In this document: positions 1-48,926 of the stretch, in pieces
How the letters are laid out: the number at the start of each line of letters is the position of its first letter
Position numbering within the stretch: the stretch's first letter is position 1
DNA from: Bacteroidia bacterium
Lineage (GTDB): Bacteria > Bacteroidota > Bacteroidia > JAIBAJ01
Direction: 5' to 3'
Assembly: GCA_019695265.1 (NCBI GenBank)
Contig: JAIBAJ010000014.1
Location: 1 to 48,926 of the forward strand
DNA: 48,926 bases
The notes under the pieces: model-generated
Database searches by the model: none
What the model was told of the DNA's origin: nothing
The model's input: only the letters and a program-made list of their open reading frames with translations
Position numbers and translations under genes: made by a program

Positions 1-755
1 AGTTTTTCTTTATCATCCGCATACTTCTTACTAAGATACTTAGATGCAGCCCACACTCTCCACCATTTCATCTCCTTGGTGTCCTTCATGGATCTTTTCA
101 ATTTTTTGTCGGCAACCAAGGAATTTCCATCAATCTCAATAAATTTAATTTTAACCTTTTTTCCTTTCGATATATAAATTTTTAGATCAACGCTATTGGG
201 GGTGGAAGAATCCGGAACTTCTTTGATTGTGACCTTACAATTGGAATGGCCTTTATCAAAGTAAAACTCTTTAATAGTATTGGTAGTGGCCATAATTAAA
301 TTGTCTGTAACCACCTTTCCTTTAACCAATTTCACTTTATCGCGAATATCATCCTGATCGGATTTTTTTACACCGGTAAAGCTATAGTTACGAAGCCTAG
401 GCCTTTCGGTAACTGCAATTTCGAGGAAAATAAAACTTCCTTGAATTTTGGTAACAAGGATTTTAACATCTGAAAACAAACCTTGTTTCCAGAGATTTTC
501 AATTGCCTTAGCCAACTTATCACCTGGAACCTGAATTCGTTCACCTTCACTTAAACCAGAAAGCAGTTTAAGTACATTTTTATCCAAGTGTTTAGTTCCT
601 TCAATATTAATTCCGCCGATTTCATATTCTTTTGGTTTAGAATATTCTACGGTACCGGTTGGACTTTTCCCATCACCCTGTGCAAGGGTACTCAAGTTTC
701 CGCCAAGGAAAACCAACCCAAGTAAGAAAAAGAACAAACTACTTAACTTGTTCAC
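1..755 (-). CDS. bamA: Outer membrane protein assembly factor BamA, N-terminal part (cut by window edge)
   Basis: The reverse strand is open from a GTG at 755-753 to the window edge, giving the first 251 residues. A signal peptide (about residues 1-26, ending LSTLAQ) is followed by POTRA-like units: about 40-118, 119-200, and a third starting near 201 (FIEIDGNSLV). POTRA hallmarks seen are the GTKHLD turn, the LWKQGLFSDVKI stretch and the TERPRL ending. In the family this is the Omp85 core of the BAM complex, which inserts beta-barrels into the outer membrane; the barrel lies beyond the window. The start overlaps the last 17 bases of uppS, so the two are probably translationally coupled. The order DUF6089-uppS-bamA is a familiar Bacteroidota arrangement. 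The GTG start is inferred from the signal peptide beginning there. Confidence 0.9.
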   Translation of the reverse strand, partial: MNKLSSLFFFLLGLVFLGGNLSTLAQGDGKSPTGTVEYSKPKEYEIGGINIEGTKHLDKNVLKLLSGLSEGERIQVPGDKLAKAIENLWKQGLFSDVKILVTKIQGSFIFLEIAVTERPRLRNYSFTGVKKSDQDDIRDKVKLVKGKVVTDNLIMATTNTIKEFYFDKGHSNCKVTIKEVPDSSTPNSVDLKIYISKGKKVKIKFIEIDGNSLVADKKLKRSMKDTKEMKWWRVWAASKYLSKKYADDKEK

Positions 756-1485
756 TGGTTTTTCCAAATCTACGTTCACGGTTTTGATAATCAAGGATAG
801 CTTCATAAAGTTCGGCACGATTAAAATCGGGCCAAAGAGTTTCTGTAAAATAAAATTCAGCGTAGGATAGCTGCCAGAGTAAAAAGTTACTGATTCGGTG
901 TTCACCACTGGTACGAATCATTAATTCAGGATCAGGCATTCCATTGGTGCAAAGATGCTTTTCAAACAATTGTTCTGTTATGTTTTCCAAGGAAATTTCA
1001 GAATTTTTAACTGCTTGAGCTACCTCTTTAACTGCTTTTATGATTTCCCATTTACTACTATAACTTAGTGCCAACACCAAAGTCATTCGAGTATTATTCT
1101 TGGTATTTTCAACAGCTTGCATCAATTCTTTCCTGGTTTCTGTTGGAAGAGAGTCCAAATTTCCAATAGCTTGAAGCCTGATATTATTTTTATTGAGCGT
1201 TTTGGTTTCAGAATGAATCGTTTTAACCAACAACTTCATTAAGGCATTCACTTCAAATTTTGGTCGATTCCAGTTCTCGGTAGAAAAGGCATAAAGTGTT
1301 AAATACTCTACACCTAATTCTGCACAAGCTTCGGTAGTTTCCCTAACCGATCTAACTCCATTCTCATGACCAAATGTTCTGATTCTACCTTGCTTTTTTG
1401 CCCATCTGCCATTTCCATCCATCACGATTGCAATATGCCTTGGCAACCGTTTCAGGTCGATTTGGGCTTTCAAATCTTGTTCCAT
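739..1485 (-). CDS. uppS: Isoprenyl transferase (undecaprenyl diphosphate synthase family)
   Basis: A 248-residue cis-prenyltransferase, the normal length for the family. It condenses isopentenyl diphosphate units onto farnesyl diphosphate to make the lipid carrier for peptidoglycan and O-antigen, acting at the cytoplasmic membrane. Visible motifs are HIAIVMDGNGRWA with the catalytic Asp at residue 23, YAFSTENWNRP, and RTSGEHRISNFLLWQ near residues 190-205, which carries the diphosphate-binding Arg. It starts 15 bases after the DUF6089 gene at 1501 and overlaps bamA by 17 bases, so these genes are probably one transcript. Its product feeds the same envelope that BamA builds. Nothing looks damaged. 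Confidence 0.95.
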   Translation of the reverse strand: MEQDLKAQIDLKRLPRHIAIVMDGNGRWAKKQGRIRTFGHENGVRSVRETTEACAELGVEYLTLYAFSTENWNRPKFEVNALMKLLVKTIHSETKTLNKNNIRLQAIGNLDSLPTETRKELMQAVENTKNNTRMTLVLALSYSSKWEIIKAVKEVAQAVKNSEISLENITEQLFEKHLCTNGMPDPELMIRTSGEHRISNFLLWQLSYAEFYFTETLWPDFNRAELYEAILDYQNRERRFGKTSEQVK

Positions 1486-1500
1486 TCCAACCTTACCTAT

Positions 1501-2397
1501 TTAATAGGCCTCTTTCGTTTTAGTATGCTTATAGGCCGCACATCTATCCGGCCTTGATTTAATATTATATGAAATGGTTAATCCCGCAAAAGAATACCAA
1601 TCTTTTGTTTTTGGATTACCTCGTTGTCTTCCGATATTAGAAACATTAGGTTCATCCGGGTCAGGAATTGTCCGATCAGAAAATGCAGCGGAAACAGCAC
1701 CATATTGTGCCGCCAATTTTACAGGATCAGCATAATTACCACTTACATCATCCAAATAATCTGTAAAGGTTTTTCTCATTCCCCACTCCAAGCCTATTAA
1801 TAATCGTTCAGTAAGGTTCATTTTAAAACCAATTCCAAAAGGGATACCAACCTGAGTTAAGGAATACTTCTTCAACTGATTGTCTGGAGTATTTTGGCCT
1901 TCGGTACCTAAGGGTTGCAAGGCATAAGTGCCACCTTGAACAAACCTGGCAACACCATCTGAAAAAATATAGGTACTATCTTGTATGGTACCTTTAGGAT
2001 TAAACTTAAATAAACAAATCCCACCAAACATATAAGGAGTAAATGGTGTTTTTGTATCACCGGGTCTAAATCTCAAAAAATTAAGTTCCAGTGTAGCTGA
2101 GAAATCAGCAACTACCGATTTGAAACTTAAATTTCTTGAAATTTGAGCAGGATCTGAGCTCATTGCATCATCAGCTTTTATCCAGCCAATATTCACGCTA
2201 CCTTTTACTGCCCAATGCCAATTTAGATTATATCTGGCAAAGATACCAAAGGCCGGTTGAGAAAATTTAAAAACCCCTTTTGGATTTAAATCTCCCAAAT
2301 AGAAAGAAGTTCCACCAAACAGGCCAACCTCAGTGCGTTGAGCTTTTAACAACATAAATGGAAAAACCAAAAACGCAATCAAAAAAATCCTTTTCAT
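1501..2397 (-). CDS. DUF6089-type outer membrane beta-barrel-like protein (second of two)
   Basis: A 298-residue exported protein with a signal peptide (about residues 1-19, ending LKAQ). It opens with GLFGGTSFYLGDLNP, followed by alternating amphipathic stretches and the phrase GLEWGMRKTFTDYLDDVSG near residues 203-221, which is typical of the DUF6089 family found upstream of uppS and bamA in Bacteroidota. No enzyme motif is visible; an outer-membrane beta-barrel of unknown role is the best reading. It is a diverged paralogue of the next gene upstream (2429-3391), which has the matching GMEYGIRKTFTDYIDDVST. The two are 31 bases apart and share the promoter proposed at 3425-3456. Confidence 0.85.
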   Translation of the reverse strand: MKRIFLIAFLVFPFMLLKAQRTEVGLFGGTSFYLGDLNPKGVFKFSQPAFGIFARYNLNWHWAVKGSVNIGWIKADDAMSSDPAQISRNLSFKSVVADFSATLELNFLRFRPGDTKTPFTPYMFGGICLFKFNPKGTIQDSTYIFSDGVARFVQGGTYALQPLGTEGQNTPDNQLKKYSLTQVGIPFGIGFKMNLTERLLIGLEWGMRKTFTDYLDDVSGNYADPVKLAAQYGAVSAAFSDRTIPDPDEPNVSNIGRQRGNPKTKDWYSFAGLTISYNIKSRPDRCAAYKHTKTKEAY

Positions 2398-2428
2398 TCG
2401 AGTTTAAGTGCAATCGATAGGAGACAAA

Positions 2429-3391
2429 TTAGAATTTTGGCAATCCTTTACGTGTTGATTTTAAGCGATAGTTTACTGAGAAATTAAGAAACATATACGA
2501 ATCTAAGTCGGTTGGGTCGCCTCGTTGTTGATTCGGACAAGTTTGACAATTTTCAATCCCATCCGGAGAAGCGTGATAAACATCACCGGCATAGTTAATT
2601 TTGGTGCCAAGGCTAGGGTCTGACAAATCAGCGGAGGCATCGCCGAACTGATCTCTCAACATACTTTTATCGAAATAAGTTGTTGAAACATCATCAATGT
2701 AATCGGTGAATGTTTTCCGAATTCCATATTCCATTCCAATGCTAATTTGTTTATTCACATTGTAACGAACTCCCAAACCATAAGGAATTACCAATTGAAC
2801 AGGGGAATAGGCTGGTCTTGAATCAACTAATGTTTGACCTTCCGTATGCAAAGGACGCAAAGAATACCATTTACCATCCAGTTTACCTCTTGGATTAAAC
2901 CACATACCGCCAATTCCAACAAATCCATAGAAATACACTTCGCTGCCTTTTTTACCGCGACCTTTCACCCTTCTAACTTTATATCGGCTTCCTATACTTT
3001 CTCTCATCCAAGAAAACTCTAATTGAATATCCAACTCAACAACGGGGGACCGAAACATTAAATTGCGATTATTTCTATATTTTTCCTGAGTTAGCCTATC
3101 CTCTCCTCTTAGACGGGCATATAATAACTGACCTCTCAATGCAGTAAATTCAGTAAGTTTATAACGCATACCAACGCCCAAAACATACCTGGTCATCGCT
3201 ATCTCTAAGTCTTTATAATAATTTGTCCCTATTTGATTAGCTCCACCTAACTCACCAAGGAAGTTACTGGCACCTAAAATGAAACTAGCCTCATAACGTT
3301 GACGTTTCCAACGCTGAGCTTGGGTTTCGGTTGATAAAGAAACACCTACGACTATAGCTGCCAATAAAGGTAGAAGTACTCTTTTTGTCAT
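2429..3391 (-). CDS. DUF6089-type outer membrane beta-barrel-like protein (first of two)
   Basis: A 320-residue exported protein with a signal peptide (residues 1-25, ending ETQAQ). The mature part begins RWKRQRYEASFILG and then reads GASNFLGELGG, the DUF6089-like opening. A long basic insert (about residues 140-150, KVRRVKGRGKKGSE) sits between predicted strands and is absent from the paralogue at 1501-2397. The C-terminal half carries GMEYGIRKTFTDYIDDVST and a Cys pair (CQTC) in a Gly/Asp-rich loop near residue 282. It is the first gene of the proposed DUF6089-DUF6089-uppS-bamA transcript. Function unknown; a role in outer-membrane biogenesis is inferred from the neighbours only. Confidence 0.85.
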   Translation of the reverse strand: MTKRVLLPLLAAIVVGVSLSTETQAQRWKRQRYEASFILGASNFLGELGGANQIGTNYYKDLEIAMTRYVLGVGMRYKLTEFTALRGQLLYARLRGEDRLTQEKYRNNRNLMFRSPVVELDIQLEFSWMRESIGSRYKVRRVKGRGKKGSEVYFYGFVGIGGMWFNPRGKLDGKWYSLRPLHTEGQTLVDSRPAYSPVQLVIPYGLGVRYNVNKQISIGMEYGIRKTFTDYIDDVSTTYFDKSMLRDQFGDASADLSDPSLGTKINYAGDVYHASPDGIENCQTCPNQQRGDPTDLDSYMFLNFSVNYRLKSTRKGLPKF

Positions 3392-3424
3392 GGCCTAAAA
3401 TTAATTACTCGTTTGCTAAAACAG

Positions 3425-3456
3425 CAAAAGTAATCAAAAAATCCTGACACTTACAA
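3425..3456 (-). promoter_or_regulatory. Promoter of the DUF6089-uppS-bamA operon
   Basis: On the minus strand, TTG (3456-3454) is followed after 21 bases by TACTTTTG (3432-3425). This matches the Bacteroidota -33/-7 pattern (TTG, then TAnnTTTG). The predicted transcript would start near 3420, about 30 bases before the ATG at 3391. Confidence 0.6.
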
Positions 3457-3489
3457 ATTAATGGCCGAATGGAAATAAGATAATATAAA

Positions 3490-3951
3490 CTACCTCTTTT
3501 CCAGTCTCCAACCAACATCTAAAATACAAGGCAATGGGTCTACGCGCATGGCTTGCTCGATTTCAAAAGTATAAGTACCCTTCTGCGGAAATCGAACATT
3601 CTTTTTGAATAAAATTCGGTTATCCCAAATATCTCCTAATCCGTCACCAAGCCATTGACCTTTCTCATTCGCTAATATACACTCCAATGTATCTTTGGCT
3701 TGCTTTCCATTAGGGAAAGTAGTATTCACAAACAAAAAAATATTATTATAAGGATAACAACTTGAATTTCGCAAGTTCAGGTAAACATCCGTATTTTGAA
3801 GGGTATCTTCAATTACTACAGAAAACTTAGGCTTTTGAGCAATTTTCCATTGGCTTCCTTCTATTTCTTGATTTTCATCAAACATTGCCGGATTTCTGCA
3901 AGAACCCAATAAAACAAATGTACAAGAACTTAATATCAACCATTTTCTCAT
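3490..3951 (-). CDS. gldH: Gliding motility lipoprotein GldH
   Basis: A 153-residue lipoprotein with lipobox LLGSC (Cys at residue 18). The body carries the phrases typical of GldH: YPYNNIFLFVNTTFPNGK, DTLECILANEKGQWLGDGLG, DIWDNRILF and FPQKGTYTFEIEQAMR. GldH is one of the Gld lipoproteins needed for gliding and T9SS-linked functions in Bacteroidota, and is expected at the inner membrane facing the periplasm. It lies 11 bases downstream of the Cys-rich protein gene at 3963-4361 and is probably co-transcribed with it from the overlapping divergent promoters near 4374-4405. Confidence 0.92.
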   Translation of the reverse strand: MRKWLILSSCTFVLLGSCRNPAMFDENQEIEGSQWKIAQKPKFSVVIEDTLQNTDVYLNLRNSSCYPYNNIFLFVNTTFPNGKQAKDTLECILANEKGQWLGDGLGDIWDNRILFKKNVRFPQKGTYTFEIEQAMRVDPLPCILDVGWRLEKR

Positions 3952-3962
3952 TTTCCAACCGT

Positions 3963-4361
3963 TTATTTGGCATATTGTGCATTTACTTCATCCGAAGTTG
4001 GCAACAACAATTCTGTATTATTAGATGGTCTTACCCATTTCAAAATCTTCCCAGTGCCAACACAGGCATAGGCCGAAACACTATCCTTAGGTGCTAGTTT
4101 TTTAAAGGAATAATATCTCCACCTTTTAGTATTTTCTTGCACACAAACCACCGCATCAATGGTTTCATCACAAGTATTCCTTAAATATACTTTGTAGGTA
4201 TCTTTAGCCATCTGACAGCTATTACAGGTCTCTCCCCAATTGAACCGGTACTTAACCAAACAATTGTTCCATTTATCATCCTGAGGAAAGTTCTTAAAGG
4301 ATTGCAATACAAAGAAACCCAGCATAAGCAAGGTGAATGCGGAAGTAATTTTCTTAACCAT
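3963..4361 (-). CDS. Small exported Cys-rich protein, function unknown
   Basis: A 132-residue protein with a hydrophobic N-terminus (about residues 6-22) that could be a signal peptide or membrane anchor. The mature part has six cysteines, including CNSC near residue 47 and VVCVQE near residue 75, and ends without a known domain. The Cys pattern (C, C-x2-C, C, C, C) suggests disulfides after export. It is the first gene of a two-gene unit with gldH, 11 bases apart, which hints at a link to the gliding envelope complex; that link is an inference from position. I do not recognise the family. Confidence 0.7.
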   Translation of the reverse strand: MVKKITSAFTLLMLGFFVLQSFKNFPQDDKWNNCLVKYRFNWGETCNSCQMAKDTYKVYLRNTCDETIDAVVCVQENTKRWRYYSFKKLAPKDSVSAYACVGTGKILKWVRPSNNTELLLPTSDEVNAQYAK

Positions 4362-4373
4362 GGAAAATTTTTA

Positions 4374-4405
4374 CGAAAGTAATTTAGTTCCGTTGCAAAA
4401 TTCAA
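4374..4405 (-). promoter_or_regulatory. Promoter for the Cys-rich protein and gldH
   Basis: On the minus strand, TTG (4405-4403) is followed after 21 bases by TACTTTCG (4381-4374), one mismatch from TAnnTTTG. It overlaps the plus-strand mtgA promoter at 4393-4424, so the two may compete for polymerase. Confidence 0.45.
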
Positions 4406-4424
4406 GCCAGTAAAAGTAATTTTG
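4393..4424 (+). promoter_or_regulatory. Promoter of mtgA
   Basis: TTG (4393-4395) is followed after 21 bases by TAATTTTG (4417-4424), a full match to the Bacteroidota -7 element. The predicted start near 4429 leaves a leader of about 17 bases before the ATG at 4446. Confidence 0.6.
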
Positions 4425-4445
4425 CCCACAATTGTGTGTTAGCCA

Positions 4446-5162
4446 ATGAAAAAATATTTTCAAAAAGGATGGAATTATCTCTGGAAGGGTTTATTACTGT
4501 TTTTTGTTTCAACCACTTTGGTGACAATCATTTACCGATTTGTCCCCATACCTCTTACTCCACTTATGGTAATTCGATTAGTTGAACAAGGCTTCAATGG
4601 AGAACCACTAAAATTAAAAAAAGACTGGGTAAGTTATGAAGAGATTTCTCATCACATGCCCCTAGCGGTGGTAGCATCTGAAGATCAATTGTTCTTAGAC
4701 CATTATGGCTTTGATCTGAAAGCAATAGAAAAAGCCATCAAAAACAACAAAAAGAAACGCAAAAAAACCATCAAAGGCGGAAGTACTATTAGTCAACAAA
4801 CCGCCAAAAATGTTTTCCTTTGGCAAGGTAGAACCTGGCTGAGAAAAGGATTAGAAGTTTATTTTACTCTTCTAATCGAAACCTTTTGGAGCAAAGAGCG
4901 GATACTGGAAGTTTATTTGAATGTGATTGAAATGGGTAATGGCATTTATGGTGTTGAAGCAGCATCTGAAACTTATTTCCACAAACATGCTTCTAATTTA
5001 AATGCAGGCGAATGTGCTGCTATTGCTGCTATTTTACCCAATCCAAGAAAATGGAGTCCCAAGAAACCTAACGGCTACATTAGCAGAAGAAAAAGTTGGA
5101 TTTTAAGGAACATGCGTAATATTGAAATACTCGAATTTGAGGAAGAATCAACCAAGGAGTAA
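4446..5162 (+). CDS. mtgA: Monofunctional peptidoglycan glycosyltransferase
   Basis: A 238-residue GT51 protein with one N-terminal membrane segment (about residues 13-32) and no penicillin-binding domain, the expected MtgA layout. It polymerises lipid II into glycan strands outside the inner membrane. Motifs in order are VVASEDQLFLDHYGFD (first catalytic Glu near residue 80), KGGSTISQQTAKNVFL near residues 114-130, and ERILEVYLNVIEMGNG with the second catalytic Glu near residues 155-171. Between motifs 1 and 2 is a very Lys-rich stretch (residues 97-112). It stands alone, divergent from the gldH unit. The next gene (6140) converges on it across about 1 kb of repeats. Confidence 0.93.
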   Translation: MKKYFQKGWNYLWKGLLLFFVSTTLVTIIYRFVPIPLTPLMVIRLVEQGFNGEPLKLKKDWVSYEEISHHMPLAVVASEDQLFLDHYGFDLKAIEKAIKNNKKKRKKTIKGGSTISQQTAKNVFLWQGRTWLRKGLEVYFTLLIETFWSKERILEVYLNVIEMGNGIYGVEAASETYFHKHASNLNAGECAAIAAILPNPRKWSPKKPNGYISRRKSWILRNMRNIEILEFEEESTKE

Positions 5163-5259
5163 TTCCAAATCCACCGAAGAATTCAACTTTTCAGAACACT
5201 TAAACCAATTTTATTTTATAAATAGTCCAAAGGCAATTTATAAATTTAGATTGGTAAAT

Positions 5260-5343
5260 GCCGAGGATACAGAATGTTAGGCCAATTTTTTCAAATAAAA
5301 TTAATACATAAAATTGGACTAAACATAATGTCCATTCGGTATT
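5260..5343 (-). repeat. Family B repeat, degenerate inner fragment, reversed
   Basis: Read on the minus strand, this stretch runs ACCGAATGGACATTATG ... TATTAATTTTATTTGAAAAA ... GTATCCTCGGC. It lines up with the inner part of the full family B element at 5649-5895 (ACCGAGAGAACATTATG ... TATTAATTTTCTTTTGAAAAA ... GTATCCTCGGC). The outer terminal repeats are missing, so it is either a decayed copy or a shorter subtype. It is itself palindromic at its ends (CCGAGGATAC / CATTCGG region). Confidence 0.6.
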
Positions 5344-5426
5344 GCATGGAATAGCGGAATCATTGCCTGGAGCTTTCTGAATTAATACACTCTTTAGGAT
5401 AGACTTTTTATTAAAATTCCTTGTAT

Positions 5427-5570
5427 GCGGGCCCCTTCCGCCCAATTCTATTTTATGCTAAACCCAAACAGCCTGCACGGGCTTCAGGTCACGCTATCGG
5501 CTGTAGTCCAAGCCCACTCCGCTAAACGCTGCGTTGGCTTGGAGCTACTTGCCTCTATCGTTGCCCGAGG
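5427..5570 (+). repeat. Family A structured repeat, copy 1
   Basis: Begins GCGGGCCCCTTCCGCCC, contains TTCAGGTCACGCT and CGGCTGTAGTCC, and ends CTATCGTTGCCCGAGG. The same blocks occur in the same order at 23784-23929, 24391-24542 (reversed), 35112-35257 and 35297-35441 (reversed). The centre folds as a 10 bp hairpin with one mismatch, 5508-5517 with 5533-5542 (CCAAGCCCAC / GTTGGCTTGG). It sits between the convergent genes mtgA and the ACMSD-type gene. No open reading frame is shared among copies, so it is not coding. Confidence 0.8.
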
Positions 5571-5648
5571 CGCAATCTATTAGTGTATTTTCTAATCCGA
5601 CTATTCACGGTATCTATTAGGTTTCTGCAAGTAATTCATGGTGTTTTA

Positions 5649-5895
5649 ACCCAAAATTGTCATAAGTAATTTTAAACTACATTTCGAGACAAGTGTTAGT
5701 GAGGTTTTCAAGTAATCTTTACCGAGAGAACATTATGTAATATCAATTTATATATTAATTTTCTTTTGAAAAATTGTTATAACATAATGTATCCTCGGCA
5801 CTAACTATCACTAGCTCGGGGTTAACCCGAATCTTCCCACATCCCATCGCAGTTGTCATTTGTTCACTTCGTTTCAAATGACAATTTCGGCATAA
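5649..5895 (+). repeat. Family B MITE-like element, copy 2 (full length)
   Basis: About 245 bp, roughly 90% identical by eye to 29578-29821. The ends are inverted: ACCCAAAATTGTCAT at 5649-5663 and ATGACAATTTCGGC at the right. Inside is a second inverted pair (AACATTATGTAAT against ATAACATAATGT, bounded by CCGAGA / CTCGGC) and, next to the right end, a perfect 10 bp hairpin TTGTCATTTG / CAAATGACAA. No coding frame. The layout fits a miniature inverted-repeat transposable element. The transposase that would move it is not in the window. Confidence 0.75.
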
Positions 5896-6139
5896 AGGCA
5901 AGGGTTCTAGTCAAACTTTTAAGTGAATAAACAGGGAACTTTTCTGAAATCAAAAACCGCCCTCAAATCCTTGTATTGGAAATAGTTGGAAGCCCAAATT
6001 GAATTCTTAAGCAGATGTTGAGCAAAAAATCCTTCCAACTAGTTAAAATAATTGACGACTTAAATCCTGAATAAAAATGATTGGAGGGTGTTTCATCAAA
6101 CACTACTTAGGCAATTGCAAAAAAAGCTTCAGACTTGGA

Positions 6140-7150
6140 TTAAGGCAAAAATTGAGATTTATCCATGCCAAGCCATTCTAAGGCAGTTTTATGCAATAGC
6201 CATTCTTTTTCTTCGGTAGTAAAAGCCATTTTTTTAATCATGGAACCAGGCACCTCTTCTCCTAAAGGAAATGGATAATCCGACCCTAAACAAACCTTTT
6301 TAAAACCAACCATTTCGACTAAAAATTCGAGTGTTTTTGGATCATGTACCAAGCTATCAAAGTAAATTCTTTCCAAGTACTTTCTGGGATTGGTAGGGTT
6401 GTCAATAGCCACCAAATCAGGCCGACAATGAAATCCATGTTCAATTCTACCCAAGGTTGCAGGAAAGGAACCTCCACCGTGAGCAAAGGCAAGCTTTAGT
6501 TTTGGAAACTTCTCCAACACCCCACCAAAAAGCAATGAGCAAATGGCACGACTAGTTTCAGCAGGCATGCCAACAAGCCAAGGTAGCCAGTACTTTTTCA
6601 TTTCTGTTTCACCCATCATTTCCCAAGGATGGATAAAAATAGCAGCACCCATTTTTTCTGCCATCTCCCAAACCGGATAGAATTTAGGCTCATTCAAATT
6701 TTCTTGATTAACGTTTGATCCTATTTGAACTCCCCTTAATCCAATCTCCATGCAACGTTTTAATTCCTTACTTGCCATGCCCGGATCTTGCATTGGAATA
6801 GTACCCAATCCAACAAATCTTTTGGGATTGGCCCTAACTATCTCGGCAATATGATTATTCAAGAACCTACTAATTTCTAAACCATCTACTGGCTTTGCCC
6901 AATAACTAAACATTACCGGAATGGTGCTTAAAACCTGAACATCCACCTGATGTTTATCGCACTCATGAATTCGATCATTTGGCTCCCAACAATTGGATTC
7001 AATCTCCCTGAAGAAGGTATCGCCTTTATACATTTTAGCGCACCCGGAATCCAGATGCTCTAGTCGAATAAAATCGCCACCACCGAATTTTTCTTTGAAA
7101 TTCGGAATTTCCTTTGGCAAAATATGGGTATGGATATCAATGGTAAACAC
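6140..7150 (-). CDS. Amidohydrolase-family decarboxylase, ACMSD type
   Basis: A 336-residue protein closely resembling 2-amino-3-carboxymuconate-6-semialdehyde decarboxylase (EC 4.1.1.45), which diverts the kynurenine (tryptophan) or 2-nitrobenzoate route away from quinolinate. Metal-site residues appear at their usual places: His7 and His9 in DIHTHILPKE, His174 in FIHPWEMMG, His224 in AFAHGGGSFP and Asp291 in GSDYPFPLGEE. Other family phrases are STIPVMFSYWAKP, KYWLPWLVGMPAETS and NPRKYLERIYFDSLVHDP. It is cytoplasmic. It lies 27 bases after the PI-PLC-like gene; no other kynurenine-pathway gene is in the window. The family call is firm; the exact substrate is inferred. Confidence 0.9.
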   Translation of the reverse strand: MFTIDIHTHILPKEIPNFKEKFGGGDFIRLEHLDSGCAKMYKGDTFFREIESNCWEPNDRIHECDKHQVDVQVLSTIPVMFSYWAKPVDGLEISRFLNNHIAEIVRANPKRFVGLGTIPMQDPGMASKELKRCMEIGLRGVQIGSNVNQENLNEPKFYPVWEMAEKMGAAIFIHPWEMMGETEMKKYWLPWLVGMPAETSRAICSLLFGGVLEKFPKLKLAFAHGGGSFPATLGRIEHGFHCRPDLVAIDNPTNPRKYLERIYFDSLVHDPKTLEFLVEMVGFKKVCLGSDYPFPLGEEVPGSMIKKMAFTTEEKEWLLHKTALEWLGMDKSQFLP

Positions 7151-7177
7151 AGAGCAAAGGTAGGCAGAAAACGAGGT

Positions 7178-8437
7178 TTATTCGCTTAATTCACCCCAAG
7201 CTAATTTTTGAGGGGCAACTACGGGATTAATCCGAAACATTTTTCCACCCGGCAATTCTACATGAAAATCTGTCCAACCGCTACCGGGAATGGAACTTCT
7301 AGGATCAGGGCGATAATAATCTGTTGAAATTATCTGTGCGCCACTAGCAACTGCGGCATCCCTATTGGTATAATCTCCGGTTCTGGCCTCATCTGTATCT
7401 GAATCACTTCTTGTTCGAACAATAAACCCTTTTGTAACTGCTTCTTGAATTTCAGATTGATCTGAAACCGGGTTATTTAAAATAACAAAGGCGGAATAGT
7501 TACTTTGAATATCACCTGCATAGACGAAAGAAACTCTGCCTTCCAAATTTTCGTTTTGCCCGAGGTAAGTATCTACACAAGCACCTTCCATTATAAACAC
7601 AATTTTACCTCTCATATCCTTTAGCATTGGCCAATTCCCTGCCATAGCCGCATCTCTAAGCGTCGGAAATGTCCCACGAAGTTCATCCGGGGTAAAAACC
7701 TTTTCCAAACCACTACCAAAAACTTCCTTAATTTCAGCATCAAAAGCCAAAACTGCTGCCTCATCGTAGGGTATAGCTTGTGTAAAAACCAAACCTGGTA
7801 CCGGAAAAGGTAATGCAGAAGTTACATAACTAGCCGGAGTTTCATCCTTAGTCTCAATATTTACAAATATCGGAATATGGTTAGGATGTGAGTCACTCCA
7901 ATCCTTTAAAGCCTGAATGCCCGATTTAAAACTATAGTAATTGGTATTGTAGTCCAAATCGGGTATATGCAACATCTTAAATCCCGGTTGTTGCAACTCC
8001 TGGATACCAGAACTAACAGGCTTTTGAACCAAAATATTCCCTTGACGGTTATAAAATTGCCCTCCATTAGGATCATTAAATATATCCAATTCCAATCCTC
8101 TTACTTGGTAATCTCCTAGTTGTTCAGGTATTGGTAAATGACTATAATCCCAACCATCCGGATCCAAACTTGAAGGCAATAAGCTTTTTATATTCTGAAC
8201 AAAGTCAAAAATTGCTGCATCTGTCTTCACTCTATAACTATTATGACTGGCAATAACCTGTATTTCATTCAATCTTAAAAATGAGGTAGAGTCAATTGTT
8301 GGCTTTATAACACCATTATTCCCAATGGCATTTATATCTCCTAAGTCGGTCAAACCCTGATCGTGTTTGCATGAAAAGAACAACAAGGTATATAATCCCA
8401 AAGCGGAGCATTTCGTAATAATATTCCTATATCTCAT
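7178..8437 (-). CDS. PI-PLC-like lipoprotein (Ca2+-dependent phosphoinositide PLC family)
   Basis: A 419-residue lipoprotein with lipobox-like LFFSC (Cys at residue 23). The catalytic domain begins near residue 55 with LNEIQVIASHNSYR, where His65 fits the first catalytic His of PI-PLC folds. It continues LGDYQVRGLELDIFNDPNGG with the metal-binding Glu and Asp, then PIFVNIETKDE near residue 190, DELRGTFPTLRDA, and GKIVFIMEGAC. The C-terminal part (DEARTGDYTNRDAAVASGAQIISTDYY) resembles the end of the same Pfam-type domain. It would cleave phosphodiester head groups of inositol lipids or related substrates at the cell surface; the true substrate is unknown. It is the first gene of a likely pair with the ACMSD-type gene. 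Confidence 0.8.
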   Translation of the reverse strand: MRYRNIITKCSALGLYTLLFFSCKHDQGLTDLGDINAIGNNGVIKPTIDSTSFLRLNEIQVIASHNSYRVKTDAAIFDFVQNIKSLLPSSLDPDGWDYSHLPIPEQLGDYQVRGLELDIFNDPNGGQFYNRQGNILVQKPVSSGIQELQQPGFKMLHIPDLDYNTNYYSFKSGIQALKDWSDSHPNHIPIFVNIETKDETPASYVTSALPFPVPGLVFTQAIPYDEAAVLAFDAEIKEVFGSGLEKVFTPDELRGTFPTLRDAAMAGNWPMLKDMRGKIVFIMEGACVDTYLGQNENLEGRVSFVYAGDIQSNYSAFVILNNPVSDQSEIQEAVTKGFIVRTRSDSDTDEARTGDYTNRDAAVASGAQIISTDYYRPDPRSSIPGSGWTDFHVELPGGKMFRINPVVAPQKLAWGELSE

Positions 8438-8562
8438 TTCTAATTTTTATGCCTCCAAATTAAGAATTTATCAATATATCGGTAACATTAATTTCACATT
8501 AAGTCAATCGCCCTCAAATGCAACAATATTGCATTATTTTAAAAACCAATACATTTATCCCG

Positions 8563-8570
8563 TAAATTTG
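8563..8570 (+). promoter_or_regulatory. -7 element just upstream of the metal exporter gene
   Basis: TAAATTTG matches TAnnTTTG exactly and ends 5 bases before the GTG start at 8576. Transcription would begin at or next to the start codon, which would make a leaderless message. No TTG at the ideal -33 spacing was seen. Confidence 0.4.
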
Positions 8571-8575
8571 CGGCT

Positions 8576-9292
8576 GTGTCAGCTAAAAATCATCAACACG
8601 TAACAAAGGAACCAATCCAAAGTGAAAGTTCACATGACCACCATTCCCATAGTCATGAATTGCAACTTCACGATTTACATGAAAAGAAAACCAAATGGGT
8701 AGTAATCCTATCTTCCATTACTATGATGATAGAAATTGGAGCTGGATACCTATCTCATTCAATGGCCTTATTAGCCGACGGCTGGCACATGAGTTCCCAT
8801 GTCCTAGCACTTGGATTAACCTGGATTGCTTATCGGGTCATTAAAAATTGGAAAAAGAAAGGACAACAAACAGGAGAGCATAACAAAGTTTTATCGCTAA
8901 GTGGTTATACAAGTGCCGTCATTTTAGCGGTAGTTGGAGGGATGGTATTAATTGAGTCTTTGGAAAGATTAATTAACCCGGAAGTAGTAATTTACGGTGA
9001 AGCCATGTTGGTTGCAGGCATTGGATTAATTGTCAACAGTATATCCACATTTATCCTTCACCACGACCATCACCACGGAGATCACAACATTCGAGCAGCA
9101 TACATGCATGTTTTGGCAGATACTCTTACCAGCGTTTTAGCCATAGTAGCATTATTCCTTGGCAAGACCTTCCAAATAGCCTGGATGGATGCAGTTGCAG
9201 GAATAGTTGGGGCGTTGGTTGTATTAAATTGGGCCATTTCTTTGTTAAAATCATCGGCTAAGGATTTATTAAACTATAAATCAAAGCAATAA
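8576..9292 (+). CDS. Cation diffusion facilitator, DmeF-like metal exporter
   Basis: A 238-residue inner-membrane protein with a GTG start. The N-terminus is His-rich (residues 6-35, SSHDHHSHSHELQLHDLHE). Transmembrane segments follow at about 40-60, 65-88, 112-130, 140-161, 180-197 and 203-222. Transport-site motifs are LLADGWHMSSH (Asp68, His71) and HVLADTLTSV (His178, Asp182), with a second His cluster HHDHHHGDH at 162-170. The phrases DHNIRAAYMHVLADTLTSVLAIVAL and MDAVAGIVGALVVLNWA match the Co/Ni/Zn exporter DmeF better than YiiP, and there is no C-terminal cytoplasmic domain. It would export divalent metals against protons. It stands alone between a divergent gene and ftsZ. Confidence 0.88.
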   Translation: MSAKNHQHVTKEPIQSESSHDHHSHSHELQLHDLHEKKTKWVVILSSITMMIEIGAGYLSHSMALLADGWHMSSHVLALGLTWIAYRVIKNWKKKGQQTGEHNKVLSLSGYTSAVILAVVGGMVLIESLERLINPEVVIYGEAMLVAGIGLIVNSISTFILHHDHHHGDHNIRAAYMHVLADTLTSVLAIVALFLGKTFQIAWMDAVAGIVGALVVLNWAISLLKSSAKDLLNYKSKQ

Positions 9293-9377
9293 ATATCCAA
9301 ATCCGGATTTTACCTTTATTAAAAATTCTTAGTTAATAATTTCTTAAACATCCTCAAACGAGGGGTTGGAGCACAGG

Positions 9378-9385
9378 TACTTTTG
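9378..9385 (+). promoter_or_regulatory. Likely -7 promoter element for ftsZ
   Basis: TACTTTTG matches the Bacteroidota TAnnTTTG element exactly, 53 bases upstream of the ftsZ ATG. A TTG at 9366-9368 is too close to be the -33 partner, so the upstream half is unassigned. Confidence 0.45.
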
Positions 9386-9438
9386 TTAGCATCAAGAATT
9401 GGACACGTTGTTCAGTTCTTATAACGAAACAAAACCTA

Positions 9439-11055
9439 ATGTCCATGCTACAATTTGATTTACCACAAAACAACGGAACATCATCCATCATTAAAGTTAT
9501 TGGTGTTGGAGGAGGAGGCAGCAATGCAGTTAATCACATGTTTAAACAAGGTATTAAAGGAGTTGACTTTGTGGTATGCAATACAGATTCTCAAGCCTTA
9601 GAAACCTCACCTGTAGAAAGAAAAATACAACTAGGCTCAAGTTTAACCGAAGGGAGAGGTGCAGGAGCAAAACCAGAAGTTGGAAGAAATGCCGCATTAG
9701 AAAATATTGAAGATATCAAAAAGATTCTTGGAGATAATACCAAAATGGTTTTTATCACTGCAGGAATGGGCGGTGGTACTGGCACTGGTGCTGCACCAGT
9801 GATTGCTGCAACTGCAAAAGAAATGGGCATTCTAACGGTTGGTATAATTACCATTCCTTTCCATTTTGAAGGCCCAAAACGTAAAACCTATGCTGATTCC
9901 GGTTTGGAAGAACTAAGCAGAACCGTAGATACGCTCCTGGTTATTAGCAATGAAAAAGTTCGATTGTTGTTTGGTAATTTGAAAATGAGTGAGGCATTTG
10001 CCAAAGCTGATGACATTTTAACAACTGCTGCAAAAAGCATTGCTGAATTAATTACCGTAAGTGGTTATATCAACGTAGATTTTGAAGATGTAAAAACCGT
10101 AATGACCAACAGCGGGGTTGCAATTATGGGAAGTGGAAAGGCCAGTGGCGCCAACAGAGCTTCAGATGCCGTAAGAAACGCATTGGAATCTCCATTGTTA
10201 AACGACAATCATATTACCGGAGCAAGCAATATTCTTCTGTTTATTTCAAGTGGTTCTGAAGAAATAACCATGGATGAAGTTTCAGAAATTACCGATTACA
10301 TTACCCAACAAGCTGGCACTAATACCGATATCATTTGGGGAAATGGCATCGATGAAACCCTAGGAGATAACATCCTAGTTACGGTAATTGCCACAGGATT
10401 TACCAAAAATTCTGAACTAATCAATAGTGTAGCAGCCAAAAAACCTGAAATAATTAAATACAATTTAGGTGCTGAAAAAACCAATTTAAATAGCTTATCC
10501 TCTGTATCTCAACCAACTACCACCACTGCAACCAAGGTGGAAATAGTGAAATCAGAAGAAAGTGAAGTTTCCACTAGTTTAAGCAATGAAATTACAGAAA
10601 CTGTAATTGGAACCATCGAAGTAAAAGAAGTGACCAATACAGTTGAAGAAACAATTAATGAATTAGAAACCACCGACGATTTCAACTTTTCTTTAAAAAC
10701 AACAGATTCCAATCCAACAGCAATCGAATCTGGTGATAAAATTGTTTATTCATTAACTGATGAAAAGCCTCAAGTTACACCAACCTCATCTAATGAAGTT
10801 GATGAAAAAATGAGAATTCACAAAGAAAGAGTTGAACGTTTAAAAGCATTCAATTTCCAACACTTCAATCAAAGAGGACCAAAAGGAATTGATGATTATG
10901 AAAAAGAACCGGCTTACAAAAGGAAAAATATGAATTTAGAGAATGTACCTCATTCTTCTGAAAACGTTCAAGGAAAAATGAGTCTAGGTGTGGATGAAAA
11001 TAACCAAGCTACCTTTGGACAAAATAATTCTTTTTTACACGGCTCTGTAGATTAA
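9439..11055 (+). CDS. ftsZ: Cell division protein FtsZ
   Basis: A 538-residue tubulin-like GTPase that forms the division ring. The GTPase domain begins IIKVIGVGGGGSNAVNHM, the tubulin signature GGGTGTG is at residues 111-117, and the T7 loop NVDFEDVKTVM lies near 212-222. After about residue 340 comes a Thr/Ser/Glu-rich linker of roughly 150 residues, then a conserved tail (MSLGVDENNQ to NNSFLHGSVD) of the type that ends Bacteroidota FtsZ. The protein is longer than the roughly 380-residue E. coli form because of the linker. It is monocistronic here: no ftsA or mur genes adjoin it, its own -7 element lies upstream and a strong terminator follows. Confidence 0.97.
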   Translation: MSMLQFDLPQNNGTSSIIKVIGVGGGGSNAVNHMFKQGIKGVDFVVCNTDSQALETSPVERKIQLGSSLTEGRGAGAKPEVGRNAALENIEDIKKILGDNTKMVFITAGMGGGTGTGAAPVIAATAKEMGILTVGIITIPFHFEGPKRKTYADSGLEELSRTVDTLLVISNEKVRLLFGNLKMSEAFAKADDILTTAAKSIAELITVSGYINVDFEDVKTVMTNSGVAIMGSGKASGANRASDAVRNALESPLLNDNHITGASNILLFISSGSEEITMDEVSEITDYITQQAGTNTDIIWGNGIDETLGDNILVTVIATGFTKNSELINSVAAKKPEIIKYNLGAEKTNLNSLSSVSQPTTTTATKVEIVKSEESEVSTSLSNEITETVIGTIEVKEVTNTVEETINELETTDDFNFSLKTTDSNPTAIESGDKIVYSLTDEKPQVTPTSSNEVDEKMRIHKERVERLKAFNFQHFNQRGPKGIDDYEKEPAYKRKNMNLENVPHSSENVQGKMSLGVDENNQATFGQNNSFLHGSVD

Positions 11056-11075
11056 GGTATCCAAAATGATTTAAG

Positions 11076-11099
11076 AAGGCGGATTATTCCGCCTTTTTT
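11076..11099 (+). terminator. Rho-independent terminator of ftsZ
   Basis: An 8 bp perfect stem AAGGCGGA (11076-11083) with TCCGCCTT (11088-11095), a 4-base loop and a T run to 11099. It begins 21 bases after the ftsZ stop. Confidence 0.85.
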
Positions 11100-11166
11100 A
11101 TTAACTAAAACTTCCAGAAGAATTCTATCTTTACCTTACATTTTTCCCTAAACGTTAACCGATTAA

Positions 11167-12192
11167 ATGAAAAACTTAGGTCTTACCCTCTTAATGCTAT
11201 TAATTGCAGGCATTGGTTTAGCTCAAAAAAAGCCATATATGCCTAAAACGAGCACTTTTGAACCAACTTACTTCCCTCCCATCCCAGATTATGCCAATCC
11301 AACCAGTTGGGCAAGTTTACCTACTATAAAAGACTTAGCAGATACAGTTCCTAGCACTGAATTGCAAAACAACCAGAATACTGCGCAAGTAGATGTCTTT
11401 TATATTCACCCAACAACTTATGTGGAAAAACCAAACGGAAAACATAGTTGGAATGCTGATTTATCAGATAAAGCACTCAATGAAGAAACGGATAAGAATG
11501 CCCTGGTATTTCAAGCAAGCATATTCAATGAAAGTTGTAAAATATACGCTCCAAGGTATAGACAGGCTCATATCTTTTCCTTCTTTACCGATAACGGAAA
11601 AGAAGCCAATGCAGCTTTTGACACTGCTTATAATGATGTAAAACGAGCGTTTGAATATTATCTAAAATTCCACAACGATGGCAGACCAATTATTATCGCT
11701 TCACACACCCAAGGCACAATCCACGCAGTAAGATTATTGCGTGAAAAATTCGTCAATAAACCATTATATAAACAATTAGTTGCTGCTTATGTAGTTGGAA
11801 TGCCAGTCACTGCTGATACATTAAAGGGTATTCCACCCTGCAAAGCAGAGGATGACTTTGGTTGTTTTGTTTCGTGGGTTACCTACGCCAATGGATATTA
11901 TCCAAGCACTTATGAATTAGGGGCAAAGCTAGCCCATTGCACCAATCCACTAACATGGAAATCCGAAGACCAAACTTACGCAGAATCAAGTCAGAATATG
12001 GGAGGGGTATTAAAAGAATTTAAGCTATTACCCGGACTTTGTGACGCTAAAGTACATCAAGGAATTCTGTGGATTAATCCGCCAGCAGGGGATTTATCCA
12101 AAATTGCCAATTTTAATGTGGCAGATTACCACCTATTTTACATGAATATTCGAGAAAATGTGAGTGTAAGGGTAAAAAACTATTTGAAATAA
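11167..12192 (+). CDS. DUF3089 alpha/beta-hydrolase-like exported protein with altered nucleophile
   Basis: A 341-residue protein with a signal peptide (residues 1-19, ending GIGLA). The DUF3089 core starts near residue 75 with QVDVFYIHPTTY, then APRYRQAHIFSFF and the elbow GRPIIIASHTQGTIHAVRLL. In this family the elbow normally reads G/S-H-S-Q-G with a Ser nucleophile; here residue 181 is Thr (codon ACC at 11707-11709). Later family phrases are AAYVVGMPV and the C-terminal NVADYHLFYMNIRENVSVRV. The substitution may lower or abolish hydrolase activity. The gene converges on radA with 6 bases between stops. It follows the ftsZ terminator and therefore needs its own promoter; TATCTTTA near 11127 is a weak candidate. 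Confidence 0.82.
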   Translation: MKNLGLTLLMLLIAGIGLAQKKPYMPKTSTFEPTYFPPIPDYANPTSWASLPTIKDLADTVPSTELQNNQNTAQVDVFYIHPTTYVEKPNGKHSWNADLSDKALNEETDKNALVFQASIFNESCKIYAPRYRQAHIFSFFTDNGKEANAAFDTAYNDVKRAFEYYLKFHNDGRPIIIASHTQGTIHAVRLLREKFVNKPLYKQLVAAYVVGMPVTADTLKGIPPCKAEDDFGCFVSWVTYANGYYPSTYELGAKLAHCTNPLTWKSEDQTYAESSQNMGGVLKEFKLLPGLCDAKVHQGILWINPPAGDLSKIANFNVADYHLFYMNIRENVSVRVKNYLK

Positions 12193-12198
12193 TAAAAC

Positions 12199-13563
12199 TT
12201 ACCCAAAAACCTGCCTAAGAACCTCTTCAATTCGTTTACAAGAAACAACTTGAATTCGAGAAGTCGATGGCAGTTGAAATTTATTATACTGTGATATAAA
12301 AATTTTCTCGAAACCTAAACGCTCAGCCTCAGCTACACGTTGTTCGATTCTATTTACCGGCCTGATTTCACCACTTAAGCCTAATTCTGCGGCAAAACAA
12401 TACTTTCCGGGAATGGCAACATCTTCAGAAGACGAAATTACCGAACAAACTACGGCCAAATCGATTGCAGGATCATCAACCCTTAATCCTCCGGCAATAC
12501 TCAAAAAGACATCCTTTTGCCCCAATCGAAATCCACATCGTTTTTCCAGGACTGCCAATAACATATTTAACCTTCTTAGGTCAAAGCCAGTCCCACTTCG
12601 TTGTGGTGTGCCATAAACTGCAGAACTAGCCAAGGCTTGTACCTCAATCAGCATAGGACGAATACCTTCCAGCATGGCAGAGACAGCTATTCCACTTAAA
12701 CTTTCGTCACGTTGAGATAAAAAAACTTCAGAAGGATTACTTACTTCACGTAAACCATTGCCTTTCATTTCATAAATGGCCAATTCAGCAGTAGATCCAA
12801 ACCTGTTTTTTGAAGCCCGAACTAACCTAAACACAAAATTTCTATCTCCTTCAAACAACAATACGGTATCTACCATATGTTCCAAAACCTTTGGTCCTGC
12901 AATATTTCCATCCTTGGTAATATGTCCAATTAGAAAAACGGGAATATTACTTTGCTTAGCAAACTTCAAAAACTCAGTTGCACATTCCTTAATTTGAGAA
13001 ACACTTCCAGGAGAAGATTCTACATCAGGACTCCATACTGTTTGAATAGAATCAATGATAATAATTGAAGGTTGAATCTGCTGTGCGGAATGTAAAATAT
13101 TTCTACAATTAGTCTCTGTTAAAATATAACATTGATTTTCACCACTCTCAATTCTCTCTGCTCGCATTTTCACCTGCAAATCACTCTCCTCCCCGGTAAC
13201 GTAAAGCGTTTTGAGCTTTTTCGCTTTCAAGGCTAATTGCAGCAACAACGTACTTTTCCCAATTCCGGGTTCTCCACTTAATAGAACCAAAGAACCGGGA
13301 ACAAGTCCACCACCCAACACCCTGCTTAATTCTTCATCTGGAAGAGGAATGCGATTCTCCTCTTTTGTAACTATATCGTTAATTAACTTTGGTTGACTAC
13401 TATTGGGATCAATAGCCTTTTGCCAAGTACCACCCACAGAAGGCTTTTCTAAAACCTCTTCAACAAATGTATTCCACTGAGAACAAGAAGGGCACTTACC
13501 TACCCATTTAGGCGACTGTTGCCCACAATGTTGGCAAAACCATACGGTCTTCGTTTTAGACAA
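12199..13563 (-). CDS. radA: DNA repair protein RadA
   Basis: A 454-residue RecA-like branch-migration ATPase, the usual length. It has an N-terminal zinc finger CQHCG ... CPSC (Cys10, 13, 24, 27), Walker A GEPGIGKST at 97-105, Walker B-like IIIIDSIQT near 175, and the RadA-specific KNRFGS near residue 253. A Lon-like C-terminal domain (about 280-454, including GGLRVDDPAIDLAV) follows. It processes recombination intermediates in the cytoplasm. The start is 8 bases after the stop of the lipoprotein gene at 13572-14018, so the two are probably co-transcribed. Its stop lies 6 bases from that of the convergent DUF3089 gene. Confidence 0.96.
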   Translation of the reverse strand: MSKTKTVWFCQHCGQQSPKWVGKCPSCSQWNTFVEEVLEKPSVGGTWQKAIDPNSSQPKLINDIVTKEENRIPLPDEELSRVLGGGLVPGSLVLLSGEPGIGKSTLLLQLALKAKKLKTLYVTGEESDLQVKMRAERIESGENQCYILTETNCRNILHSAQQIQPSIIIIDSIQTVWSPDVESSPGSVSQIKECATEFLKFAKQSNIPVFLIGHITKDGNIAGPKVLEHMVDTVLLFEGDRNFVFRLVRASKNRFGSTAELAIYEMKGNGLREVSNPSEVFLSQRDESLSGIAVSAMLEGIRPMLIEVQALASSAVYGTPQRSGTGFDLRRLNMLLAVLEKRCGFRLGQKDVFLSIAGGLRVDDPAIDLAVVCSVISSSEDVAIPGKYCFAAELGLSGEIRPVNRIEQRVAEAERLGFEKIFISQYNKFQLPSTSRIQVVSCKRIEEVLRQVFG

Positions 13564-13571
13564 GGCAGCAA

Positions 13572-14018
13572 TTATAGACGAAGAAACTCCCTTTGAATCC
13601 CACCGGATTTCTGACTAAAAATAACCAGTCTTTGATTATTTAACTTAACTATAGTCCAAGTAGTATTGTAGGCCTCATAAGCTTTATCATTCGTTTGCTC
13701 AATTGGTATTCCATCCTTGGTCATCTCAGAAAGAATTAACCTGGTTTCAACAAACAAATCCGCAACTTTATATGCACAGGTAAAACGTTTTATATCCCCA
13801 TTGGGAGACATGGTAACAGTTCCTCCGGAAAATTCCCAAACTTCCCAACCATTTTGAGGTTCACCATCATCCCCTATCATAGTTGCATTGGAGATAGGTA
13901 CCATTGCCCAGGATCCCTCCAAATTATTCATTACTGACTTTTTACAGGAAACAGAAACCATAGAGAAAACACCCAATAACAAAATCAATGAAAGTAAAGT
14001 CCTTCTTTTCATAACCAT
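13572..14018 (-). CDS. Small lipoprotein, lipocalin-like, function unknown
   Basis: A 148-residue protein with a basic start (MVMKRR), a hydrophobic stretch and a lipobox-like VSVSC (Cys at residue 25). The mature part begins LEGSWAMVPIS, then alternating strands: WEVWEFSGGTVTM, GDIKRFTCAYKV, TTWTIVKLNNQRLVIFS. The GSW opening and strand pattern resemble Bacteroidota lipocalin-like lipoproteins, but this is a guess from shape. Translation could start at either Met1 or Met3. It is the first gene of a likely pair with radA (8 bases apart), an odd pairing that probably reflects shared transcription rather than shared function. Confidence 0.75.
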   Translation of the reverse strand: MVMKRRTLLSLILLLGVFSMVSVSCKKSVMNNLEGSWAMVPISNATMIGDDGEPQNGWEVWEFSGGTVTMSPNGDIKRFTCAYKVADLFVETRLILSEMTKDGIPIEQTNDKAYEAYNTTWTIVKLNNQRLVIFSQKSGGIQREFLRL

Positions 14019-14117
14019 GAATTAGATTGCTAAATTACGATTTATTTTATAATCAACCATGGAAGATTCCAAATTCGAACATTCGGCATCTTTATTCCTA
14101 TTGCTTTTCAAGTTCAT

Positions 14118-14125
14118 TACCTTTG
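14118..14125 (+). promoter_or_regulatory. -7 element abutting the histidine kinase start
   Basis: TACCTTTG matches TAnnTTTG exactly and ends 4 bases before the ATG at 14130, so the message would be leaderless or nearly so. No good -33 partner was seen. Confidence 0.4.
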
Positions 14126-14129
14126 ATGA

Positions 14130-15458
14130 ATGTTACGTCGATTTAGCTTCCAATTAATCACCTTGGTGGTATTACTATTCTTGTGTACAACCATAACCAC
14201 TTGGATTTGGGTAAATAAACAATGGACTATTACTACACTCTTTTTAATTTGTGGAATTGGCCTAATTTGCTACCAGATGATCAACCTGGTGAACTCAACA
14301 AACCTAGAACTAAGAAAATTCCTTACTGGTTTTCAAACCAATGATTATTCACAACGGTATTTATCCGAATTCAAAGAAGAAAGTTTCAAAGAATTGTCAA
14401 ATGCATTTGAATCAGTTTCTAAAGATTTCAGTAAACTTCAAGCTGCACAAGAAAGCAGAAAAATCTTCCTTCAATCTGTTTTGAATCAAGTAGGCATCGG
14501 ATTTATTTGTTTTGACATGGAAGGAAATCTTGAATTTATTAATCCAGCCTTTCTGAATTTATTTCATATTCCACATTTGTCACATCTAAATGGATTAAGA
14601 AAAATTAGAACCGAACTTCCCGAGCTATTTCTTCAACTCAAAAGCGGGCAAACGGAAGCCCTTACCATTCAAACCAGGCATGCATTCCTGAAGTTATCTG
14701 CCACTGCCTCGGATTTAATTTCTGAAGGAAAATCACTTAAAATAGTTTCCTTAAAAGATGTTTATCAAGAAATTGACCATTCAGAAGCAGATGCCTGGCA
14801 AAAACTAATCAGAGTTCTTACGCATGAAATTATGAATTCGATTACACCTGTTTCCTCACTTGCTGGAGCTTTAAAAGAAAGTATGGAAAACCCGAATATT
14901 CCATTAGAGGATTCAGAAATAATAGAAGGACTTGATTCAATTAAAAGACGAAGTGAAGGACTTTTGAAATTTGTTGATTCCTATCGAAAACTAACCAAAA
15001 TCCCACCACCACAGCACGAAAAAATAATTGTTGCTGATTTATTAGACCAGGTTATCTACCTTTTTTCTAAAGAAATAGCTGAAAAACAAATAACACTGCT
15101 TCGAAAATACAGAGAAGGAGAAGTAATTTTTGCAGACTATGCCCAGTTGGAGCAAGTCTTAATCAATTTAATAAAAAATGCCATCGAGTCGATTGAAAAC
15201 ACCAACCATCCTATCTTAACTATTTCTTGCCAAACAACTCAAGGGTCCGAAATAAAAATTGAAATTGGAGATAACGGACCGGGTGTCCCACCTGAACTTT
15301 TAGATAAAATATTCGTGCCATTTTTTACTACCAAACCCCAAGGTTCTGGAATAGGATTAAGCCTTTCAAGAGAAATTATGCGCCAACACAAAGGAAAATT
15401 ACTTGTTAAAAGTCATCCCGGAGATACGGTATTCGGACTAATTTTCCAACCAATATGA
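14130..15458 (+). CDS. Membrane sensor histidine kinase, NtrY-like
   Basis: A 442-residue two-component kinase. Two N-terminal membrane segments (about residues 7-27 and 32-53) have almost no periplasmic loop between them, so any signal is probably sensed in the membrane or cytoplasm. A PAS-like domain covers about 113-215 (VLNQVGIGFICFDMEGNLEFINPAFLNLF). The H box is LTHEIMNSITPVSSL with the phospho-acceptor His232. ATPase motifs follow: NLIKNAIES (N box), IGDNGPGVPPE (G1), FFTTKPQGSGIGLSLS (F and G2). No response regulator is adjacent, so the partner is unknown. Its stop overlaps an upstream in-frame start of the next lipoprotein gene, but that gene's likelier start is 33 bases downstream. 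Confidence 0.9.
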   Translation: MLRRFSFQLITLVVLLFLCTTITTWIWVNKQWTITTLFLICGIGLICYQMINLVNSTNLELRKFLTGFQTNDYSQRYLSEFKEESFKELSNAFESVSKDFSKLQAAQESRKIFLQSVLNQVGIGFICFDMEGNLEFINPAFLNLFHIPHLSHLNGLRKIRTELPELFLQLKSGQTEALTIQTRHAFLKLSATASDLISEGKSLKIVSLKDVYQEIDHSEADAWQKLIRVLTHEIMNSITPVSSLAGALKESMENPNIPLEDSEIIEGLDSIKRRSEGLLKFVDSYRKLTKIPPPQHEKIIVADLLDQVIYLFSKEIAEKQITLLRKYREGEVIFADYAQLEQVLINLIKNAIESIENTNHPILTISCQTTQGSEIKIEIGDNGPGVPPELLDKIFVPFFTTKPQGSGIGLSLSREIMRQHKGKLLVKSHPGDTVFGLIFQPI

Positions 15459-15490
15459 CCTGGAGTATTACCTTTGATTTTCCAAATAAA

Positions 15491-16549
15491 ATGAACAAAC
15501 TTTTTACCTTACTAGTAGTTACTCTTTTTGCATTGTCAAGCTGCAAAAGAGACGATTCAAATAATAACCAAAACAAGCCTGATCCAAATGAACCAACTAC
15601 TGATAGTATTTTTGGATTTGGAATATTAAATAAAGTCAAAGGTATTTGGAATGGGCCGGTAACATCCAGCACAGCACTTGGCGGATATCCAGAATGGATT
15701 GTTGATTTCAGACCAATTTCAGCTACTCAAATCTCTGCTAAAAATGAACTTGATACCTTAAACGATATTCACATGTCGTTTTTTGTGGCTTTTTACAACA
15801 ATGAATACAAAATGTGTTTTAGAAACGGAGGTTCCTTCAATGGAATGACCAGGGTTTCTTATTTCTTGGCTGACAGCGTTTCTGAAACAGGATTACAATC
15901 CTACTATCGCTTTTCAGAAATTATTAAAGGGAAACTACGCGCATTTACTGAAGTTATCCGAAAACAAGACAGTTTGATTATTCTTTCCTATACCAACAAA
16001 TCGAATTCCCTATCTCAACCGGTGATGCACATGGCATGGAGGGCCAAATTACAGGATACCACTTCGGCACAAGAAGCCTCTACTCATTTTAATTTCCCTC
16101 AACATGCAGTAGGAAAAAACTTAAGTCAAAGCTTCCAAGGCCTAAATGAATCTATTTACTATAACACAACAGATGAACCTTATAATGAAGAAAGCCAACC
16201 TTATTTAGGAAAATCAACAGTGTCATATTCTTTTAGCCCGAATTTAACCCCAATTGCATCCAAAAAAGTTTTTATACTATTAACTACACAACCTTTAATT
16301 TCAGGATTCAGTCTGAATTATGGAAACTTAAAATTTAGGTCTCGATATGTAATCCTGAACTCCAACAATCATTCCTACGCCTTCAATTATATGCATCCTG
16401 GAACTTACTATGCCTATGGCTTATATGACACTGATGGTAGCATGGGCTTCTCCAGTGGAGATTGGGTAAGTACCACCAACACTCCTATTTCCTTAACAGA
16501 CAAAGGAGTTTCTACTGCTACTTTGCAAATTAATTTTGCAATTCCTTAA
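15491..16549 (+). CDS. Lipoprotein of unknown function
   Basis: A 352-residue protein. I place the start at the ATG at 15491 because it gives a clean lipoprotein signal, MNKLFTLLVVTLFALSSCK (lipid Cys at residue 18); the longer frame from 15455 adds 12 residues that would hide it. An Asn/Asp/Pro-rich linker (about 20-40) is followed by a beta-rich body with no motif I recognise, for example GFGILNKVKGIWNGPV and YMHPGTYYAYGLYDTDGS near the C-terminus. It probably faces the periplasm or surface. It is downstream of, and likely co-transcribed with, the histidine kinase. Its stop and that of the convergent RelA/SpoT gene share the bases TTAA. Confidence 0.75.
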   Translation: MNKLFTLLVVTLFALSSCKRDDSNNNQNKPDPNEPTTDSIFGFGILNKVKGIWNGPVTSSTALGGYPEWIVDFRPISATQISAKNELDTLNDIHMSFFVAFYNNEYKMCFRNGGSFNGMTRVSYFLADSVSETGLQSYYRFSEIIKGKLRAFTEVIRKQDSLIILSYTNKSNSLSQPVMHMAWRAKLQDTTSAQEASTHFNFPQHAVGKNLSQSFQGLNESIYYNTTDEPYNEESQPYLGKSTVSYSFSPNLTPIASKKVFILLTTQPLISGFSLNYGNLKFRSRYVILNSNNHSYAFNYMHPGTYYAYGLYDTDGSMGFSSGDWVSTTNTPISLTDKGVSTATLQINFAIP

Positions 16550-18816
16550 GATTTATCAAAACGGAAAACATTCTGAACACCTCTCACTTTCCTTAAGTTA
16601 TTGATTAAAGTAGTAAGGTGATTTGTGTCCTGTACATAAACTTGAATAGACCCTTCAAAAACCCCATCATTACTGTCGAAACTAATACTTCTCATATTAA
16701 CCAAATGGTCGCTTGATATAACCTTGGTAATGTTATTTACTATTCCAACATCATCAAACCCAGTGACTTTTAATCCGGCCAAAAATGATAATGCCTCTTT
16801 GCTCGTCCATTTAGCTTTTACAACCCTATATGCGTAGTTGCTCATCATTTGTACCGCATTGGGGCAATTTACCCTATGAATTTTTATCCCTTCATTTATC
16901 GTAATGAAACCAAAAACATCGTCACCAGGAATTGGGTTACAACAATTGGCAAGTTTGTAATCTAATGTTTGTTGATCTTCTCCTATAACCAAGGTATCTG
17001 ATTTCCCCCGAACTGTGGTAACAATGTTTTCTAAATTCTGTTTGGATTGACCCTCGGAAGATGTTTTGGAAGGCAAAAGCCTTTCCCTCAACATAGTATA
17101 CCAATTCTTTTTCTCCGAATTTTTTAAAAATTCAACGACTTGCCTGATATCAAATGCATTGGTTGCAATTTTATAATAAAACTCCAATGCATTATCAAAC
17201 TTAAAATACGTAATTGTTTTATTTACCGCATTGCCATCCCACGTAACTTTTAGAGCTTTCAACTTCCTTTCAACTATTTCTCGGCCTTGCTCACTTACTA
17301 ATCGTTTTTCTTCTTTCAAGGCCATTTTAATTCGGCTCTTGGCTTTACCTGTAACCACAAAATTTAGCCAATCTTCTTTGGGCTTTTGTTTCCCACTTGT
17401 CAGCACTTCAACCTGGTCGCCACTTTTAAGCTTATGGCTCAGAGGAACTAATTTGTTATTAACCTTTGCACCAATACATCTTGAACCTACATCAGAATGG
17501 ATGTCAAAGGCGAAATCCAGTGAAGTTGAACCGGAAGGCAATGTTTTGAGCTCTCCTTTCGGGGTAAAAACAAAAATCTCCTCAGTAAATAGATTCAACT
17601 TAAAATCATCCACAAAATCTAAGGCATTGGTTTCTTGATTTTCCAACATTTCTCTGATTTTGGTTAACCAATCATCAATGTGATTTTCTGCGCTATTCTG
17701 GTCTTTATATTTCCAGTGAGCTGCTACACCCTTTTCTGCAATTTCATCCATGCGCTTGGTTCGAATTTGAACCTCCACCCATTGGCCGGTATTGGACATT
17801 ACTGTTGTATGCAGCGATTCATATCCATTGGCCCTAGGTGTTGAAATCCAATCCCTTAAACGCTCCGGACTTGGTTTATAAAAATCCGTAACAACCGAAT
17901 ATACTCGCCAGCAATCGGCCTTTTCTTTTTCAAAAGGAGTATCTACTATAATTCGGATGGCAAACAAATCAAATACCTCTTCAAAAGGAATCGCCTGCTT
18001 TTTCATCTTTTTATAGATGGAAAAAATTGATTTGGTGCGTCCTTTTATGTCAAAATGAAAACCTTGTTCGGTTAATGAATGAATAATAGGAAAACTAAAT
18101 TTATTAATAAACCTATTTCGCTCCTTTTGCGATTCTTTTAATTTTTCAACGATATCCTTATATAGCTCAGGCTCGGTGTAACTTAAACTTAAGTCTTCCA
18201 ATTCCGTTTTTATGGAATACAACCCTAACCGATGGGCAAGTGGAGCATATAAGTAAAGGGTTTCAGAAGCAATTTTCAACTGAGACTTAGGACTCATTGC
18301 TCCCAGTGTTCTCATATTGTGAAGCCGATCTGCAATTTTTATAAGAATAACTCTTACATCCTCGGCCATGGTTAAAAGTATCTTTCTGAAATTCTCCGCC
18401 TGGATACTTACATTAGACTGATCTATAACTCCTGAAATCTTGGTTAAGCCATCAATAATTTGTGCCACTTTAGGACCAAATAGCCGTCCCATATCCTCCA
18501 ATGTCATTTCCGTATCCTCTACCACATCATGTAACAATGCACATACAATCGCTGTGGTTCCTAACCCAATTTCTTCTGCGACAATTTGAGCAACGGCAAT
18601 TGGATGAAATATATATGGCTCGCCTGATTTTCTTCTAACATCCTTATGAGCCTCCAGGGCAACGTCAAACGCCTTCCTGATCAAGGCCTTATCTTCTTTC
18701 GTATGGGATCTTTTAGCTGATTTAACAAGCAATTTATATCGCTTGAGGATTTCCCTCTTCTCAGCTTCAATATCAATAACAGGTTCGGTTAATTTGGGGC
18801 TATTAGTCTCTGACAT
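16546..18816 (-). CDS. Bifunctional (p)ppGpp synthetase/hydrolase (RelA/SpoT family)
   Basis: A 756-residue Rel protein. The HD hydrolase domain (about 45-200) contains FHPIAVAQIV and ALLHDVVEDTEM with the metal-binding His96-Asp97 and an intact E-D pair. The synthetase domain (about 240-370) has KGRTKSIFSIYKKM, FDLFAIRIIV and RANGYESLHTTV. TGS (about 410-470, EIFVFTPKGELKTLPSGST), a helical region and a C-terminal ACT domain (about 680-756) follow. Both catalytic halves look intact, so it should make and degrade the alarmone. It lies 22 bases after the PHP phosphatase gene and is probably co-transcribed. Its stop overlaps that of the convergent lipoprotein gene. Confidence 0.95.
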   Translation of the reverse strand: MSETNSPKLTEPVIDIEAEKREILKRYKLLVKSAKRSHTKEDKALIRKAFDVALEAHKDVRRKSGEPYIFHPIAVAQIVAEEIGLGTTAIVCALLHDVVEDTEMTLEDMGRLFGPKVAQIIDGLTKISGVIDQSNVSIQAENFRKILLTMAEDVRVILIKIADRLHNMRTLGAMSPKSQLKIASETLYLYAPLAHRLGLYSIKTELEDLSLSYTEPELYKDIVEKLKESQKERNRFINKFSFPIIHSLTEQGFHFDIKGRTKSIFSIYKKMKKQAIPFEEVFDLFAIRIIVDTPFEKEKADCWRVYSVVTDFYKPSPERLRDWISTPRANGYESLHTTVMSNTGQWVEVQIRTKRMDEIAEKGVAAHWKYKDQNSAENHIDDWLTKIREMLENQETNALDFVDDFKLNLFTEEIFVFTPKGELKTLPSGSTSLDFAFDIHSDVGSRCIGAKVNNKLVPLSHKLKSGDQVEVLTSGKQKPKEDWLNFVVTGKAKSRIKMALKEEKRLVSEQGREIVERKLKALKVTWDGNAVNKTITYFKFDNALEFYYKIATNAFDIRQVVEFLKNSEKKNWYTMLRERLLPSKTSSEGQSKQNLENIVTTVRGKSDTLVIGEDQQTLDYKLANCCNPIPGDDVFGFITINEGIKIHRVNCPNAVQMMSNYAYRVVKAKWTSKEALSFLAGLKVTGFDDVGIVNNITKVISSDHLVNMRSISFDSNDGVFEGSIQVYVQDTNHLTTLINNLRKVRGVQNVFRFDKS

Positions 18817-18838
18817 TCCTCACAAAATTAGACAGAAA

Positions 18839-19693
18839 TCAAATAGATTGTGGACTCCATTTATTTTCCAACAAATGCCAAGTTTCTTTTATGCCTGCCT
18901 GAATAAGGAATTCAGATGCTAAATCGTATGAACCTACTATCTCATTTGGATGATGCCCATCTGAATTCAAAACCACCGGAATTCCTAATCGTTTAATCTC
19001 TTTTAATATCCATAAACTAGGATATGGTTCCAGGGTCTTCTTCTTATAAATCCCTCTGGTATTTACCTCTACCATCACATCCTGCCGACTAACTAAATCC
19101 AATGTATCCATTACCAAACTTCGATACCAAGAATCATCTTCCTGAAAATATGGATAAACAGAGTTGTGCATTTTTATCTTATCCATATGCCCTAAAATGA
19201 TTGGCTTATCTTCCAATATCATTCGTTTGGTAAGCGTGTAATAAGCTTCAACTGCCAACTTGATATTATTCCCAAATAACTTGGCCAATCCTCGCTTAAA
19301 AACTTCATGAGAGCCATCAATTTCCCAAGGAACATTGGGTTCTTCAAAATTCACAAAATGAATTGACCCAACTGTATAGTCCAAATTCAACTCCTTAATC
19401 CACTCTCTTGAAACACCCATTTCATCCGGTATATAATCTACCTCCATTCCGCAATACAACTGAATCTGCCCCTCGTACTTTTGCTTTAATTCTGCTATTT
19501 CCTTACAATACTCCTTTCTTTTTTCCATATTCATGCACCATTTTACTATCGGATATGGAATTGGTGCATGAGATGAAAATCCATAGGCAGACAATCCCAG
19601 CTCTAGAGCCTTTAATACGTAGACTTCGGGAGCATCCGTCCCATCACAATAATGCGTATGACTGTGGTAATTGCTTAATATCATGGAAAACAA
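18839..19693 (-). CDS. PHP-domain phosphatase, histidinol-phosphatase type
   Basis: A 284-residue PHP-fold phosphoesterase. Motifs are NYHSHTHYCDG near residue 8 (first metal His pair and Asp), GMEVDYIPDE near 82-91, DYTVGSIHFVN near 105, ILGHMDKIKMHN near 166, MVEVNTRGIYKK near 207 and VVLNSDGHHPNEI near 240. This is the layout of HisJ/HisK-type histidinol-phosphatases, which release phosphate from L-histidinol phosphate in histidine synthesis. No other his gene is nearby, so the substrate could differ. Translation may begin at Met1 or Met4 (19684). It is divergent from glmM and precedes the RelA/SpoT gene by 22 bases. Confidence 0.85.
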   Translation of the reverse strand: MFSMILSNYHSHTHYCDGTDAPEVYVLKALELGLSAYGFSSHAPIPYPIVKWCMNMEKRKEYCKEIAELKQKYEGQIQLYCGMEVDYIPDEMGVSREWIKELNLDYTVGSIHFVNFEEPNVPWEIDGSHEVFKRGLAKLFGNNIKLAVEAYYTLTKRMILEDKPIILGHMDKIKMHNSVYPYFQEDDSWYRSLVMDTLDLVSRQDVMVEVNTRGIYKKKTLEPYPSLWILKEIKRLGIPVVLNSDGHHPNEIVGSYDLASEFLIQAGIKETWHLLENKWSPQSI

Positions 19694-19775
19694 AGGTCGT
19701 GCATTTTTTCCTTATCCTGTTTACTCATAGTTCATAATTGCAAAAAACTCCATTCTGTTCGTTTCTCTAAACCTT

Positions 19776-19783
19776 TACATTTG
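19776..19783 (+). promoter_or_regulatory. -7 promoter element of glmM
   Basis: TACATTTG is an exact TAnnTTTG match 30 bases upstream of the ATG at 19814. It overlaps the in-frame TTG at 19781, which argues against that codon as the start. Confidence 0.5.
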
Positions 19784-19813
19784 CATCCCCACATTTTAAA
19801 TATATTCAATTCA

Positions 19814-21205
19814 ATGGCATTAATTAAATCCATTTCAGGCATCCGTGGAACTATAGGCGGAAAACCAGACCAAGGACTTACACCATTAGATGTTGTTAAA
19901 TTCACCTCTGCATTTGGCACCTGGATTAAAAACAGATCAAACTCCCCCAACGTAAAAATTGTTGTTGGACGAGATGCTAGAATCTCTGGTTCCATGGTGG
20001 AAGGTTTGGTAAATTCAACCTTAATTGGCTTAGGAATTGATGTACTTAATTTAGGCCTTTCAACCACCCCAACCGTGGAAGTTGCTGTTCCTCAAGAAAA
20101 GGCTCAGGGTGGGATAATTTTAACTGCAAGTCATAACCCCAAACAATGGAATGCACTGAAATTGCTCAATGAAAAAGGAGAATTTATTTCTGAAGAAGAT
20201 GGAAAAGATGTGTTAAACATTGCCACCCAAGAAGATTTTAACTATGCCGACGTCAACAACCTTGGTCAACTAAGTTCTGACAATTCCTACATCCAAAAAC
20301 ACATTGATAAAATTTTAGCTTTACCCTTGGTGGATGTAGAAGCTATCCGCGCAAAAAACTTCAAAGTGGTTATCGATTGTGTAAATTCAACCGGTGGACT
20401 TGCCTTACCTCCATTATTGAAAGCATTAGGAGTAAACCAAGTAACAGAATTGTTTACTGAACCCAATGGTTTATTTCCACATAACCCGGAACCATTGCCT
20501 GAAAATCTTACAGAAATTTCCCAAATGGTTACCAAAGAGAATGCCCATTTAGGAATCGTTGTTGACCCGGATGTGGATCGCCTTGCCTTGGTTTGCGAAA
20601 ATGGAGAAATGTTTGGAGAAGAATACACCCTTGTTGCAGTTGCAGATTACGTTTTAAATAACCAGGTAGGAAACACGGTTTCTAACTTATCTTCTACCAG
20701 AGCGCTTAGAGATGTTACTGAAAAAGCAGGAGGAAAGTACCAAGCGTCTGCCGTTGGAGAGGTAAATGTGGTTAATTTAATGAAGGAAACAAATGCCATT
20801 ATTGGTGGTGAAGGTAATGGTGGAATTATTTACCCGGAATTGCATTATGGAAGAGATGCCATGGTTGGAATAGCTCTTTTTCTTTCCCATTTAGCAAAAT
20901 CTGGCAAATCAACCTCCGGTCTTCGCAATTCCTACCCGGACTACTTTATTTCCAAAAACAAAATTGAACTAACTCCGGATATCGATGTTGATAAAGTTTT
21001 GGCTGCCATACAAAACAAATACAAAGAACAGCCTCATAGCACAATCGATGGTGTTAAAATAGAATTCGACAAGGAATGGGTACACTTGAGAAAATCAAAT
21101 ACCGAACCAATTATTAGAATCTATTCCGAAAGCCAAAATGAAACCACCGCTCGAAATTTGGCCGAAAAAATCATTAACGATATTAAAGAAGTAATTAATA
21201 GCTAA
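19814..21205 (+). CDS. glmM: Phosphoglucosamine mutase (phosphohexomutase family)
   Basis: A 463-residue alpha-D-phosphohexomutase beginning MALIKSISGIRGTIGG. The active-site loop ILTASHNPKQWNALK carries the phospho-Ser (about residue 106). The metal loop is DPDVDRLALV (about 250-260), the sugar-binding loop GGEGNGGI (about 335) and the phosphate-binding loop RKSNTEPIIRIYSES (about 425). In this lineage the family converts glucosamine-6-phosphate to glucosamine-1-phosphate, the step before UDP-GlcNAc; phosphomannomutase activity is also possible. The ATG at 19814 is preferred because the upstream in-frame TTG lies inside the -7 element. It is single-gene and divergent from the PHP phosphatase. 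Confidence 0.9.
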   Translation: MALIKSISGIRGTIGGKPDQGLTPLDVVKFTSAFGTWIKNRSNSPNVKIVVGRDARISGSMVEGLVNSTLIGLGIDVLNLGLSTTPTVEVAVPQEKAQGGIILTASHNPKQWNALKLLNEKGEFISEEDGKDVLNIATQEDFNYADVNNLGQLSSDNSYIQKHIDKILALPLVDVEAIRAKNFKVVIDCVNSTGGLALPPLLKALGVNQVTELFTEPNGLFPHNPEPLPENLTEISQMVTKENAHLGIVVDPDVDRLALVCENGEMFGEEYTLVAVADYVLNNQVGNTVSNLSSTRALRDVTEKAGGKYQASAVGEVNVVNLMKETNAIIGGEGNGGIIYPELHYGRDAMVGIALFLSHLAKSGKSTSGLRNSYPDYFISKNKIELTPDIDVDKVLAAIQNKYKEQPHSTIDGVKIEFDKEWVHLRKSNTEPIIRIYSESQNETTARNLAEKIINDIKEVINS

Positions 21206-21267
21206 TTTTATTAGCCTAGTTTCGGTTTAATGAGGAAATAGTTTATTTTCGTTGCGATCAATATCCA

Positions 21268-23709
21268 ATGAAAAAAATCCTACTTTCTCTTCCTATTCTT
21301 TTCTCCGCATTTTTGGTAAACGCCCAAAATTTGGTCGTTAACCCCAGTTTTGAATTAACCTCCAGCAATTGCTCTAACCTAGGTGGTGAAGGGTTTGGAA
21401 CCGACTTGCTGGATTGGGATAATGCCAATTCCAATGCACCGGGCGACTCCTGTTCCTCTCCTGATCTATTTGCCCCCTGCAATACCCTGCCTTTTATTGG
21501 TGGACCTGCCCCAACCAATATGCCTTTCTCTGTACTCGGCTACCAATACTCCAGAACAGGAAACCATCATGCAGGAATTATTACATACGCACCGGGTTTA
21601 GCTACAGGTTGCACCGCCGTAGGAAACGACGATTACCGGGAATATATTCAAGGCCATACTTCCACCTCCTTAACAGCCGGACAAACCTATTGCGTATCCA
21701 TGTATGTGAGCTTGGGTAACAGCGTTATTTGGGCTACCAACAACATTGGAATTCGCTTCTTCAACAATGCTTATTACCGAGATGCATGTGTGGCCGGTTC
21801 TGCTTTAAACTTTACTCCTCATTTAAACTACGATTGTGAACCTATCACAGATACCGCTTCTTGGGTACGTCTGCAATGGAATTATACTGCAACCGGAGGT
21901 GAACGCTATTTTATCATTGGCAACTTTTTCAGCAATGGAAACACACAAGTGGGTTGCAACAATAGCAGTGCAACTACCAATCCTTACGCCTACTATTACA
22001 TTGACGATGTGAGTATTGTCCCTACGCCTTGTTGTGCAGCCGATATCGTTGCTGTTGAACCAATGTGCGCAACCGACAACCCCATCACTCTTACGGCAAT
22101 TCCCGCTACAGGAGCTGATTGTAACCCAACTGTTACCGGAACATGGTCCGGACCCGGTATCACTGACCCTAGCGCAGGAATCTTTTCCCCTGGAGTTGCC
22201 GGACAAGGAATTCACACCATAACCTATACCTTAAGTTGCGGCGCCACCGAAACTACCACCATCACTGTTAGTAATTGTTTAACCCTTTCTGTTTGCCGCG
22301 AAACCAATGGAAACCTAACTGTTTCAGGAGGTGTAGCACCATACCAATGGCAAGCAGATTCAACATATACCGATTGCAGCAATTGCCTGCTTGGACAATG
22401 TTTCCCGGGATTTTGTGATGGAGTACAAGTAACCGTTTGGAATACCTACCTCACCGGTACTACTGCGCCAACACCCGCCTCCTTCCCTATCCGCATTAAT
22501 GATAATCTTGGAAATACAGTTACCTTACTCTCTTCCATAGGGCTGCCAAACTGCTCCGCATGTAACCTTTCTATTGTTCCTCAAGTAAATTCGGCAAGCT
22601 GTGGACAAACAAACGGACAAGCAAGTATTACCGTAGCAGGAGGATCAGGGAACTACACCTATCATTGGAGCAATGGTAGTACAACAGCCACCATTTCCAA
22701 TGTTGCCGCCGGGGCCTATTTCATAACAGTTAACGACGACCAAGGCTGTTTCCTTAATGACACTGTAATTGTTTCTCAAAATTCTAGCATCAATTCTATT
22801 ATTACAGGTAACAGTGTGGTTTGCGGAAACCCTAACTCCGGAAGTATCAACCTTACTGTTACGGGTGGAACCCCTCCTTATTCATTTAGTTGGTCTAATG
22901 GCGCAACAACCGAAGATTTAAACAATGTTGGCGGAGGCAATTATCTCGTTACCATTACTGACAATACCGGTTGTATTAATACCAATTCCTACACCGTACA
23001 ATCTCCTAACGCATTTTCCTTATCTACTACCATTGAAAACGAATCCTGCGACGAATTAAACGATGGCTCCATCGACCTTCAAATTACCGGCGGATCGGCC
23101 CCTTTTACATACAGTTGGAACAACGGTGCCACTACCCAAGATTTAACCAACTTAAGTCCGGGAAACTATACTGTTTTAGTTACAGATAACTCAGGCTGTA
23201 CAAATACCGAAACCTACACCGTTAATGCAGCACCGTATGTTCCAATTACTGTTACTCAAGTTGGAAATCTTCTAACAGCTTCCAGTGCATCTAATTATCA
23301 ATGGTATCTCAATGGAACTGCTATTCCGGGAGCCAATAGTCAAACATATTCTATAACCGAAAATGGCGTTTATTACGTCGAAACAATTATTGGAGGTTGT
23401 AAACACCGCTCTGCCAACCTGGAATTAACCTACAGCAGTATTCAAGATCTGGATGCAATTCGCGCCTTTGTAGTTTATCCCAATCCGGCTAACCAAACTA
23501 TTCAAATTGGTGTAAAACTTAAAAACAGCAGCGATTTTAGCCTGGAACTTAAAAATGTGCTTGGACAATCGCTCTGGATCTTGAACCAAAACAATCAAAA
23601 CCTTTTTGAAACAGAAGTAGACATTCAAACTATTCCCAATGGAGTTTATTTCCTCGAACTAAAAGGTTTGAATTTCCAAAAAAGCATTCAGGTGGTAGCC
23701 ATCCACTAA
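21268..23709 (+). CDS. Large secreted SprB-repeat protein with T9SS sorting domain
   Basis: An 813-residue secreted protein. Signal peptide at 1-19 (FSAFLVNAQ). The first 250 residues begin NLVVNPSFELTSSNC and form a Cys-containing beta-sandwich-like domain ending YYIDDVSIVP, similar in shape to galactose-binding-like domains. Then comes an Ig/PKD-like segment, and from about 437 to 655 three SprB-type repeats of about 70 residues with the shared phrase YSWSNGATTEDLNNV-like, G-x-Y-x-V-x-I-T-D-x-x-G-C. The last 85 residues (VVYPNPANQTIQIG to the end) are a type A T9SS sorting domain. It would cross the outer membrane through the T9SS and stay on or leave the surface. Adhesion is the usual role of such proteins; that is inferred. 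A terminator follows. Confidence 0.88.
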   Translation: MKKILLSLPILFSAFLVNAQNLVVNPSFELTSSNCSNLGGEGFGTDLLDWDNANSNAPGDSCSSPDLFAPCNTLPFIGGPAPTNMPFSVLGYQYSRTGNHHAGIITYAPGLATGCTAVGNDDYREYIQGHTSTSLTAGQTYCVSMYVSLGNSVIWATNNIGIRFFNNAYYRDACVAGSALNFTPHLNYDCEPITDTASWVRLQWNYTATGGERYFIIGNFFSNGNTQVGCNNSSATTNPYAYYYIDDVSIVPTPCCAADIVAVEPMCATDNPITLTAIPATGADCNPTVTGTWSGPGITDPSAGIFSPGVAGQGIHTITYTLSCGATETTTITVSNCLTLSVCRETNGNLTVSGGVAPYQWQADSTYTDCSNCLLGQCFPGFCDGVQVTVWNTYLTGTTAPTPASFPIRINDNLGNTVTLLSSIGLPNCSACNLSIVPQVNSASCGQTNGQASITVAGGSGNYTYHWSNGSTTATISNVAAGAYFITVNDDQGCFLNDTVIVSQNSSINSIITGNSVVCGNPNSGSINLTVTGGTPPYSFSWSNGATTEDLNNVGGGNYLVTITDNTGCINTNSYTVQSPNAFSLSTTIENESCDELNDGSIDLQITGGSAPFTYSWNNGATTQDLTNLSPGNYTVLVTDNSGCTNTETYTVNAAPYVPITVTQVGNLLTASSASNYQWYLNGTAIPGANSQTYSITENGVYYVETIIGGCKHRSANLELTYSSIQDLDAIRAFVVYPNPANQTIQIGVKLKNSSDFSLELKNVLGQSLWILNQNNQNLFETEVDIQTIPNGVYFLELKGLNFQKSIQVVAIH

Positions 23710-23728
23710 GAAAACTTTCTTGCATTGC

Positions 23729-23757
23729 AGGGCCGGTGATTTCATCGGCTCTTTTTG
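23729..23757 (+). terminator. Rho-independent terminator of the SprB-repeat gene
   Basis: AGGGCCGGTGA (23729-23739) pairs with TCATCGGCTCT (23742-23752) using two G-T wobbles, followed by TTTTGTTTC. It begins 20 bases after the stop codon. Confidence 0.7.
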
Positions 23758-23783
23758 TTTCTTGAAAGTTTTATTTATTCTTT

Positions 23784-23929
23784 GGCGGGCCCCTTTCCGC
23801 CCTGCCAAAATTTTACAGTAAATCATCCATCCTGCATGGGCGTTCAGGTCACGCTTTCGGCTGTAGTCCTCGGCCCACTTGGCTAGCGCCGCGTGGTCCT
23901 GTGGGCTACTTGCCTCTATCGTTGCCCGA
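23784..23929 (+). repeat. Family A structured repeat, copy 2
   Basis: Same block order as copy 1: GGCGGGCCCCTTTCCGCCC at the left, then GTTCAGGTCACGCT, CGGCTGTAGTCC, and CTATCGTTGCCCGA at the right. The central hairpin is GGCCCAC (23872-23878) with GTGGTCC (23893-23899). It faces copy 3 (24391-24542) as an inverted pair with the GGGCCC ends outermost. Confidence 0.8.
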
Positions 23930-24390
23930 ACCGAACCCCAATAGTCCGCATTCTTTACCAATAAAATGTTAAACCCAAACTAAGCAATAGAAGGATTCCA
24001 ATTCCGACCTACTCGATTTTATTGGATTTACCTCTACCGGAGTATTTCGGAAAGAAGTTGCTATTAATTTGGACAAACAAATTGATTTACAAACCCTTAA
24101 CTCGTTTAAGCTTTTCTAATGCGTATCTGGGTTAAAATCCAAAACATGCTATTGGTTTTATGAACTAGCAGGTACTATTGGAATAAACAGCTTTTGCATC
24201 GGATCCTGCCACAGCAATTTTCAATAAAGTTCTGGACTAATTCTCCAATTGCAATAGAACCATTTGATTGAGTAAGGTTACCCTGAAATAGCAATTAATC
24301 AACCCTATTCAGCCTTTAACATAAACTTGGCACAAACCCTTATGGAATTTGAATCTATCCGGTCGAAGAAAAACAGATTGGGCTTGCACC
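23930..24390. other. Non-coding spacer between inverted family A repeats
   Basis: About 460 bp enclosed by repeat copies 2 and 3. No gene, tRNA or clear regulatory motif is seen. Short open stretches end in stops in every frame. One frame gives a protein-like run ending KKLLLIWTNKLIYKPL, which may be the remnant of a decayed gene, but I cannot place it. Confidence 0.4.
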
Positions 24391-24542
24391 CCGGGCAACG
24401 ATTGAGTAAAGTAGCCCACAGTAACCCTGCGCCCGCCCCTTTTGGGGCGCAGGGTTACGAGGACTACTTACGAAAGCGTGACCTGAACGCCATGCATCAA
24501 ACCTGATTTTGCAATCTGTTCGTTGGCGTGAAGGGGCCCGCC
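24391..24542 (-). repeat. Family A structured repeat, copy 3 (reversed)
   Basis: Read on the minus strand: GGCGGGCCCCTTCACGCC at the outer end, then GTTCAGGTCACGCT, TAGTCCTCG, and CGTTGCCCGG at the inner end. The centre is replaced by a very strong hairpin, 14 bp perfect: GTAACCCTGCGCCC (24421-24434) with GGGCGCAGGGTTAC (24445-24458), loop of 10 bases. Confidence 0.8.
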
Positions 24543-24552
24543 AAATAATAAT

Positions 24553-24588
24553 TAAAAAAAAACGAGCCGATCTTTCAACCGACTCGTC
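24553..24588 (-). terminator. Rho-independent terminator of the PKD/dockerin-like protein gene
   Basis: On the minus strand ACGAGTCGGT pairs with ATCGGCTCGT (plus positions 24578-24587 and 24562-24571) using two wobbles, followed by a run of nine T. It starts about 20 bases after the stop of the gene at 24608-27358. Confidence 0.8.
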
Positions 24589-24607
24589 TATCCCAAAAAT
24601 ACAGCGC

Positions 24608-27358
24608 TTATTTCCTCACGATACGTTTTATTTGCGAAACCGCATTTTGATCTTTCACCTGAACCACATAGGTTCCTTTTTCCAGATCTCCGATTTTAGC
24701 AAGGTAAATACAGCCGTCTGCGCCAGGTCTGATCGAATGGAACTGCTTCACTAACCGACCTTCAAGGGAATAAATTCGAACCGAAGCCTCGGAAACCGTT
24801 CCCGACATTTGAATGCGGATTTGATCTTCGAATGGATTCGGATACACATTAGCAATTTGTAGCGATTGATCTTTTATAGATGTTTGAAAATCAACCAATA
24901 CACTATCAGACTGCGTTTGAACTGAAATAGGCAGACGCTGATGATCAACCAAAACAACATCAGACAATGTAAATGGTACAAATTGAGAAACTGTTTCCTC
25001 GGTTTTACCACTAAGGTTTTCTACGGTAATGCAATACACCTCTCCAATATCACCGAAATTGGAAACAGGTTGTTGATTGATTCGAGTACAAGCAACGTAA
25101 ATTTTACCATTGTTATAATCAACCTTACGAATAGAAATTTGCTCTGATTGGTTTGCACCCATAAAAGTTGAATTGAAACGAAAACCTAGCGAAGAAGGCA
25201 CAATTTGTTCCGGAATGTAATTGATCGTGAAACCGATAGAATATAAGTTTTGAGCAAGGTTGGCAGCATCGCCTAAACGCACCGGCAATGACAAGGCTTG
25301 TCCACCCTGAATAATACTAGTGTAAGGATTAACCACACGCATCAGTAAATCTGCATTCAGGTTGTTTTCCCATTCGGTTTTACCTTCCACCAAACCATAA
25401 TTTTGAATAATTGCCAAGGTATCCTGGCTATCAATGGTACCATCTCCATTGGAATCGCTATGCTTCATGTCGACCCAAGGAAAATTGGCTGCAGGGGCTG
25501 AGAAACCGGCAAACTGAGCCGACCAATCGATAGACTGAGTTGGACGAGCAGAGATTGATTGTCCGTAAAAGGACCCAATATTGAATAAATCCATGTTATT
25601 CACCACAAAATCTCCATTGTTTTCTCCGGGCCACACGGAGTCGCAAGAGTTGGCATCAATAATCAGGTTGTGTTGGTAATTGTTACTTACACAGCCATTG
25701 GCATCATACACTTGAACGGTATAGGACGGAACAACAGATGAAACCACTACAGAAATGGTATCCATAAAAAAGCCATTGCTCCATGAATAAACCATTGGAC
25801 CTGTGCCACTTGAAACACCTGCATACAGACTTGCGCTGGAACCCGGACATGTAGAACTTTGAAGAACGGTATCGATATGAGGAACAGGAAACTGAGTAAC
25901 AAAAACCGAATCGGCACCTTGGCAACCATTTTGGTCGGTCACAAACAGGTAATAAATACCCGGCTGACTAACATTAATACTTTGGGTAGTTTCACCTGTA
26001 CTCCAGGAATACGTTTGATAATTTCCGCTTCCTGTGAGGGAATATAAGTTACCAACGCAAAAGCTACCGGTTGTTCCGCCGGGAATAGCATCTGAAAAGT
26101 CGGTTGGATACAATACAACAGTATCGGTTACAGCACATTCGCCGTTAGAACCAACAACCACATAAACCTGAGAATACATCCCGCTAATAGTTGGATCCAT
26201 TAGAGTTGGATTATCGAGACCGATGGGAGGATTCCAGGCGTAGGTAAGGTTTGGATACGGGGTAAGAGGAGAAATTTGATAAAAGGAGAAAGGACAATAA
26301 GCAATGGAATCGGGGTAATCAAGAGCCGGGGGAACTACTCCATCCAGAATTAGAATGGTATCATAACCTAAACAGCCATACGAATCAGTAACAATTAAAC
26401 TATAGGAACCGGAAGTATTAATTTGGATATTGGAAATAGAGGCATTGGTACTCCACAAATAGGTTGAAAAAGGCGAATTAGTATAAAGGTTGATAGAGGT
26501 ATTTCCGCAGAGATAGGCTTGAGAACCCTGTGCAATAATATTTGCGAAGTTGGTTGTTTGGAAATATATTGTATCATAGACTGAACAACCACCGTTGTTG
26601 GCACTAACGATATAGGACTGATTTCCACCTGAAGGAGTAATAACAGGATTATAAATTCCAATATCAGAAATATCGGCAGAAGGGAACCAGGCATAAGTAA
26701 GAGTATTATCAAAGCCTGAAGGGGTAATTTGCACCTGGTCACCAACACAATAGTTGTAGATGGTTTGATAATTAAGCGGTGCTGGAGTTGGTCCTGCAGT
26801 AACAACAATTGAATCCCAGCCTGAGCAGCCGTTGGATGCCACTCCTGTTAGGTAATAGGTTCCGGGATAATAAACCGAATAGGTGTAGGAAGTAGCGTAT
26901 GGAGAGTTCCAGTAATAATTGGGAACCGGATCACCACCGGGTTCAAAAACGATGGCTTCACCGTCGCAAATAACTGAATCCTGGGTTTGAGATACAATGG
27001 TAATTTGTGGCGAAGGCAAAATGGAAACTGCGATCAGGGTATCTAAGGTATCATTCAGTTCATTGGTAATTTGAATAGCCACCTGGTAAGTTCCAATAGC
27101 CTGATAGGTATGAAAGGCCGAATCGATTAGTTCGGTAGTATTGTTGGTAACCGAATTCAAATCACCAAAATCATAGTGATATTGAAAATTGGAACCATTA
27201 CCGGCAACGATGATATTAAAATTTGCGGAAACACCCAAACAAGGTGAAGGACTAAAATACAAATAGGCAAAACTTAGGGAACCCGGATTAGGATTTGCTG
27301 CTACGTTTAAACTAAGGAGGGATAAGATGAATCCCAACGCTACCAATAACTTTTTCAT
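24608..27358 (-). CDS. Large secreted multidomain protein with dockerin-like and cohesin-like parts and T9SS sorting domain
   Basis: A 916-residue secreted protein. Signal peptide at 1-21 (LLSLNVAANPNP). A PKD-like domain follows at about 28-115 (FQYHYDFGDLNSV), then several Ig/PKD-like repeats (about 115-560) with recurring W-S/N-P and S-Y-S/T-L-x-V-T-D-x-x-G-C phrases. At about 575-650 lie two Asp/Asn-rich calcium-loop-like segments (GENNGDFVVNNMDLFNIG and DSNGDGTIDSQD) as in dockerins. From about 665 to 800 is a beta-domain resembling cohesins (LSLPVRLGDAANLAQNLYSIG). The last 80 residues (IANVYPNPFEDQIRIQM to VRK) are a T9SS type A sorting domain. Surface location is expected; substrate and role are unknown. 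It converges with the SprB-repeat gene across a repeat-rich gap. Confidence 0.85.
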   Translation of the reverse strand: MKKLLVALGFILSLLSLNVAANPNPGSLSFAYLYFSPSPCLGVSANFNIIVAGNGSNFQYHYDFGDLNSVTNNTTELIDSAFHTYQAIGTYQVAIQITNELNDTLDTLIAVSILPSPQITIVSQTQDSVICDGEAIVFEPGGDPVPNYYWNSPYATSYTYSVYYPGTYYLTGVASNGCSGWDSIVVTAGPTPAPLNYQTIYNYCVGDQVQITPSGFDNTLTYAWFPSADISDIGIYNPVITPSGGNQSYIVSANNGGCSVYDTIYFQTTNFANIIAQGSQAYLCGNTSINLYTNSPFSTYLWSTNASISNIQINTSGSYSLIVTDSYGCLGYDTILILDGVVPPALDYPDSIAYCPFSFYQISPLTPYPNLTYAWNPPIGLDNPTLMDPTISGMYSQVYVVVGSNGECAVTDTVVLYPTDFSDAIPGGTTGSFCVGNLYSLTGSGNYQTYSWSTGETTQSINVSQPGIYYLFVTDQNGCQGADSVFVTQFPVPHIDTVLQSSTCPGSSASLYAGVSSGTGPMVYSWSNGFFMDTISVVVSSVVPSYTVQVYDANGCVSNNYQHNLIIDANSCDSVWPGENNGDFVVNNMDLFNIGSFYGQSISARPTQSIDWSAQFAGFSAPAANFPWVDMKHSDSNGDGTIDSQDTLAIIQNYGLVEGKTEWENNLNADLLMRVVNPYTSIIQGGQALSLPVRLGDAANLAQNLYSIGFTINYIPEQIVPSSLGFRFNSTFMGANQSEQISIRKVDYNNGKIYVACTRINQQPVSNFGDIGEVYCITVENLSGKTEETVSQFVPFTLSDVVLVDHQRLPISVQTQSDSVLVDFQTSIKDQSLQIANVYPNPFEDQIRIQMSGTVSEASVRIYSLEGRLVKQFHSIRPGADGCIYLAKIGDLEKGTYVVQVKDQNAVSQIKRIVRK

Positions 27359-27421
27359 GTGTGTAGAATTTTGACGCTACAAAAGTGCAGGGATTGTATT
27401 AGGCAGTAAAATACAATTTAT

Positions 27422-27429
27422 TATTTTTG
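27422..27429 (+). promoter_or_regulatory. Candidate -7 element for the gene at 27522
   Basis: TATTTTTG is an exact TAnnTTTG match in a very AT-rich divergent region. It would give a leader of about 90 bases. The nearest TTG is 25 bases upstream, slightly too far. Confidence 0.35.
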
Positions 27430-27521
27430 TAACTCAAAAAATTTAACCATATTACTATCATTTTAATTATATAAACTTATTAATCAACAATTTACAAATA
27501 CAAAAACTATACTATTGTAAC

Positions 27522-28928
27522 TTGAAAAAACTAAATCACCTTTTAAACTTACTTTCCCCTTCAGAATTTGAACTCTTTCAAGTTTGGTTATCTTCCCCAT
27601 GGTTCAACAGCGACGCTAAATTGGGAATTTTGGCTCAACATAGTTACGCTCAGGAAAAAGAACTTTCAAACCAGGAATTGTTTCAAAAACTCTATCCCGG
27701 AAAAACATACAACTCTCAGGTCTTGCGAAACAAGGAGAGCTTTCTAATTCGAAAAGCTGAACGTTTTGTAGCCTGGAATCAATTGGAGAAGGAGCCCGGC
27801 CACCAATCCCAACTATTAGGCAAAATGTTAGTTGACCGATCCGACATAAAATCCTTTCGTAAAAACTTAAATCAAAAAGCACAACAAACATGGCATAGGA
27901 TTTCCAGCTTACAAAACTTAGATTTCGACCAAAAAATAGCGGAACTGGATTACCGGCTTGAACAAAAAACAAAAAGACAGGATGCTGAAAAAGGTTTGAA
28001 CAAACTCATTCTGGAAATGGATGCTTATTGGATTACCAACCGACTTAAATTTTCGTGCGAGATGCTAAACCGGGGACTCACGCTCGGGCAGCAATCCAAT
28101 ATGGGTATGGAGCAGGTATTAAATTTTATGCCTCCAAATGATAATCCAAAATTCTTGCTTGCACATCTGTATCGTTTGGTGTATTTCACCCTTACCTATC
28201 CGGAAGAATCCAAACATTATTTTCAATTGAAAGAGCTCGTCAAGGAATTGCTTCACCAAATAGAGGCACAAGAAACAACTGAAATTTTCACCTTTCTTCA
28301 AAACTATTGCATTCGTAGAATCAATGCGGGTCAACCTGACTTTTTGCAAGAACTTTTTTCAAATTATAAACTTCTGCTACAATCAAAATTAATTTTAATT
28401 GATGGTGTGTTAGGGGAATTTGATTTTAAAAACATCCTTACGGTTTCAATCCGGCTAAATGAAATAAACTGGGCCCATCAATTTATTACAGATTACTCAA
28501 CCCTTCTCCCTAAACAACACCAGGCCAATGCAATCCAATACAATCTGGCCAGGTTGTTTTATGCAGAAAAAAATTTGAAACAAGCCCTAAAGAGCCTTAC
28601 TACTGTTGAATACACGGATGTTTACTACCACCTTGATTCCCGAATATTACTAACCAAAATATATTACGATTTGGAAGACATTGAAAGTCTGTTCAGCAGT
28701 ATACAATCCTTCCGACAATACCTCAGTAGAACCAGGCAAATTTCTTCTACGCAACAAAAGCTATATCTCAACTTTCTTTCAGTAATCAAACGCCTGGGAA
28801 TGCTGAAGGATGGAAGTAAGGTGGACCTTTTAAAACTGGAAGCATTCCTTAAAGAAAACCCACAAACGGCAGACATATCCTGGCTGAAGGAAAGGATTGC
28901 TAATTTCAAGAAGAACGCCCTACTTTAA
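27522..28928 (+). CDS. Helical-repeat protein of unknown function
   Basis: A 468-residue soluble protein with no signal peptide or membrane segment. The start is a TTG (TTG AAA AAA CTA), chosen because the frame opens with the conserved-looking KKLNHLLNLLSPSEFELFQVWL directly after it. The sequence is almost all alpha-helix, with paired amphipathic helices such as FYAEKNLKQALKSLTTVEYTDVYYHLDSRILLTKIYYDLED (about 350-390), suggesting a TPR-like solenoid. No catalytic motif is seen. Proteins of this look are common single genes in Bacteroidota, but I do not know a characterised member. The gene is divergent from the large secreted protein gene and followed by a pseudogene. Confidence 0.7.
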   Translation: MKKLNHLLNLLSPSEFELFQVWLSSPWFNSDAKLGILAQHSYAQEKELSNQELFQKLYPGKTYNSQVLRNKESFLIRKAERFVAWNQLEKEPGHQSQLLGKMLVDRSDIKSFRKNLNQKAQQTWHRISSLQNLDFDQKIAELDYRLEQKTKRQDAEKGLNKLILEMDAYWITNRLKFSCEMLNRGLTLGQQSNMGMEQVLNFMPPNDNPKFLLAHLYRLVYFTLTYPEESKHYFQLKELVKELLHQIEAQETTEIFTFLQNYCIRRINAGQPDFLQELFSNYKLLLQSKLILIDGVLGEFDFKNILTVSIRLNEINWAHQFITDYSTLLPKQHQANAIQYNLARLFYAEKNLKQALKSLTTVEYTDVYYHLDSRILLTKIYYDLEDIESLFSSIQSFRQYLSRTRQISSTQQKLYLNFLSVIKRLGMLKDGSKVDLLKLEAFLKENPQTADISWLKERIANFKKNALL

Positions 28929-28948
28929 AGTAATTACCTATTAGCCGC

Positions 28949-29577
28949 ATGAGAAAAATACAAATTCCATTATTCTAATTATTACTATTTTACAAAGTCC
29001 AAGTTTTTGCAAGGGACAAAAAAGTACGATTTAGCGTTTCTGAACCGGATGCCAAAATCTGGGTAGAAGGCAAAATGCAAGGAACCGGACAAGTTGAGGT
29101 AACTGTTCCGGCCTATGCTTGTGTTACCATTATTGTTGAGAAAACCGGTTTCTTAAAGGGTTCTATCGAATTTTGCAACAAACCGGGTTTTACTGAACCT
29201 CCCAAAATTTACCAATACAAAATGGAAAAAGATGATGCCTACGAATCATCTGAAGCAACCGATGTAGCCAATGTTGATATCGAGTTAAAGGTTAGAAAAT
29301 CAGAAGATGAAGCTTGGCGATTACTTACTCAAATTATTACATCCTATGTTGATGCCATTGAAATTACCGACAAACAAACAGGCAATTTAAGAACTTCTTG
29401 AGTGGTAAAAACGTTTAAGCAGGCAACTATTCGCACCCGACTCATTGTGAAATTAGGAAATTCTTCTCTATTAAGCTATAAAGTGAAATTGGTGGGTGAA
29501 ATTGCCGAAGCACCTAATGCAAGTGTGAAAAACAATGAACAACTCAAGGAATGGGATAGGGTTTTAAGAAAGTATAA
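28949..29577 (+). pseudogene. Decayed exported-protein gene with two nonsense codons, ended by a family B element
   Basis: One reading frame runs from the ATG at 28949 to the family B element at 29578. It starts like a signal peptide (MRKIQIPLF, stop, LLLFYKVQVFA) but has TAA at 28976-28978. It continues RDKKVRFSVSEPDAKIWVEG through DAIEITDKQTGNLRTS to a TGA at 29399-29401, then resumes in the same frame with VVKTFKQATIRTRLIVKLG. TGA in place of TGG (Trp) would explain the second stop. The last codons before the next stop at 29644 come from the repeat, so the original C-terminus was probably lost to its insertion. The mature part resembles a PEGA-type beta-domain at its start. Original function unknown. 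Restart at internal codons is possible but unlikely to give an exported product. Confidence 0.75.
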
Positions 29578-29821
29578 ACCCAAAATAGTCAATAGAAATT
29601 TTAAACTACATTTCAAGACAAGTGTTAGTAAGGCTTTCAAGTAATTTTTACCGAGAGAACATTATGTAATATCAATTTATATATTAGTTTTCTTATGTAA
29701 AATTGTTATAACATAATGTAACCTCGGCACTAACTAACACTAGCTCGGGGTTAACCCAAATCTACCCACATCCCATCGCGCTTGTCATTTGTTCACTTCG
29801 TTTCAAATGACAATTTTGGGT
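29578..29821 (+). repeat. Family B MITE-like element, copy 3 (full length)
   Basis: The best-preserved copy. Terminal inverted repeats are ACCCAAAATAGTCAA at the left (29578-29592) and TGACAATTTTGGGT at the right (29808-29821). Inside are the AACATTATGTAAT / ATAACATAATGT pair bounded by CCGAGA and CTCGGC, the AGTGTTAGT / ACTAACACT pair, and the right-hand hairpin GTCATTTG / CAAATGAC. It matches 5649-5895 base for base over most of its length. Its left end forms the last codons of the preceding pseudogene frame. Confidence 0.75.
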
Positions 29822-29850
29822 TTAAAAATTCTAATGCTTATTAGCTGATT

Positions 29851-31854
29851 TCACCTGAGCATTTCCAACACCTCTCCTACACTCCCCACAGGCAACATAC
29901 ATGCCCTATTTTCGCATACAAAAATCAAGTTACTTTCCAAACCTGTCCTTCCTTCCATTAGTTCCAAACCGGATGCTGCTCCGGCAACCACTACTAAAAC
30001 CGACGGCAAATAATGCCTTACCAATTGCCCCCAATTTTCCTCCGCATTCGGCCCGGCTATGACAATCTCTTTGTAACCATAAGTCATCCATTGCATCAAC
30101 TGGCACCAATTTGAAAATGCACTCCCATAATCCGAAATAGCAGGCACTACACTGTTTAACATGGTAGCCGATCTTTCCTCCCACTCCAATCTGCCCGTTA
30201 AGCGTGCCAACTGAAATAAGTTGACCGCCAACTCCGAATTGGCACATGGCAAAACATTATCCATATACTCGGTCCTTCTAACGATCAATGCTTCACCTTT
30301 AGCCGAAGTAAAATAAAGCAATGGACTTCCCGGATTATCAAAATGTACCAAAGTATATTCCATCAATTCCATGGCTTTCAAAACCTTTGCTTCTTCAAAA
30401 CTTATTGAATAATAAGCAATCAAAGCCGAAATCATAAATGCATAATCATCTAAAAACCCGTCGATACCCGCCTTGCCATTTTTATAGGTATGAAATAAAC
30501 CCCCATCCTCCCGCTGGAATTTATGCAACAGAAATTCCAAAACACCTTTTGCCAATTGCTTGTATTCAGGATTCAATGTGGCTTTATAGGCCATACATAA
30601 ACCCTTAACCCACAAAGCATTCCACGAAAGCAATACCTTGTCATCCAAACCTGGTCTTACCCGCTGCTTTCTTTCCTCCAAAAGCCTGCCCTTCATTTCA
30701 AATATCCTATTATTCAGTTCCTTAACCGAAATCCCAAAGGCCACGGCCAAAGCAGCATCATCCTTCATTCGTAAAGGAATATAATTCCCATCTTCCCAAT
30801 ATCCGAATTCATTAATATTGAAATAGGCCTTGAACAAATCAAAACCTCCACCCAATACATTTCGCAATTCTTCTTCCTGCCACACATAAAATTTCCCTTC
30901 CTCCCCTTCACTATCGGCATCCAAAGCAGAGAATACTCCTCCCTCCGGATGTGTCATTTCTCTCTTCACCCATTCTATTGTTTCCTCTACAATTTGCTTA
31001 TATAAAGGGTTTCGTGTTTGGATATAAGCCTCAGCATACAAACCAAGCAATTGCCCATTGTCGTAAAGCATTTTCTCAAAATGGGGAACTTTCCATAAAG
31101 CATCTACACTATACCGGGCAAAACCTCCTCCAACCTGATCATAAATGCCTCCATAGGCCATCTTTTTCAAAGTAAGATCAACATGGGATTGAATTGCATC
31201 ATTCCTAGTCAAAAATGCCTGACGCATCAGAAAAACATAATCACCTGGTAACGGAAATTTAGGCGCCCTGTTTGGCCCTCCTTCCACATTATCAAACCTC
31301 GTTTCCCATTTTGCAAGGGTATCTTTCAAAACTCCGGCATAATCTATTGATTGTCCAACGGGAGGCACAATAGCCTTTTGGGCCACTCCTTTGGTAAGCT
31401 CTTCGGCATATTCCAGGGTTTTATTCCTGTCTTCCTTCCATATCCGGTTCAGTTGTTCCAATACCCCAATCCAATTTTGCTTAGGAAAATAAGTTCCCCC
31501 ATAAATTGGCTTCCCATTGGGCAAGGTAAAACAATTCAAAGGCCAGCCACCTCTTCCGGAAATCAATTGAACGGCCTCCATATACACAGCATCTATGTCT
31601 GGCCTTTCTTCTCTATCAATCTTTATACAAACAAAATGCCTGTTCATCACCTCCGCAACCTCCTGACTCTCAAAGGATTCATGCTCCATCACATGGCACC
31701 AATGACAAGAGGAATAGCCAATACTCACCAACACCAGTTTATCTTCTTCTTTGGCCTTACTAAAAGCTTCTTCCCCCCAAGGAAACCAATCTACCGGGTT
31801 TTGGGCATGTTGAAGCAGGTAAGGACTACTTTCTAAGGCAAGTCTGTTGGCCAT
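29851..31854 (-). CDS. Thioredoxin-domain DUF255 protein (YyaL/SPATA20 family)
   Basis: A 667-residue cytoplasmic protein. The N-terminal thioredoxin-like domain (about 1-165) opens [21 protein letters not shown] and carries [15 protein letters not shown] with Cys50 and Cys53, then [12 protein letters not shown] and [17 protein letters not shown]. The rest is an (alpha/alpha)6-barrel-like region with [33 protein letters not shown] and [15 protein letters not shown]. This is the YyaL/spermatogenesis-associated 20 family, whose reaction is not firmly known; a redox or sugar-related role has been guessed from its folds. It lies 24 bases after aceK and is likely the third gene of an asnS-aceK operon. 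A family B element ends 30 bases beyond its stop. Confidence 0.92.
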
Positions 31855-31878
31855 AAATACGTATTAATTCTTCTAAAT

Positions 31879-33582
31879 TTAATTCCTTTCCCTTTTATAA
31901 GGATAAAAATCTACCACTTCGCCCAGTTGGTTCTTACGCTGCATTTCCTTCCAAAACTTCACATAAAACAAATCCTCGTGTTTAGATAGAAACACATCTT
32001 TTAATTTGCCTTGTGGAACCATAAAAGCTCGAAGTTCTTCAGGGAAAATATCGTTTTCATTAACGGTATACCAAACATCGGACGACATTTCATCATAATC
32101 GTCTCTTGAAACAGGTTTAGGTCTAAAATTACATTCTTCCAGCAAACACAGTTCATCATAATCATAAAACACCACTCGTCCATGCCGGGTAACTCCGAAA
32201 TTTTTCATCAATAAATCTCCGGGAAACACATTGGCAGCAGCAAGTTCTTTAACTGCATTTCCATAATCAACTATAGCTTTGGCAGAAGTTTCAAAATCAT
32301 TTTCTTCCACAAACATATTGAGCGGTCGAATTTTTCGCTCGGTAAACAATTGCTTTATAATCAATTGATCTCCTTCCACATAGCAAGTTTCGGAACAAAG
32401 GGTCAATAATTCTTCCAACAAGTCAGGTTCAAACCGATTCAGTTCAAAGTGCATGTACTCAAACTCCTGAGGATCGGCCATTCGTCCAACCCTATCATGC
32501 ATAAAAACCAATCGGTATTGCCTAACAACATGTTCACGAGATATGTTTTTGGGCGGAGCAAATCGATCTTTAATAAGTTTAAAAACATAGTTATATCCCG
32601 GCAAGGTAAACACACTCATCACCATCCCTTTTATTCCGGGGGCAAACATGAATCTGTCGTTAGAATGATCCAGGTAAAATTGAAATTCCTTTACCTGCAC
32701 CGTTTTAGCATGTCTGTTATAACCTATCGAACTAAAAAGCTCACTAACCGGTTTGTTTGGCATTATGCTATGTAAGAAATGCACACATTCCAAGGGATTT
32801 TCAGCTCTAACAAAAAAGTAAGACCGGGTAAAACTAAAAATCATACTTACCTCGTCTACATTGGTTATGATGGCGTCCAAAATGGCTCCGCCTTCAGGAT
32901 GCACCAATGGGATACACAATGGAACGATGGTATTGCCTAAAAAAACCCTTCCCATGATATATAAACCTTTACCTCGGTAAAAGTGTGGCTTTACAATATC
33001 AATACGGGTAATTTCAGTAGTTGAATAGGTTGCCATCAAATCCATTTCCAACTTTTCAGCCAAGTAGCATATATCACTTTCTAAATCAGCAAACTTGAAC
33101 CTAAAACCGAAATCAGCTATAATTTCGGTCAATAATTCGGTTTTATTTTTCCCTTTTGGATAATAAATCCTGAAAATTGGATTGAAAGGATCCTTAGTCA
33201 AACTTTCCGAGGCAAAAGGTATAAACTCAATTTCCTCTGTAATCCCTTCTGTAATATATATTTTTCGTAAAACCGAATTGAAAAAAGATTCAACAATAGG
33301 ACCATCATGACGTTCAGCAATGGCATGTGAAAATTCATTCTTGGCCTCTACCCAAAACTCCTTGGATGCAACATAATCAGGAAAACGATCATTAATTGTG
33401 GTTACGCACCTCGAAACATGTTCTTTGTAAAGATCCAATCGGCGGTTATTGGCTTCTTTAATTTCATGCCACCTCCTAAAGGTAAATCGATCACCGGCCA
33501 ATCCTGTTTCAAAAAAGAATAGCCTGTGAAAACTATCAAAACTTAAAAGAATATGTTCAGCAACGAGTTTGTAACTTTCCAT
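31879..33582 (-). CDS. aceK: Isocitrate dehydrogenase kinase/phosphatase
   Basis: A 567-residue AceK, the normal length. It phosphorylates and dephosphorylates isocitrate dehydrogenase to switch carbon between the TCA cycle and glyoxylate bypass. Matches to the E. coli protein are long: IAESFFNSV-like VESFFNSVLRKIYIT near 85, APGIKGMVMSVFTLPGYNYV near 313-332 (nucleotide loop), FKLIKDRFAPPK, HDRVGRMADPQEFE, and GDLLMKNFGVTRHGRVVFYDYDE near 455-478, which holds the catalytic Asp about residue 475. The start is only 4 bases after the asnS stop. Isocitrate lyase and malate synthase genes, its usual partners in enterobacteria, are not in the window. Confidence 0.95.
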   Translation of the reverse strand: MESYKLVAEHILLSFDSFHRLFFFETGLAGDRFTFRRWHEIKEANNRRLDLYKEHVSRCVTTINDRFPDYVASKEFWVEAKNEFSHAIAERHDGPIVESFFNSVLRKIYITEGITEEIEFIPFASESLTKDPFNPIFRIYYPKGKNKTELLTEIIADFGFRFKFADLESDICYLAEKLEMDLMATYSTTEITRIDIVKPHFYRGKGLYIMGRVFLGNTIVPLCIPLVHPEGGAILDAIITNVDEVSMIFSFTRSYFFVRAENPLECVHFLHSIMPNKPVSELFSSIGYNRHAKTVQVKEFQFYLDHSNDRFMFAPGIKGMVMSVFTLPGYNYVFKLIKDRFAPPKNISREHVVRQYRLVFMHDRVGRMADPQEFEYMHFELNRFEPDLLEELLTLCSETCYVEGDQLIIKQLFTERKIRPLNMFVEENDFETSAKAIVDYGNAVKELAAANVFPGDLLMKNFGVTRHGRVVFYDYDELCLLEECNFRPKPVSRDDYDEMSSDVWYTVNENDIFPEELRAFMVPQGKLKDVFLSKHEDLFYVKFWKEMQRKNQLGEVVDFYPYKRERN

Positions 33583-33586
33583 TCCA

Positions 33587-34981
33587 TTAAAATTCAGCGG
33601 TTTTTGGAGCCCTTGGGAACGGAATTACGTCACGAATGTTACCCATTCCAGTAACGAAAGTAACCAAACGCTCAAAACCTAAACCGAACCCGGCATGTGG
33701 ACAAGTTCCGAATTTGCGAATTTCCAAATACCACCACAATTCTTTTTCATCCATTCCAAGTTCGTCAATGCGAGCTTTAAGTTTATCATAATTTTCTTCC
33801 CTTTGAGAACCTCCTATAATTTCACCAATTCCCGGAAATAACACATCCATAGCACGAACGGTTTTACCATCCGCATCTTGTTTCATGTAAAAAGCCTTTA
33901 TTTCTTTGGGATAGTTAGTTAAAATAACCGGCTTTTTAAAATGTTGTTCTACCAAATACCGTTCGTGTTCACTTTGTAAATCTGTGCCCCAATCCACCTT
34001 ATACTCAAATTTCTTATCACTTGCTTTCAAAATCTCTACAGCCTCGGTGTAGGTCAAACGTTTAAATTGGTTATTCACTACAAATTCCAAACGAGAAAGC
34101 AATTCCTTGTCATACATATCGTTCAGGAACTTCAAATCATCGGCACAATTTTGTAAGGCATAGTTTACCAGGTATTGCAGCATTTCCTCTGCTAAATCCA
34201 TGTTATCTTCCAGTTCATAAAATGCCATTTCAGGTTCAATCATCCAAAATTCAGCCAGGTGGCGTGCCGTATTTGAATTTTCGGCCCTGAAAGTAGGCCC
34301 AAAGGTGTATATATGTCCCAAGCCCATGGCTCCAAGTTCCCCTTCCAACTGCCCTGAAACAGTTAAACTTGCCTTTTTCCCAAAAAAATCTTCCTCATAA
34401 TTTACAGTTCCATCTTCATTCAACGGAGGATTTTTATCATCCAACACCGACACACGGAACATTTGTCCGGCCCCTTCGGCATCACTTCCTGTAATTATAG
34501 GTGAATGCCAGTAGAAAAAGCCTTTATCGTTGAAAAACTTATGAATAGCGAAAGCCAACGCATGGCGCACACGGAATACCGCCCCAAAGGTGTTAGTGCG
34601 TGGACGCAAATGGGCAATTTCGCGTAAAAACTCCAAACTATGTCCTTTCTTTTGCAACGGATAGGTTTCGGCATCGGCTTCACCAATAATTTCAATTGAT
34701 TTAGCTTGTATTTCAACACTTTGACCTTGTCCCTGGGAGGCAACCAATTGTCCGACCACACCTATGCAGGCACCCGTTGTTACCAATTTGATGCTTTCCT
34801 CCGAAATGGTAGCCAAATCAACAACAACCTGAATATTATTTATGGTGGAGCCATCGTTCAAATGAATAAATGCTACATTTTTATTTCCACGTCGGGTTCG
34901 CACCCAGCCTTTTGCAGTAACTTCTTGTCCGGCTTCGGTTTCTTTCAATAATTTTTTAACGCTGCTATGTTTCAGTGCCAT
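33587..34981 (-). CDS. asnS: Asparaginyl-tRNA synthetase
   Basis: A 464-residue class IIb synthetase that charges tRNA-Asn. I start it at the ATG at 34981 ([14 protein letters not shown]); an in-frame TTG at 35011 would add ten residues of no family character. The OB-fold anticodon domain (about 17-105) has [21 protein letters not shown]. Class II motifs are visible: [15 protein letters not shown] (motif 1 region), [28 protein letters not shown] (motif 2) and [27 protein letters not shown] (motif 3). It leads a likely operon with aceK (4 bases on) and the YyaL-like gene. Upstream lies an inverted pair of family A repeats. Confidence 0.97.
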
Positions 34982-35111
34982 TCTTGATTTTGTTAAAAAT
35001 TGAGGATGCAAAGGAACGCAAAATGTAGGTTGAATAGATGGTGTATCTGCACAGATTTAAGGAAAATTTTCACAATTGGTTTAAGGAATTGAAAGGTTAG
35101 TTTTAATAGTT

Positions 35112-35257
35112 GGCGGGCCCCCTTTCGCCCAACCGGGTGAAGTGCAACCGAATAGGATGATTGCAAGGGCTTCAGGGTCAGGCTATCGCTGCTACTCCTC
35201 GGTCCGCTGCTATCGCAACGCGGCCCTGTGGGGTAGCTAGCTCTATCCTTGCCCGAG
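35112..35257 (+). repeat. Family A structured repeat, copy 4
   Basis: GGCGGGCCCCCTTTCGCCC at the left, then GGGCTTCAGGGTCAGGCT, CTACTCCTCGG, and CTATCCTTGCCCGA at the right. The central hairpin is GGTCCGC (35201-35207) with GCGGCCC (35220-35226), one mismatch. It is more diverged from the consensus than copies 1 and 2. Confidence 0.75.
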
Positions 35258-35296
35258 GTAACTGCAAGGTCAATGTGCAGTACTTTGGGTTTAGGG

Positions 35297-35441
35297 TCGG
35301 GAAGGGATAGAGCCAAGTACCCCACAGTACCGAAAGGCCTTAGCCTGAAGGTACGAGGAGTACAGGCGATAGCCCGGCGACTTGGCCGTTGCAATCAGTA
35401 TGGTAACACAACTTACTCTAATAAAGGCCAAGGCGGCCCGC
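35297..35441 (-). repeat. Family A structured repeat, copy 5 (reversed)
   Basis: Read on the minus strand: GCGGGCCGCC at the outer end, GTACTCCTCGTACC in the middle and CTATCCCTTCCCGA at the inner end. The central hairpin is GTACC / GGTAC (35327-35331 with 35350-35354). Together with copy 4 it forms an inverted pair 39 bases apart. Confidence 0.7.
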
Positions 35442-35568
35442 ATACTATAAAAACACTTCCTACTCCTTTATTTTAGGCATTTACGCCCATTTACCCACCA
35501 AGAAAGGAGCCTGCTACAATTGGTTAAAAAAATTGCTAAATGAAGCTAAGAAACCCTTTAGTTCTTAT

Positions 35569-35576
35569 TACTTTTG
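35569..35576 (+). promoter_or_regulatory. -7 promoter element of the superoxide dismutase gene
   Basis: TACTTTTG is an exact TAnnTTTG match ending 26 bases before the ATG, giving a leader of about 22 bases. No TTG stands at the ideal -33 spacing. Confidence 0.5.
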
Positions 35577-35602
35577 CACTCAAATTCTAAAAAACAACAC
35601 TT

Positions 35603-36205
35603 ATGGCTTTCGAATTACCAAAATTACCTTATGCATACGATGCGTTGGAACCACATGTAGATGCCCGCACCATGGAAATCCATCACACCAAACACCATCA
35701 AGCTTACACTACCAATCTAAATACCGCGATTCAAGGAACGGAATGGGAAAGCAAGAGCATTGAAGAAATAATGGCCAATGTTTCCAAGCTTTCGCCGGCA
35801 GTAAGAAACAATGGAGGCGGTTATTACAACCACAATTTATTTTGGACGGTGATGTCTCCAAACGGAGGAAAACCATCGGCTGAATTGGCTGCGGCAATTG
35901 AAAGCGACTTAGGAGGAATGGATAAATTTAAGGAAGACTTTACCAAAGCTGCAACTACTCGTTTTGGGTCAGGCTGGGCTTGGTTGGTTGTTTCGAACGG
36001 CAAATTAGTGGTTACTTCTACTGCTAATCAAGACAATACCTTAATGGACATTTCCGAAGTGAAAGGCACCCCTATTTTAGGTTTAGACGTTTGGGAACAT
36101 GCTTATTACTTGCATTACCAAAACCGTCGTCCGGATTACATTGGAGCGTTTTTCAATATTATCAACTGGGAAGAAGTTTCCAGAAGATTTGCTGCTGCCA
36201 ATTAA
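35603..36205 (+). CDS. Superoxide dismutase, Fe/Mn family
   Basis: A 200-residue cytoplasmic enzyme that converts superoxide to oxygen and peroxide. Metal ligands are visible: His27 in [12 protein letters not shown], the second His in [13 protein letters not shown] (about residue 76), and Asp and His in [20 protein letters not shown] (about residues 160-164). The [14 protein letters not shown] stretch is typical. Metal preference (Fe, Mn or either) cannot be read with confidence. It is a single gene with its own -7 element and a strong hairpin terminator downstream. Confidence 0.95.
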
Positions 36206-36226
36206 TTTTAACCCTTTAAACAACGA

Positions 36227-36260
36227 AAGGGCGGGAACAAATTCTCGCCCTTCTGTTTTT
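36227..36260 (+). terminator. Terminator between superoxide dismutase and the ABC transporter genes
   Basis: An 11 bp stem, AAGGGCGGGAA (36227-36237) with TTCTCGCCCTT (36242-36252), one G-T pair, 4-base loop, then CTGTTTTTC. The T run ends one base before the ATG of the ABC ATPase at 36262. Confidence 0.75.
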
Positions 36261-36261
36261 C

Positions 36262-37011
36262 ATGTCACACTACGCCATCGAAATATCCTCGCTCGAAAAA
36301 ATTTATCCGGAGTCGGAAATACCTGCAGTGTATGGCCTAACGCTTCAAATTAAGCCCGGTGAGATATTTGGGCTTTTGGGTCCGAATGGTGCAGGAAAAA
36401 CCACCACTTTTTCCATCCTTTGCGGGTTGTTGGATTTTAATCATGGACTCGTGAAAGTGGGAGGTTACGATGTAAGGAAGAACATGAAAGAAGTAAAAAA
36501 GATTATTGGTGTAGTACCACAAGATTTGGCTTTATTTCCGACTTTAACTGCCTATGAAAACCTTGAGTTTTTTGGTAATTTTTATGGTTTGAGCGGGAAA
36601 AAACTTGACAAAACAATTCGAGAAAATCTTGAAAAATTTGGATTAAGCTCTGCGGGGTCCAAACAAGTCAACAGTTTTTCAGGAGGGATGAAACGCAGGC
36701 TTAATTTAATTGCAGGAATTCTTCATCATCCGGCTATTTTATTTTTGGATGAACCAACGGCAGCGGTTGATGTACAATCAAGAAGTTCGATTATGCATGA
36801 ATTAAGGGAAATGAACAGGAGGGGAACCACCATAGTTTATACAAGCCATTTAATGGATGAGGCTCAGCAATTTTGCAGTAAGGTGGGTATTATTGATCAT
36901 GGCAAACTGGTTGAACAAGGTCATCCGGATGAGTTACTCAACCGATATCCTGCTTGTGGAAGTTTAGAGGAAGTATTTTTAAAAATAACAGGAAAAAGAC
37001 TTAGAGATTAG
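36262..37011 (+). CDS. ABC transporter ATP-binding protein (ABC-2 type)
   Basis: A 249-residue ATPase subunit. Walker A is GPNGAGKT at 40-47, the Q loop is IIGVVPQDLALFP near 87, the signature is NSFSGGMKRRLN near 139, Walker B is AILFLDEPTAAVD near 158, and the switch His is YTSHLMDE. The order resembles the drug/lipid exporter (CcmA/NodI-like) group. It pairs with the permease gene, whose GTG start shares one base with this gene's stop (37011). The start codon directly follows the terminator of the sod gene, leaving no space for an ordinary leader, so it may depend on read-through or lack a leader. Confidence 0.92.
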   Translation: MSHYAIEISSLEKIYPESEIPAVYGLTLQIKPGEIFGLLGPNGAGKTTTFSILCGLLDFNHGLVKVGGYDVRKNMKEVKKIIGVVPQDLALFPTLTAYENLEFFGNFYGLSGKKLDKTIRENLEKFGLSSAGSKQVNSFSGGMKRRLNLIAGILHHPAILFLDEPTAAVDVQSRSSIMHELREMNRRGTTIVYTSHLMDEAQQFCSKVGIIDHGKLVEQGHPDELLNRYPACGSLEEVFLKITGKRLRD

Positions 37012-38297
37012 TGTTACGGCTATCAGCATATATCAAGAAGGAGTTTCTAATTTTATTAAGGGACAAAGGTGGCATGGCCGTATTATTCTTCATGCCGGTT
37101 GCCCTTATTATTATTATGTCGCTAATTCAAGATGCTCCATTTCGGGAATATCAAGAAATAAAAATTCCAATATTAGTATTGGACCAGGACAAGGATAGTT
37201 TAAGCAAGGATATCATTAAAGGATTAACAGAATCCAACATTTTCAAAATTGACACCTTGTTAGAGGAAAAGAGTTTGACGGAGCAGGAGGTTTTGAAAGC
37301 AGTTAATACAGGCAAATATCAATTAGGAATTTGTATACCCAAAGGATGCACCAAGGTTTTGAGAGAAAGAGTAAATGGTAAAGTACAAGAAACATTGCAG
37401 GCATTTGGTTTGTTGGAGAAATCGGAAAGTGTCAACACTGCCAAACCAACCATTGAATTCAAAGTATTCATCGATCCGGCAGCAAAAAAATCGTTTCGCA
37501 CTTCGGTATTAAGCAGTATGGAAAAATTTGTTTCGGACATTCAACTTAAAGAATTTATTAAGGCATTTGGCTCTTCGTTAAGTGCGGTAGCCCCACAAAA
37601 AGAAAAACTGGATTTTGACACCAATTCAGGCATTCAATTTCAACAGATTGTTGCATCAAGCAATAAAAACCTACCTGATTTTACCACCAATTCGGTGCAA
37701 CATAATGTTCCTGCCTGGACCTTATTTGCCATGTTTTTTATAGTAATTCCAATGGCAGGAAATATGATTAAGGAAAGGGATTTAGGGAGTGAGATACGAT
37801 TGTTGGTATTGCCTGGATCCTTATACATTCCACTGTTTGGACGCATCATTACCTATTCCATCATTTGTCAAATTCAGTTATGGGTAATGCTAGGAGTAGG
37901 TATATGGATTTTACCTTTATTTGGATTACCTAAATTAGTAATTGGAAATAAGTTCTTATTGATTGGCCTTGCAGGTTTTTTAAGTGCATTTTCGGCAACA
38001 GCTTTTGGGGTAATGGTAGGAAGTATTTTTAAAACCCTTCAACAAGCCATGGTTTTTGGCTCAGTAAGTATTGTGATATTATCTGCCTTAGGTGGAATTT
38101 GGATTCCGACCTATGTAATGCCTGAAACCATTCAGTATATTAGTTCGATTTCGCCATTGAATTGGGGGCTTGAATCATTCAATAATATATTCTTACGTGG
38201 AATAAACAAAACATCCGGTTTGCCGTGGTTGCAAACCGGATGTTTTGTCATTGCATGTTTTGGAATAATTCGAGTATTTAAACGAACTAATCCTTAA
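37011..38297 (+). CDS. ABC-2 type transporter permease
   Basis: A 428-residue membrane subunit with a GTG start overlapping the ATPase stop by one base. One N-terminal membrane segment (about 22-42, GGMAVLFFMPVALIIIMSLIQ) precedes a long extracytoplasmic region of about 190 residues (45-235). The C-terminal half has five or so membrane segments (about 240-258, 278-305, 315-340, 345-370, 400-420), as in the YhhJ/YbhR-type exporters. Substrate unknown. Its last 90 bases contain a 17 bp perfect inverted repeat (38207-38247), and its stop overlaps the convergent lipoprotein gene by 11 bases. Confidence 0.9.
   Translation: MLRLSAYIKKEFLILLRDKGGMAVLFFMPVALIIIMSLIQDAPFREYQEIKIPILVLDQDKDSLSKDIIKGLTESNIFKIDTLLEEKSLTEQEVLKAVNTGKYQLGICIPKGCTKVLRERVNGKVQETLQAFGLLEKSESVNTAKPTIEFKVFIDPAAKKSFRTSVLSSMEKFVSDIQLKEFIKAFGSSLSAVAPQKEKLDFDTNSGIQFQQIVASSNKNLPDFTTNSVQHNVPAWTLFAMFFIVIPMAGNMIKERDLGSEIRLLVLPGSLYIPLFGRIITYSIICQIQLWVMLGVGIWILPLFGLPKLVIGNKFLLIGLAGFLSAFSATAFGVMVGSIFKTLQQAMVFGSVSIVILSALGGIWIPTYVMPETIQYISSISPLNWGLESFNNIFLRGINKTSGLPWLQTGCFVIACFGIIRVFKRTNP
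38207..38247 (-). terminator. Hairpin inside the permease gene, likely terminator of the convergent lipoprotein
   Basis: A perfect 17 bp stem, CAAAACATCCGGTTTGC (38207-38223) with GCAAACCGGATGTTTTG (38231-38247), loop of 7 bases. On the minus strand it starts 40 bases after the stop of the gene at 38287-38490 and is followed by TTTATT. It lies entirely within the permease coding region. Confidence 0.6.
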
Positions 38298-38490
38298 CCC
38301 AGGTTCCACCGCCAGTTTCACAACTTGATTTTTCCAAGTTGTATGCTGTATTTTGAACCACCATACCGTTAGAGCAGTATGAAGAAGAGGTATAGCCATA
38401 GGAATCTTCACAATGCCCACATTTTTTGCAGGATGAAAATCCAATGATGCCGATAGCAAGTAAACCAAAAATTGTAATTCCTTTTTTCAT
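38287..38490 (-). CDS. Small Cys-rich lipoprotein (paralogue 1)
   Basis: A 67-residue lipoprotein with a signal ending GIIGFSSC (lipid Cys about residue 21). The short mature part begins CKKCGHCEDS and contains YCSNG and CETGGGTW. It is a paralogue of the protein at 38682-38873, which has CKKCGHCEIS, YCTKD and CTANSGEW in the same order. Five mature cysteines could bind metal or form disulfides. Function unknown. It runs convergent to the ABC permease with an 11-base overlap and divergent from its paralogue. Confidence 0.75.
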   Translation of the reverse strand: MKKGITIFGLLAIGIIGFSSCKKCGHCEDSYGYTSSSYCSNGMVVQNTAYNLEKSSCETGGGTWVKD

Positions 38491-38512
38491 GATGTTAGGT
38501 TTTAATGTGTTA

Positions 38513-38545
38513 CAAAAGTAATACTATAAGAGACAAACGCGCCAA
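38513..38545 (-). promoter_or_regulatory. Promoter of small lipoprotein paralogue 1
   Basis: On the minus strand, TTG (38545-38543) is followed after 22 bases by TACTTTTG (38520-38513). The predicted start is about 18 bases upstream of the ATG at 38490. Confidence 0.5.
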
Positions 38546-38639
38546 TTTCCTCGATGTACTGCCAGAAATTCACTTTTATGACTTTTAATAGGTAGTAAGA
38601 ATTTTCTTTTTTTGGATGTAAATGATATCCATAAACCAA

Positions 38640-38647
38640 TACTTTTG
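38640..38647 (+). promoter_or_regulatory. -7 promoter element of small lipoprotein paralogue 2
   Basis: TACTTTTG, the same 8-mer used by the divergent paralogue, ends 34 bases before the ATG at 38682. It also falls inside a longer in-frame frame starting at 38622, which argues against that earlier start. Confidence 0.45.
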
Positions 38648-38681
38648 GTCACAAATCATTATTAACCTAAAAACAAAAAAA

Positions 38682-38873
38682 ATGAAAAGATTTTTTTCAA
38701 TTGTTGCAATTGCTGCCTTTGCAGTAGCATCTATGGCTTCTTGTAAAAAATGTGGTCACTGCGAAATCAGCGGTATTACCGGTCCATCTTATTGCACAAA
38801 AGACAGCCAAACTTTGTATGATGCTGCAAAAACATCTTGCACTGCTAACTCAGGAGAATGGGTAACTGAATAA
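38682..38873 (+). CDS. Small Cys-rich lipoprotein (paralogue 2)
   Basis: A 63-residue lipoprotein, MKRFFSIVAIAAFAVASMASC (lipid Cys about residue 21), then CKKCGHCEISG, YCTKD, and CTANSGEWVTE. The ATG at 38682 is chosen because it starts the signal peptide; an in-frame ATG 60 bases earlier precedes the proposed transcription start. It is paralogous to 38287-38490 and transcribed away from it, so the pair looks like an inverted duplication. A strong terminator follows. Function unknown; metal binding by the CKKCGHC motif is a guess. Confidence 0.75.
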   Translation: MKRFFSIVAIAAFAVASMASCKKCGHCEISGITGPSYCTKDSQTLYDAAKTSCTANSGEWVTE

Positions 38874-38889
38874 TTTCAGCCTAACCTAC

Positions 38890-38923
38890 AAAAAAGCCAG
38901 TTTCGATTGAGACTGGCTTTTTT
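38890..38923. terminator. Bidirectional hairpin terminator
   Basis: AAAAAAGCCAGT (38890-38901) pairs perfectly with ACTGGCTTTTTT (38912-38923). A and T runs on both sides make it usable by the lipoprotein gene on the plus strand and by the envelope operon arriving on the minus strand from 39039. Confidence 0.85.
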
Positions 38924-39038
38924 ATTGATTTGCTATGGAAGAACAAGGAGCTTAGCAGACGCATACTTTAGAGAAAAGGACCAGAATAAATGTGAAATAA
39001 AATGGAACCAACAAATCTCCTGAGCAAAAGAAAAGCAT

Positions 39039-41003
39039 TTAAAAGCCAGTAGGTTTAGGATAATCCGGTGGGATAGTTAAACCATCCTGAACCATGATAA
39101 TATCTTTGAAAGTTTCAGGAATATAATCTCCTTTATCATAGACAGTTATAGTTTCCTGAATAGGTTTATATCCAATAGCCTTAATTAATATATCATATTT
39201 TCCTTGTTGCAGGGCCAAAACGTAGTTACTTTTACGTTTGTTAGGACGAATGGTGGCATAGATTTCAGATTCACCGGCTCTTCTAACTTCAAAGGTAAAA
39301 ATCACCTCTTTACGCTCTTTAAAAGAGAAATAGTCTACCTCCACTTTAGCTGCATCTTTTGGATCCAATTTAACCTTTGTAATTTTGGTATCCATCCATT
39401 TAAAATCCTTTAAATCTTTTGGCAATTTCTCAGCAGGATAGGTTTGCATAGTACCTTTCATGGTACCAACAATTTTAACATCGTACTTATAACCGGCTTC
39501 TAAGGGCAGATATTTCTCTTCTTTAAACTTCCAACCTGATTCTTTAGGAGGCAAGTAAGCATCGGTAAATTGCTTATCGCTACCATTTTTAGTATAAACC
39601 TGCACTTTAAATCCCTTTGAAATAGCTTTTTCAGCGAAGGCGATTTTACCAATAACAGCAGTAAGTTCAGGGGCAACATCATTGTATGTAACCATATAAA
39701 CGTCCAAATCACCTTGACCTTCGGGTCTAATTTGTGACAAATACCCATGTCGGCCATTTCTAGGGGCAGAGAAGGTAAAATTATCGTCGGTAGTATTTAG
39801 GGGATAACCAAGATTGGTTGGCCTATTCCATCGTTTATTTTTATCATCCCAAGTAGCTTTAAACACATCAAAGCCCCCCATGGAGTTATGTCCTTTTGAA
39901 CAAAAATACAGGGTTTTACCATCGGCAGACAGGTTAGGGAAATCCTCATCATAAGGGGTATTAATTTGAGGCCCAAGATTTATTGGCTCACCCCAATCAC
40001 CATTTGGCAGGCGATATGAAATAAAAATATCAGTTCCACCAAATCCTGCTTTATCATCCAAAGGAGTTCTGGAGAAATATAAAATATCTCCTTCTGAATC
40101 AGTAGTAGCAGACGTTTCGGTTTCTAAGGTATTAATGGTTGGTCCCAGAGTTTTTGATTTTTGAAAAGATTTACCTTTCTTTTCGGAAACCCAAATATCA
40201 TCGTAACCCTCCATGTTATCAATTCCAACAAACAGGTATTTTCCATCTGCCGAAAGTCCAACCAATTCTTCAACGAATTCTGTATTAACAAGCGGACCTA
40301 GGTTTTTGGCTTTGGCATATTCGCCTTTTTTCACCTCGGAATAGAAAACATCGGCACATTTATAGCCATCAAAATCGATATTTGCACCAACCACGTCATT
40401 TCTTTTAGTGGAAAATGCCACATAGTCCTCTTCATCCGGTGCAAAAGGATTGTAATCGGCGAAAGGAGTATTTACTTTAGGACCTAAGTTAGTAAAAGAA
40501 ACATTAACAGGTGTTTTCATCAACTTTTGTGCATTCTCGCACATTTCAATTTGACGAACTACATCCAGCATTTTAGCAGGTTCTGCTTTGGGGTCTATTT
40601 TTGTTTTAAGAAGTTCGAAAGTTTTAATTGCTTCGGCAAGCTTATTATTAACCAAATAGGCTCTACCGAGGTCGTATATTTGATCTTTAGTAGCAGAGGG
40701 CTTGAGAGCGACAAACTCCAGATAAGGAATTGCCTTAGATTTATCAAAATTGGTATAAAGGTAACATACCCCGGCTTTATAGTTGTATTCTAAGTTACTT
40801 GGGTCTTTTTTAACCAAGGCTTCATATTCTTGTAAGGCTGCCACATAATTACCGAGAGAAAAATTATCCTTCGCTGCCTTATTATCACCATTACCTTGTT
40901 TGGGAGGTGGCGCACCCGGACGAGGTGCCAATTGAGACCAAGCCAAATCAATAGAAAGGAAAAAGGAAATGAAAAGAAAAAAAATAGGGATTCTTAATGC
41001 CAT
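39039..41003 (-). CDS. TPR/PD40 exported protein (PorE-like without OmpA tail)
   Basis: A 654-residue exported protein, signal peptide at 1-24 (LSIDLAWSQ). A TPR region (about 45-135) reads NFSLGNYVAALQEYEALVKK and DLGRAYLVNNKLAEAIKTFE. A PD40 beta-propeller (about 165-430) has repeated phrases such as DYVAFSTKRNDVVG, LSADGKYLFVGIDN and LSADGKTLYFCSKGHNSMGGFDVF. A C-terminal region (about 440-640) contains regulatory beta-sandwich-like domains ending GKYDILIKAIGYKP. The TPR and propeller match the gene at 45129-47372 closely, but the OmpA domain is missing. It is the last gene of the four-gene operon, 33 bases after the coiled-coil gene. A structural envelope role is inferred. Confidence 0.85.
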   Translation of the reverse strand: MALRIPIFFLFISFFLSIDLAWSQLAPRPGAPPPKQGNGDNKAAKDNFSLGNYVAALQEYEALVKKDPSNLEYNYKAGVCYLYTNFDKSKAIPYLEFVALKPSATKDQIYDLGRAYLVNNKLAEAIKTFELLKTKIDPKAEPAKMLDVVRQIEMCENAQKLMKTPVNVSFTNLGPKVNTPFADYNPFAPDEEDYVAFSTKRNDVVGANIDFDGYKCADVFYSEVKKGEYAKAKNLGPLVNTEFVEELVGLSADGKYLFVGIDNMEGYDDIWVSEKKGKSFQKSKTLGPTINTLETETSATTDSEGDILYFSRTPLDDKAGFGGTDIFISYRLPNGDWGEPINLGPQINTPYDEDFPNLSADGKTLYFCSKGHNSMGGFDVFKATWDDKNKRWNRPTNLGYPLNTTDDNFTFSAPRNGRHGYLSQIRPEGQGDLDVYMVTYNDVAPELTAVIGKIAFAEKAISKGFKVQVYTKNGSDKQFTDAYLPPKESGWKFKEEKYLPLEAGYKYDVKIVGTMKGTMQTYPAEKLPKDLKDFKWMDTKITKVKLDPKDAAKVEVDYFSFKERKEVIFTFEVRRAGESEIYATIRPNKRKSNYVLALQQGKYDILIKAIGYKPIQETITVYDKGDYIPETFKDIIMVQDGLTIPPDYPKPTGF

Positions 41004-41036
41004 GAATTTAGTCTAATTTCAGATGCTTAGGTTAAA

Positions 41037-44000
41037 TTAATTTCCTTTATACTTCTTAACTTCCAAATCAAAGAGTGTAGCAGTAATGGTAATATCACCA
41101 TTTTTAAAGTAGAACACCCCACCCCAATTCCATGTTTTCTTTTCGTACACATTTAATTGGCCTTGGTTATTAACTATCAGGCGATACAATTTAAACTCCT
41201 TTTCCTGGATATTTTCTTCTGTAACACCATTTGGGTAAATGGAGGCCAATTGAGAAAGGAATTGTTCTCTTCTTTCTTTTTCAGACAATTTAGAACGTTC
41301 CATGTTGATTTTGGCCTCTTCAAATTTCCTCTTACGTTCTTCTTCACTTAATTTATCAGCTTGTTGAGATTTTGCTAAATAAGCAGCGGTAGAGGCTTTT
41401 CTTATAGAATCTTGTTTAGCTTGTTCTTTTGCGAATGCCAAACGGGCTTCTGCTTCCTTTTTTCTTTTTTCCTCATCTGCTTTGGCTTTCTGTTCTGCTT
41501 CAAGTTTCAGTTTAGCCTCCAATTCTGCTTTTGCTATAGCTTCAGATTCAAGTTTTTGTTTTCTTTCCAGCTCCATTTTCGCTAAAAGATCTGCTTTGGC
41601 TTTGGCTACTGCTGCCTCTTTAGCCAATCGTTCCTCTTCTGCAAGTCGCTTAGCTTCTTCATCAGCCTTTTGTTTAGCCAAAAGTGCTGCTTGTTCGGCT
41701 TCCTGTTTGGCTTTTCTTTCTGCAACCAAACGCTCACGTTCCATTTGTTCCTCTCTTTGCTTTTGTTCAACTGCTATTTGAATTGCTCTTTCTCTAGCAA
41801 TTCGTTCTTGTTCATCCTTCAACCTTTTCTCTTCTGCCAATCTTTGTTTTTCTGCTGCAAGCTTTTGAGCTGCTTCTTCTTTTTGTTTAGAGGCTAACAA
41901 TTTTTCTTCTCTTTCTTTTGCATCACGGGCCGCTTTAGCTTCTGCTGCTAACCGAATAGAAGCTTCTCTTTCCAATCGTTCTTGAGTTTCTTTTGCCTGA
42001 CGCTCTGCTTCAATTTTGGCCTTTTGTTCAGCAGCAATTTGAGCGGATGCTTGTTTATTTAGCCTCTCCACTTCTTCACTAATTCTTCTTTCTGCTTCAA
42101 TTTTTTGCTTTTGTTCAGCTAAAGCAATAGCTGCTGCATCTCTTTCTCTTGCCTGTTGAGCTTTCTTTTCCCGCAATGCTGCATCCTTTTCCTTTTCAGC
42201 TTCCAGAGCTAAACGCTGAGCCTCAGCTCTTTCACGACGTTCTTGTTCGGCTTTTGCTTCCCTTTGAACTTCCAATCTGGCTTTTTCTGCCGATGCAACT
42301 TGTGCTGCACGTTCTTTTTCTATTCTAGCTTTTTCAATTGCCTCTCTGTTTACTTCATCCTTCTTCACCTTTTCGATATACTCAGCTAAGTTAGCTTCTT
42401 CCTTTGCCCTTAAATCAGATTCCATCTTGGCCAATTCATTGGATTTACGAATCTCTTCCGCTCTAGCACGTTCCTTAGCTTTTACTTCTTCTTCAGCTTT
42501 TAGTTTGGCTTCTTGTTGGGCCAAAGTGGCGGCGGCAATACGTTGTTGTTCTTCTTTGGCTTTTCTATTTGCTTCTTCAACAGCAATTCTTTTTGCCTCT
42601 GCACTAGCTAATTCAGAGGTAGACGACTTTGCCTGTTGCAATTTAGCCTCTCTTTCTTGTTCTAACCTTTTAATCTTTTCCTCCTCTTCTCTTATTTTCT
42701 TCAATTCTGCTTGCTGTGCATCAATTTCTTGAATCTTCTTTTTATTTCTTTCTTCATTCAACTCAGCCAATTCTGTTTCCAACTTTCCAACTTGTTGAGT
42801 TTGTGCTTGCTTAATTTGTGCAGCAATTCTAGCCTCTTCCGCCTTTCTTTCCACTTCAGATGCTTTTAATTGAGCCTGACTAATTCTGCGAATTTCATCC
42901 TCTCTGGCTTTGGAATCTTCTTCCAGTTTCTTTAAACTTTTCTTTTGTTCTTCTGCCATTATCAGTTGTTGATCAACTTCTTGTGACGAAATCTGGCTTC
43001 GAGTTTTAAATTCTTCTTTTTTCCTTGTATCCTCGGCGATTTCCTTCTCCAGCATTACATTTTTATACTTGTTCTCCAATTGTGTTGCAACAGCAGCATC
43101 GGCAGCTGCAAACAAAGAGGTTACATCAATGGTTGAATTTACCTGTCCTGACTTTTCGAGCTTAGCTTTTTGCTGAAGGTAATTTTCGTACATAGCTGCG
43201 GCACGCTCTTCTTTGAAATCCGCATTTGGTGGCAAAGTATTGGCAATTTCCCTGATAATTAATGTTTTATTTTCTGCTCCTTTTTTAACTGCAACTTCGA
43301 ATCGAATTCGCTTTTCCAATTCGACCTTCCTTTGCTCTTCGGCTTTCACTTCTTCAATTTTCTTTTGAGCTTCCTTCATAGCCTGTTGCTTGGCAATACG
43401 CTCTTGTTCTTCTTTTGAAACTACAGGCTTTTGCCCAGGCAATTCAGGAATTTTCGGGGTTACATAGTCTCCATTTTCCAAATCTTCCTGAGCTTTGTTG
43501 GCAGCACCAAAAAGGGATTGAAAGTCGATACCGGTTCCTGCTGTTCCACCTGAACTTTGCGCCCTTTTTAAATCATTAACATATTGAACATACATTGATT
43601 TAGCCTTTTCCTTTTTAAAAGGATCATTCTTTTCAAAAGTGGATTCAAACCCTGCAAGAATGGCATTCGGGTCTCCATTGGCTTCTTTAATTGCCTTAGT
43701 AATTTTATCAATTGCTATTTGTTGGGTTTTATTAGACTTTTCAGCCTCTTTTCTTTGGTATTCCTTAACACCTTGAGTATTCTTAAAAGTTGTTCTTGCG
43801 TCATCTTCTGCAATGGCTTTTGTTTCAGCCATTTCGGCAGCGGAAAAAAGAGCACCAAAATCTAAATCTGATTTTGCAACACCTCCTTTAGCCAAGGTTT
43901 TCTTTGCATATTCTTCAAAGATAGCTTCAGCCTTTACTTGTGCATATGGATCATTTTTGGGGAAAGTTTGCTTTAAAGCTTCAATGGTTAAATCTTTATC

Positions 44001-45068
44001 ACCTCCACCCTTAACAATGGATTCGGCAACTTTTTTATTGAAATCCTCTTTGGCTTTAGCTTTCTTCTCTTCTTCCAATTTGGCTGCCATTTCCAATTTG
44101 GTGGTCATTTCGCTTTTAACAGCCAATTGTTGCTGTTTAAAAACCTCTTCTTGAGTTTTGGCTGCAGCTTCCTTTTTGGCTAGAATTTCTTTTTCCTTTT
44201 CAATGATTTCTTTATCTTGAGCTTGCTTTAATTGCTCACCCACAATTTTTGCTGCTTGAACAACAGATTTATAATCAATAACCTCATTAGGATTTGAAGC
44301 AACTTTGCTTTTTTCAGAAAGGTACTTTTCATACATAGCTTCCGCCTTTTCATCCTGGAAAGTCTGACCTTGAAGCATAGTTTGTTTAAATTGATTCAAA
44401 ATGGCAGGTTTATCATTTCCGGCAATTTGAAGTGCCTTTTCAATTTTTTCTTCAGCAACTTTTGATTCTGCATCTTGATACTTTTTGGCTTTTTCATTGA
44501 GTGCAGCCTTTTCTTCGGCAGCAATCCTGGCCATTTCAAGTTTTTCCAAACGTTCTCTTTCTTTTCGTTCTTCCTCTTCTTGTTCCTCTTTAGTATAATC
44601 CAATTCATAATCAAAAGAGGACTTCTTAATATGATAAAAGACATTGGCCACCGGTCTAACAAACTTTTTTCCATCCTTATCAGGAATCATATCGACAATA
44701 AATTCGAATTTAGAAACAGAATCCAATTTGGATTCTTTTATTTCTGTATCAAACCGTACTTTCTTAGTTGTATATCCGCCTTTAGAGCATTCAATAAGAT
44801 ATACTGTATTGTAGCGCAATTTAAATTTAAACTTGGCATTATTTGGAGTTACCATTTGTTCTTGTTGAACATAGGTCCCATTTTTAGCGGTATCTACATA
44901 CAATGTAACAAGACAACCTTTCAAACCGGCCGACATCTCATTGGAACTACCATTGATTTCCAAATAGCCCTTATATTGGGCAAATGAACTGAAACTCAGT
45001 ATAAGAAACAAAAAAGTAAAAACTCTTTTGATACCGGTAGGGGAAATAAAGTAAACTTTTTCTAGCAC
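41037..45068 (-). CDS. Giant exported coiled-coil protein with four internal repeats
   Basis: A 1343-residue protein with a signal peptide (about 14-31, FLILSFSSFAQ). Residues 32-150 form a beta-rich domain resembling transthyretin-like carriers (GLKGCLVTLYVDTAKNG, YNTVYLIECSKGGYTTKK). Four related units of about 75 residues follow, at about 206-280, 346-418, 453-530 and 587-662. They share I-x2-A, D/N-K/P, an I-L-x2-F-x2-T-like helix, DP[F/Y]xxEKAxAMYExY and I-D-[F/Y]-x-S-L-F-x-A-A. Residues about 690-1265 are a long Glu/Lys/Ala/Arg coiled coil. The last 80 (FKLYRLIVNNQGQLNVYEKK) are a small beta domain. It lies between two TPR/PD40 genes. I know no named family; a periplasm-spanning rod is inferred. 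Confidence 0.8.
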   Translation of the reverse strand: MLEKVYFISPTGIKRVFTFLFLILSFSSFAQYKGYLEINGSSNEMSAGLKGCLVTLYVDTAKNGTYVQQEQMVTPNNAKFKFKLRYNTVYLIECSKGGYTTKKVRFDTEIKESKLDSVSKFEFIVDMIPDKDGKKFVRPVANVFYHIKKSSFDYELDYTKEEQEEEERKERERLEKLEMARIAAEEKAALNEKAKKYQDAESKVAEEKIEKALQIAGNDKPAILNQFKQTMLQGQTFQDEKAEAMYEKYLSEKSKVASNPNEVIDYKSVVQAAKIVGEQLKQAQDKEIIEKEKEILAKKEAAAKTQEEVFKQQQLAVKSEMTTKLEMAAKLEEEKKAKAKEDFNKKVAESIVKGGGDKDLTIEALKQTFPKNDPYAQVKAEAIFEEYAKKTLAKGGVAKSDLDFGALFSAAEMAETKAIAEDDARTTFKNTQGVKEYQRKEAEKSNKTQQIAIDKITKAIKEANGDPNAILAGFESTFEKNDPFKKEKAKSMYVQYVNDLKRAQSSGGTAGTGIDFQSLFGAANKAQEDLENGDYVTPKIPELPGQKPVVSKEEQERIAKQQAMKEAQKKIEEVKAEEQRKVELEKRIRFEVAVKKGAENKTLIIREIANTLPPNADFKEERAAAMYENYLQQKAKLEKSGQVNSTIDVTSLFAAADAAVATQLENKYKNVMLEKEIAEDTRKKEEFKTRSQISSQEVDQQLIMAEEQKKSLKKLEEDSKAREDEIRRISQAQLKASEVERKAEEARIAAQIKQAQTQQVGKLETELAELNEERNKKKIQEIDAQQAELKKIREEEEKIKRLEQEREAKLQQAKSSTSELASAEAKRIAVEEANRKAKEEQQRIAAATLAQQEAKLKAEEEVKAKERARAEEIRKSNELAKMESDLRAKEEANLAEYIEKVKKDEVNREAIEKARIEKERAAQVASAEKARLEVQREAKAEQERRERAEAQRLALEAEKEKDAALREKKAQQARERDAAAIALAEQKQKIEAERRISEEVERLNKQASAQIAAEQKAKIEAERQAKETQERLEREASIRLAAEAKAARDAKEREEKLLASKQKEEAAQKLAAEKQRLAEEKRLKDEQERIARERAIQIAVEQKQREEQMERERLVAERKAKQEAEQAALLAKQKADEEAKRLAEEERLAKEAAVAKAKADLLAKMELERKQKLESEAIAKAELEAKLKLEAEQKAKADEEKRKKEAEARLAFAKEQAKQDSIRKASTAAYLAKSQQADKLSEEERKRKFEEAKINMERSKLSEKERREQFLSQLASIYPNGVTEENIQEKEFKLYRLIVNNQGQLNVYEKKTWNWGGVFYFKNGDITITATLFDLEVKKYKGN

Positions 45069-45128
45069 TGCCTCACAAAATTAAAATGCAGCACTAAAAT
45101 ACAATTTGTTGGGAAATAAAAAATGGAA

Positions 45129-47372
45129 TTATTTCTTAATACTTAAAATTTTCACTTCAAGTCGACGATTCATCCTTCTACCCTCGGGATTGTCGCTTCC
45201 ATCGGGGTTCTGGTTAGCAGCAATTGGAGTACTTTTACCATAACCTTTAGGTACCAATCGTTTTCCTTTTATCCCCTTTGAAACTAAATAATCATAAACA
45301 CCTTGAGCACGAGCTTTGGATAGTTTTAAATTATACTCTATTGAACCTCTAGAATCGGTGTGACCGCTTAATTCAATTGTAACACTTGGATTATTCAAAA
45401 GAAATTTGTAAAGTCGTTCCAAGGCATCATAATAATCTTTTCCAAGATTGGCTATATCGAAGTCGAAGAAAAAGACATCACTCAACACCATTTTATCTCC
45501 AACTTTAATGTTGGCAATATCCGCTTCAAATAAATCGGTACGATATCCTTTTTCTTTCAAATTTTTCAACCTTTCAACTTCTGCCTCTAATTTACGAATA
45601 TCCTCCATTAGGGCCAATTCGGACTGTTCTTTTGCCAGGTCTTTGAATTCCGATTTGGTGTATGCTGAAACTTGCGAAGGCGTACTGGAAATTTGAGCTT
45701 TAAATCGTTTGCGTGCAATGGCGTCAGAATCCGGTTCTAAAGTAAAATCCTTATCTTCAATTAAAGGAATATAGGAACTTTTATCAAATGCCTCAACTAC
45801 TTCTGAATATGGTTTATACAACTCTGATTCAATATAAACACAATATGTATGTCCGGCAGGTAATACACTCAAATAATGGCCGGTACCTTTATTGGCACGA
45901 TACAAACCGATTAATTCATTCGTTTCGTCATCCGTGATATACATTTGAATTGGAACAACCGGTTGACCTGCTTTTAAGGTATCCACCATATTAGTAATAT
46001 ACCCAGCCATTATGGTGTAATCAGGTTCTACATCATTAAAAGTGATACGATAAATATCCAAATCTCCAAAACCTTCGGGCCTTAAGGCCGAAACATAACC
46101 ATATCGACCACTTTTGGAGAAATAAATTGAATATTCATCCCCAACAGTATTAATTGGATAGCCCAAATTAGAAGGAGAACCCCAAGTTTCTGTAACTGGA
46201 TTCCAAACTGATTTAAATACATCCAAACCACCCATGTTGGTATGACCTTCAGAAGAAAAAAACAAGGTTTTTCCATCACCTGATATATGGGGGTGAGTTT
46301 CATTGTATTTAGTATTAACATTCGGACCTAAATCAATTGGTATACCCCACAATCCGTTAGGCAGCCTTCTGGACATAAAAATATCCGTATTGTAACCACC
46401 AATTCCACCTTTGGCAATTCTGGTAAAAAACAACCAATCACCATCTGCTGAAATAGAACCGGATGATTCAACCTCTTCTGAATTTACATTTGAGCCAGGG
46501 TTATAGGGCTCTTCAAAAGCTCTACCTTTCCTTTTGGAAATCATGATATCATCATACCCATCAAAATTATCTATAAAAAGCACCAAATTTTCTCCATCAG
46601 GAGATAAACCAACTGCCTCTTCAACCCACTCTGTGTTAATAGATGATCCGGCATTCCTACCTTCCGTAAACCTTCCTCTTTTTTCTCTTGCCCTGTAAAC
46701 ATCATTCATCTTAAATCCATCGTAATCATTCTCAAGTCCAAGATTATCAGGCCTTTTTGTATTGTAAATCAGGAAAGACTCATTTTCGGGGACCATAGGA
46801 TCAAAATCCGGATAAGGAGAGTTGATAGAACTACCCAAATTCTCAAAATTACAATCTATAGGGTTCTTTCTAAACTCTTTAGCGTTAATACACATCTCAA
46901 TCCATCTAGATGGCTTTGGACCGTTTACTTCGGTATCACCTTCTTCAGCCTTGGCTTTATCAAAAGCACGAATAGCATCATCTAATCGATCTGCATACAT
47001 ATACGCCCTCCCTAAGTGATAAAAGGCATCTTTTGGATGTTTTGTTTGCTCTGCAACAAACTCCAAATAACTTACTGCCTTAACCTTGTCAATATTTGTT
47101 TGAAGGTAGCACAATCCAATGTAGTAATTATAATCTACATTTTTAGGATCGTTGACTAGCATTAAAAGGTAATCTTCAAGTGCAGATTTAAAATTCTCAT
47201 TAAAGAAATTCTCCTTTGCAATTGATGTCTTAGGCTTGTAAGGTTTCTCCTTACTTTTCAACTTTCCTCCTGTGTTCAGACTATCTTGGGCGTTAGAAAA
47301 AGTAAATGAAAAAGCGAATACAAAGGCAAGCCCCAATATTCGATAATTCACAACCTTAACTAGTACATTCAT
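45129..47372 (-). CDS. PorE-like envelope protein: TPR, PD40 propeller, OmpA domain
   Basis: A 747-residue exported protein. The start at 47372 (MNVLVKVVNYRILGLAFVFA) gives the best signal peptide, ending FTFSNAQ; an in-frame start 33 bases earlier is possible. TPR repeats (about 50-140) are followed by a PD40 propeller (about 165-440: SFLIYNTKRPDNLG, LSPDGENLVLFIDNFDGYDD, ISGDGKTLFFSSEGHTNMGG). A regulatory-like domain, a short coiled coil (about 580-610) and a C-terminal OmpA domain (about 625-747: ELSGHTDSRGSIEYN, LSKARAQGVYDYL, NRRLEVKI) follow. OmpA domains bind peptidoglycan. The order matches PorE, which anchors the T9SS to the cell wall, but several Bacteroidota paralogues share it, so I leave the symbol blank. 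Confidence 0.87.
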   Translation of the reverse strand: MNVLVKVVNYRILGLAFVFAFSFTFSNAQDSLNTGGKLKSKEKPYKPKTSIAKENFFNENFKSALEDYLLMLVNDPKNVDYNYYIGLCYLQTNIDKVKAVSYLEFVAEQTKHPKDAFYHLGRAYMYADRLDDAIRAFDKAKAEEGDTEVNGPKPSRWIEMCINAKEFRKNPIDCNFENLGSSINSPYPDFDPMVPENESFLIYNTKRPDNLGLENDYDGFKMNDVYRAREKRGRFTEGRNAGSSINTEWVEEAVGLSPDGENLVLFIDNFDGYDDIMISKRKGRAFEEPYNPGSNVNSEEVESSGSISADGDWLFFTRIAKGGIGGYNTDIFMSRRLPNGLWGIPIDLGPNVNTKYNETHPHISGDGKTLFFSSEGHTNMGGLDVFKSVWNPVTETWGSPSNLGYPINTVGDEYSIYFSKSGRYGYVSALRPEGFGDLDIYRITFNDVEPDYTIMAGYITNMVDTLKAGQPVVPIQMYITDDETNELIGLYRANKGTGHYLSVLPAGHTYCVYIESELYKPYSEVVEAFDKSSYIPLIEDKDFTLEPDSDAIARKRFKAQISSTPSQVSAYTKSEFKDLAKEQSELALMEDIRKLEAEVERLKNLKEKGYRTDLFEADIANIKVGDKMVLSDVFFFDFDIANLGKDYYDALERLYKFLLNNPSVTIELSGHTDSRGSIEYNLKLSKARAQGVYDYLVSKGIKGKRLVPKGYGKSTPIAANQNPDGSDNPEGRRMNRRLEVKILSIKK

Positions 47373-47465
47373 AACACTTATTTCTGAAAATTTTACGAAC
47401 TGCAATGCTACATTTTTTATTCGACAAATCCGAGTTATTTTAAACCTATAAATAAGATTGTCTTT

Positions 47466-48926
47466 TTATCTAAATATTTTTATTTCTATCCGACGATTCA
47501 ATTGTCTGTTTTCAGGATTATCAGTACCATTTGGATTGGAATTGGGGGCTATGGGCTGAGTTTCTCCATATCCAACGGCCCTTAACCTTTTTCCATTTAT
47601 CCCTTTGGCAGACAAATGCTCCATTACTGCGGCGGCACGATCTTTACTTAAACTTAAGTTGTACTCATCATTACCTTTAGAATCAGTATGACCCCCAATT
47701 TCAATATTCAAATCAGGGTGCATGACAAGGTAATTATACAATTTATTTAATTCAGGGAAAGACTCCCTTTTTAAGAAAGACTTATCGTAGTCAAAATAAA
47801 TATTCTTCAAAATTACCTTTTTGTTTTCTCTCAACTGAGAAAAATCATCATCATCCACATAGGTTTGTTCCACCTTTACTTCAGGAGCATCTTCTTGCAT
47901 AATCAGACTCTTGATAGTAGCATTTCTTTGATTAGCCTCTTGAAGCCTTGCCTTTTGAAACTCCAATTCTTTTGCTAAAAACTCTACTTTATCTGCCAAT
48001 TCCTTCATCTCTTCTCTCAACAATCGATTATCGTTTTCAAGTTCTCCAATTCTTTTCTTCTGCGTTGCAATTGTCTTTTGCATCTCCCCACTTTCATACT
48101 GTACTTTTAATTCATACTGCTCTTTCTCCTTCTTTTCTTGATCTGCTTTCAATTTTGCTTTTAAGGCCAATTGATTTTGAACTTTGGCAATAGAATCAGC
48201 CACTAACTTCTCTTTTTGAGCTCTTTTCGCTTCCTCCTTCGCCAAAGCCAACTTTTGTCTTTCTTCTTCCGCTTTAGCTTGCGCAGCTTTTCTCTCTTCA
48301 GCTATTTGAGCGGATCTTGCTTCTTGCTCTTCTTTCAATTTAGCAGCTTGAGCTCTTTGTTGTTCCTCTTTTAATTTAGCCTCGTTCTCTAATTTAACTC
48401 GTTGTTCTTCCTTAATTCTTAAATCTTCCAAAGCTTTTCTTTTTGCTTCTTCAATTGCTTTTTTCTTTTGAATTTCATCTGCCTCCAATTTTGCTTGTTT
48501 AAAGGCGGCCTCTTTTTCTTTCAGAACAGCCAAAGCTGCCTGTTCTTCTGATTGGTTAGCTTTAATTTCTTGTTCTAATTTCGTTAAAGCATCAGAAATG
48601 CTTTCTCCTTCTTTTATTCCAAGTTTAGCTCTTTTTAAGGTATTTTCAGCTTCCAATTGAGCCTTTTTTGTTTCTATGGCTTTTAACTCAGCGGCTTCTT
48701 TAGCTTTTTGAGCTGCCAATAATTTTGTTTTGGCTGCTGCTGCTGCTTTAATTTCAGCTTCCTTCTTGGCTTTAAGCTCTGCAGATTCCTTAGCATTAGC
48801 TACTTGCTGATTTGCTGATTGAGCTGCCTTTTGGGCTTGGGCGGCTTCTTTTGCCTTTTTACTTGCAAGTACTTGAGCTTCATCTGCTTGCAATTTCAAA
48901 CGTTCATACTCTGAGTTTGCCAGGGC
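47466..48926 (-). CDS. Coiled-coil protein with C-terminal OmpA domain (N-terminus beyond window)
   Basis: The frame is open to the window edge, giving 486 residues; residues upstream of the first possible TTG (48899) still read as the same coiled coil (ANSEYERLK), so the true start lies outside. About 330 residues of Ala/Lys/Glu/Gln-rich coiled coil, with a leucine-zipper-like end (IGELENDNRLLREEMKELAD), lead into an OmpA domain: VILKNIYFDYDKSFL, EIGGHTDSKGNDEYNLSLSK, GYGETQPIAPNSNPNG and NRRIEIKI. The expected peptidoglycan-binding Asp and Arg are present. It is the first visible gene of the four-gene operon, about 90 bases before the PorE-like gene. A rod anchored to the cell wall is the likely form. 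Confidence 0.85.
   Translation of the reverse strand, partial: ALANSEYERLKLQADEAQVLASKKAKEAAQAQKAAQSANQQVANAKESAELKAKKEAEIKAAAAAKTKLLAAQKAKEAAELKAIETKKAQLEAENTLKRAKLGIKEGESISDALTKLEQEIKANQSEEQAALAVLKEKEAAFKQAKLEADEIQKKKAIEEAKRKALEDLRIKEEQRVKLENEAKLKEEQQRAQAAKLKEEQEARSAQIAEERKAAQAKAEEERQKLALAKEEAKRAQKEKLVADSIAKVQNQLALKAKLKADQEKKEKEQYELKVQYESGEMQKTIATQKKRIGELENDNRLLREEMKELADKVEFLAKELEFQKARLQEANQRNATIKSLIMQEDAPEVKVEQTYVDDDDFSQLRENKKVILKNIYFDYDKSFLKRESFPELNKLYNYLVMHPDLNIEIGGHTDSKGNDEYNLSLSKDRAAAVMEHLSAKGINGKRLRAVGYGETQPIAPNSNPNGTDNPENRQLNRRIEIKIFR

Follow-up and report, generated by a model that had tools for sequence, protein, structure and literature searches.

Do four neighbouring genes, which together encode wall-binding domains, propellers and long rods, specify one machine of the cell envelope, and does this machine belong to type IX secretion (T9SS) or to gliding? 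The question is raised by a window of 48,926 bases, which is an entire contig (C14) of the genome of an uncultured Bacteroidia bacterium and in whose open reading frames the four genes, here called g1 to g4, are real. The first-pass annotation had read them as one envelope-spanning machine, possibly linked to T9SS or gliding. A literature search that covered mostly open-access papers turned up none on this operon.

Layout and domains of the four genes

As annotated, all four genes lie on the minus strand with short intergenic distances (93 bases between g1 and g2, 60 between g2 and g3, 33 between g3 and g4). The open reading frame of g2 as called covers 45129-47405; the ATG at 47372 is the likelier start and gives the 93-base gap to g1. 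The features are as follows:

47466..48926, minus strand: C-terminal 486 aa of g1, running off the contig end; Ala/Glu/Lys-rich rod, then OmpA domain
47526..47798, minus strand: OmpA domain of g1; D..N..R peptidoglycan-binding residues present
45129..47372, minus strand: g2; signal, TPR, PD40 propeller, OmpA; PorE-like, not PorE
45198..45470, minus strand: OmpA domain of g2; F-D..D..YN..R spacing same as in PorE
41037..45068, minus strand: g3, giant rod protein, 1343 aa, GTG start; no Pfam family
44637..44963, minus strand: g3 head domain, residues about 36-144; transthyretin-like beta sandwich in the predicted structure
44241..44444, minus strand: g3 helical repeat 1, residues 209-276
43827..44030, minus strand: g3 helical repeat 2, residues 347-414
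43491..43703, minus strand: g3 helical repeat 3, residues 456-526
43092..43301, minus strand: g3 helical repeat 4, residues 590-659
41235..42785, minus strand: g3 rod, a 517-residue stretch free of Gly and Pro; 46% K/R/E, 20% A
41040..41261, minus strand: g3 conserved tail domain with WNWGG motif
39039..41003, minus strand: g4, 654 aa; signal, TPR, PD40 propeller, C-terminal region; no OmpA
38890..38923, no strand: 15-pair hairpin flanked on both sides by A and T runs, between g4 and a convergent open reading frame

The hairpin is possibly a two-way terminator. Terminator-like sites overall showed no excess over shuffles, nor did promoter-like sites in 38300-48926 (26 vs 23.9 in shuffles), and neither Rfam nor tRNA searches gave a match in the window.

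Profile searches agreed with the annotation that two of the genes end in OmpA domains, namely g1 and g2 (E about 4e-19). Both domains are of the Pal type with intact peptidoglycan-binding residues. The D..N..R residues, which hold the peptide in PorE (PMC7192894), are kept in 28/28 OmpA domains examined. PD40 matches were obtained for g2 (8e-11) and g4 (6e-11); TPR matches in the set are weak.

These two genes had been counted as the TPR plus PD40 members, a count that is very probably too low. At the edge of contig C61 of the same genome, positions 3-851 encode 283 aa that are 54-58% identical to the start of g1 orthologues. This segment is very probably the TPR-PD40 N-terminus of g1, a join that is based on orthology and position, with the middle of g1 unsequenced; no k-mers common to C14 and C61 were found at the contig end. 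With this front, three and not two of the four proteins would be TPR-propeller proteins. In relatives, g1 carries propeller, rod and anchor in a single chain. The set had also been expected to continue past the right edge of the window. This very probably holds for the rest of g1, but not beyond it, as the next open reading frame on C61 is divergent.

Conservation of the gene set

The annotation had named conservation of the neighbourhood as a check on its reading, and the genes do stay together. In all 14 genomes with the rod gene g3, the order g1-g2-g3-g4 is kept wherever contigs are readable (g3-g4 in 13/13, g2-g3 in 12/12 and g1-g2 in 10/10 readable cases). These genomes belong to four families, to which the operon is confined. 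The block in relatives reads E2–up5–g1–g2–g3–g4–exonuclease–FAA hydrolase. In the genome of the window the old flanks are scattered (E2 on C21, up5 on C2, exonuclease-FAA on C46), and g1-g4 are still together. Because g1-g4 remain neighbours in related genomes, it appears well founded that their products would form one assembly.

Alternatively, the locus could consist of diverged PorE-like copies in tandem, each with its own partners, sharing expression and not a complex. About a dozen PorE-like genes are present in the genome in all. Nine more distant loci have from one to five PorE-like genes at the array's place in the block, with the rod absent; a cultured bacterium, Brumimicrobium salinarum, is one that has such genes between E2 and the exonuclease. 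Moreover, g2 and g4 are sister paralogues in a tree that was built by a quick method and places long rows (the genome's PorE, L147) unsurely, so that their adjacency partly reflects local duplication. An array does not account well for the unrelated rod g3, however, which separates g2 from g4 wherever the contigs can be read, nor for g1-g4 having stayed together when both flanks were lost. We consider this explanation unlikely.

Export and place in the envelope

All four proteins have Sec-type starts. A simple pattern search found no lipobox in 64/64 starts examined, no membrane helix follows the signal in any of the set's proteins in the window, and no T9SS sorting tail was found in the set. 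The start of g3 is of the cleavable type, without an inner-membrane anchor. Hence, of the proposed envelope-spanning machine, the single assembly agrees with the conservation of the genes, but the spanning finds no support: a set reaching the inner membrane was rejected since there is no later membrane helix and no inner-membrane gene that belongs to the set. An outer-membrane anchor is likewise missing from each of the four proteins, and contact with the outer membrane would therefore need a partner.

The propeller, TPR, Pal-like domain and charged helical rod are likewise the parts of Tol-Pal (TolA, TolB, CpoB, Pal), although they are fused differently here. This raises the idea of a moving system, in which an inner-membrane motor would pull PorE-type fusions (with CpoB-, TolB- and Pal-like parts) and the rod would carry the force. 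For Bacteroidetes, in which pal genes went undetected, PorE has been suggested to be a compact Tol-Pal (PMC12204202), and the g3 rod gave a weak match to the TolA profile. This match (22.4 bits, cut-off 59.45) is confined to the charged helix, however, and g3 lacks a membrane anchor; g3 was therefore rejected as a TolA. Neither an inner-membrane motor nor a membrane-anchored TolA was seen in or beside the operon, where neighbours were assessed from their profile hits and by eye. Given also the cleavable start of g3, a force-transmitting system of this kind seems quite improbable.

Relation to PorE, type IX secretion and gliding

We compared the set with PorE (PG1058; NCBIfam NF052230). The order TPR, propeller, CRD-type region and OmpA is found in g2, with the CRD seen by profile alignment only, and the spacing of the peptidoglycan-binding residues is the same; g4 has no OmpA domain. 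Against the PorE profile, with its cut-off of 600 bits, g2 scored 233.8, g4 161.6 and the C-terminal part of g1 88.3, whereas the genome's PorE on contig C3 reached 619.9. Neither g2 nor g4 grouped with PorE in the tree, where PorE sits on a long branch. On these grounds g2 was rejected as PorE. The set differs further from PorE in having several PorE-like proteins in one operon with a rod and in lacking the PorE lipoprotein signal. By eye, the start of this genome's PorE is likewise without a typical lipobox. The nearest named model for g2 is the CHU_0125 family (NF053607), which has the same domain set, but g2 (257.4 bits) and g4 (162.8) remain below its cut-off of 620, and CHU_0125 is not part of a four-gene set.

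The suggested link to T9SS or gliding had been drawn from the PorE-like member and from gldH elsewhere in the window. The first ground finds no support in these scores and the separate PorE. The second is real, but gldH is 35 kb distant from the set, next to uppS and a porG-like gene. SprA is present in 14/14 operon genomes and in 240/247 genomes of the class, so that its presence is uninformative and the test of T9SS tracking is without power. GldJ was over the cut-off in 13/14 operon genomes vs 15/32 others given; counted by family this becomes 4/4 vs 15/32 (p about 0.07), as the 14 genomes represent four families only. Such co-occurrence may support the suggested link at most weakly, being confounded with lineage.

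The set could still be a T9SS or gliding accessory, such as an anchor that holds PorP-like barrels with their static type B cargo, a role put forward for PorE and PorE-like proteins. According to one study, PorE binds both PorP and a type B cargo (PMC9143113), and according to another, F. johnsoniae has five operons that each combine a PorE homologue with a type B substrate and a shuttle (PMC12618676). The Flavobacterium operons resemble the present one in using PorE-like proteins as wall anchors. They differ in that here no PorP-like barrel gene and no type B cargo gene was found in or beside the operon; the three PorP-like genes of the genome lie on contigs C32, C68 and C84. We regard an accessory role as rather unlikely. 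Since the genome's real PorE lies elsewhere, "PorE-like" genes should not be taken as T9SS genes.

A candidate periplasmic scaffold

We propose, with a probability of about 0.5, that g1-g4 form one periplasmic scaffold, linking the outer-membrane side of the cell envelope to peptidoglycan and with a likely passive job. A single scaffold is suggested because the gene order is kept in the 14 genomes and survived the loss of the flanks, and attachment to peptidoglycan because D..N..R is kept throughout the OmpA domains examined. A periplasmic place is consistent with the Sec-type starts and the lack of lipobox, later membrane helix and sorting tail. The reading also draws on relatives' g1, which unites propeller, rod and anchor, and on CHU_0125, whose loss damages the outer membrane (PMC5891637). 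In such a scaffold, g1 and g2 would grip peptidoglycan through their C-terminal OmpA domains. The TPR and propeller parts of g1, g2 and g4 could provide the platform where the parts, which we infer to bind each other, and outer-membrane partners meet. The rod of g3 and the shorter one within g1 may set the spacing of anchors and platforms. The outer membrane would thereby be strengthened or organised, as by CHU_0125 or in the Pal-like role proposed for PorE. Counted against the scaffold are the missing outer-membrane anchor, the local duplication of g2 and g4 and the restriction to four families.

In Bacteroidetes, pal genes were undetected in one survey, and the fastening of outer membrane to wall is open (PMC12204202). 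The present operon, conserved and encoding wall-binding propeller proteins together with a rod, would be a concrete candidate for a system of this kind.

The g3 rod protein

The g3 protein is composed of a transthyretin-like head, four helical repeats of about 70 residues, a charged helix of about 500 residues and a conserved tail. The repeats were absent from the first-pass annotation. Shuffled g3 sequences had longest Gly/Pro-free runs of 112 aa on average and of 239 at maximum in 1000, compared to the 517 aa found. Because this Lys/Arg/Glu/Ala-rich run has no heptad signal, a single charged helix appears likelier than a coiled coil. Thus, of the two long coiled coils annotated, the long rods stand, but the coiled coil is not borne out for g3, and the shorter g1 rod in the window shows a weak 3.5-residue signal.

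Neither g3 nor its repeat has a Pfam name. The structure models are modest (head and repeats, mean pLDDT 69.7, pTM 0.25; tail, 61.0, pTM 0.44), and the overall shape of g3 is therefore left unclaimed. Foldseek gave no match at E <= 0.001 for head and repeats (best for the head 0.017, not significant) or for the tail, and when the front half was compared by sequence with solved structures, no match was better than E 0.23.

As one straight helix, the longest Gly/Pro-free run would measure about 78 nm in g3 and 16-72 nm in the other 13 g3 genes. The periplasm is a few tens of nanometres thick. Being too long to stand upright there, the rods would run along the wall from one OmpA anchor to another and might form a periplasmic lattice or rail that lines the outer membrane on its inner face. 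This is a long shot; if true, the lattice would represent a bacterial envelope skeleton of a new kind. It might also correspond to the type of rail that has been described beneath the outer membrane of a gliding Flavobacterium, with GldJ named as a component (PMC9870892); nothing here connects the two.

Rods of this type also occur outside the operon. Stand-alone proteins of other Bacteroidia, for which no family name was found, share with g3 the signal, the charged rod and the head domain and/or NWGG-type tail, but they lack the four repeats and are encoded alone among unrelated genes.

Operon layout and gene order in relatives

The rightmost part of the window holds four minus-strand genes, as the first-pass annotation had described, with gaps of 93, 60 and 33 bases between g1/g2, g2/g3 and g3/g4. 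The window is the complete contig C14 of a genome in 213 contigs, and its end cuts g1.

g1: 47466 to contig end, minus strand, OmpA domain
g2: 45129-47372 (from the likelier ATG), minus strand, TPR-PD40-OmpA protein
g3: 41037-45068, minus strand, rod of 1343 aa
g4: 39039-41003, minus strand, TPR-PD40 protein

A convergent ORF follows 3' of g4, with a 15-pair hairpin between the two. The small ORF at 38622-38873 (83 aa, convergent with g4) has a signal-like start and several cysteines.

Of 247 class genomes searched with a profile built on the front half of g3, 22 matched at E <= 1e-15. The match spans the g3 repeats in 14 of these and essentially the head region in the remaining 8. The 14 operon genomes (G000, G003, G049, G091, G155, G185, G045, G009, G053, G095, G128, G159, G189, G216) belong to the families f1 (1/1), f4 (5/7), f10 (7/8) and f46 (1/1), as against 0/230 in all others; the three f4/f10 genomes lacking a match are incomplete (68-87%). 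The expectation that the genes stay together in relatives held among these 14 wherever the order was readable: g3 is followed by g4 in 13/13, g2 precedes g3 in 12/12 and g1 precedes g2 in 10/10, g1 being split into two ORFs in G189. A fifth TPR-PD40 gene, up5, stands ahead of g1 in 8 of 9 readable cases, and an exonuclease-FAA hydrolase pair lies 3' of g4 in 12 of 13, the exception each time being the window. In its genome the E2 dehydrogenase subunit gene is found on contig C21, up5 on C2 and the exonuclease-FAA pair on C46, while g1-g4 are undivided. This retention of the core with both flanks lost is the best evidence that g1-g4 belong together. The relocated up5 (L058:7733-9409) sits beside an FtsW/RodA-like and a MurD-like ORF, both named by eye.

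The g1 product of relatives is about 1160-1550 aa long, with the build TPR-PD40-rod-OmpA. A 283-aa TPR-PD40 fragment, cut at the start of contig C61 of the window's genome, is 54-58% identical to the N-terminal part of g1 from G003, G049 and G009, whereas another contig-edge fragment, on C122, reaches only 31-37% with the same proteins; by this comparison the start of g1 very probably lies on C61. C14 and C61 are not linked by any shared k-mer, and the middle of g1 is missing between them. The set thus extends beyond the right edge, as had been suspected, but probably only by the rest of g1: the next ORF on C61, 175 bases away, runs in the opposite direction, so that the operon probably begins with g1. 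Likewise, g2 and g4 had been recognized as TPR-PD40 proteins, but g1, with its start very probably on C61, would be a third.

Origin of the array

The NCBIfam PorE model yields scores of 233.8 bits for g2, 161.6 for g4 and 88.3 for the g1 end. The cut-off is 600 and the PorE of this genome is encoded on C3 (619.9 bits); g1, g2 and g4 were therefore rejected as PorE, and the PorE-like member loses its value as a pointer to the type IX secretion system (T9SS). A search with g2 returned about a dozen PorE-like genes in the window's genome; the P. gingivalis paper counts between 2 and 13 homologues of PorE in each species (PMC5053529).

The exonuclease-FAA array of PorE-like genes is an old locus. 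Scanning genome contigs with a g4 alignment gave 79 loci from the best 80 of 111 matches. Among the matches listed, nine loci besides those of close relatives (L079, L082, L088, L093, L106, L111, L118, L131, L142) carry one to five PorE-like genes directly 5' of the same exonuclease-FAA pair, and the rod was not found at any of these nine. By blastp, E2 is present at 13 of 15 array loci and was not found at L106 or L180, the L180 stretch starting at up5. Records under the names Chitinophaga pinensis, Competibacteraceae, Kuenenia and Actinomyces (L066, L068, L124, L130, L141) also contain these genes of Bacteroidota type, and several of the MAGs are probably misnamed.

A tree of 136 TPR-PD40 regions places g2 and g4 as sister groups within a clade (SH-aLRT 98) that comprises 20 rows, all from arrays. 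This clade is nested in one of 30 rows; the remaining members are short genes that lack OmpA and mostly lie next to the exonuclease. These positions indicate that g2 and g4 are products of duplication in place and that g2 probably acquired its OmpA domain. Full-length g1 proteins of relatives fall in a different array lineage. In family f10 an extra canonical WD40 propeller is inserted in g2 (E 1.5e-57 in the G009 copy), and g2 is of almost equal length in G053, G095, G189 and G216 (1054-1056 aa). The extra propeller lies before OmpA (L056:11995-15159), so that a single protein with an export-type start holds two of them.

The g3 rod

No Pfam family was found for g3. Its model (mean pLDDT 69.7, pTM 0.25) predicts a beta sandwich at 36-144, for which the best Foldseek matches are mostly transthyretin-like (E 0.017 or worse), followed by long helices interrupted by short-helix units, which are four copies of one repeat of ~70 aa, at 209, 347, 456 and 590. 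A profile made from the window's own copies gave three to six matches in each other g3 examined, three only in cut genes, and did not find the repeat in g1 or in stand-alone rods. After the repeats comes a 517-residue run free of Gly and Pro (46% charged K/R/E, 20% Ala, 16% ILVMF), in which no heptad signal was detected. The corresponding run measures 106-478 aa in the other 13 operon genomes, three of them cut; the 106 aa of G045 are unremarkable. The WNWGG tail domain is conserved, and its poor model gave no structural match.

Other genomes have rod genes that stand alone among unrelated neighbours, reach 3124 aa and share the head and/or tail of g3; the window's genome has a further occurrence of head and/or tail on C1 (1257 aa). 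Stand-alone exported rods of this kind (L152:2021-11395, L154, L155, L156, L158; 913-3124 aa) come from several Bacteroidia, and no family name was found for them.

Probable export and peptidoglycan binding

Judged by eye, the N-termini look like Sec signals whose last residues are AQ or SQ. A simple lipobox pattern matched none of 64 full starts, taken from the array proteins, among them the rods, at 20 loci and from two stand-alone OmpA genes. In the PorE crystal structure the peptide is bound by the side chains of Asp576, Asn584 and Arg591 (PMC7192894, section 6), and this spacing is kept in all 28 OmpA domains examined, including those of two stand-alone OmpA genes near arrays (L131, L142). 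Additionally, g2 retains a Phe-Asp pair 34-35 residues upstream of these residues.

The set had been proposed as one envelope-spanning machine. We found no hydrophobic stretch past the signal in its window proteins and no inner-membrane part, which argues against a span of the whole envelope. This and the export-type starts on all parts instead fit a passive scaffold that probably runs from peptidoglycan to the outer membrane and consists of the rod, the two wall anchors and the three propeller platforms; we infer mutual binding of the g1-g4 products, an outer-membrane partner and the function itself. CHU_0125, which has the same build as the array proteins, maintains outer-membrane integrity in Cytophaga (PMC5891637), and a 2025 paper proposed that PorE itself acts between outer membrane and wall (PMC12204202, section 10). 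Each component belongs to a known kind. In the published literature searched, we found neither the operon and its place nor the repeat or the rod family, and we file the operon as a variant within PorE-type outer-membrane-to-wall proteins.

Relation to T9SS and gliding

The main rival to a passive scaffold would be T9SS-type anchoring, by analogy with F. johnsoniae, where PorE-like proteins are thought to tether static type B proteins by way of PorP-like barrels (PMC9143113, PMC12618676). Three PorP-like genes exist in the window's genome, none of them near the operon, and no T9SS tail was found in g1-g4 of the window. SprA exceeds its cut-off in 14/14 operon genomes and in 240 of the 247 class genomes; being nearly everywhere, it makes co-occurrence of operon and T9SS, the test suggested by the first-pass annotation, uninformative here. 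GldJ exceeds its cut-off in 13/14 operon genomes (the remaining one has it divided between two contigs) against 15 of the 32 others given, an excess that is not independent evidence since the 14 genomes represent four families. The gldH gene named in support of a gliding link is real (3490-3951; 115.6 bits, cut-off 78.7) but lies 35 kb from the operon.

Within 739-3951 (minus strand), uppS, a porG-like gene (97 bits, below the cut-off of 130) and gldH are near one another. The two proteins encoded at 21268-23709 and 24608-27358 carry type A sorting tails of the T9SS; one of them has SprB repeats and the other PKD domains. A full-length isocitrate dehydrogenase kinase/phosphatase is encoded at 31879-33582 (666.7 bits, cut-off 488).

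Follow-up and report, generated by a model that had tools for sequence, protein, structure and literature searches.

A narrowly spread helical repeat in an exported protein of a broad, unnamed Bacteroidia envelope family

The Bacteroidia encode many PorE-like wall-anchored proteins, the partners of which are mostly unknown. PorE itself is reported to combine TPR, propeller, CRD and OmpA_C domains, to bind peptidoglycan and to link it to the outer-membrane barrel PorP (PMC7192894, PMC9143113). A complex of PorE, PorP and a type B cargo has been described (PMC9143113), and deletion of the PorE-related CHU_0125 impaired outer-membrane integrity (PMC5891637). Long charged helices form a second point of reference. 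An excess of opposite charges at positions i and i+4 is given as a mark of single alpha-helices (PMC5347031), and such helices are described as bridging domains and acting as constant-force springs (PMC4183817).

Here we consider a 1343-residue protein encoded among PorE-like genes in a member of this class. The window analysed is the whole of one contig (C14; 48,926 nucleotides), and its features are listed in Table 1.

Anatomy of the 1343-residue protein

The open reading frame begins with GTG, although its exact start is uncertain. That the product is exported, as the sequence-only reading had it, is supported by a signal peptide which reads FTFLFLILSFSSFA up to the predicted boundary, with Q following, and which has no lipobox Cys; the protein is presumed to be periplasmic. 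An NCBIfam scan at E values up to 1 found no type IX C-terminal sorting domain (e.g. TIGR04183) and returned TolA as its sole match. Without a sorting domain, the protein was rejected as a type IX cargo. The open literature searched yielded no description of this architecture, which does not prove that none exists.

Table 1. Features of the repeat protein and its partner genes in the window
Feature	Coordinates	Strand	Basis
Whole ORF, 1343-aa exported repeat protein	41037..45068	minus	orthologs in 4 GTDB families, ~30-38% identity
Signal peptide, residues ~1-30, without lipobox	44979..45068	minus	sequence
Front beta domain, residues 34-156, predicted transthyretin/CnaB/carboxypeptidase-regulatory-like fold	44601..44969	minus	AF2 strands, VIA Z 8-11, PF13620 in 3/10 orthologs
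Repeat unit 1, residues 203-282	44223..44462	minus	HMM and pairwise scores
Repeat unit 2, residues 341-420	43809..44048	minus	HMM and pairwise scores
Repeat unit 3, residues 450-530	43479..43721	minus	HMM and pairwise scores
Repeat unit 4, residues 585-665	43074..43316	minus	HMM and pairwise scores
Charged spacer, residues 671-1262, predicted single alpha-helix, not coiled coil	41283..43058	minus	composition, periodicity test
C-terminal cap, residues 1263-1341: helix, five-strand meander, helix	41046..41282	minus	motif YPxGxTEE...WxWGGxFYFKN
TPR-PD40 protein, 654 aa, without OmpA domain, conserved partner gene	39039..41003	minus	profile matches
TPR-PD40-OmpA protein, 758 aa, PorE-like paralogue, conserved partner gene	45129..47405	minus	profile matches
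Charged spacer and OmpA, C-terminal part of a TPR-PD40-spacer-OmpA protein truncated where the contig stops, conserved partner	47466..48899	minus	profile matches

An HMM built from the four units finds exactly four copies, at residues 201-285, 340-423, 447-532 and 584-668. All six unit pairs reach Smith-Waterman scores of 76-125 against shuffle means of 26-30 (SD 5-6), which places every pair 9-17 SD above its shuffles. Windows taken from the charged tail of the same protein score no higher than 49, and chance similarity of low-complexity, charged sequence was therefore ruled out as the source of the repeats. Together, the pairwise scores and the tail windows indicate that the repeat is real and not an effect of composition, and the four copies of roughly 75 residues proposed from sequence alone are upheld. 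The unit also proved to be unnamed, as had been suggested: the profile searches run as a check gave no accepted family for it in Pfam, NCBIfam or the PDB. Searched singly against Pfam, 28 units produced scattered matches of one or two members each (best E 0.004), while the unit profile reached a best E of 0.23 in the PDB, with nothing accepted. Pfam detects no TPR in the 1343-residue protein, and the units give no accepted TPR match. Within the unit, the motifs KA.AMYE.Y and DF.SLF.AA are kept across four families and across positions.

Structure models, built from 10-11 sequences with mean pLDDT values of 76 and 86, agree with this division. The AlphaFold2 model of residues 30-690 (11 sequences, mean pLDDT 76) consists of a beta domain and then long helices broken at every unit. 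All four units are predicted to share the helix order A(long)-B(9-11)-C(19-22)-D, in which the end of a long helix is followed by helix B, a DP[FY] loop, helix C with KAxAMYExY, a further loop and helix D with DFxSLFxAA; helix D mostly continues into the following linker. The prediction thus favours a common fold among the units, where "same fold" denotes a common helix order coupled with sequence homology. When the residues 30-690 model was used in fold searches, with the units embedded in the longer model, the matches were taken up by the front domain.

The beta-rich front domain and the small beta cap at the far end, both anticipated from sequence, are present in the AlphaFold models. Transthyretin-like, CnaB and SusC N-terminal-extension domains match the front domain with VIA Z scores of 8-11 (rmsd 2.1-2.8 over 78-103 residues), and its modelled fold is of the transthyretin/CnaB/carboxypeptidase-regulatory type (Ig-like TTR). 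PF13620 (CarboxypepD_reg, gathering threshold 32.3 bits) matches three of ten orthologs weakly (best E 3e-4) and does not match the 1343-residue protein. In the model of the last 164 residues (pLDDT 86), helices lead into a meander of five strands, and one more helix closes the chain. Searches of Pfam and the PDB with the cap returned nothing acceptable; its structural matches (Z up to 5.5) were mostly plain helices and SMC-head edges, and we claim no fold for it.

Between the last unit and the small beta cap lie approximately 597 residues rich in K, E, A, R and Q. The stretch 691-1240, rich in the same residues, has one Gly and no Pro, and Pro, Gly and Trp make up 0.2% of the tail. The sequence-only reading had taken some 575 residues of this tail for a coiled coil, a claim which did not survive the periodicity test. 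Over residues 671-1240 the 3.5-residue periodicity has a z of 0.0, or -0.5 with Ala counted, as against heptad z values of 9.3 and 18.2 in a tropomyosin control, and a coiled-coil rod was rejected on this basis. Opposite charges at i/i+4, by contrast, number 134 where 64 are expected (z 11.1, compared with 1.1 in tropomyosin). Being E/K/R-rich, poor in Pro and Gly and laden with such pairs, the tail carries the signature of a predicted single alpha-helix (SAH). Residues 671-830 alone have a heptad z of 2.1 with Ala counted, and a short coil is possible there.

The distance from the last unit to the cap ranges from 419 to 774 residues in orthologs, and in families f10 and f46 part of the tail looks TPR-like, with Pfam TPR matches in some orthologs. 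The rod length of 85 nm given earlier is arithmetic from helix rise and not evidence; since both the length and the make-up of the tail vary among orthologs, it carries little weight. Before long charged helices in proteins of this kind are called coiled coils, a heptad test is needed.

Spread of the repeat and of the two-ended family

We searched 395 Bacteroidia genomes with the profile of 28 units, and 15 of them contain the unit. All fall within four families (f1, f4, f10 and f46), and the unit is confined to orthologs of the 1343-residue protein, with one exception. Among high-quality genomes, it is found in 6/6 from the order of f10 and 3/3 from that of f4; the source genome is the sole representative of its order among those compared. 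A single-sequence scan of the genome contigs gave no match, and an alignment-based scan gave 13 loci. The named records with orthologs are uncultured Bacteroidetes or Flavobacteriales MAGs, which, judging by their sample names, appear to come from freshwater lakes.

All complete orthologs (ORFs of 1161-1538 codons) have four to six units at a matching place. Units are 40% identical at the same position and 29% across positions, and they group mainly by position across proteins, which indicates that the array is old and predates the split of the families; unit 1 of the source protein has no position signal. The exception noted above is an exported Amidase_3 protein of 789 residues in one genome (G045), which contains a single unit (E 1.7e-13); the amidase orthologs of nine further genomes do not contain the unit. 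The unit is therefore portable, having entered a wall hydrolase on one occasion.

The cap motif (YPxGxTEE ... WxWGGxFYFKN) occurs in 177 of the 395 genomes, often in several copies each. Twenty loci picked by the cap alone hold 22 cap ORFs, and the cap is C-terminal in every one. The front domain is also present in 19, and one of the three ORFs lacking it is cut by a contig end; the pairing of front and cap is a rule with exceptions. Middles range from approximately 155 to 1500 residues, so that the ends of the family are conserved and the middle is variable, and none of the 22 ORFs contains the 75-80-residue repeat. Given the prevalence of the cap and its usual front domain, the 1343-residue protein is a repeat-bearing member of a widespread family, for which the Pfam and NCBIfam copies searched hold no name. 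The earlier suggestion that no known family has this order is accordingly narrowed: the repeats are indeed special, but the front-spacer-cap order is common in Bacteroidia, albeit in a family without a name. The helical repeat is new and of limited distribution, whereas the envelope family to which its bearer belongs is broad and unnamed.

At least two other branches of the cap family have neighbours of their own, as read from sequence starts: a neighbouring gene with an FAD-oxidoreductase-like start in one (L036, L046, L047, L115, L120, L121) and a neighbouring gene with an HMG-CoA-lyase-like start in another (L105, L107, L112, L114, L118). A PorE-like neighbour lay within the stretch examined at one of the 20 cap-picked loci. 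In family f8, a cap protein with TPR and a front domain, and without the repeats, is encoded immediately after a TPR-PD40-OmpA gene; the locus also includes PorP/SprF (PF11751, E 1e-27).

Gene cluster and proposed function

The gene for the 1343-residue protein is the third of a series on one strand, with 33-60 bp between neighbours; it follows an OmpA gene, cut at position 48926, and a TPR-PD40-OmpA gene, and precedes a TPR-PD40 gene. This order is kept in families f4, f10 and f46 despite an ortholog identity of approximately 30-38% across families. An extra TPR-PD40 gene lies upstream of the cluster in f4 and f10 when the contig extends far enough. Best matches to the corresponding cluster genes fit orthology for the 758-residue (45-53%) and 654-residue (41-50%) proteins. 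The N-terminal portion that the OmpA gene lacks is likely on contig C61 (~54% to f4 and f10); no exact overlap of the window end with C61 was found, and their adjacency is only likely. A homologue (52%) of the first gene of the five-gene order sits inside another contig, and that order is thus not shown in full for the source genome.

Measured against the PorE and CHU_0125-family profiles, the cluster neighbours score 162-257 bits, far below the cut-offs of 600 and 620; the 654-residue protein reaches 162 bits and the 758-residue protein 234 bits against PorE (NF052230). The PorE equivalog of the source genome (620 bits) is on contig C3, and the genome has at least 150 type A T9SS sorting-domain matches. 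No PorP-like gene was seen in the cluster or its relatives.

With moderate confidence, we infer that the protein is an exported, periplasmic, two-ended envelope strut, the repeats of which dock TPR-PD40-OmpA partners near peptidoglycan. The transthyretin-like front domain and the C-terminal cap, common to the unnamed family, would serve as the two attachment ends. The spacer may act as a length-tolerant helical tether, mostly a single alpha-helix and partly TPR in some lineages, along which the helical modules, four to six in number, each of 75-80 residues and linked by long helices, would dock partners. These would be the co-encoded TPR-PD40-OmpA proteins, bound to peptidoglycan through their OmpA domains, and the assembly might keep components of the outer membrane or of secretion in place, or at a distance, with respect to the cell wall, as proposed for PorE. 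This reading draws on the conserved ends and variable middle, the conserved cluster, the lack of a T9SS signal and the occurrence of one unit in an exported amidase of peptidoglycan, consistent with a position close to the wall.

Several observations weigh against the strut. The TPR-PD40 genes of the cluster are mutually paralogous, so duplication could explain part of the clustering; there is no PorP-like gene beside them, and the source genome has its own PorE elsewhere; PorE-like neighbours are as scarce in the wider family as the sampled loci indicate; and a helix of approximately 570 residues, fully stretched, is longer than the periplasm and must therefore bend, run along the wall or sit elsewhere.

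Paralogues in the same genomes have plain charged spacers and no repeats, and spacer length is not conserved, as might be expected if the protein were a periplasmic spacer or mechanical support of a general kind, lacking specific partners, whose ends bind outer membrane and wall and whose repeats only stiffen and lengthen it. We think this unlikely, as a unit motif kept so precisely across families and positions exceeds the needs of a bare spacer, and an amidase has acquired one unit. Membership of an accessory complex for type IX secretion or gliding, in which a PorE-type module anchors a surface adhesin or track via a barrel encoded elsewhere, seems to us equally improbable. The many sorting-domain matches and PorE equivalog of the source genome, the cap-family member in the f8 PorP/SprF locus and the PorE-PorP-type B cargo complex (PMC9143113) speak for it; against it, no PorP-like gene was seen in the cluster or its relatives, and the protein has no sorting domain. 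A long helix projecting outside the cell as a surface or extracellular stalk is very improbable. The length of the protein would suit it, and transthyretin/CnaB-like domains are common in surface proteins, but the protein has neither T9SS sorting signal nor lipobox, is clustered with wall-binding proteins and shares its unit with a wall amidase.

Beyond the strut itself, we tentatively suggest that the unit could be a new helical domain of the Bacteroidia periplasm, portable and docking proteins at the wall. The protein may then represent the repeat-bearing branch of a large unnamed class of two-ended tethers, found in nearly half of the sampled genomes; together with a four- or five-gene PorE-like cluster it would make up a scaffold that is fixed to the wall and separate from the T9SS core. 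Such exported tethers, whose ends are constant and whose cap is present in ~45% of sampled genomes, are candidates for what the wall anchors hold, and a repeat family with a conserved docking-like module offers a handle for finding the partner.

Comparison with described systems

The TPR-PD40(-OmpA) architecture of the PorE (NF052230) and CHU_0125 (NF053607) families is also that of the cluster neighbours. It is entirely absent from the 1343-residue protein, which has no match to T9SS_PorE (NF052230, >600 bits), although tying envelope parts to peptidoglycan is likely a common principle. TolA (TIGR02794) resembles the protein in its charged, alanine-rich helical spacer and differs from it in the end domains; membership was rejected at 22.4 bits against a cut-off of 59.45, the match being to the low-complexity spacer only. 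Transthyretin-like, CnaB and PF13620 domains appear to share the fold of the front domain, which in this protein falls below Pfam detection for PF13620 and is coupled to repeats and a cap. The unnamed family of front TTR-like domain, charged spacer and WxWGG cap has both ends and the spacer in common with the 1343-residue protein, which differs from the other sampled members in bearing the 75-80-residue repeats.

Surroundings of the gene and T9SS content of its genome

The gene that is cut by the right end of the window appears to continue on another contig of the same genome (C61), where its N-terminal part reaches the contig start and is likewise cut. C61 probably adjoins the window at this end; an exact overlap between the ends of the two contigs was not found. 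The plus-strand ORFs opposite the gene for the repeat protein are probably spurious mirror ORFs of its charged repeats. The source genome (G000) holds at least 150 matches to the type A T9SS sorting domain, one PorE equivalog (C3:24219-26159) and several further PorE-like paralogues.

Coordinates of the features discussed
Feature	Location	Strand	Remarks
ORFs opposite the gene	window 41482-41781, 42427-42732, 43813-44154, 44475-44987	+	99-170 aa
N-terminal part of gene ending the window	L130, G000:C61:1-854		C-terminal part, 47466-48899
PorP/SprF gene, TPR gene, TPR-PD40-OmpA gene, cap-family protein with TPR	L119, G007:C68:42000-53000	all same
TPR-PD40-OmpA partner with WD40 propeller	L041:10998-14207	-	GTDB family f10
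N-acetylmuramoyl-L-alanine amidase (Amidase_3)	L132:4290-6656, G045:C118	-	repeat unit and charged spacer

Partner and cap-family genes

Between its PD40 and OmpA parts, the f10 partner carries a strong, eukaryote-like WD40 propeller with matches to many WD40 families, the best of them at E 7e-67. Among cap-family proteins, the L119 member itself carries TPR. One further branch of the family has a constant FAD-oxidoreductase-like neighbour gene (L036, L046, L047, L115, L120, L121), and a second a constant HMG-CoA-lyase-like one (L105, L107, L112, L114, L118).

The repeat unit within an amidase

The repeat unit, absent from orthologs of the G045 amidase in nine other genomes, occurs once in that protein (residues 539-616, E 1.7e-13), which also contains a charged spacer.
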